A stretch of DNA of 28,406 bases from the IMG/VR virus record IMGVR_UViG_3300030106_000056, positions 1-28,406 of that record. One strand, written 5' to 3'. Positions 1-28,406 of this stretch are shown here, piece after piece (position 1 is the stretch's first letter; every line of letters begins with the position of its first letter). The position numbers and the translations under genes were made by a program. The DNA comes from a virus. The notes under the pieces are model-generated. The model worked only from the letters and a program-made list of their open reading frames with translations. It was not told where the DNA came from and did not search any database.

Positions 1-41
1 TCACACATAGCACGATGGCTAGGTAGGTTCTAAAATGAGAG

Positions 42-66
42 AGGGGGCTTCGCGGCCCCCTTTTTT
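42..66 (+). terminator. Rho-independent terminator, rightward
   Basis: A GC-rich hairpin has arms GGGGGC (43-48) and GCCCCC (55-60) around the loop TTCGCG. An A-T pair at 42/61 extends it, and six T residues follow (61-66). The T run is on the plus strand, so the textbook intrinsic terminator acts on rightward transcription entering from beyond the left edge. The minus-strand gene cluster also ends here, with its last stop codon at 69-71. On that strand the hairpin is followed only by TCTCTCATTTT, so it may terminate leftward transcripts less efficiently. Together these suggest a convergent-transcription boundary. Confidence 0.75.
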
Positions 67-68
67 AT

Positions 69-3000
69 TTATCTTTCATTAGAAACCCTACGTGCCTCTA
101 CGATTAACTCTCGCAATCCCTCTATGCTACCTAAATCTACATCAGGCAACCCTGAAGCGTCCCGTCTGGCTTGAACACGACTTAACGCTATAACTCTATC
201 CTCGCTAGGTAGCTTACGAAAGGCGTTAACAGCCATTACATAACCCGGATTAGATGAACCGCTAAATTGTGCTGATCTTAAAGACTCTCTAATGTTAGCA
301 AAATTATTCTTTACTAGATTTCTTTGTTCAAGAACCATCATCTTGTTAGAATAACGACCTTCCTTTTTTAGTCTAGCTTTAAGCATAGGCTCTCGCCCAG
401 CTAACATATTAGCCATGTCAGGTAAAAGTTCATTCACAAGTGCGGCCATAGTGTTGTCTATAACATCAACTCCAACTTTATAGGAGAAGTCATAGTCAAC
501 AAAGTTAAGGGATCGTAAATACTTTTCGTATGGTTTGTCACCTCTTTCAACATTAATACCAAGAGCAAGTTTCCATGTAGGTGCGAGTCGCTCCCTTTCT
601 CCCGACATTGGCTGAACTCTGCGAGGGGCATCAGCTTCTTTATTCGGACTTACGTAGCCACGCGCATTAAGTGGTATCATAAAGCCCTTTACAAAGGCAC
701 TGCCAGAAGATAGATCAGGCTCACCCTCATAGGTTTTGTAATAATTATCTCTCATGCCCATAGCCCGTTCAGCATCAATAACCATTGAGTACGGCTGAAA
801 ATATCGGGTCACGGTATTTCCTACTAATTTACCAAATGCTTTCTTTGTTTCTTCAGTTTTTGCTGCATCATTGTTTTCTGCAAATAAGTTGGAGACATCC
901 GATGCTAGTTGTCCGAAAGATTGATTAGCGCGGAAGTTACTTCCTGTTAGTGCTTTAATACCGTATCCAAAATTTCTGCCTCTATCCATGAACATCCAGT
1001 TAGTTAGGTTTTCAAATCCATCGTCCATAGACTCCGCATATCCCTTACCTTGGCTTCTTGAGATTTTAAAGTCTTTATCAATTTGATTCCAAACTTCAGC
1101 TAGATAAAGACCCGGTGCAAGAGGGAATTGTGGATCAATGTTGGTCTGACTCCCATCAGGATTTGTAACATAATTATATCTTTCAGGCGACTCTTCGCTT
1201 CTCCTATAATAGTACAGTCCTAACAACGCACTCATGCCCACCATATTACGAGCAACTTTTTCAGCATCTTTTACCAGATTGCCCTTGCCCATTGCTATGC
1301 GCAAAGCAGGTATATAACCTCCGGCTACGTTTGAGCCTACATATTCCATAGCTTTAAACATAAAGCGTGGAAATGGAATCATAATAGTGCTACCGGGGAT
1401 GCCATTTAATATGCGAAGCATAGATTTAAATGGTGCAAACGTAGGAGGAGAAGCATACGTTTTATCTAAGGCACTCTCAACTGCATCTGTAGCTAGTTCA
1501 GCAAAAGATGGGGGCGTGTCATTGCCCCTAACTGGACGAAGTGTAGGTGAGTCATTAATAAGTTCTTTAATATTGCCGTCACGAATTATCTGTTCTAGAT
1601 TTACACCCCATTCTCTTTTTAAATTGCGACTCAAGTCAGATAAAAAGTATGCGTTACGAGATAAAAATTCTTGTCCACGGTTTGGCGTATTTAAAAAATC
1701 TACGAAATCTTCTATCGGATTAAATACGAAATCAGATATACCACCTTCGCCCTTACCTGTAGCACGTTGGGCTTCGATAATTTGATCTCTATAACGAGTC
1801 AGAAGATGTGCAAATTCTGGTTGTTCCAGAATAATTTTAGTCATATCATCTGCATATTCAGGATTGCTAAACATGAAAGAATATGTATTAAAGCTATCCC
1901 GATATATATTGTCTTTAGATATAGGATTAAAACGTCGGGCAGCGTTTACTGCTTCTTCTCTAGCTGCAGAAAATTCACCAGATTTTGTATGACGAGCCAT
2001 ACGAACCCCGCGAATAATTGCATCTTGCAGTACGTATGTCAACCCTTCAAGTGGTGCGCGTATTAAAGTTGATTCAAAGTTTCTAGCAGCGGTGGCAAAA
2101 GCAGATACCATTAGTCCACGACTTATGTTTTCTGCACGTCTGATATTCTGACCTGTTTTTTTCAGCCCCATTTCAAATGGTATTTTACCCGCCAGCCAAT
2201 CCATCAAACCCGGCGCACCGTCTAGATCATCTTGCGCTTTTTTTCCAGCAGACCTAACCCGCTTTGTCCTGCCCATAGCTGTTGCCATAGCAGCAAATTT
2301 TTGTAGTCCTTTACCAAACTTGGTGCCTGAACCTACAGTCATTAAAATATAATCGTCTAGGCTTAATCCAAACTCGTCTAGAATTTTACGTAATTCATCT
2401 GAAGCAATAAGGTTGCCCTTAACGCTTTCACGAAACAGTGTTTCAATTACATTTTTGCTGCCTTTAAACGCTTCTGGATTAAGTTCTTTTACTTTAGCAA
2501 TTGTTGCTACAACAGCGTTTAGCTTTTCCGATTGGAAAATAGGATTACGGAAACCGTTGGGTCCAATGCCAAGATCATAAGCAACATCATCGTCTAAGCC
2601 TAAATCTTCTACCTTTTGTATTCCTAGTGTCTTGGCTTTTTCAAAGTCAATATAAGTCTTACCAAATGCTTTTTTAGATATAGCACCTCTACCAAGTTCG
2701 TTAATATCTTCATAATTATGAATAATTTCTTCCATAATATCATCGTGTTTTGCAGCTTCTGCCGCAGCAGCTTTAGCTTTTGCTTTCCGAACATCTTCTG
2801 TGCGACCCTTTATGTCGGAAATACGACCCTCTCGTTCTATCCTTGCTCTTGCTTTTTCTGCAGCGGCAAGCATTTCAGCAGTTTGAACACGATCACCACC
2901 TTTAATTACCTTGACATCTCTACCAATACTTTGAAGTCCTTTTTCAACTAAACTTCCCTCTTCTATAGGACCACCTGCAAATGTCATTCTTTTAGTTGTA

Positions 3001-3821
3001 ATGTCTGGTGTAATGGCACCGGCATCTTCTGCAAATTTGCGCATCTGTGCAGTCGCACCAGCTTTAGCCATTGCGGTTACAGCAACAGCGGGAGCATCAG
3101 CAACTTCTGCAAGCTGAATTAAATCACCAACAAACTTACGACCAGATGTTTCGGGAGCAAATGGTATTAAATCCTTACCTGTTAATCCGGTTAACCGTTC
3201 AAAGGTGCTGCCTTCAATAATTCCTTCTTGAACTGCACGAGTAAACGCAGCCATCGAACCCTCAAGTGTTTCACCTGTAGCTAACAAACCAGTGTTAAGT
3301 CCGCGCAAAGCCGTCACAGAGGGTTTTACTATAACACCATCCACCCCTGCTGCTACAACACTAACAAACGGACGCAAATAATCAGGGACGTTTGTTGCTA
3401 AAAACTCCTCGTCAGACAATACGTCATCAACAGGAGCGTTGAACTGGTCATACGCCTGTGCCGTACGTTCGTACGTAAATAGATTTTTTTCAGATTGGGG
3501 GATTTTGCTTTCAGAAATGGGTCCAAGGGATATACCTAAAGAGCCAAACCCTGTATCGTCTGTGGGAACAGACGGTCCTTTTACTTCATAACCATAAGGT
3601 GCTTCTCTTGTTCTGAAGTAGTATTCTTCGGCAGCTTGCTGCCCTAGAAACTCTTGCTCTAGAGCGGGATCATCAGAGGCGTCCTCGTTTAACATTTCAG
3701 CAAATGTACGGTGACGAGGGACTACAACATTTTCTTGAGTATCAATAGCAACGCTGATGTCTTCTTCATCAGAACTATCATCTATCATTTCTTGAAAGGT
3801 TCTATATCCTGTTTCAGACAT
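69..3821 (-). CDS. Large (1250 aa) putative internal virion / DNA-ejection protein
   Basis: The function is not established by any motif I can name with certainty. It is the last and largest gene of the leftward cluster. By size, position after the fibre and nozzle genes, and mixed helical composition, it is a candidate ejected inner-core protein comparable in role to T7 gp16 or P22 gp16. The first ~55 residues are very acidic and contain a duplicated RTFxEM motif (residues 7 and 38). A Lys/Ala/Glu-rich helical stretch lies near residues 320-370. Apolar segments near residues 810-825 and 860-873 could contact membrane. The C-terminal half loosely recalls the C-terminal regions of large phage polyvalent proteins (LPD38-like), which I cannot confirm. 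I see no lysozyme or transglycosylase signature. An in-frame ATG eight codons upstream exists. I chose the ATG at 3821 because GGAGG sits 6 nt before it and it forms a TAATG overlap with the preceding stop. Confidence 0.75.
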   Translation of the reverse strand: MSETGYRTFQEMIDDSSDEEDISVAIDTQENVVVPRHRTFAEMLNEDASDDPALEQEFLGQQAAEEYYFRTREAPYGYEVKGPSVPTDDTGFGSLGISLGPISESKIPQSEKNLFTYERTAQAYDQFNAPVDDVLSDEEFLATNVPDYLRPFVSVVAAGVDGVIVKPSVTALRGLNTGLLATGETLEGSMAAFTRAVQEGIIEGSTFERLTGLTGKDLIPFAPETSGRKFVGDLIQLAEVADAPAVAVTAMAKAGATAQMRKFAEDAGAITPDITTKRMTFAGGPIEEGSLVEKGLQSIGRDVKVIKGGDRVQTAEMLAAAEKARARIEREGRISDIKGRTEDVRKAKAKAAAAEAAKHDDIMEEIIHNYEDINELGRGAISKKAFGKTYIDFEKAKTLGIQKVEDLGLDDDVAYDLGIGPNGFRNPIFQSEKLNAVVATIAKVKELNPEAFKGSKNVIETLFRESVKGNLIASDELRKILDEFGLSLDDYILMTVGSGTKFGKGLQKFAAMATAMGRTKRVRSAGKKAQDDLDGAPGLMDWLAGKIPFEMGLKKTGQNIRRAENISRGLMVSAFATAARNFESTLIRAPLEGLTYVLQDAIIRGVRMARHTKSGEFSAAREEAVNAARRFNPISKDNIYRDSFNTYSFMFSNPEYADDMTKIILEQPEFAHLLTRYRDQIIEAQRATGKGEGGISDFVFNPIEDFVDFLNTPNRGQEFLSRNAYFLSDLSRNLKREWGVNLEQIIRDGNIKELINDSPTLRPVRGNDTPPSFAELATDAVESALDKTYASPPTFAPFKSMLRILNGIPGSTIMIPFPRFMFKAMEYVGSNVAGGYIPALRIAMGKGNLVKDAEKVARNMVGMSALLGLYYYRRSEESPERYNYVTNPDGSQTNIDPQFPLAPGLYLAEVWNQIDKDFKISRSQGKGYAESMDDGFENLTNWMFMDRGRNFGYGIKALTGSNFRANQSFGQLASDVSNLFAENNDAAKTEETKKAFGKLVGNTVTRYFQPYSMVIDAERAMGMRDNYYKTYEGEPDLSSGSAFVKGFMIPLNARGYVSPNKEADAPRRVQPMSGERERLAPTWKLALGINVERGDKPYEKYLRSLNFVDYDFSYKVGVDVIDNTMAALVNELLPDMANMLAGREPMLKARLKKEGRYSNKMMVLEQRNLVKNNFANIRESLRSAQFSGSSNPGYVMAVNAFRKLPSEDRVIALSRVQARRDASGLPDVDLGSIEGLRELIVEARRVSNER
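3666..3803 (-). repeat. Duplicated RTFxEM acidic motif in the N-terminus of the 1250-aa protein
   Basis: Residues 7-21 read RTFQEMIDDSSDEED and residues 38-52 read RTFAEMLNEDASDDP. The two copies are 31 residues apart and share R-T-F-x-E-M, then Ile/Leu, then an acidic Ser/Asp run. The surrounding sequence is low in hydrophobic residues, so these look like two copies of a short linear motif on a flexible acidic tail. Confidence 0.6.
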
Positions 3822-5509
3822 TAAAAACCTCCGGCGGCAATCCACTCACCATCTGAACCAAACATTGCAGTGATTATTTGATCTGAATTAGGCATCTTAT
3901 ACCGAACAATATCTCCAGCCATTAACACACCCGACTTACCTAATTTGGATATAGTCGTTGAATCTTGTAATCCAAAGTCAAAATTCTTTGTAGGAACGCC
4001 AGACGACCCCATTTCTCGTGCCGTATTTATTTCTGTTATTTTTGCACCAGTTCCAGTAAGAAAATCATCTAATATAAAAGTGCTTTCGCTGCCGCCAACT
4101 ACATCAAATTTTTCTGGAGTTCGCGACCAATTATTTATTTGATTTCCTAATTGTGTTTGATATTCATTAGCTGCAGTTAGTCCCATAGCACTAGACGAAG
4201 CATACAAGCCTCTAAACTGATCTACCGTATTTGAGTAGCCAGTAATATATGCAGGTCTTTTATTAGCAAAATCATATTTATAGAGGTTAGTAACGGCATC
4301 AAACTCACCTGTAATATTTTGATTTTGCAAATTCACTTTGAGGGCAGCATTAAATCTAGTTTCAGGATTTTTAAGTGTTGCGGAAGAGGATGTAGAGTCC
4401 ATATCAGTGATAGCATTTTGAATACCACCCACACGAATCCGTAGCATACCTGCTTGCTCAAGTTTACCAATTTTTTCTGGGCCATCTTCCATAGCCGCTG
4501 CCTCTTGAGTGAGTGTATCCGCATCCTGCATATATATTGCCATAAGTTGTTCCAAATCTGCAGGGCTATTAGCATTACGGATTTTTGCTTCAAGTAAGTC
4601 TAGTGCCAATTCTTTTTCTTTGGCCCCATACTTTTGATAATTAACAAGTTCTTCTCTTAGTTTTTCTTGCTCAAGAATTGCAATAGAAATATCTTGTTCT
4701 ACACCTCGTGTTTGCATTTCCCTAAGTGCAGTAGAAGCATATGTTCCATCAAGTTCAGCCCTTAGTTGTTGTGGAAGTTGTTGATTTGTAATTTCAGCAG
4801 CCTGTGCATTAGCTGCTGCCAAACGGGTTGTAGCTTTTCTGCCTTTAGTTGTTTCCTGAAGGTCTTCTAATTCAGCTTGCGCACGACGTGCGGCTACAAT
4901 TTCATCAGCAGTCATTGCACCAAGACCCGGTATTGTTAGACCCGTATCTGACATAACTGGACCTTGTTGTATATCAGAGCCTATATCACCAAAGGCAGCA
5001 CGGACATCAGATGGATCAGCCTTAAAGATACCAAACTGCGTACCTGCCGCAACACTCGCTGCAGTTCCCTCAAGATCAAGTGTGCTAGGAACTTGTGCCG
5101 CGCCAAACGCAACAGCTTGATCGTCAAAAGATAAAATATCGCCAGTTTCAGTTCCCTGAAACATTGCTTGTGCTGCCGCTTGTCTATTAAACTCACCCGG
5201 TTGTTTAGATAAAACATGAATTTGTTCTTGATTATTAAGTGCTTCGACAAACTCGTCATAACGATCTACCCCACTTTGTAGAACGGTTTGAATTTGACCA
5301 TCCGAAAGACCCATATCGCGTAGGCGTTGACCATACTTTTGATACTCACGAGTAAAAGCTGTCCTATCTTTCACTATTTGTTTTACTTCTTTACGTAAAT
5401 CAGCAGAGGTATTTTTTAAAGTTTCCGCATAATTTTCATCAAACTTTTCCATTTTTTCGGAAAGTCTTTTAGCGCCGCCAGCAATTGCAGATTGAAATCT
5501 AAACGCCAT
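3821..5509 (-). CDS. Putative internal virion protein, 562 aa
   Basis: Not recognised as a named family. The N-terminus (about residues 10-90) and a middle region (about 215-330) are rich in Lys, Glu, Gln and Ala and predicted by eye to be long helices. The last ~130 residues are more mixed and probably globular. No signal peptide or membrane segment is evident. It sits between the 164-aa gene and the 1250-aa gene, with one-base TAATG overlaps at both ends. A strong AAGGAG lies 7 nt before its ATG. The position beside the largest protein and after the tail genes suggests a second inner-core or ejection protein. That role is inferred from context only. Confidence 0.7.
   Translation of the reverse strand: MAFRFQSAIAGGAKRLSEKMEKFDENYAETLKNTSADLRKEVKQIVKDRTAFTREYQKYGQRLRDMGLSDGQIQTVLQSGVDRYDEFVEALNNQEQIHVLSKQPGEFNRQAAAQAMFQGTETGDILSFDDQAVAFGAAQVPSTLDLEGTAASVAAGTQFGIFKADPSDVRAAFGDIGSDIQQGPVMSDTGLTIPGLGAMTADEIVAARRAQAELEDLQETTKGRKATTRLAAANAQAAEITNQQLPQQLRAELDGTYASTALREMQTRGVEQDISIAILEQEKLREELVNYQKYGAKEKELALDLLEAKIRNANSPADLEQLMAIYMQDADTLTQEAAAMEDGPEKIGKLEQAGMLRIRVGGIQNAITDMDSTSSSATLKNPETRFNAALKVNLQNQNITGEFDAVTNLYKYDFANKRPAYITGYSNTVDQFRGLYASSSAMGLTAANEYQTQLGNQINNWSRTPEKFDVVGGSESTFILDDFLTGTGAKITEINTAREMGSSGVPTKNFDFGLQDSTTISKLGKSGVLMAGDIVRYKMPNSDQIITAMFGSDGEWIAAGGF
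3828..3832 (-). promoter_or_regulatory. Ribosome binding site that decides the 1250-aa start
   Basis: On the minus strand GGAGG is followed by a 6-nt spacer (TTTTTA) and then the ATG at 3821-3819. The alternative in-frame ATG at 3845 lies upstream of this site. The site overlaps the last codons of the 562-aa gene, so termination and re-initiation occur at the same place. Confidence 0.8.
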
Positions 5510-6003
5510 TATACTGCTCCTTTACGTGCCATAAGACCTTTTGGTTTTTCCTCAGTTTCTTCATTTGTTTCTTCACTATTTTCTTCTTTTATATCTTCTT
5601 TTGACAGCATGTCCATAGCTTTTCTTACAAGCATGGCATCTGGTTGTTCCATTTCGTCTTCATCCCCTACAACATATGAAATTTCTGCATTTTTAGCAAG
5701 CCCTTCCATAAGTTCTACAAGAACAGGATTTACCAGCACAGCTACGTCAATTGTGTGCAAACCCTGCATAACACCACCAAGTGTAAGTGTCTCCGCAATA
5801 GCAGTGAGTGGCACACCTGTCTCAATGATGTCAAGTAGACGACCTGCCATTTTATTATCTACGATACGAGATACATAAAAGTCAATGCCCTCTTCTACGG
5901 TTATCATCTTAGGAGGAGATTGCCACGGCCTAGCGCCAAGTTCATGGGTCATAGCCATGCCCGGAATAGGCATATCAAAATCTGATGTTTCTCTAAATGC
6001 CAT
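5509..6003 (-). CDS. Conserved-looking phage protein of unknown function, 164 aa
   Basis: The sequence begins with a Pro/Met/Gly-rich stretch (PIPGMAMTHELGARPWQSPP, about residues 12-31). A helical domain follows, rich in aliphatic residues and containing TGVPLTAIAETLTLGGVMQG around residues 62-81. A strongly acidic tail rich in Glu, Asn and Thr comes next, ending in a basic KGLMARKGAV. I recall related proteins in marine phage genomes without a function. GGGAGG lies 9 nt before the ATG, and the ATG overlaps the preceding stop as TAATG. It travels with the presumed ejection proteins, so it may be a minor virion component or a chaperone for one; this is inference. Confidence 0.7.
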   Translation of the reverse strand: MAFRETSDFDMPIPGMAMTHELGARPWQSPPKMITVEEGIDFYVSRIVDNKMAGRLLDIIETGVPLTAIAETLTLGGVMQGLHTIDVAVLVNPVLVELMEGLAKNAEISYVVGDEDEMEQPDAMLVRKAMDMLSKEDIKEENSEETNEETEEKPKGLMARKGAV

Positions 6004-6236
6004 TACACCGTACCTCCCGACATGCCTTCACGAATAGCGGCCATAGCCTGCATCACCACTTCAATTTGTGTTTTAGTTTGATTTTCACTATCCGCACGAG
6101 ACTGCGCAATTTTATTAGACACGAGAAGCCCACCGCGCTTGGGAGACTTTGCCATAGCCTTTTGTTTTTGAAGTGTGCCTACTTCACGTCGTAAGTTACG
6201 ACTAGCTAATACTCCGGGTTGACGTTCTATACTCAT
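6003..6236 (-). CDS. Small basic protein, 77 aa, unknown function
   Basis: This short Lys/Arg/Gln-rich protein has no membrane segment. Residues 31-42 read SPKRGGLLVSNK. This resembles the KRGGLASKK end of the 1100-aa protein encoded far upstream, so the two may share a short linear signal. The second half looks like an amphipathic helix rich in Gln, Met and Ala. GGAG stands 8 nt before the ATG. Its stop overlaps the next ATG (TAATG), tying its expression to the 164-aa gene. I infer a virion accessory role from context. Confidence 0.65.
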   Translation of the reverse strand: MSIERQPGVLASRNLRREVGTLQKQKAMAKSPKRGGLLVSNKIAQSRADSENQTKTQIEVVMQAMAAIREGMSGGTV

Positions 6237-6239
6237 TTT

Positions 6240-8111
6240 TTATGCTCCAAAAATCAATTTACTTGCAACGCTACCAGCCTGACTTGTGAGGACATCTGCA
6301 AAGAAACCACCAATAGCACCACTTTCTTCTGCGTCCAGTTTCAGTTGTGCCAGATCAGATTGTGTCTTGGCAGACAGTTCACCAAGCGCCATCTGTACAA
6401 TACGATCTTTGTCGTTTTCTGCGGAAGTCCATGCCCACTCCATTGTGTCAGCATAGTAGTTCCATAAATTATCATACGCCTGCTTAGAAATGTCAAGCAC
6501 TGCAGCAGCGTTTAGTTCATTTACCCGGTTGACTGCGGCAGTGTCAGCGGTAGCAATCTGACGACGCCACTGCGCATTGCTCTGTGCAATCACAAGCTGG
6601 TTCTGTGCGTTGAACTGGTCACGCTGATTGTTGATTTCAGCATTGAACCTGTTGACTGTATTAGCCTGCCCCGCATTGAACTGCGCCTGTGCGTTAGACT
6701 GTGTAGCGTTGAACTGTGAAGTCTGCGTAGCCAGATTAGCGAAAAACTGATCCACTTGGTTCTGGCTAGATGCATTGAACTGACGCGCAGCGTTGGTTGC
6801 GGCTTGGTCAGTAAACAGACTTTGAATACGCTGTTGCGCCTTAAACAAATCAGTCTGCTGTCTATTAGACAAGTTAGCCATATCCATGTTCAGGAATGAT
6901 TGTGCATTGATTACAGCAGCTTGTTGCCGATTGTTTAGATTAGCTGCATCCATCTGTGCTAGTGCAGCAGCTTCTGCCATGACCATAGCCTGTGAGTTAG
7001 ACAGGTTGTTCAAGTTCATGGTGTTAGCAGCACGGCTATTCTCAAGCTGCACCTGCTGCTCTGCAGTAAAGTTCATGTTAGCTACATCACTAATCTTGGC
7101 AGCATTCTGTACACGTGCTTGGAACTCTTGAGTAAACTCCATCTCCATAAATGCAGCGCGTTGTTGTGCAGCAAGCATAGCACGTTGTTGGCGATTTGAC
7201 AAGTTCTGCTGTTCAAACTGTGCAATGATAGCAGCATCTGCCTGTGCAATAGGCAAAGCGGACTCCATCGTAGCTTGTACAATAGCCTGACCAGCAAGGC
7301 TAGATGCACCAAGTCCACGTGCAGCCATCTTCGCTGTTGCATTGCGAAGTGCGCCAGCAGCCCACGCAGGTGGATTAGCAGCGTCAAAGTTTGCAGTGAG
7401 AGAAGCAAGCTGACCCTGAACGGTAGCTTGTGTGGAGGGGGTAGCTTCTGCAGCCTGTACTTGTTCAGTAAACTGTGCAGCAGTTTGTGCATCAGCAGCA
7501 CCAGAGATAAGTTCACCAGCTTGGATATCTCGTTGTACAGGATTGTCAATCAGAATGGCGTTACCCTGTGCGGCAGTGACATTGCCCACACTAGATGCCG
7601 TTTGCTGGGCCGCTGTGACCTCTGCACGGGGGTCTACAGTACCCTGTGCTGCTTGGGTAGCCTGAACTGCAGCATCAACCGCTGGTGCGGCTTGTGCGGC
7701 TTCCATGATATTTGCTTGCTTTTCTTCTGGTGCTGCCGCCTCTTGCGTTGCAGCCATAGCAGTAGGCACTGCTACTGCACCAGTAACTGTGCCACTACTA
7801 GGTGGTACATATTGACCCGCATCACTAGGAGTAAATGCGGCTTGCGTTACGGCACCCTGTGGAATACCCGGATCATACATGCGCTGCACAGTAGAATCTG
7901 GAATAGTGATAGGTGTCGTCCCACCTTCCTGCATCTTTACCGCGCCGCCGTTTGCCATCTGCATAGCTTTATTTTGATACGTTTGCATCTGCTGTTGACG
8001 CATGGGGTCTTGCGCAAGATAATCTTGAAACCCTTGCATATTACCCTGATAGCCCATAGCACGTGCTATCTTCTCCATGCCGCTAGGCTTAAATGCTCTG
8101 AACATTGCCAT
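6240..8111 (-). CDS. Hendecad-repeat virion protein, 623 aa
   Basis: I recall proteins of this style in uncultured marine phages without an assigned function. The N-terminus includes a short helical region and a Gly-Gly motif (ANGGAV, residues 53-58). An Ala/Gln/Thr/Pro-rich low-complexity region follows to about residue 240. Residues 303-544 consist of 22 consecutive 11-residue units in constant register, most starting with Asn, predicting a very long helix or right-handed coiled coil. The C-terminal 79 residues are different: Trp/Tyr-rich near 549-565 and then amphipathic, ending in an apolar Gly/Ala tail. The start overlaps the stop of the 66-aa membrane protein (TAATG). An internal core or ejection-channel component is plausible. 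A tail-length ruler is less so, given the otherwise short-tail gene set. Confidence 0.75.
   Translation of the reverse strand: MAMFRAFKPSGMEKIARAMGYQGNMQGFQDYLAQDPMRQQQMQTYQNKAMQMANGGAVKMQEGGTTPITIPDSTVQRMYDPGIPQGAVTQAAFTPSDAGQYVPPSSGTVTGAVAVPTAMAATQEAAAPEEKQANIMEAAQAAPAVDAAVQATQAAQGTVDPRAEVTAAQQTASSVGNVTAAQGNAILIDNPVQRDIQAGELISGAADAQTAAQFTEQVQAAEATPSTQATVQGQLASLTANFDAANPPAWAAGALRNATAKMAARGLGASSLAGQAIVQATMESALPIAQADAAIIAQFEQQNLSNRQQRAMLAAQQRAAFMEMEFTQEFQARVQNAAKISDVANMNFTAEQQVQLENSRAANTMNLNNLSNSQAMVMAEAAALAQMDAANLNNRQQAAVINAQSFLNMDMANLSNRQQTDLFKAQQRIQSLFTDQAATNAARQFNASSQNQVDQFFANLATQTSQFNATQSNAQAQFNAGQANTVNRFNAEINNQRDQFNAQNQLVIAQSNAQWRRQIATADTAAVNRVNELNAAAVLDISKQAYDNLWNYYADTMEWAWTSAENDKDRIVQMALGELSAKTQSDLAQLKLDAEESGAIGGFFADVLTSQAGSVASKLIFGA
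6480..7205 (-). repeat. 22 in-register 11-residue (hendecad) repeats
   Basis: This DNA encodes residues 303-544 of the 623-aa protein. Counting by hand, every 11 residues a new unit begins, usually with Asn: NLSNRQQ-type units alternate with others in the first half. QFNA-containing units such as NATQSNAQAQF and NAGQANTVNRF dominate the second half. No insertion breaks the register over 242 residues. Hendecads are known to favour straight or slightly right-handed helical bundles. Confidence 0.8.
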
Positions 8112-8311
8112 TATCTAAATCCCATAAATACTGATACCACCATTGCTACTACAAGAATAGTGCTACCCATAATCATTGCTTCTAATCGCCACATGCGTTT
8201 ATCAAGTGCCTCTAACTTTTCCTGCACGTTAGCGTACCGAATGGCACATTCTTTTTCATGTGCTTCCAGTTCCATTTGTGTTTTGAGTACAGGTTCCATT
8301 GACATCTTCAT
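8111..8311 (-). CDS. Small coiled-coil and transmembrane protein, XhlA/holin-like
   Basis: The 66-residue protein has a charged helical N-terminal part (about residues 10-45) with heptad-like Leu/Met spacing, containing KLEALDKRMWRLEAM. One transmembrane segment follows (about 46-64: MIMGSTILVVAMVVSVFMG), ending in Phe-Arg. This layout matches XhlA-type membrane proteins, which assist phage lysis; it could equally be a small virion membrane anchor. No endolysin is next to it. Its start and stop both form TAATG overlaps with its neighbours, and Met3 and Met5 are alternative starts with no better ribosome site. Confidence 0.65.
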   Translation of the reverse strand: MKMSMEPVLKTQMELEAHEKECAIRYANVQEKLEALDKRMWRLEAMIMGSTILVVAMVVSVFMGFR

Positions 8312-10686
8312 TAGTTACCAGCTTCTAGTGCTGCGACTTTCGTCTCAAGAGTTTCGATCTTGGCGATTGCTTCCTGCAGTGCGCCGGTCAGCAGCGGCAC
8401 TAGCTTGGCTTGGTCGATGCCCTGCATGACTGCGTTGCCATCATTATCCACCTCGTTGTGTGTACCGGTGACAGCTTCTGGCACAACAGTCTGTGCCTCA
8501 TGTGCAAGGAAACCATCTACGGTCGTGTCGGCGTCTACAATGAAGTTAAACCGCTTCGGTGCAAGCTGCTTCACACGAGCAATCGCACCGGTCATGTCGG
8601 TTACGTTTTCCTTGAGACGATGGTCGGAAGAGGTGTTATATGCCGTAGACGAGGCGGTAGTTGATATTGTGCCGACGCCAACAGTGCTGCCTCCACCATC
8701 AACACGCTGGAAAGTAACAGCGTTCTGGTTGGTTGCCGTATCCGTACTGGACAAATAAAGAATAGGAAAACCGCCGGTAATGTCTGTTGATTGCAGAGTA
8801 AGAGCATTGCCAGTTCCGGGGTTTTTGATTGAAGCCTGTTCAGTAGCAGCCGTGTTAAAAAGGTTAGTAGTAGTTCCGACCCTCAACCCACCGTCGCTGT
8901 CGATATACATACGAATGTTACCATCACCGTCTGACAAGACGAGGTTATTGTCGGATGTGCGGATGTCTAAGCCACCGCTGTTTCCGTCGTAAGAACCAAG
9001 AAGTGTGTTCTTTGCGCCTGTTGTAATGGCATTACCTGCATTTGAACCTATGGCAGTATTTTTACCAGTACCGCCACTACTATTATTAAAGTTAAATAAT
9101 GACAAGTGACCTACAGCAGTGTTTCCATCCGTGCCTGTACTTGCAGTCATTGATTTATAGCCTATCGCAACATTATCATCACCACTTAAGTTTACTTTTA
9201 GTGCTGATGATCCTATAGCAACATTTTCGTGACTACTATTAGCATTATCCTGTACCCCAAGCAATGCTGAATGACCTATTATAGTATTGTCATCAAATGA
9301 ACCGCTATTGACGTGTTTACCTGCCTCAAATCCTATAGCAACATTTCTTGCTACTCCGCTAGACATGCCGTTCTGCATGGCGTCTTCACCTAAAACAGAA
9401 TTTTCTGTGCCTTGGCTATAACTTCCGCTTAACTTCAACGTGCCACCATAAAGATTTGTATTACCGTTTTGTGTTAAGGAACCTGTATAATTGATGGTGC
9501 CACTGCCATTAATTGTTTTACTATTAAGATCAAGATTGCCGCCTAGTTGTGGGCTAGTGTCATCAACTAGGTTAGACATTCCGGCACCAGACACTTGCGC
9601 ATCAACATAAGTCTTAATTGCTTTTGCAGAAGCTAGGGTTGTGTCTGTTGCAGCTACGGATGATATGTCCGTATCTAAAACCCCAGACTTAAAATTGTCT
9701 ACTTCAATATTAGATACAGTATTGTTGTCAACATCTATTGTTTTGTTTGTAAGAGATTGTGATCCCGCAAGTGTAACATCACCTGCCGCAAACCCACTAT
9801 CGTTGTTGAAAATGCTAAGATTAATCTCACTAGCAGCCTTGCGCGATTCAGTTGTACCGTCTTGCAGAATAAACTCTGTAGTGCCAGAAGCAGCACCTGT
9901 CATGTCAGTCAGTTCGCTGAAGTCAAGGGCAAGCGTTACATCACCGGATGACCCGCCACCTGACAAGCCCGTGCCTGCAGTGACGCCTGTAATGTCACCA
10001 GTATTAGTTGTATAACCAAAACTTTCAATGTGGTCATTGATAGCCGCACTTGTCATCAGTGTGGTATCGTTGTCCGCGAAAGATTCTGAACTTGTAGTAA
10101 CTGCACCTCCATCAAGCTGGCTAAATGTAATATTGCCAAGCGTACCACCTAAAGTTAGATTACCACTACTTGTAACTGTGCCTGTAAGAGTAATACCATT
10201 TACCGTACCTGTTGTACCGACAGATGTTACTGTACCTGTTGTGCTAGAGAAGCTGCTGTCGTTGTTAAAAATACTAAGAGGTATCTCGCTAATGGCTTTA
10301 CGCTTTTGTGCCGTACCGCCGTCGAGAATTACCAGTTCATCTGCGCCTACAGCAGTTTCTGTCATGTCCGTAAGTTCTGTGAGGTCAACGTCAATGGTTG
10401 GCGTTGCACTTTCTCCAGAATTGTTTTGCAGGTCAATCAAGGCACCTGCTGTCAGGCTTGCTACATAGTCACCTGTAGTCTTTGTACCAAGTGCAACAGC
10501 ATTGTTGGCAATGCCTGATGCGTCAATCTGTGGACCTTCACCTGTCGTGCCATCGTGGCTGTGACCAGTTGAAGCGTTAAAAGCAGCTTGAACCGCATCA
10601 AACTCGCCATCAAGATCAGAGGCGTTGATTACGTTCCCGTCTGCAATATTGTTAGCGGTATCATTACGAGTGTAACCTGTACCCAT
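8311..10686 (-). CDS. Tail fibre with YadA-like repeats and C-terminal S74 chaperone domain, 791 aa
   Basis: A receptor-binding fibre is indicated by its modular build. The N-terminal ~60 residues resemble fibre virion-attachment ends (GHSHDGTTGEGPQI at 41-54). A beta-rich shaft follows with an internal ~45-residue duplication (101-146 and 255-299). Residues about 428-565 contain YadA-head-type NVAIG/NTAIG repeats. The end is an intramolecular chaperone domain beginning near residue 686 with SSDHRLKENV, the hallmark of peptidase S74 proteins. These trimerise and then cut themselves next to the conserved Ser. A C-terminal coiled coil (EAIAKIETLETKVAALE) is typical. AGGAG stands 6 nt before the ATG. 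It is followed directly by the 66-aa membrane protein gene. Confidence 0.9.
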   Translation of the reverse strand: MGTGYTRNDTANNIADGNVINASDLDGEFDAVQAAFNASTGHSHDGTTGEGPQIDASGIANNAVALGTKTTGDYVASLTAGALIDLQNNSGESATPTIDVDLTELTDMTETAVGADELVILDGGTAQKRKAISEIPLSIFNNDSSFSSTTGTVTSVGTTGTVNGITLTGTVTSSGNLTLGGTLGNITFSQLDGGAVTTSSESFADNDTTLMTSAAINDHIESFGYTTNTGDITGVTAGTGLSGGGSSGDVTLALDFSELTDMTGAASGTTEFILQDGTTESRKAASEINLSIFNNDSGFAAGDVTLAGSQSLTNKTIDVDNNTVSNIEVDNFKSGVLDTDISSVAATDTTLASAKAIKTYVDAQVSGAGMSNLVDDTSPQLGGNLDLNSKTINGSGTINYTGSLTQNGNTNLYGGTLKLSGSYSQGTENSVLGEDAMQNGMSSGVARNVAIGFEAGKHVNSGSFDDNTIIGHSALLGVQDNANSSHENVAIGSSALKVNLSGDDNVAIGYKSMTASTGTDGNTAVGHLSLFNFNNSSGGTGKNTAIGSNAGNAITTGAKNTLLGSYDGNSGGLDIRTSDNNLVLSDGDGNIRMYIDSDGGLRVGTTTNLFNTAATEQASIKNPGTGNALTLQSTDITGGFPILYLSSTDTATNQNAVTFQRVDGGGSTVGVGTISTTASSTAYNTSSDHRLKENVTDMTGAIARVKQLAPKRFNFIVDADTTVDGFLAHEAQTVVPEAVTGTHNEVDNDGNAVMQGIDQAKLVPLLTGALQEAIAKIETLETKVAALEAGN
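8992..9405 (-). repeat. YadA-head-like repeats in the 791-aa fibre
   Basis: Residues ~428-565 hold recurring N-[VT]-A-[IV]-G motifs at about 448, 488, 505, 522 and 543. Each is followed by a small-residue-rich turn. This pattern is typical of the left-handed trimeric beta-roll of YadA-type adhesin heads. Confidence 0.7.
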
Positions 10687-10688
10687 TA

Positions 10689-12218
10689 TTATCTCCTAGC
10701 GTTTGTTATAAACTGCAAAGTAGCAGAGTCAATTGTAAATACAGCATCTGTGCTGCTGCCTAATGTTTCATATAATATGGACACGACAAATCCTGAACCT
10801 CGTGTCTGCACATTAAAGATTGCGTCTGGCGCTGTTCCAAAAATAGAAGTAGATGCACCATATGTAGCAGAACCGTAAGTGACTGTTGCTGAAGAAGAAC
10901 TATCTAGCTGTTCAGAACTTCGATTAGACCCAGCTTGTGCGTAGTCAAACTGTAGTGTCTGACGTAATTCAAATGCACCATTAATCTTTAGATAAGCTGT
11001 GCCTTTGTATATGGTCTTGCGAACAGATGGATCATTTAGTGGGACAAACGGTGTAGCAAAGCTGGCAATAATATTTGTCCCGTCAAATGTATTGCCTGAT
11101 TCCATTTGATATACGTAGCCATCGTTGTTGGCGAAATATATTAACTCGTCAAATCCTTCGTACTCACTGTGGGATACATGTGCGTTAATACCACGCAAAT
11201 CGTTAAAGACTACACCTTCTTGCAACTGTGTAGCAGCAATTCCTTTTGCACCCTCAATAGCACCAGAAGACAAAAATGCAAATATTCTGTACTGGCTTTT
11301 CTCACGAATGACTGTGCTTGTAAATCCGCTACTACCACTACTAATCAGGTCAAGCATCTCTGACTGAATAGTTTTGGATACGGCACCAAGACTAAAGTCG
11401 CCAATCCTGTCAGTTGCAGAGAACAGACGCAAGCCATCAGGACCAAGGAATATAATGTCTCCACCAATTTCCTGAATTGTATCTGGGGCCACACAACCTA
11501 AGTCACGAGACACAGGCTGTAGTGTAAAGTCTGCCACACTGTTGCCATTAAGTACAAAGATACTGGTCTTACAGAAAACAATTAGTTGCTCACGGAATAC
11601 AGTAAGTCCTGTAATTTCATCCGCAACATTTATTATACCACCACCATTGGCAACTGTAAAGTCATCATCTTCATATGGTGCAGAAAAAACTATCTTTTTT
11701 CCGTTACCCAGTACAATGTGGTTTTTAAAGTTGACAATAAAACTTGCACCAGAAGTATCACTAGGCAAGGACGATAGCTGGGCAAAGGTTGAACCATCAA
11801 ACCTAAATGGCTTGCCCGTGTCATCCACAAGCATTAGCTTTTCTGTGCCGTCAAAATCGTACTTCAGAAAACGTACTTTGCCTGTCCCGCCGATTGTAAC
11901 ACCGGCACTGCTGAATGAACCATTGTCACTTATCTGCGTCCAACCTGATCCCGCAGACCTGAATAGGTCATCGCCTCTTACTGCGTATACCTGACTGCTG
12001 TATCTAGTTATACCACGAACTACACCAGTATTGCTTAGTGCGTTTGTGTCGTACTTGGTAAACCCCTCAATCCTTCTGTACCCACCGAAGATGGACGGTT
12101 CAAAGTTACGCAGGATACGTGCTGACCCCGGCGCTTGCACACCCTGTTGGGTGGGAGCAAGATTAGTAATCAACCCACCGCGAAACTCAAAAGGGTAAGT
12201 TTGCCATGCGTCAGCCAT
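10689..12218 (-). CDS. Tail nozzle / DNA-stabilisation protein, beta-propeller-like, 509 aa
   Basis: The N-terminus (FRGGLITNLAPTQQG, residues 11-25, then APGSARILRNFEP) is the kind that starts short-tail nozzle or stabilisation proteins, comparable in role to P22 gp10. The next ~300 residues show recurring beta-blade-like segments (for example VRFLKYDFDGTEKLMLVDD and IGGDIIFLGPDGLRLFSATD) that suggest a propeller closing the tail channel. The C-terminal ~130 residues are a separate beta-rich region. It lies directly after the head-tail adaptor gene (TAATG overlap) and before the S74 fibre gene, matching a portal-adaptor-nozzle-fibre assembly order. Assignment is by sequence style and context. 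Confidence 0.8.
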   Translation of the reverse strand: MADAWQTYPFEFRGGLITNLAPTQQGVQAPGSARILRNFEPSIFGGYRRIEGFTKYDTNALSNTGVVRGITRYSSQVYAVRGDDLFRSAGSGWTQISDNGSFSSAGVTIGGTGKVRFLKYDFDGTEKLMLVDDTGKPFRFDGSTFAQLSSLPSDTSGASFIVNFKNHIVLGNGKKIVFSAPYEDDDFTVANGGGIINVADEITGLTVFREQLIVFCKTSIFVLNGNSVADFTLQPVSRDLGCVAPDTIQEIGGDIIFLGPDGLRLFSATDRIGDFSLGAVSKTIQSEMLDLISSGSSGFTSTVIREKSQYRIFAFLSSGAIEGAKGIAATQLQEGVVFNDLRGINAHVSHSEYEGFDELIYFANNDGYVYQMESGNTFDGTNIIASFATPFVPLNDPSVRKTIYKGTAYLKINGAFELRQTLQFDYAQAGSNRSSEQLDSSSSATVTYGSATYGASTSIFGTAPDAIFNVQTRGSGFVVSILYETLGSSTDAVFTIDSATLQFITNARR

Positions 12219-12949
12219 TAGATGGGCAACCTCGCATAGCCCGTCCTACCACCACCACCGGTGTTCTGTGGGATCATGTAAGACCTCACATAGTATGTGC
12301 GGTTGATTAGCATGGAACGCATGTTCTTAATGCCCTCTTCAAACTTCTCCTTTGCTACCAGTGCGTCTTGTGTGTTGCCTCGGAACAGATATGCATAGTG
12401 CATAGCACCGTCTACAATGATATGCTTGAAGCGTTCCGGTATTGCCGGTACGTCATCATGCAACTCAAGGTCTACAGGAATGCGGTAGTATTCATACACC
12501 AGAGTGTATGCAGCATCTGGTTCAGGGGTGAGGATAAACTCAAGTGCTGGGCCGTGTGCCACCAGTTGTGGTACACCCTGCCGTCCTGTGCTGTTGTACT
12601 CTTGATCTACATACTTGTCTAGATACTCTTCGTAGGTGACAACTCCCAGACGAGTGGTGGCATTTCCAAGTGTGCTGTCTTCTTTGATGCGGAAGCTGTC
12701 AAAGTCAAGCAGCTTGGCGTCATGCGGAAATGCATACCGTGTCACATTAGCTGACAGCGTTTCTTCCTGCTGCACATGATTGAACGGCCAGTTAAACTCT
12801 GTCTGATTGATGTCACGAATAGATGCGTTAACGGCATCCTTAATGTGGGCATAGAAACCTGTAGAGGTAGAAAAGTTGGAAGACGTTAACTCAACTTCGT
12901 TCACTCTGCGGTTTACTTCGTTTACAAGTCCAAGATAATTGTAAGCCAT
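12218..12949 (-). CDS. Head-tail adaptor protein (SU10-adaptor/gp11-like), 243 aa
   Basis: The helical N-terminus (YLGLVNEVNRRVNEVELTSS, residues 5-24), the region around FYAHIKDAVNASIRDINQ and the phrase FNWPFNH are typical of adaptor proteins that sit beneath the portal ring of short-tailed phages. A middle beta region (LVYEYYRIPVDL) and a helix containing PERFKHIIVDGAMHYAYLFR follow, as in that family. The C-terminus is Gly/Arg-rich, possibly reaching the portal. It is flanked by TAATG overlaps with the 114-aa gene upstream and the nozzle gene downstream. Confidence 0.85.
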   Translation of the reverse strand: MAYNYLGLVNEVNRRVNEVELTSSNFSTSTGFYAHIKDAVNASIRDINQTEFNWPFNHVQQEETLSANVTRYAFPHDAKLLDFDSFRIKEDSTLGNATTRLGVVTYEEYLDKYVDQEYNSTGRQGVPQLVAHGPALEFILTPEPDAAYTLVYEYYRIPVDLELHDDVPAIPERFKHIIVDGAMHYAYLFRGNTQDALVAKEKFEEGIKNMRSMLINRTYYVRSYMIPQNTGGGGRTGYARLPI

Positions 12950-13293
12950 TATTTCTGCCTTATCGGTAATTTGATGGTACGTTCAGCTACATTTGCATTT
13001 GTGTCAGTCATCTGACATGTAAATGTATATTCTCTGTTTAGCACCCCGCTGCCAATGTTAATGGTCGCTACAGTGTTTGTATTGGTCTGCGATACATTTT
13101 GAATGCTGTCAGTCACAGCACTACTAGAAGCAGTAGTCAATGTCTGTCCAGCATTAATCTGTGTCTTACCAATCTCTGATGTTTGTACAAACCAGATAAC
13201 GGAACTGATAGTGCCGCTGCCAAGAAATCGTGACCAATCTACACTATAGTCTAAGGTTTCGTCTGGGTCTTTTATGGGCCACCTAAATGACAT
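12949..13293 (-). CDS. Fibre-tail adaptor-like protein, 114 aa
   Basis: The start FRWPIKDPDETLDYSVDWSR (residues 3-22) followed by an all-beta, Ser/Thr/Asn-rich remainder resembles the small phage fibre-tail adaptor family. Those proteins carry a (K)DPDE-x-LDYS-x-DW signature and connect fibres to the tail. Length fits a single immunoglobulin-like domain. AGGAG lies 6 nt before the ATG. It sits between the repeat fibre gene and the head-tail adaptor gene, which agrees with a bridging role. The family match is from memory. Confidence 0.7.
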   Translation of the reverse strand: MSFRWPIKDPDETLDYSVDWSRFLGSGTISSVIWFVQTSEIGKTQINAGQTLTTASSSAVTDSIQNVSQTNTNTVATINIGSGVLNREYTFTCQMTDTNANVAERTIKLPIRQK

Positions 13294-13302
13294 TCAAATC
13301 TC

Positions 13303-14445
13303 CTATGCTGCTCTTGCTCTTCTTTCGGCTGAAGTAGAGAACCTTTCAACATATACTTTTCTATCTTCTTGCATGACATGCACAGTGCGATTTTTAGAAC
13401 TTACAGTGACGCCACTGACATATACTTTTCTATTTTCGTTTGCGGCATTAGCGGTACGGTTTTGCGAACTGACCGTAATCTTGTCAATATATACAACTCT
13501 ACCTCTGTCGTAGTTTTCTTTGATAGCCTCAAAGTCAAAGGCAACTCCAGCAGCACTGACATCGTTCTTAGCGGAAGTAGAGTTAACGCCAGTTATAGAG
13601 GTGTTAGCTGTACCATTTGCAGTAACGTCGTTATCCGCAGCGGTGGTATTAACACCTGTAATAACAATGCTAGAGTCATTACTTGCTACAACAGCTTCAG
13701 TAGAAGAGGTTGCATTTACACCTGACAGATGTGTGCCATTGTTAATGGCGCTTACAGTACCATCAGCCGCAGTTGAATTAACGCCGGTTAAGGTTACTCC
13801 ATCTGATACACTTACAGATACATCGCTATCTGCAGCGGTAGAGTTAACACCTGTCAGTGTTATATTGGAGTCGTTGCTGGCTGTAACTGCCGTTGTGGCT
13901 GCTGTAGTGTTTACACCTGATAGATGACTACCGTTGTTAATAGCATTTACAGTACCGTCTGTGGCAGTTGAGTTAACGCTACCTAGAGTGACGTTACCTT
14001 TGCCTGACGCGGTGACAGAATTATCTTCGGCAGTAGCATTAACACCAGCGAGAGTGGTATTACCTATAGCTGTTGCTGTTAGTGTGCCATCTGCTGCTGT
14101 AGAGTTGACACTACCAATAGTAACATTACTCGTACCCGCTGACGTAACTGCGCTATTTGCTGCTGTACTATTAACACCAGCAAGAGTAATGTTATCCGTA
14201 ACCGTTGACGTAACCGGGTTACTTGCTGTGGTAGCATTAACACCTGTTAGTGTAGTGCCGTTTGATGCTACAGAAAGTGTACCATTCGATGCTGTAGAAT
14301 TAACGCCCGTAAGACCAGCACCGTTACTAGTTGCAGTTACAGAACCATCAGCGGCAGTTGATCCTACACCAGTAAGAGTGACTTCACTAACAGCAGTATC
14401 TACTGCTGAAAATGGTTGCTCACTAAATGCGGAAAAGCCAAACAT
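13303..14445 (-). CDS. Repeat fibre protein with thirteen 21-22-residue units, 380 aa
   Basis: After a 23-residue head, residues 24-303 consist of 13 units of 21 or 22 residues with the consensus LTGVNSTAADGTVTAS followed by a variable turn. It is almost entirely small and polar residues, as expected of a thin beta-fibre shaft. Units 7-9 and 10-12 are a duplicated three-unit block. The final ~64 residues switch to three Arg-rich ~23-residue repeats around VY[IV]. The protein has no catalytic motif. GAGAG lies 7 nt before the ATG. The neighbouring 415-aa gene begins with degenerate copies of the same unit, so the two proteins probably belong to one fibre apparatus. Confidence 0.8.
   Translation of the reverse strand: MFGFSAFSEQPFSAVDTAVSEVTLTGVGSTAADGSVTATSNGAGLTGVNSTASNGTLSVASNGTTLTGVNATTASNPVTSTVTDNITLAGVNSTAANSAVTSAGTSNVTIGSVNSTAADGTLTATAIGNTTLAGVNATAEDNSVTASGKGNVTLGSVNSTATDGTVNAINNGSHLSGVNTTAATTAVTASNDSNITLTGVNSTAADSDVSVSVSDGVTLTGVNSTAADGTVSAINNGTHLSGVNATSSTEAVVASNDSSIVITGVNTTAADNDVTANGTANTSITGVNSTSAKNDVSAAGVAFDFEAIKENYDRGRVVYIDKITVSSQNRTANAANENRKVYVSGVTVSSKNRTVHVMQEDRKVYVERFSTSAERRARAA
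13306..13497 (-). repeat. Three Arg-rich VYV repeats at the C-terminus of the 380-aa fibre
   Basis: The end of the protein has three ~23-residue units, each starting VY[IV]. The first two contain ITVSSQNRT/VTVSSKNRT and end NRK or DRK. The third begins VYVERFSTSAERR and is cut short by the stop. They are basic, unlike the neutral shaft. Confidence 0.7.
13537..14376 (-). repeat. Array of 13 coding repeats, 63-66 bp each
   Basis: The units encode the GVNSTAADG-type repeat of the 380-aa protein. By hand count, lengths are 21,21,22,22,22,22,21,22,22,21,22,22 and about 20 residues. Units 7-9 and 10-12 match best, sharing AINNG, HLSGVN and ASNDS in the same places. Nucleotide copies are diverged, so the array is old or codon-diversified. 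Confidence 0.85.
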
Positions 14446-14471
14446 TCACTAACTCTCTAGACTAACAACTC

Positions 14472-15719
14472 TTATACATCGCCTGTGTTTGTCGATGGGA
14501 AAGCCCGGCCTAAACCCCAGATAATTCTAACGGCACCACCTCCACCTTCACCGGCGTGCGCACCCCAGTAGGATGAGGCTTTACCCCCACCGCCACCGCC
14601 ATATAGACCACCATCTAGTATACCAGTAGCATTAGTTGGTGAAGCCGTACTAGCACCTCCTGAACCACCCTGTCCAGAACCATCACTTTGACCTACCCCT
14701 GAAGAACCCTCACCTAAAATACCAACACCGCCGCCACCGCCGGAAATGTGATCTAGATACGTAGAGTTATTTGATGCTCCACCTCCGGCACCGCCACCGC
14801 CGCTGCCATCTTCTCCAGAACTAAAATAATCATCTCTGCCATCACCACCGTCTCCAGTGTATCCTCCAGCGCCACCGCCGCCTGCAGGACCATAGCTAGA
14901 AGAACTTCGGCTATCAACACCGCCACCATTACCGCCACCTGACGTACCGTATAATGAAGTGACTGCAAAACCTCCACCATTTAAATCTGTACTATATCTG
15001 CCGGGATTGCCGCCTTCGGCCCTACAAATGCTTGTGCTTATAAAGTATGAATCACCTCCAGCAGTTGAACCGTTACTATATGCACCATCACTACCACCAG
15101 CACCCACAACAACAGTATAACTATTACCCGGTATTACAGGAATATCATTAACCCAAGCCAGACCACCACCACTGCCACCATTCATAGCGAATTTATAAGC
15201 AGCCGAAGGTACTCCATAATACATTCCACCACCGCCGCCGCCGACACATACAACACAGACACTAGTAACACCTGCAGGAGCAGTCCAAGAATAACTTCCG
15301 GGCGTAGTGTATGCTTGCTGACCGGGCTGATCTTCTAGTTTATAGTAAACTAACTTGGGGCCGACATATGCTCTTTCTATATATGTTCCTGCGACATAAA
15401 GATTACTCAATGCTGTTGATCCAACTTTAATGTTGGTCATGGGTGTCACAGCACCTACTTTACCTGCGGATGCAGTAGAATTTACACCCAAACCAGTAAG
15501 ATCAATGCCGAATCTAATAATACCGGCACTAGCAGTACTGTTAGTACCTGATAGTACAGTGGTATTGCCGCTGGCTGAAACTGCATTTATCGAAGACGTA
15601 GAATTTACACTGCTTATATCAATGAAGGCATCTGGAAATGAATCGTTGTGTTCAAAACCTAGTGCAGATACCGTTAGAGTGTCGGCAAACCCTAATGCGC
15701 TTACTCTAAATACAGTCAT
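14472..15719 (-). CDS. Glycine-rich adhesin-like fibre protein, 415 aa
   Basis: The N-terminal ~95 residues include about three degenerate copies of the NSTA repeat seen in the 380-aa protein. A short linker leads to TPGSYSWTAPAGVTSV (about 139-154), the entry strand typical of phage glycine-rich fibre domains. Residues ~160-400 are dominated by Gly runs with Ser, Asp, Tyr and Asn. This recalls the polyglycine-helix receptor-binding region of T4-type gp38 adhesins and similar glycine-rich tail-fibre domains. Two Cys lie in the strand before the first Gly run. A single base separates it from the stop of the 696-aa gene; only a weak AGAGA lies upstream. It is probably a receptor-binding tip or cap. 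Confidence 0.75.
   Translation of the reverse strand: MTVFRVSALGFADTLTVSALGFEHNDSFPDAFIDISSVNSTSSINAVSASGNTTVLSGTNSTASAGIIRFGIDLTGLGVNSTASAGKVGAVTPMTNIKVGSTALSNLYVAGTYIERAYVGPKLVYYKLEDQPGQQAYTTPGSYSWTAPAGVTSVCVVCVGGGGGGMYYGVPSAAYKFAMNGGSGGGLAWVNDIPVIPGNSYTVVVGAGGSDGAYSNGSTAGGDSYFISTSICRAEGGNPGRYSTDLNGGGFAVTSLYGTSGGGNGGGVDSRSSSSYGPAGGGGAGGYTGDGGDGRDDYFSSGEDGSGGGGAGGGASNNSTYLDHISGGGGGVGILGEGSSGVGQSDGSGQGGSGGASTASPTNATGILDGGLYGGGGGGKASSYWGAHAGEGGGGAVRIIWGLGRAFPSTNTGDV
15438..15617 (-). repeat. Degenerate copies of the fibre repeat in the 415-aa protein
   Basis: Residues ~35-94 contain SSVNSTSSINAVSASGNTT, LSGTNSTASAG and LGVNSTASAGKV. These match the GVNSTAADGTV repeat of the downstream 380-aa protein, so one module is shared across two adjacent genes. 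Confidence 0.7.
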
Positions 15720-15720
15720 T

Positions 15721-17811
15721 TTAGTATATCTCTATTGCAGCATTCGTTATATAGTATTTTTGTATGTTAGTGTTACTTGTGAAGTCGAGTCGTATGCCAA
15801 CTATGACGCTCGTAATATCTTCTTGACCGCTCGCCGGTACGTTTGATAAATTCAGTGTTACTGTGGTTGGAGACGTAGTATCACCTCCAGCAGATATACT
15901 CGTAGCCGACGAACTATACACACGAAAATTATCACTTTGCGTAGTGTCCCGATGCCACGCCCGTAGCAGAATATAACCTGCGGCTGAGTTACTAGCGCCG
16001 TCCGCGTAGGCAGACGATACTGTAACTCTAAGATTATCTACCCCGGCAGTGTAACTCGGCGCGGAAAGTACGAGTGGAATCCACGCTTGATTAGACGCTC
16101 CTCCTGTTGTTCCTGACCACTGCCCCACCAAAACATTTGCACTGCTGACAACATCGTTGTACATAAGCGCAGCATAACTTATACCTGCAGTATATGGATC
16201 ACTTATAAGTGATATAGGTTTTCCATCATAGTCATTGTGTTCAGCACTCCAAATCATATAATTAGGTGCGCCAGTTGCGCTTGCAGCCGAATTAGTCTGC
16301 ATTTGTATATTGTGTGCATTAGTTTTATAATTATTGCCGTTACAGGTTAGTTTACCTAACGAACAATATTCTATGGGGTTGTCACCCTCCTCTCTAGAAA
16401 GTAATTGACTAAACCAAGTATTGTTTGTGCTAAAGTCACTTGTACCAGAAAATAAAGGGTTGCTTGTTAAAAAACCGGCACTTGTTGGCCCGTATACATT
16501 GCTTGGTGAAAGATTATCTAAAGGTGCAATTCCCGGTTTTTTTAGGCCAGATTCATACGTTACAGTACCCCCGTTTAAATAGGCAGGGTCTGGTGCTAGA
16601 ATATTAGCTAGGCTGGTCGTCTCACTGGCTTGGAAGTACACACTGTTCTGTAAAAACTTATATGTTCCTCCTATATGCTGCGAAGTAGATATGCTATGGT
16701 AAAAGGGCCTGTTCACGCCAGATACATCTTGCCCTGAAATATATAAATTTCCTATATTAGTAGTGCAGTTTAGGTTATTACTATTAAAGAAAACGTAGCC
16801 AGATACTATAATATTTTTAAACGTAACAGAACGCGAAACGCTAGCACTGCCGTTATAAAGTTGTATATATCCATTCGAATTGTCATCATTTCCTGCAATC
16901 CACGGAAAAACTGTAGAATCTCCAGTGTAAATTCCACAGTAGAAACTATGCTGCCGTGAAACAGCAGTAGCAAACATAGGCGCTACGTGAGCAGTAGCTT
17001 CTAATCTGGCATCACTCTGATCTATTCTGCAAGTAATATTATTTTGTGCGCCACCTGAAGTTCGTGCAGCATAACACATAACTACACGCTCGCAGTCATA
17101 CTCAACCTTAGTGCTAGGATTATTGTTTATATTTGCATATTGGTAATTTGCAGTATTAAAAAATTCTATAATACTATAGCCCTCTTGGGCTGTTGTACTT
17201 GTCCAACCTCCAGATACTTTTACTTTTTTATTTATGCAAAACCAGTAGCTTGGTCCCAGACTCAACGGATTAGCGTAGGTGTCTTTTAACCTAAAAACTT
17301 CAATTCCCGTATCGCTTGCGGAATCATGACCTAATTGCAAACGAACAACACTATAAATAAATGGACTTATAGTCACGTCCAATTCGGTTGTAGTGTTACT
17401 AGTATAAAAAGCAGCAAAAAATGCTGGGTGGGACCAGTTGGGAAGAAAACTAGATACATCGCTGTTTTGGAAAGCGAAAAGACTAGATTTATCAGTAGCT
17501 ATCGTGGCGTCAAAACTGCTATTACCTGTTACTGGCCTAAGAGGGGTATAACTGTTACGATAGCTACTACTATATGAATACACATTTCCTTTGCTTTCAA
17601 AAAGTGTAGAAAAAGGTAGACCTTTTATGCGTAACTCATCGCCGTCAGAAAAGGTAATACCGTTAGCACCACTTTGATAGCTATAAGAAGTAAGATAAAA
17701 ACGTGTTATTGAAAAAGGCGCAGCATAAGTGCCATCTTCCGTTGTTGTATCAGTAGTGCCGTTGCCCTGTGTAGTGGCTTCAAGAAACGGGTCTATCCAA
17801 TATATGGCCAT
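15721..17811 (-). CDS. Fibre or spike candidate, 696 aa
   Basis: A large beta-rich protein with high Ser, Asn, Tyr and Thr content and few long helices; no named family is recognised. The opening residues (MAIYWIDPFLEATTQGNGT) and phrases such as ADPAYLNGG and SVTFKNIIVSG suggest a repetitive beta-solenoid or spike body around residues 290-420. The C-terminal ~170 residues look like a separate beta-sandwich or carbohydrate-binding-type region. No catalytic pattern for a depolymerase is obvious. Its ATG overlaps the stop of the 67-aa gene as TAATG. A GGGGG lies about 11 nt upstream. Clustering with the glycine-rich and repeat fibres supports a host-recognition role. Confidence 0.7.
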   Translation of the reverse strand: MAIYWIDPFLEATTQGNGTTDTTTEDGTYAAPFSITRFYLTSYSYQSGANGITFSDGDELRIKGLPFSTLFESKGNVYSYSSSYRNSYTPLRPVTGNSSFDATIATDKSSLFAFQNSDVSSFLPNWSHPAFFAAFYTSNTTTELDVTISPFIYSVVRLQLGHDSASDTGIEVFRLKDTYANPLSLGPSYWFCINKKVKVSGGWTSTTAQEGYSIIEFFNTANYQYANINNNPSTKVEYDCERVVMCYAARTSGGAQNNITCRIDQSDARLEATAHVAPMFATAVSRQHSFYCGIYTGDSTVFPWIAGNDDNSNGYIQLYNGSASVSRSVTFKNIIVSGYVFFNSNNLNCTTNIGNLYISGQDVSGVNRPFYHSISTSQHIGGTYKFLQNSVYFQASETTSLANILAPDPAYLNGGTVTYESGLKKPGIAPLDNLSPSNVYGPTSAGFLTSNPLFSGTSDFSTNNTWFSQLLSREEGDNPIEYCSLGKLTCNGNNYKTNAHNIQMQTNSAASATGAPNYMIWSAEHNDYDGKPISLISDPYTAGISYAALMYNDVVSSANVLVGQWSGTTGGASNQAWIPLVLSAPSYTAGVDNLRVTVSSAYADGASNSAAGYILLRAWHRDTTQSDNFRVYSSSATSISAGGDTTSPTTVTLNLSNVPASGQEDITSVIVGIRLDFTSNTNIQKYYITNAAIEIY

Positions 17812-18014
17812 TATTCGACTGGCCCCCTAGCTTCTCTCCAATTTTCATAGGCCACTTCACACGCATCTAAAACTGTATGTAAAGTTTCCCCCGTACAGTC
17901 CTCCCATACAGTTATAATTTCTCTACCTTCTTCGTCAGAACAAGAAATTTTCACGATAGGTAAATTAACAGGAATAATTTCATACCCACTATTAAGAAAA
18001 CTGTAGTATGCCAT
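17811..18014 (-). CDS. Small protein of unknown function, 67 aa
   Basis: The protein is acidic, with a beta-like first half (EIIPVNLPIVKISCSDEEGR) and a helical second half (VLDACEVAYENWREA). No membrane segment is seen. It lies between two structural genes, with its stop overlapping the next start (TAATG). Only a weak GGA precedes its ATG, so it may be translated by coupling from the 256-aa gene, whose stop is 6 nt upstream. It might be a chaperone or minor part of the 696-aa fibre; this rests on position alone. Confidence 0.6.
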   Translation of the reverse strand: MAYYSFLNSGYEIIPVNLPIVKISCSDEEGREIITVWEDCTGETLHTVLDACEVAYENWREARGPVE

Positions 18015-18020
18015 TAAATG

Positions 18021-18791
18021 TTATCCATTTATAAAATAAATTGTATTACTGTCTGGAGTAAGTGCATCATAAGCTGCTTGAGTCACTACGGAAACGTGGT
18101 AGTTGTCTACTGTATCAGCATTGCCACCGCCGCCGCCACCACTACCATTACTTGCAGCAGTAATTCGGCCTTGAGCATCAACAGTGATGTCTGCACTCGT
18201 GTAGCTACCTGCTGTAACAGCGGTGTTAGCCAACTTGTCCGCATTAACAGCGTCATCTGCAATCATGCCTGTGGCGACTGAACCCGTATCCCCTGTACCG
18301 ACCAGCGTTCCTGATGCTGTGGGTAATACAAGGTCGGCAGAACTAGCTTCAGAGTGTGGCGCACCCTTCAAGGTCTGTGCGTGAGCATTGTTGCTTTCGC
18401 AGTAAAACTTGATCTGGCTGACAGCAGTACCATCATTCTTCAGGTCAATCAAACCACCAGAGATGTACACGTCTCCACCAGCATCTTCGTACACAGCCTT
18501 TCCTGCTGGCTGGGTAATGAAGATGTCTCGTGTGCCGGAAGTCCAGTTTACTGCCGCATCAGAATTGCTTGACTGTAGTATGGTTGTACGAGCAAGCGTT
18601 GTACCGGATGCGGTGTACGTACCAATACCTATCTCAAAGTCTGTGCCATTCGTGCAGCAATAGTATGTCGTATTGCCGTCGCCTACAACAGAAAACGACT
18701 CAAACCCCGTCGCAGCACCGGCAAGTGTGTACGTGCCGGTTCCGGTGGTCGTAGTCGTTTCTTTTACGCGGTCAGCAAGAACGAGGGCCAT
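18021..18791 (-). CDS. Tail-fibre-like structural protein, 256 aa
   Basis: The first ~100 residues (LADRVKETTTTTGTGTYTLA at 4-23, then GTTLARTTILQSSN and IFITQPAGKAV) follow a pattern common at the start of phage fibre and virion-associated proteins. A beta-rich middle contains VDAQGRITAASNGSG, a phrase typical of fibre shafts, followed by a run of Gly. The C-terminus YDALTPDSNTIYFI is typical of small phage tail proteins. AAGGG lies 8 nt before the ATG. It follows the two small beta-rich genes next to the coat protein. Confidence 0.75.
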   Translation of the reverse strand: MALVLADRVKETTTTTGTGTYTLAGAATGFESFSVVGDGNTTYYCCTNGTDFEIGIGTYTASGTTLARTTILQSSNSDAAVNWTSGTRDIFITQPAGKAVYEDAGGDVYISGGLIDLKNDGTAVSQIKFYCESNNAHAQTLKGAPHSEASSADLVLPTASGTLVGTGDTGSVATGMIADDAVNADKLANTAVTAGSYTSADITVDAQGRITAASNGSGGGGGGNADTVDNYHVSVVTQAAYDALTPDSNTIYFING

Positions 18792-18802
18792 TGTACTAGC
18801 CC

Positions 18803-19258
18803 TTAGCTATTAGCAATACGAATAATTGCAGTATCTCCGTTACTACCAGTACCCGGCATAGTAACAGTAAGATCACCAGCGGTAGCAGAAATGGTGCTAC
18901 CAAAATTAAACACGGCTATTGCCTTATTACTAGCTGATGCGTTGTATATGATGCAGCCATCAGCCGACGTAGTCACGTTTGAAAACACTTCATCGTCAAT
19001 ATCTACAAAAGCGCGATTGCCCGTGTTACTAGTAGTGATACTGACGTTATCTAGTGTTTGTCCACCAGCAGAATAGTTGGTGCCAGTTGCTTCATCACTG
19101 TTTCCAGTAACGTCACTATAGTTAGTGGTTTCATCATTGTATGTTCCCGACATACTTGGTTTAATCAACGCCATCTTAATAGTATGCGTATCAAGATCGT
19201 GAACACCACCAAGCAGTTCGCCTAGAAAACTGTTACAAATTGAAGTTGTAATTGCCAT
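18803..19258 (-). CDS. Small phage structural protein, 151 aa
   Basis: The start ITTSICNSFLGELLGG followed by DTHTIKMALIKPS is a pattern I recognise from many phage structural proteins without a firm function. The remainder is beta-rich and Thr/Asn/Ser-rich. AGGAG stands 7 nt before the ATG. It follows the hairpin at 19292-19313 and begins the fibre section. It may be a decoration or minor tail protein. Confidence 0.7.
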   Translation of the reverse strand: MAITTSICNSFLGELLGGVHDLDTHTIKMALIKPSMSGTYNDETTNYSDVTGNSDEATGTNYSAGGQTLDNVSITTSNTGNRAFVDIDDEVFSNVTTSADGCIIYNASASNKAIAVFNFGSTISATAGDLTVTMPGTGSNGDTAIIRIANS

Positions 19259-19291
19259 CTTGTTTCTCCTGTATCATGGCATCTAGATAAA

Positions 19292-19313
19292 GGGGCAACC
19301 CGAAAGCTGCCCC
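19292..19313 (-). terminator. Hairpin after the coat-protein operon, weak terminator or attenuator
   Basis: On the minus strand GGGGCAGC (19313-19306) pairs with GTTGCCCC (19299-19292) around the loop TTTCGG, giving 8 pairs including one G-U. Only TTTAT follows, so the U tract is short. The position between the 159-aa and 151-aa genes suggests partial termination or mRNA 3'-end protection after the highly expressed coat gene. Confidence 0.5.
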
Positions 19314-19322
19314 CTATTTTAG

Positions 19323-19802
19323 TTATGCAAGTGCGTCACGATCTACTTCATCAGCAGATACGTCACCTTGTTCACTTACATCCATCATTACAGCGTAAAC
19401 ACGGATTTTGCCAGCAGTATAAGTTGCACCGTCACCCGCAAAGGTAAGGTCCAAAGTATCTGCAGTAGCAAGTGTTACATCTGCTGCAGGTGTTGCGGAA
19501 GGAGCATAAGCACCATCCGAAGCACCGTCGATGTCAAATGCCGCAACAAATTCGTCAGCGTCTGCTGCACCCAATGTTGCTGTAGCATTTGTGCCACTAT
19601 TCATGGTTGCGGACTCTACAACCTGAAACCCAGCGTGTAGTACACGTGTGTTTGCAGGAATGGTGAGACACTGAACCACGTCTCCAGCCGTGCTAGAAAT
19701 TGCCTGTGCCGTGAGGTCAACAGTCATATCTACGTAGTATGGAGAACGTCCACGATTGGTGCTGCCGTGGGCAGGTTTTAAAAGAGTGCTAATTGTAGCC
19801 AT
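19323..19802 (-). CDS. Capsid-associated / decoration protein candidate, 159 aa
   Basis: The sequence is beta-rich and Ala/Thr/Asp-rich, with a short N-terminal arm (MATISTLLKPAHGSTNRGRS) that could dock onto capsids. VVQCLTIPANTRVLHAGFQV is followed by strands ending in KIRVYAVMMDVSE. No catalytic motif is visible. GGGAGG stands 8 nt before the ATG, a strong ribosome site. It lies 13 nt after the coat-protein stop, before a hairpin, so both are likely made in quantity from the same promoter. The decoration role is inferred from position. Confidence 0.7.
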   Translation of the reverse strand: MATISTLLKPAHGSTNRGRSPYYVDMTVDLTAQAISSTAGDVVQCLTIPANTRVLHAGFQVVESATMNSGTNATATLGAADADEFVAAFDIDGASDGAYAPSATPAADVTLATADTLDLTFAGDGATYTAGKIRVYAVMMDVSEQGDVSADEVDRDALA

Positions 19803-19815
19803 AATTTAATCCTCC

Positions 19816-20919
19816 CTACGCCAAGCAGTATGCCGCAGTAGCGATTGCTTCAGGACGAAGAATCTTGCGACCATACAGGTGCATACCACGAACAATGTCA
19901 GCGAAGCTGTCAGGGTCACGGTAGGTTTCAGTCTTGTTAATCTGCTCTGCAGTTGCAACAGCAGAAGAATGACCAGCCACGATGATGCCCATGTTTGATG
20001 TATTCGGGCCACCTGTAGTGCCTGAGCCAGTACCCAGAGACGGCAGGTTGTTGGACGAATAAACTTGGAAACCGTGGAGGTTATTTACGACAAGACCATT
20101 CTGAAGACCAGAACCACCAAAGTCAGAGTTCAGAAGACGTGAGTCCTCATCCTTCAGAACTTCAATGAAAACAGGGTCAAGAACAAGCCAACGTCCTTGG
20201 GTATCAACATTTTGTTGGTCCATCAGACGTGACATACGTGCAATGATTTGCAGTGGGCTGGCAATACCGCCAGTTGATGCATGCATTGTCACAGTTGTTT
20301 GACCCGGCGCACGGGCTTTAATACCAATACAGTTATTGGCAGAGCCAGCACTTCCGTCTTCAGCAGTGAAGTCAGATGCGTCCAGTGACATGGAAGCCAG
20401 CAGTTCCGCACCTACAAGGTTGGCACCATCCGAAGCGGTGGTAACAGCCTTGCCACCATTAACAGTTGTGTTAACAGCATTAGCAGCGCCATGAATGGCA
20501 GACTGCTTAAAGCCTGACAGGTAGCCAAGAACGTCTTGGTCAAACTGGTCAGCGAGACGGTATGCAGCACGGTCACTTGCCAGAGATTGGAAGTTTACGT
20601 GGCTGTGCGCCTCTTCAATGTCGTCAACCTTAAACGCAAAGTAGTTAGCTTTGTCGATTGTCAGGCTGAAGTCTTCGTCGTCAAGGTCTTGCGGCGTGAT
20701 TGTTGTACCACGTGCGTACTCCTTAACAGTGATTTCGGGTTCCTTGATAATCTTAACGGAATCACCCATTTGTGCGATTTCACCAAAGTAGTCATTATTG
20801 GTGATTGCTTCAACAATAGATGCCTTGCGGAAAGCAAGTTGCACCTGTTTGCTGTAAATTACGGGCGAAAAATTACCGTTAGGAAGATTACCATGCCCGG
20901 CTGCGGTAGTAAAAGCCAT
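19816..20919 (-). CDS. Major capsid (coat) protein, P22/HK97-fold type, 367 aa
   Basis: The N-terminal pattern of an early LAFRKASIVEAITNNDYFGE, then GDSVKIIKEPEITVKEYARG and an acidic DEDFSLTIDKANYFAFKVDD is that of phage coat proteins with the HK97 fold, P22-like branch. Helical IADQ-type sequence and a strand-rich middle follow, ending with the ADIVRGMHLYGRKILRPEA region, typical of the C-terminal axial domain. The length is somewhat shorter than P22 coat (430). It follows the scaffold gene and has its own promoter and a leader of about 190 nt. AGGAG stands 8 nt before the ATG. High expression is expected. Confidence 0.9.
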   Translation of the reverse strand: MAFTTAAGHGNLPNGNFSPVIYSKQVQLAFRKASIVEAITNNDYFGEIAQMGDSVKIIKEPEITVKEYARGTTITPQDLDDEDFSLTIDKANYFAFKVDDIEEAHSHVNFQSLASDRAAYRLADQFDQDVLGYLSGFKQSAIHGAANAVNTTVNGGKAVTTASDGANLVGAELLASMSLDASDFTAEDGSAGSANNCIGIKARAPGQTTVTMHASTGGIASPLQIIARMSRLMDQQNVDTQGRWLVLDPVFIEVLKDEDSRLLNSDFGGSGLQNGLVVNNLHGFQVYSSNNLPSLGTGSGTTGGPNTSNMGIIVAGHSSAVATAEQINKTETYRDPDSFADIVRGMHLYGRKILRPEAIATAAYCLA

Positions 20920-21113
20920 GATGTTATCTCCTATTTAGGCATTTAACAGATGCAAACTTACCAGACTAATCAGAGGCTGATTCACTATGGGTGCGTATTC
21001 CAGTTAGGTGGCCGCCCAACTATTCAACGGGCCATGCTCGTCAGGTAATCCATAAGACTGTATTGTTTGCGGATTGGTGCAAGCAGGTAGCGAACCCACT
21101 TACACCTTTGTTG
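20920..21113 (-). promoter_or_regulatory. Structured 5' leader of the coat-protein mRNA
   Basis: This is the only sizeable non-coding stretch (20920-21154) and no gene is seen in it. The predicted transcript starts near 21113. From there it holds a perfect 13-bp hairpin (21106-21076), a weak AATCC/GGATT pairing (21075-21047), a GCCCG/TGGGC hairpin around 21035-21013, and a 6-bp AATCAG-CCT-CTGATT triloop hairpin (20982-20968). The ribosome site AGGAG follows, 8 nt before the ATG. Such a leader could stabilise the mRNA or tune translation. Confidence 0.6.
21076..21106 (-). promoter_or_regulatory. Perfect 13-bp hairpin at the 5' end of the coat mRNA
   Basis: On the minus strand the arms GGTGTAAGTGGGT and ACCTGCTTGCACC pair at all 13 positions (three of them G-U) around the loop TCGCT. 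The G-U pairs form only in the minus-strand RNA; the plus-strand RNA would have mismatches, which supports function in the coat transcript. It begins about 7 nt from the predicted start of transcription. Confidence 0.75.
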
Positions 21114-21119
21114 TGTATA

Positions 21120-21147
21120 GTTATACTTACAAATAACTATTTGTCAA
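21120..21147 (-). promoter_or_regulatory. Sigma-70-type promoter for the coat-protein gene
   Basis: The minus strand reads TTGACA (21147-21142, full consensus -35), a 16-nt spacer, then TATAAC (21125-21120, 5 of 6 -10). It sits immediately after the stop of the scaffold gene, in the only sizeable gap of the window. It is directed at the major capsid gene and the genes downstream. Confidence 0.85.
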
Positions 21148-21154
21148 CACTTTT

Positions 21155-22024
21155 TTATCGGGCATTACCCGACACATCATAGACAAACTTTCCAGAACGG
21201 ATAGCTTCCATGATTTCGTCAGACCTCTTTTCGTACTCTTGCGGTGACATTTTCTGTACTTCCGACTCTTTTAAGTACGACGAGGCTTCATTCTCTTGCG
21301 GTTTACTGCGACTATTCTTTGTGGACACAGACTTGGCTGCGTCTTTGTCTGACTTGGGTTTCTTTTTGCCAATACCCATATCAGCTTTGTAGAGGTCAAT
21401 CGCCCTAGCAGCAGAACGTGCGTCGTTGTCGTTTTCATAAAGCGCATCCTGCACCCACTTGGGTTGCTCTTCAGCCCACTCGTGGAAGCTGTCGCTATCA
21501 CGAATAGTGTCAAAGTCTGGGTGCAGTCGCATCAGTTCTGCTTCTGCTTTTTCTTTTGTTGCAGACAGTTGCATCTCGTCAATTGCTTTGATACGATCTT
21601 CAAGTGCGCTTGATTGCTCTCGCGCTTTCTTCATCGCAATTGTTTCTACGATAGCTGCAACGTCTGGATAATCCTTTGCCCATTGTTCAATGTCTTCATC
21701 TGACTTGGGCAGACGCATTTCTTTTTTGGTAGCTGCGTCTAGCTGTCCACGTAGTTCAGCAATCTCTTTTTTAAAGTCGTCAGCTTGCTGCTGTTGATGT
21801 CTACGCAGATCAGAGTATCGTTTCTTGAACGTCTTCTCTTCTGGATTAGCAGGTTCTTGCTCTTCTTCTGCGGCCTCTTCTTTTTCGCCGCGTTGTTCCT
21901 TGAGCATCTGCTCCAGTTCTTCTTCTTCCATCTTGCGTTTCTCTTCATTAGTATACTTACGATTTGCAAACGCTACTTTTTTGGGTGACTGCATTTCTTC
22001 AGCCATGATTTCGGCTTCTGCCAT
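21155..22024 (-). CDS. Scaffolding protein, 289 aa
   Basis: Highly charged and almost wholly helical, with no membrane segment. Residues ~25-60 are Glu/Lys-rich. KTFKKRYSDLRRHQQQQADD with ELRGQLDAATK (about 64-98) predicts a coiled coil. A helical region with DEDIEQWAKDYPDVAAIVET follows. A Lys-rich segment (GIGKKKPKSDKDAAKS) and a C-terminal helix end the protein. This layout, and the place directly before the coat gene, are those of phage assembly scaffolds that template the procapsid and leave before or during packaging. AGGAG stands 9 nt before the ATG. Confidence 0.85.
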   Translation of the reverse strand: MAEAEIMAEEMQSPKKVAFANRKYTNEEKRKMEEEELEQMLKEQRGEKEEAAEEEQEPANPEEKTFKKRYSDLRRHQQQQADDFKKEIAELRGQLDAATKKEMRLPKSDEDIEQWAKDYPDVAAIVETIAMKKAREQSSALEDRIKAIDEMQLSATKEKAEAELMRLHPDFDTIRDSDSFHEWAEEQPKWVQDALYENDNDARSAARAIDLYKADMGIGKKKPKSDKDAAKSVSTKNSRSKPQENEASSYLKESEVQKMSPQEYEKRSDEIMEAIRSGKFVYDVSGNAR

Positions 22025-22096
22025 TTTGTTTTTCTCCTAGTTGGGGCCAACCGTAGCCACGTCGGGTGGGGGATAGGGTAGCCAACATATGTGGGA

Positions 22097-25000
22097 CTAT
22101 TTTTTAGAAGCTAGTCCACCTCGCTTCATCTTTTTGACCTTGGGTTTTTTCTTTGCTGCTAGACCACCGTCCGCAAAAAATCCTCTACCTGTTTCGTATC
22201 CACCTCTAGCATCATCGCCTGTAGTTCTAGAGCCGCCACCAGAGCCAATGCTGTAACTAGTTTGATTTTCAAACGGTGACTCGTTATCGTCTCTTTGTTG
22301 TGCTTGCGAAAGAGTAGGCGCACTTTGTCTTGCAGCATCTAATTCAGCTTGAGAAACAGACACATCAGAAAATGCTTCATCATCATACCCTCTCGCAATG
22401 TTTGCAGCTTCTTCATCCTGCGCCTGTCTTATCGCCTGATCGATAATTGACCCTTCCGTAAAGCCAGACCTACTCATACCATCTCTTTCACCAAAAGCCC
22501 GTCTTCGTTCTTTACTGCCGACTTCCATGTCCTGCGCTTTAGCAATCTTATTCTGAAGTGTACCTTCTTTCTGGGCTTCTCGTTTTGCTTCCTCACCCAT
22601 TGCTTCGGCTCTTCTTGCAGCAAAATCACGTTGACGTGTTTCTAAAGGATTTTTTAATCTGTCTAATATAAAATTGGATTCGTCTCCTTTAAATCCCGCC
22701 TCTTTCATTCTATTGTACACTTCCGCGCTTACAGTAACAGTTTCACCATCTAAGAAAAATGTAGCGTTAACATCTTCTGGTATACCCTTACCTGTAGCAA
22801 GGGCGGCAGCTAGTCCCAGACCTCCACCATCAAAAGACACACCAACTATTGTAGCGCCATTTTTAAAGCCTTTGCCATCGCTAACTCCACCAAGTGCTAT
22901 ACGACCTCCACCGGGGCCGTACCTAGCTTCTTCTTCTTCGCGCCGACGTTCAGAATCTTGATCTGAAGAATACTTATCTCTTACCGATGTGGTTCCTACT
23001 GTAGTAGGTGTCGTTGTCACTTCTTCCGTAGCCGTTGCTGCAGGGTCAACCCAACTATAGCCTTCAGGCAATACCTCACCCGGAAGCAACTCTCCTTTAC
23101 TGCCTTTCTTAATACGCAGTTGAATTTCTTGACCTGCTTCATTGCGGAAGGTAGCAAACTCAAAATCTACCTCTGGAACACCCGGTCCAGTGATCTGCCC
23201 AAAGGTAGGCAAAGGTGTTGGCACTTGCTGTGTAGGTACATATGCCTGTGCTGGGCGGGGTACAGGCTGCACAAATTGTTGTGACGCAGCTTGAACAGGT
23301 TGTGTCGCATATGAGGTAGTAGGCATAGGTGCAGCTTGATATCCTGCAATACCCATCTGCTGATCCTGCTGTGTACCCGGAACGAAACCACCTACATTAT
23401 ACTCTGGTTCGTCGTCCATGTCAAGATCATTTATGTCAAAAGGCAAATCATCTGGCATCGTAGCTTCTTCACTGTTGCCCATCTGCCCCATTGCTTCCAT
23501 CATCTTGAGGCCCATCTTAGCCTCTTGGCGCATCATCATTAGCTTTTCAAGACCAATATAACGAACTACGTCAGCCGGGAATACAAACTCGCCTTCACTA
23601 AGTTGTGCCGGGATATCGTCGCGCACTTCTTCTTGTGTAGAGCCGGGTGGCACTTCATTGCCTGATACCGGGTCATTAGTGCCGCCGTCCTGCTCCAGAC
23701 CACCGTCTGCGAACATATCCATTTGTCTGTCCATAGGTACTACTCCACCTTTTTTCATTTTATATCGAACTTCACTTGGAAGTGGTGTTCCATCAGATGC
23801 AGATAGCGGATCAGGTGCCTCTGCCTTTTTCATATAAGTTACACCTTTTGCGTATACTCTGTCACCTACAACAGTAGCTACTTCCGCAGACTGTACGGCT
23901 TGTCCAGTAGACATATCTACAAATAGATGGCCACTCATAGGATTAAAACCAATCTCTACTACATCGTCATCCATTTCATCTAGTATATTCCTACTATTAT
24001 TAAGCTGTCCATCAACCGACATAGCAGGAAATTTATTTTTTGCTTCAGGAACGTCTACACCTTTTATTTTAGCCGCAATACCTTGTCTACCTTTTTGGTT
24101 TACATTGAATGTAACATTTTCTACTGTGGCAAAAGGACGATATGACAAAGCCTTACCGTTGTAATTTTTTTGATGAAGAGTTTGAAGTTTATCCAAACCT
24201 CTAGGCATATTAGGAATAGTTGAGTTAAGATTGAGACGAATACCAACTTGTGTTCCATCAGGAACTTCTGCTCCAATTAATTTATTGGCTGCTTTAGTAC
24301 CCGCATTTGCTGCTGAAGCATTCTCAACCATAGAGTTTACGGTGCTTGCATCATATTTGCGTAGCAAAGCACCATCTTTCATAGCAGGGTTTATTCCAAT
24401 TTCTAAAGCGTCCGCCTCTTTAAGTGAAACACTAGCACTGCGTCCTGCAATGGAAGACGTATCAATCTTGTCCATATGCTCTGGAAAGACCATGATTTGT
24501 TTGGAGCGGTCTTTGAAGTCAGCAAACAGAACAGAGTCATAGCCTTGTTCTTTTAGTTCTGGTATCTTGTCTTTAAGTTCTTTGCGTTGTTTTTCTGTGC
24601 GCACAACATACGGCTTTTGTAATTCAGATAAATCAAATCTTCCTACTTGTTGTCCTGCTGCAATATCTTCACCATATATATTCTTACCCTTCATAATGCT
24701 ACCAACAGTAACATAATCACCACCGGGTGTTACGTGGACAGATACATCTTTGCCCAGACCACCGACAAACTGTTTCTGCACATTCGGTGCTGTCAAAATT
24801 TTACGTGCAGCGTCTCCTTTGATAGTCTTTTCAAAGTTCCTGCCAATAGAGCGTAGACTAGCATATTCAGATGCAATCTCCGGGTCAAGGGTAAAGTAAA
24901 ATCCTTCTCCTAAAAATTGGTCATTTTTACGAGCAAAGTTTATATCAAAAAAAGGTTCATCTCTTGATCTTGCTTTCGCAGTACCGTGATAGCCAAAAAT

Positions 25001-25399
25001 ACGATTTTCATCTGGTTGTGCCGGAAGTGAAGCGCGTTCTGTTTCGGGTAGTTTATCAAATAACTTACGCAATTCGGATTTAGTAGATCGCAACCCTTTA
25101 GCTGCTGCATCACCAAATACAGGCATTACTCCCAGAAGACCAGCCCCTGCTTCAATTGTAGCACCTAAATAATCTTTTTCATCCAAAGCATCAGAGGTGC
25201 GCTTAATAGCAATGGCTTCACCTACACCGGGAGTGGACTCTGCTAAGAACATTGGACCTTCTTCTTTTACAGTCTTACCAATAGACTTTAAATCAGTCAT
25301 TTGTTCTGCAAGCATTTCTTTTTTGGTGCGAGTATCTACACCAGAGTCAATATCTTTAGCCTCTTGGATGGCTTGCATCTGTGCTTCAGTCGCTACCAA
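22097..25399 (-). CDS. Polyvalent virion protein with ADP-ribosyltransferase-like domain, 1100 aa
   Basis: Residues ~134-320 resemble the ART domain of phage polyvalent proteins: FGYHGT (135-140, candidate NAD-binding His138), GEGFYFT (164-170, candidate Tyr168) and GYDSVLF with KQIMVF (286-305, Gln301 at the usual third catalytic position instead of Glu). It would transfer ADP-ribose from NAD, if active. An apolar Gly/Ala region (about 58-101) precedes it. A small module with HLFVDMSTGQAV (491-502) follows. Next is a conserved-looking block with EVRDDIPAQLSEGEFVFPAD (591-610), then Pro/Gln-rich and charged regions, ending in MKRGGLASKK. Four GG motifs occur. The start is TTG with AAGGG 9 nt before it; the first in-frame ATG is at 25378. 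Likely packaged or ejected, inferred from its place between portal and scaffold. Confidence 0.8.
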   Translation of the reverse strand: MVATEAQMQAIQEAKDIDSGVDTRTKKEMLAEQMTDLKSIGKTVKEEGPMFLAESTPGVGEAIAIKRTSDALDEKDYLGATIEAGAGLLGVMPVFGDAAAKGLRSTKSELRKLFDKLPETERASLPAQPDENRIFGYHGTAKARSRDEPFFDINFARKNDQFLGEGFYFTLDPEIASEYASLRSIGRNFEKTIKGDAARKILTAPNVQKQFVGGLGKDVSVHVTPGGDYVTVGSIMKGKNIYGEDIAAGQQVGRFDLSELQKPYVVRTEKQRKELKDKIPELKEQGYDSVLFADFKDRSKQIMVFPEHMDKIDTSSIAGRSASVSLKEADALEIGINPAMKDGALLRKYDASTVNSMVENASAANAGTKAANKLIGAEVPDGTQVGIRLNLNSTIPNMPRGLDKLQTLHQKNYNGKALSYRPFATVENVTFNVNQKGRQGIAAKIKGVDVPEAKNKFPAMSVDGQLNNSRNILDEMDDDVVEIGFNPMSGHLFVDMSTGQAVQSAEVATVVGDRVYAKGVTYMKKAEAPDPLSASDGTPLPSEVRYKMKKGGVVPMDRQMDMFADGGLEQDGGTNDPVSGNEVPPGSTQEEVRDDIPAQLSEGEFVFPADVVRYIGLEKLMMMRQEAKMGLKMMEAMGQMGNSEEATMPDDLPFDINDLDMDDEPEYNVGGFVPGTQQDQQMGIAGYQAAPMPTTSYATQPVQAASQQFVQPVPRPAQAYVPTQQVPTPLPTFGQITGPGVPEVDFEFATFRNEAGQEIQLRIKKGSKGELLPGEVLPEGYSWVDPAATATEEVTTTPTTVGTTSVRDKYSSDQDSERRREEEEARYGPGGGRIALGGVSDGKGFKNGATIVGVSFDGGGLGLAAALATGKGIPEDVNATFFLDGETVTVSAEVYNRMKEAGFKGDESNFILDRLKNPLETRQRDFAARRAEAMGEEAKREAQKEGTLQNKIAKAQDMEVGSKERRRAFGERDGMSRSGFTEGSIIDQAIRQAQDEEAANIARGYDDEAFSDVSVSQAELDAARQSAPTLSQAQQRDDNESPFENQTSYSIGSGGGSRTTGDDARGGYETGRGFFADGGLAAKKKPKVKKMKRGGLASKK
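24440..25000 (-). other. ADP-ribosyltransferase-like (ART-PolyVal type) domain
   Basis: This segment encodes residues ~134-320 of the 1100-aa protein. The order of motifs matches the H-Y-[EQ] ART group: HGT on the first strand, G-x-G-x-YFT then a helix with A-x-x-YA (176-180), then GYDSV and a final strand QIMVF followed by P-E-H. The third position appears to be Gln, not Glu, so activity is uncertain. Confidence 0.65.
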
Positions 25400-25601
25400 C
25401 TACTTCATCCCTTAATTGTTTTAGTTTGCGTAATGCTGCAATCGCGCCCTGCGACCTGTACATCATTACATTGTCATCAGCTTGTTCAAGTGCCTTTTGC
25501 TGCATTTCAATTACAGCATCAATATAACTACTGAACGCTTCCCACTGGCGGTTGTTGCTGACCCACGGCTTGAGTTTGCTCAATATTTGTTGGTTGTGCA
25601 T
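25386..25601 (-). CDS. Small helical protein overlapping the portal gene, 71 aa
   Basis: Not a named family. It is a charged helical protein containing WEAFSSYIDAVIEMQQKALE and MYRSQGAIAALRKLKQLRDE. Its 5' part lies inside the 3' end of the portal gene in another frame. Two starts are possible: GTG at 25622 (78 aa, no clear ribosome site) and ATG at 25601. I prefer the ATG because AAGGA stands 10 nt before it. The overlap with the portal is then 74 bp. The stop overlaps the start of the 1100-aa gene by 14 bp. A minor head or head-tail role is possible from context. Confidence 0.65.
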   Translation of the reverse strand: MHNQQILSKLKPWVSNNRQWEAFSSYIDAVIEMQQKALEQADDNVMMYRSQGAIAALRKLKQLRDEVVGSD

Positions 25602-27648
25602 TTCCACTAAATCCTTGTTCACCCGGCACCGGAACTTGTCCCATACCTATATTGCCACCACCTGCACCGGAGGTGTCCATAGCATCCGCACCTGCTGGCG
25701 CAGGTTGTTGCCCTTCGGGCAGCGGCGCTTGGAACTCCTTCATCATCTCTGCTTGCAGGGCAGCTTCACTCATATTGTTGGTAACTTTGTCGGGGTCAAG
25801 GTCAAGAGACTTTGCAATCTCACGAATAACATATTGAAACTTTGCAAATGGTGCAAGAGAAGGATTGCTTGCAATCTGCAGGAACTGCATAAGCCGCTGG
25901 CTACGCACTTCATTTTTCATCAGGCTGTCTGTTCCACGTGCTTTGACTTCCAAGTCACCCTTAATTTCTGGATCAAAGTCAAACTGCATATTGAAACGGA
26001 AGAAGCCCTCACCAAGCGGACGTAGAAGATAGTCATCTACATTCTTGATAACGGTCTTGATGCTACCACTGGCAGCACCCATCAGCATAGAGATACCGGA
26101 AGCGGTACGACCTACACCAGTTACTCCTGTCTGTCCATGCGCAAAAGAAGGCAGACCAGTGGACTCGTCAGCAAGCACACGCGCTTTGTCAAACAACATC
26201 ATATTTTCAGACGACACATTAGGAAACTTTGTACCGAAGATAGCTTGACCCGGCGCACCGCCTTGACGACGGAATATCTTACCCGGATACAAGGACAAGT
26301 CTTGTCCCGGCACTAGATTGGTTTCGTCCACCTCTACAATCAAATTACCTGACAATACAGCATTGTCCACAGCCATACGCATAAAGCCATTCATCAGCGT
26401 CTGCGTATCGTCCATGTTTTCTGCAATGCCTACGCCAAAGAAGCTATAGGGGTTCAGTTCATATGGTGCAGCTACATATGGAATTTTTGCTGGCTTAAAC
26501 GGGTTAAGAACCATACGAATAAGTTTGTTGTTTAGTACCCATACGTTTGCTTGCAGTTCATCGAAATCTTTTAGTTCATTGGGAATATCTACGCCATTTT
26601 CTTCCAGCATGTCGGTATCGACCATGCCCCAATACTCAAGCACCTCAAAGCGGTCAATGCCATGCTCCGGTGCGTAGTCGGACAGATCATCTTCCCAGTA
26701 TTTCTTATCGTAGTTTTCACCCATCATAATACATTCGTCAATGACTTGACCACGGAAGTATGGGCGTTTTTTGAGGTTACGCAGTTGGGAACGCGACAGC
26801 TTGTGACGTTCAATTACATATTGTGCTTCATCCATATTGTTAGAGTCAGGGTCTGGATAGAAATTCCACACAGACACATGATCTACTTGTGGCACCGTTT
26901 TGAATACTGGATCATATTCTCCATCGTCGTTCCAGTTTGCGTATTCTTTATCTACAGCAAATGGGCCTTTCATAATGCCAGTGCCAAACAGCGCCATCTC
27001 AAACGAACTACTGCGCAGGTTTTTGTTAGCGCCCGACTCCTCAAGCTGATCGTGGATTTTCTTTTCCATCATCTTAGCCGCAACCATAGCTGGACTAAAC
27101 TCGACTGCAGTTGGGGTTTTACCCGGCCCTTCTTTTAGTTTATCCTGCACTGGCTGCAGTTTTTCTGTAAGCGGCCCTAATTGCTCTATAAGCGACTGCG
27201 CCGTTGCACCTGCAGGAAGATCATTGCCATCACCTGCAAAACCGTAGGGGCTTTGCATTTCGTCTGGTTCTTGTGGATCAAAGTGTACATCCGCTACTAC
27301 GCCTTCAGGAAGTTCTGTAGGTTCAATTGCAAGAGGAAATTTATTATTGGCAAATAGCACATCGACAATTTGACCATATGCAGCTAGTGTCTTAGTTTTA
27401 GTGACCTTAATAAATACACGAGACTTTTCAGATTCAGTAAACTGAACATCCGGCCCGTACAAGCCACGATAATTTCTATATGCTTTTAGCCATCTTTCTT
27501 CATCTTGATAACGATAATCTTCAGCGCGGCGATACCTATCCATAATAAATGGAATAATGCCAGCAACATCACTATCTGCAGCTACAGAGTCGTCTGTATC
27601 CTCCAAAGCGATAGCATCGTCTTCAATCATAATTTCATCATCTGCCAT
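25528..27648 (-). CDS. Portal protein, 706 aa (P22-like size)
   Basis: This is the dodecameric ring through which DNA enters and leaves the head. Supporting features are the length (P22 portal is 725), the motif VWNFYPDPDSNNMDEAQYVI in the middle, VLEYWG, IPYVAAPYELNPYSFFGVGI and the helical stem/crown region from DDTQTLMNGFMRMAVDNAVL onward. GVTGVGRTASGISMLMGAAS is a hallmark-like segment of the portal wing and stem. The C-terminal ~90 residues are Pro/Gly/Gln-rich and flexible. The gene directly follows terL, as usual, with AAGGA 6 nt before the ATG overlapping the terL stop. A small gene overlaps its 3' end in another frame. Confidence 0.92.
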   Translation of the reverse strand: MADDEIMIEDDAIALEDTDDSVAADSDVAGIIPFIMDRYRRAEDYRYQDEERWLKAYRNYRGLYGPDVQFTESEKSRVFIKVTKTKTLAAYGQIVDVLFANNKFPLAIEPTELPEGVVADVHFDPQEPDEMQSPYGFAGDGNDLPAGATAQSLIEQLGPLTEKLQPVQDKLKEGPGKTPTAVEFSPAMVAAKMMEKKIHDQLEESGANKNLRSSSFEMALFGTGIMKGPFAVDKEYANWNDDGEYDPVFKTVPQVDHVSVWNFYPDPDSNNMDEAQYVIERHKLSRSQLRNLKKRPYFRGQVIDECIMMGENYDKKYWEDDLSDYAPEHGIDRFEVLEYWGMVDTDMLEENGVDIPNELKDFDELQANVWVLNNKLIRMVLNPFKPAKIPYVAAPYELNPYSFFGVGIAENMDDTQTLMNGFMRMAVDNAVLSGNLIVEVDETNLVPGQDLSLYPGKIFRRQGGAPGQAIFGTKFPNVSSENMMLFDKARVLADESTGLPSFAHGQTGVTGVGRTASGISMLMGAASGSIKTVIKNVDDYLLRPLGEGFFRFNMQFDFDPEIKGDLEVKARGTDSLMKNEVRSQRLMQFLQIASNPSLAPFAKFQYVIREIAKSLDLDPDKVTNNMSEAALQAEMMKEFQAPLPEGQQPAPAGADAMDTSGAGGGNIGMGQVPVPGEQGFSGNAQPTNIEQTQAVGQQQPPVGSVQ
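25612..25616 (-). promoter_or_regulatory. Ribosome binding site of the small portal-overlapping gene
   Basis: Minus-strand AAGGA lies 10 nt before the ATG at 25601, inside the end of the portal coding sequence. It supports the 71-residue start over the upstream GTG at 25622. Confidence 0.55.
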
Positions 27649-27657
27649 AGTTTTTCC

Positions 27658-28406
27658 TTAGTATCCAAAGGTAGCGTCAGCCACTCTCATACCTGTCGAT
27701 GGTCTGCCATGCGGGTCGTAGTCGAAAATAGAGAACCGGGGTCTGGACATAATCCCATACCGTAGCGCGTCGTAAAGGTGGTCTTCAGACTTTGTGTCAA
27801 CGTCTTCTGGATTTTTTTTGTCCAGAGGGATGGCTGGTAATTGTGATATTGTATTTGTGCAGCTATCAAAGAATACAAGTCTTGGTTCTTCTGTAAATTC
27901 ATCAATCTGTAAGCGTCTGTGTACTTCGTTTTTACCCGCTACTCGGCTACCTCTACTACGGTCTGACGGACGCCAGCGACATCCTTTTGCAATCATTTGC
28001 TCCGCAAGAGAAGGGCCAGTATCGCCACGCCTGTGCCAAAGACTGCTATCCAAAACACCATACTTAATGTTCCCATCTTCAGCTTCCAAATCCAAAATCA
28101 TTTCGGCCAAGTCTGCGGCCAATACCTTACTGACGTACAGTTCTCTATATACGACAAGCTGTTCACTAGGTGTGACTGCAAACCAAAGAACGCCAGTATA
28201 GCTGCCGTAACCATAGTCACATGCACGAAACTTGACCCAGTTGCTAGGGATACGATAAGGTTCAACAACGTGAATATCCCTATTAAACTCAGTAAACGCC
28301 GCGCCTTCCTTGATGTCCCAATCACCCTCAAGAAGCTGCCTACGCTGCTGTTCAGGAAGCGAGAGGAGCATGGCCTCATAGTCTCCTGCTGTCGCAAGGT
28401 ATGGGT
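27658..28406 (-). CDS. terL: Terminase large subunit, C-terminal nuclease part (cut by the window edge)
   Basis: The reading frame stays open to the right edge, so the N-terminal ATPase is outside the window; about 248 residues are visible. The nuclease domain (RNase H/RuvC-like fold) begins with FRACDYGYGS, whose first Asp is the expected first metal ligand. VLDSSLW offers the second, and EDHLYDALRYG carries the last conserved Asp. The upstream piece LPEQQRRQLLEGDWD is the linker typical of phage terminases. The enzyme cuts and packages phage DNA through the portal, encoded immediately next. An internal ATG at 28371 is not the true start. Confidence 0.93.
   Translation of the reverse strand, partial: PYLATAGDYEAMLLSLPEQQRRQLLEGDWDIKEGAAFTEFNRDIHVVEPYRIPSNWVKFRACDYGYGSYTGVLWFAVTPSEQLVVYRELYVSKVLAADLAEMILDLEAEDGNIKYGVLDSSLWHRRGDTGPSLAEQMIAKGCRWRPSDRSRGSRVAGKNEVHRRLQIDEFTEEPRLVFFDSCTNTISQLPAIPLDKKNPEDVDTKSEDHLYDALRYGIMSRPRFSIFDYDPHGRPSTGMRVADATFGY

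Follow-up and report, generated by a model that had tools for sequence, protein, structure and literature searches.

The ompA and T7 gene 10 leaders are simple stem-loops that stabilise their messengers at the 5' end, gene 10 being a capsid gene. GOLLD and ROOL are ornate RNAs of another kind, large, structured and self-associating; they are several times larger than the leader described here and are not coat leaders. Among phage leaders, that of T4 gene 32 is, in the accessible part of PMC3014915, an autogenous precedent bound by the gene's own product. For phage HK022, the accessible part of PMC9378689 describes put RNA as about 70 nt long with two stem-loops, and putL as lying just downstream of its promoter and acting over at least 10 kb. 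According to PMC9038755 (accessible part), phages of the HMO-2011 type dominate in the ocean and occur widely there. No description of the coat-leader RNA reported below was found in the openly accessible literature, the accessible text of these sources and of PMC6256558 and PMC12753301 included.

The window, the whole stretch of DNA that we analysed, comprises a virus record of 28.4 kb; among named phages, Puniceispirillum phage HMO-2011 is closest to it at the DNA level. Its coat (major capsid) gene lies on the minus strand at 19816..20919 (phrog_267 major head protein, E 6.1e-66), is 78% identical to the HMO-2011 coat and is preceded by a Shine-Dalgarno sequence, AGGAG, at 20928..20932 (minus). 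It is the first of a close-packed run of at least 18 genes that reaches the window end over about 20.8 kb with few gaps. The initial annotation had drawn attention to a promoter and a hairpin ahead of this gene. Comparison of related sequences indicates that this hairpin, called P1 below, forms just the 5' portion of a structured leader RNA of about 150-190 nt ahead of the coat gene in HMO-2011-type phages; the annotation had missed this far longer conserved RNA, of which the hairpin makes up little.

The promoter is of the sigma-70 type and occupies 21120..21147 on the minus strand, with TTGACA at 21147-21142, a 16-nt spacer and TATAAC at 21125-21120, as had been proposed. It recurs in 118 module-bearing leaders (the module is described below), where the -10 box reads TATAAC in 96, TAAAAC in 18 and TATAAT in 4 and the spacer is 16 nt in 105. 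The -10 box ending in C (TATAAC, 96/118 leaders) is a conserved departure from TATAAT. Of 80 coat loci, 74 have the promoter in the corresponding position by one pattern; this first pattern matched 75 of the 80, the match in L037 being at a spurious place. Five of the remaining six loci are truncated, and L037 has a standard promoter by a second pattern. The coat promoter had also been called the best in the window, which holds for the non-coding DNA and fails for the window as a whole: a 12/12 match, TTGACA-17-TATAAT, lies on the same strand at 23424-23396, within a coding frame. Being coding, it was ruled out as a competitor of the coat promoter; like strings at nearly equal distance in a few relatives resemble conserved acidic codons. 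Transcription probably starts at about 21113, a guess that places it 7 nt downstream of the -10 box, within a short unpaired 5' stretch (21107..21119, minus) that was delimited by position alone.

P1 (21076..21106, minus), supported by a stem search and by covariation, has 13 pairs and a 5-nt loop. Thirteen nt separate it from the -10 box and about 6 nt from the guessed start site, in agreement with the claim that the hairpin lies almost against the predicted 5' end. Three of the 13 pairs are G-U pairs which, as the annotation had it, form only in the RNA of the minus strand. P1 is the sole perfect stem of at least 13 pairs on the minus strand of the window. When this strand was shuffled with its dinucleotides preserved, 38 of 100 shuffles held at least one such stem (mean 0.62 per shuffle), and a bare 13-pair stem is thus not rare by chance; it is because of its position and its covariation, not of its length, that P1 stands above chance.

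The arrangement of promoter and 5'-proximal stem recurs, the first paired base falling 0-17 nt after the -10 box in all 118 leaders with a promoter. In the same 118 leaders, the first 60 nt fold more stably than their shuffled counterparts, with a median z of -2.75 (88 below -2), and the whole leader has a median z of -2.28 (72 below -2). Covariation of P1 among 23 sequences of the window clade scores 0.523, against 0.236 for shuffles (sd 0.022) and at most 0.105 for slid registers. In this alignment 9 pairs were counted and 96.9% of the cells are paired; the count of pair types does not exceed that of the shuffles. Compensatory changes in related phages, on which the proposal of a stabilising hairpin had been made to depend, are present, 7 of the 9 counted pairs having changed on both sides. 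G-U cells outnumber A-C cells, 18 to 2 in P1 and 118 to 43 in alignment A4 of domain 2 (49 sequences), as expected for RNA of the minus strand.

Downstream of P1 lies domain 2, all on the minus strand and delimited by covariation. It is closed by an outer helix, P0 (GCAAAC, 21065..21070, with GTTTGC, 20952..20957), followed by P2 (21049..21052 with 20971..20974), whose register shifts by one base in other clades. Then comes an outer CC/AC internal loop, whose long strand (21044..21048) reads UUAC followed by the C that closes P3, and whose short strand is GCC (20975..20977); the shared module described below also marks this loop and P3. The 5' strand of P3 (21030..21044) runs from the C of a first ACC to a first GCC, and its 3' partner (20977..20992) from a second ACC to the G of a second GCC. 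P4 (CGT, 21027..21029, with ACG, 20994..20996), also recovered by an unguided scan, leads to a variable hairpin, P5 (21002..21021), with the loop CGGCCA. The coat ribosome-binding site lies outside the conserved fold and is not buried in it, so that a simple on-off switch is not evident.

The domain-2 set A4 was chosen by motif pattern (49/49 picked names matched) and not by helix score. In these 49 leaders domain 2 scores 0.419 against 0.170 for shuffles (sd 0.009) and at most 0.063 for slid registers, with 28 pairs, 88.4% paired, of which 20 have changed on both sides. RNAalifold gave 25 pairs, 19 with a compensatory change, for the 23 leaders of the window clade, and 28 pairs, 18 with such a change, for 16 leaders of a distant class; P0 was missed by RNAalifold alone. 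In an unguided scan of all column pairs, P4, P5, P3 and the 55-113 pair were among the top values, which is supportive without being clean, because column pairs that do not base-pair appear below the top dozen. P2, with at least 4 pairs in 60% of sequences versus 31% with partners shuffled, is moderately supported by the sequences. Leaders whose loop carries GATC, GTAC or GCGC still have the same GCC strand, and for this reason an intramolecular pseudoknot of TGGCC with the GGCCA loop was abandoned. A conserved upstream reading frame was also rejected, the ATG at window 21053 being ACG in many relatives. The fold of the coat leader is well supported, and its mechanism is inferred.

In the loci of the first scan, the promoter and a stem are followed by a region rich in fixed words (TACC, GCC, ACC, GCC). 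Across clades, the centre of the leaders has the order 5'-ACC-helix-GCC-hairpin-ACC-helix-GCC-3'. Each strand of the helix opens with ACC and closes with GCC, which puts one and the same CC/AC internal loop on either side of the helix. We detected this module (helix score of at least 4) in 168 of 197 distinct upstream regions, representatives drawn from 405 by a k-mer filter, versus 32 of 1970 dinucleotide shuffles. Among the 29 that failed the test, several Rhizobium and CRP-738-like regions show altered forms by eye, and others show nothing. The helix varies freely in sequence, its second pair from the outside being U-A in 118, C-G in 28 and A-U in 20 (n=169). Covariation of the module in alignment A6 (104 sequences thinned from 155, with the misparsed rows L116, L123, L129 and L156 kept in the count) is 0.547 against 0.190 for shuffles and at most 0.092 for slid registers; A6 was picked by helix score and so leans towards P3, and two of five measures (pairs changed and pair types) do not exceed shuffles. 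A third CC/AC loop lies within P1 in 60 of the 118 leaders, against 97 of 2360 shuffles; in the window P1 is a plain stem lacking this loop. From this count, as from those of promoter geometry and stability, 50 of the 168 module-bearing leaders were left out for want of a usable promoter match or of a leader of at least 35 nt.

No match to Rfam 15 was found at curated thresholds in the window or in 11 relatives. A relaxed search gave an S15 leader at 11.2 bits where 39.5 are needed, its other sub-threshold matches lying outside the leader. ARAGORN found no tRNA or tmRNA gene in the window, and that identity was discarded. Leader RNAs are a known kind, and one with repeated CC/AC loops appears to be an undescribed family.

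The relatives came from coat-protein scans (80 loci in the first, 80 in each of four further scans), and 16 named phage regions were examined besides HMO-2011. On 25 whole records, model R1 gave a match at E up to 0.1 in 15, the best one always directly upstream of the coat gene on the same strand; two records carried extra weak rows, one in G005 (E 0.017) and one in G002 that repeats the upstream match in antisense. Applied in two batches to 200 of the 416 coat loci, R1 matched (E up to 1) 65 of 100 sources in the first and 63 of 100 in the second, where five extra rows were antisense echoes of the same places. On the whole records it gave no match in phiM6, RHph_I3_11, CRP-738 and the IMG/VR records G004, G006 and G007; phiM6 and RHph_I3_11 show the module by eye. 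R1 likewise misses the class 3 leaders (L003, L017-L019 and kin), for which the support comes from a separate alignment and from the module test. The module extends to leaders of Roseobacter phages and soil Rhizobium phages, whose coats are about 50-66% identical. Measured by open frames, the gap before the coat gene has a median of 243 nt (363 loci).

The fold has been kept by evolution despite changes in its letters, so the leader probably controls expression of the capsid gene or of the genes behind it. With its own promoter, on the same strand, in one copy, at a fixed place and with no terminator seen between it and the coat start, a cis-acting leader is the economical account. We lean, with some reserve, towards the following scheme, in which P1 belongs to a cis-acting structured coat leader that combines 5' protection with CC/AC loops serving as a docking site. 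The dedicated promoter would give a transcript starting at about 21113 with a stem close to its 5' end, and P1 would keep this end away from 5'-end-dependent decay. Domain 2, with its outer helix, its internal helix between two facing CC/AC loops and its variable apical hairpin, leaves the ribosome-binding site outside, and the repeated loops would be the docking site for a protein, which may come from the phage (coat or scaffold) or from the host (RNA polymerase, for example). Once docked, this protein would adjust the stability, translation or transcription of the coat message and of the long series of structural genes that follow. A more specific formulation, a modular class of RNAs with repeated CC/AC loops acting in cis on RNA polymerase or on the capsid protein, is offered quite tentatively.

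Self-complementary apical loops may, as a further twist, mediate dimerisation. Among P5 loops of even size (n=116), 75 have a palindromic centre, against 14% after shuffling; 60 of these 75 are GGCC, and GGCA or GGCG, which are not palindromic, occur in 21 of the 116. Like GOLLD and ROOL, the coat leader could in principle also self-associate through such loops. If the reading as a modular RNA class is true, an RNA of a new class would set the output of the capsid operon in a phage group that ranks among the most abundant of the ocean. The leader of HMO-2011-type phages gives a handle on the control of capsid synthesis in phages that are hard to grow, and its fixed RNA motif is a bait for finding the partner.

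The chief rivals of this scheme are autogenous control and an action on polymerase like that of put. By analogy with T4 gene 32, the coat or scaffold protein may bind the symmetric ACC-helix-GCC pair and shut off or pace coat synthesis, which we regard as possible but short of probable. The constant position of the leader ahead of the coat gene speaks for it, and a two-fold related pair of loops would suit a dimeric protein. In the accessible part of PMC3014915, the T4 leader is likewise a structured element upstream of a ribosome-binding site in a phage messenger, but it consists of a pseudoknot and an unstructured stretch before a different gene, with no homology shown. Against such a control stand the ribosome-binding site outside the fold and coat homologues that do without the leader: on whole records R1 gave no match in the pelagiphages HTVC033P, HTVC103P and HTVC115P, nor in Aeromonas phage MQM1, where the annotated gap before the coat gene is 31-58 nt and 17 nt, respectively. 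A coat of this fold therefore does not require the leader. The three pelagiphages, which are of the HMO-2011 type (L095, L096 and L094, respectively), have lost the leader or never had it.

The initial annotation had suggested that the hairpin stabilises capsid mRNA. Taken strictly, P1 would then be a simple clamp against RNase E and pyrophosphohydrolase, and the rest of the leader passive, which seems unlikely to us. The placement of the stem next to the -10 box, the stability of the 5' region and the compensatory changes all fit a clamp, and the ompA and T7 gene 10 leaders are precedents: their stems too lie close to the 5' end (a predicted end here, the stem lying at a similar distance from the -10 box in relatives), before a capsid gene in the case of gene 10. 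Those leaders are simple stem-loops, however, whereas the coat leader continues into a domain of several covarying helices whose internal loops are fixed. Conservation and covariation are at least as strong in domain 2 as in P1; the large fixed-sequence internal loop within P1 of 60 of the 118 leaders is not needed for a clamp; and the Rhizobium-phage leaders keep the module with neither P1 nor promoter evident by eye. The mRNA-stability idea is therefore compatible with the fold but too narrow, because it leaves the conserved CC/AC module downstream of the hairpin unexplained.

Since the coat gene heads some 20.8 kb of close-packed genes, an effect on polymerase is worth considering, in which the RNA would load in cis onto RNA polymerase and keep it going through the long late operon; we hold this to be rather improbable. 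As in HK022, for which the accessible part of PMC9378689 reports the position of putL, its two stem-loops and its long-range action, a promoter-proximal phage RNA of two domains with internal loops heads a long operon. But put serves lambdoid early operons, and the coat leader, at about 150-190 nt, has a nested domain ahead of a coat gene and departs from the size and two-stem-loop layout of put; moreover, it has no Rfam match, and no strong terminators were seen right after the coat gene. A separate small RNA, cut from the leader and acting in trans, would account for a compact conserved fold with its own promoter; it is very unlikely given that no terminator was seen before the coat start and that whole-record searches did not show the element away from the coat gene, apart from the weak G005 match. 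A DNA-level signal or a chance inverted repeat, for which one 13-bp stem per strand would not be unusual, is hardly credible in view of the covariation with its G-U excess and of slid registers at background.

Other observations concern the coat loci and the window. The coat leader of phage ctYwJ313 (MW202701.1) contains an endonuclease VII / HNH-like gene (phrog_1035, L085:515-1084) in the interval from the promoter to domain 2; the RNA match, at 1040-1172, overlaps the end of this gene. The coat match at L393:1201-2487 exceeds that of the query in length by about 237 nt, which suggests that this coat gene carries an insertion. A genome scan for prophages gave 7 loci, all on metagenome-assembled or uncultured-isolate contigs; these coat relatives (L419-L425), which were set aside, are listed under Euryarchaeota, Bacteroidetes, Blastopirellula and others and resemble phage contigs wrongly placed by metagenome binning. 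In the window itself, a perfect stem of up to 17 pairs lies near the start (33-70, plus strand), and a 1100-aa frame (22097-25399, minus strand), between the portal and scaffold positions, has a weak, below-cut-off match to the ADP-ribosyltransferase domain of polyvalent proteins.

What the first reader, a model, noticed from the sequence alone, without database searches (positions are those of the whole stretch)
24440..25000. ADP-ribosyltransferase-like toxin domain inside a presumed virion protein between portal and scaffold
Seen: ordered motifs HGT, GEGFYFT and QIMVF in residues 134-320 of an 1100-residue protein. Known: ART domains occur in phage polyvalent proteins and may be injected with the genome to modify host targets (as T4 Alt does). 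Inferred: this phage carries an ART delivered in the particle, tethered to conserved head-associated segments. The third catalytic position is Gln instead of Glu, so specificity or activity may differ.
Basis: partly seen in the sequence, partly recalled or inferred. Interest (0 to 1): 0.75.

Follow-up and report, generated by a model that had tools for sequence, protein, structure and literature searches.

The report
Swappable ADP-ribosyltransferase cargo in phage head
A marine phage protein made next to the head parts carries an enzyme domain that probably tags bacterial molecules with ADP-ribose. The enzyme sits in a slot of the gene that related phages fill with other enzymes or leave empty, which suggests a payload bay for proteins injected with the phage DNA.

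Summary
The motifs are real and exactly placed: HGT at residues 138-140, GEGFYFT at 164-170 and QIMVF at 301-305 of the 1100-residue ORF 22097-25399 (-). The domain is a divergent ART-PolyVal ADP-ribosyltransferase. Pfam PF18760 matches all 10 members scanned. AlphaFold models retrieve H-Y-E-type ARTs at the top of PDB and ART-PolyVal proteins at the top of a viral library. H138, Y168 and Q301 are invariant in all 25 relatives aligned, and most close pairs give dN/dS of about 0.05. The Gln is therefore a fixed trait of this clade, not decay.

The larger result is the setting. The window belongs to the HMO-2011 type of marine podophage. The protein has a conserved carrier part (residues ~549-1100) encoded between portal and scaffold-like gene in every testable relative. 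N-terminal to it lies a cassette exchanged almost exactly between start codon and carrier. A near-identical phage (97.8% DNA identity through terminase and portal) has a different cassette. Cassettes span 0-1216 aa and include ART, metallopeptidase, lysozyme and methyltransferase domains.

Presence in virions, injection, catalysis and target remain untested. ART in phage polyvalent proteins is known. I found no earlier description of this swappable carrier or of the invariant-Gln clade.

The parts
22097..25399 (-). Carrier protein with ART cargo, 1100 aa, TTG start (alternative ATG at residue 8)
23756..25400 (-). Exchangeable N-terminal cassette: DNA identity with L013, L012, L006, L025 and L026 stops at 25401/25402 and resumes at 23751-23755, apart from isolated patches inside the ART segment
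25055..25252 (-). Residues 50-115, Gly/Ala/Val-rich PGVGEA..VFGDA module, reused at different positions in cassettes with other cargo (L069, L073, L063, L043); possibly membrane-active (inference)
24446..25042 (-). ADP-ribosyltransferase domain (ART-PolyVal-like), residues 120-318; H138, Y168, Q301
23849..24190 (-). Phage_L5_gp82-like domain (PF25735), residues 404-517, function unknown; also present in carriers without this ART
23330..23755 (-). Conserved anchor (residues 549-690) with GEFVFPADVVR motif; weakly similar to tape measure proteins
22097..22177 (-). Conserved Gly/Lys-rich C-terminal tail (FADGGLAAKKKPKVKKMKRGGLASKK)
25386..25600 (-). Small ORF (~70 aa, start approximate) overlapping the portal 3' end and, by 14 nt, the carrier start; a similar ORF sits there in carriers with no cargo and in HMO-2011 (gp50)
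25528..27648 (-). Portal protein
21155..22024 (-). Conserved ORF (phrog_13678, function unknown) in the scaffold position before the capsid gene
19816..20919 (-). Major capsid protein (P22-like by its HMO-2011 homologue)

Best explanation
The domain is an H-Y-E-type ADP-ribosyltransferase of the ART-PolyVal group with Gln in the third catalytic position. It is one interchangeable cargo of a head-associated carrier protein in HMO-2011-type marine podophages. Shown here: predicted fold, motif conservation, purifying selection, synteny and cassette exchange. Inferred steps: the conserved C-terminal half places the protein in or on the particle near the portal. The protein leaves with the DNA like an ejection or tape-measure protein, possibly helped by the Gly-rich N-terminal module. 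In the cytoplasm the ART then transfers a single ADP-ribose from NAD+ to a host target, protein or nucleic acid, at the start of infection, to blunt defence or redirect the host. The Gln points to mono-ADP-ribosylation rather than polymer formation.
For: ART fold: Pfam ART-PolyVal in 10/10 members. Profile search of PDB: 11 of the 12 matches are exotoxin A-type ARTs over the HG motif, but weak (E 0.05-1.6). AlphaFold model pLDDT 80, pTM 0.74, with H in strand 1, Y in strand 2 and Q in the last core strand. Foldseek viral library: 13 hits below 1e-3, top hit ART-PolyVal at 2.7e-6. A compact relative's model hits exotoxin A ART domains at 2.5e-4, and the top 36 PDB hits are all ART-superfamily structures. 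Function kept: H, Y, Q invariant in 25/25; dN/dS 0.037-0.07 in nine comparisons. Head setting: portal upstream in 70/70 and scaffold-like gene downstream in 69/69 anchor loci; the anchor weakly resembles tape measure proteins, the only function named among 30 out-group records, 20 of them so annotated; a pelagiphage with a weak anchor match has the gene in the same slot. Swappable cargo: sharp boundaries against L013, whose portal is 100% identical at protein level; cargo 0-1216 aa; other cargo families. Gln: E988Q cuts PARP1 elongation 2800-fold, and PARP1 E988 mutants are described as mono-ADP-ribosylating (PMC6486540).
Against: No direct evidence of protein in virions, of injection, of NAD binding or of a target. 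The Pfam score of the window domain is below the curated cut-off, TM-scores to solved ARTs are modest (0.35-0.5), and the window model alone gives no PDB hit below 1e-3. Tape-measure similarity is weak (E 0.008 to 5). Four comparisons among more divergent relatives give dN/dS of 0.13-0.58. Some relatives encode the ART as a separate ORF outside a carrier, so attachment to the carrier is not obligatory.
Confidence: 0.66

Rival explanations
1. The domain has the ART fold but is no longer a transferase: it binds NAD or ADP-ribose, or acts only as a structural or binding module, because the catalytic acid is replaced by Gln.
For: Gln in place of Glu/Asp is invariant. In PARP1, E988Q loses 2800-fold elongation activity (PMC6486540).
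Against: H, Y, GEG, the helix EY and the whole DRS-QI-VFPE strand are invariant across relatives down to ~40% identity; a pseudo-enzyme would be expected to drift in H and Y too. Losing polymer elongation is not losing mono-transfer.
Confidence: 0.17
2. The ART acts inside the producing cell late in infection, for example on host or competitor factors, or against superinfection or defence, and is co-expressed with head genes without being packaged.
For: Standalone ART ORFs exist in related viral contigs, one of them between TerL and portal. Packaging is not shown.
Against: In HMO-2011-type genomes the cargo is fused in frame to a conserved carrier kept even when cargo is absent (13 of 71 complete cases), and other cargo includes lysozyme domains that suit cell entry.
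Confidence: 0.15
3. The domain targets NAD itself (NADase) or ADP-ribosylates nucleic acid, serving as counter-defence rather than as a protein modifier.
For: ART superfamily members include DNA-, RNA- and NAD-directed enzymes, and virion NAD/ADP-ribose enzymes have been proposed to counter NAD-based immunity (PMC9503650).
Against: No feature here points to nucleic acid or free NAD as the target. Iyer et al. place polyvalent ARTs with protein-modifying relatives.
Confidence: 0.15
4. The ART match is a chance resemblance and the region is an unrelated virion domain.
For: Score below the Pfam cut-off for the window sequence on its own.
Against: All relatives match, and two AlphaFold models and two structure libraries agree.
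Confidence: 0.03

Closest known systems
ART-PolyVal domains of phage polyvalent proteins (PF18760; e.g. Roseovarius Plymouth podovirus 1 vRNAP protein, Salmonella phage Mutine small protein)
   Same: Same fold family, HG[TS] motif, GxGFYxT motif (Mutine), GYD before the last strand; in the podovirus a large multidomain protein
   Different: Invariant Gln where Mutine and RPP1 have Glu and where Iyer et al. state Asp for the family; longer insertion between strands; sits on the HMO-2011 carrier, not on an RNA polymerase
T4 Alt
   Same: Proposed delivery with phage DNA and action on the host early in infection
   Different: Alt is in the R-S-E clade and is not fused to a portal-adjacent carrier; packaging is established for Alt, not here
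Exotoxin A / tankyrase-type H-Y-E ARTs (fold level only)
   Same: Top structural hits and shared first two motif regions
   Different: About 15% identity or less, Gln for Glu, no translocation or receptor domains, a phage-bacterium rather than eukaryotic setting
HMO-2011 gp49 and Roseobacter CRP phage homologues
   Same: Same carrier part in the same genome slot
   Different: HMO-2011 gp49 has no cargo; none of the phage records searched carries this ART
Polymorphic toxins / MuF-fusion effectors
   Same: One conserved delivery part with exchangeable effector domains
   Different: Here the exchanged part is N-terminal and the delivery part is tape-measure-like rather than RHS, T6SS or MuF

Membership tests
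ART superfamily, H-Y-E/H-Y-[acid] clade | ART fold | tested here: met
   AlphaFold models plus Foldseek: top PDB and viral hits are ARTs
ART superfamily, H-Y-E/H-Y-[acid] clade | His in strand 1 within HG[ST] | tested here: met
   H138 invariant 25/25; strand 18-23 of the model
ART superfamily, H-Y-E/H-Y-[acid] clade | Tyr in strand 2 | tested here: met
   Y168 invariant 25/25; strand 50-53 of the model
ART superfamily, H-Y-E/H-Y-[acid] clade | Glu or Asp at the start of the last core strand | tested here: not met
   Q301 invariant 25/25 at that position, so it is filed as a variant with H-Y-Q
ART-PolyVal (PF18760) | Match above the curated Pfam cut-off (31.2 bits) | tested here: inconclusive
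   Window domain 30.0 bits; relatives straddle the cut-off, up to 32.4 bits with neighbouring segments
ART-PolyVal (PF18760) | Located in a multidomain protein of a portal-terminase phage | tested here: met
   1100-aa protein with a second domain, next to the portal; relatives add LPD23 and metallopeptidase-like segments
Enzymatically active ART | NAD+ binding and ADP-ribose transfer | not testable with these tools
   Needs biochemistry
Virion-packaged, injected effector (as T4 Alt) | Protein present in purified particles and delivered to the host | not testable with these tools
   No proteomics found; only synteny and weak tape-measure similarity
R-S-E clade (Alt/VIP2) | Arg-Ser-Glu active site | tested here: not met
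   The motifs are H-Y-Q

The most novel reading that the evidence does not exclude
HMO-2011-type phages, among the most abundant in the sea, use one conserved tape-measure-like carrier as a general loading platform. Its N-terminal slot is swapped as a unit between near-identical phages, giving each a different injected enzyme. The window's payload would be a catalytically active H-Y-Q ADP-ribosyltransferase, a form for which I found no biochemical characterisation.
Probability: 0.45. Interest if true: 0.75.

Novelty: new variant of a known kind. Interest (0 to 1): 0.55.

Why it matters
If the carrier takes cargo into the host, a library of naturally exchanged effectors can be read off by looking at one position in one of the commonest marine phage groups. 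It would also make it directly testable what the first injected proteins do to SAR116, SAR11 and Roseobacter hosts. The invariant Gln gives a natural test of whether the third catalytic acid is needed for ADP-ribosyl transfer.

Tried and rejected
The ART domain has no match among 50,697 annotated phage records, and none among the GTDB genomes with the patterns tried (limited by pattern seeds). Single-sequence PDB search gave nothing significant. A plain chance motif was rejected. A pseudogene was rejected: open ORF, low dN/dS. A co-encoded ADP-ribosyl glycohydrolase or macrodomain as partner was tested in 17 and 18 records: no macrodomain anywhere, and a glycohydrolase only in a record with no cargo, so no ART-eraser pairing was seen. 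The Phage_L5_gp82 domain could not be given a function from the literature. Whether Gln is described at this position elsewhere could not be settled from the held papers.

Full report
What is there. The window is a 28,406-base viral record. The ORF at 22097-25399 on the minus strand encodes 1100 residues from a TTG start that overlaps a small upstream ORF by 14 bases. It lies between a portal gene (25528-27648) and an ORF at 21155-22024 that precedes the capsid gene. Its relatives among annotated phages are the HMO-2011-type marine podophages: HMO-2011 itself, Roseobacter CRP phages and a spring-water genome. In those records the gene holds the same slot and is annotated as hypothetical.

The ART domain. 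Pfam finds ART-PolyVal in the full protein (E=6.5e-4), in the isolated domain (1e-6) and in all ten members scanned (best 1.9e-7), with scores around the curated cut-off. Searches of viral contigs gave 39 loci. In the alignments H, GEG-YF, EY, GYDS and DRS-QI-VFPE are unchanged across proteins down to ~40% identity. The AlphaFold model of the window domain (pLDDT 80, pTM 0.74) puts H in the first strand, Y in the second and Q in the last core strand. Its best PDB hits are exotoxin A, tankyrase, diphtheria toxin, MbcT and RES proteins, i.e. members of the ART superfamily, but none below 1e-3. Its best viral hits are proteins named ART-PolyVal (2.7e-6). A relative without the long insertion gives PDB hits at 2.5e-4, and ART-superfamily structures fill the top 36 places. 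I regard the fold as established at the level that prediction allows.

The glutamine. The third position is Gln in every aligned relative (25 of 25). Iyer et al. give H-Y-D for polyvalent ARTs; the Mutine, kuttervirus and Roseovarius podovirus ARTs examined here have Glu at or next to the aligned place, and a further relative has an aromatic residue there (the placement in the last two is by eye). So the position varies within the group, and Gln is the fixed state of this clade. Nine comparisons give dN/dS of 0.04-0.07, two more could not be computed because synonymous sites are saturated, and four comparisons among more divergent relatives give 0.13-0.58. The domain around the window is thus under strong constraint. 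In PARP1 the equivalent E988Q change mainly destroys chain elongation, and E988 mutants are described as mono-ADP-ribosylating (PMC6486540). That makes mono-transfer the natural prediction, but it is an inference.

The carrier and the cassette. A search with residues ~549-660 found at least 597 encoded relatives (list truncated), of which 80 loci were kept. Wherever both could be seen, the portal lies upstream (70 of 70) and the scaffold-like gene downstream (69 of 69). Among 71 carriers with a complete 5' end, the part in front of the anchor ranges from 0 to 1216 residues; 13 have none, as in HMO-2011. Clustering the cargo regions of 90 aa or more in the collected carriers gave 48 groups, including some truncated regions. 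Pfam finds in them ART-PolyVal (including a second, different ART in L049 and L097), LPD23, SprT-like/DUF6782 metallopeptidases, phage tail lysozyme, LysM and methyltransferases (several matches are below curated cut-offs). The clearest case is L013: its DNA is 97.8% identical to the window through terminase and portal up to base 25401, two bases before the start codon, and about 95% identical again from 23755, the first codons of the anchor. In between only a 192-base ART patch aligns. L012, L006, L025 and L026 break at the same two points. The window's own Gly-rich module (residues 50-115) recurs with unrelated cargo. The cassette is therefore exchanged as a unit and also recombines internally.

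Is it delivered? The carrier is kept without cargo, lies beside the portal in every testable case, and its GEFVFPADVVR segment weakly resembles tape measure proteins. Of 30 out-group records at E up to 10, 20 are annotated as tape measure and the other 10 are unnamed. One weak match, in pelagiphage HTVC103P, lies in the same portal-X-capsid slot. Tape measure proteins are virion proteins that leave with the DNA (general knowledge), so an ejected protein is the simplest reading. Lysozyme cargo fits an entry role. No proteomic data were found, so packaging and injection remain unproven.

What is new. ART domains in phage polyvalent proteins, and their proposed injection, were described in 2017 and 2022 (PMC5512222, PMC9503650). 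The main comparative paper on HMO-2011-type phages does not mention polyvalent proteins or a hypervariable slot in the text searched. I therefore file the domain as a variant of a known kind: an H-Y-Q clade of ART-PolyVal on a carrier with a swappable N-terminal slot.

Limits. The 80 anchor loci are the best matches to the window's anchor and not a random sample; within them only two carry this ART clade. Contigs are metagenomic. Alignment of the third position with distant ARTs rests on motif and predicted structure.

Noticed in passing
L049 cargo residues 981-1070; L097 cargo residues 134-196: A second, clearly different ART-PolyVal-like domain occupies the same cargo slot in other carriers, so ARTs have probably entered the slot more than once.
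   Followed up: partly
L005, L006, L012, L013 (N-terminal part of the carrier): LPD23 and an HEIQH zinc-peptidase-like segment precede the ART, suggesting a peptidase that could release or process cargo.
   Followed up: partly
window 23849-24190: Phage_L5_gp82-like domain of unknown function follows the ART and also occurs in carriers without this ART (L003, L004, L038, L041, L055, L067).
   Followed up: partly
L115:1369-2409: In another phage group the same ART clade is encoded in an ORF between the terminase large subunit and portal genes.
   Followed up: partly
G011 (L087 record) 17924-18673: An HMO-2011-type record with an empty cargo slot encodes a DraG-like ADP-ribosyl glycohydrolase; the ART-bearing records tested do not.
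   Followed up: partly
window 8311-10686: ORF with a C-terminal Peptidase_S74 (intramolecular chaperone) domain, probably a tail fibre or spike.
   Followed up: no
window 15721-17811 and 69-3845: Large ORFs (696 and 1258 aa) with no Pfam match in the structural module.
   Followed up: no
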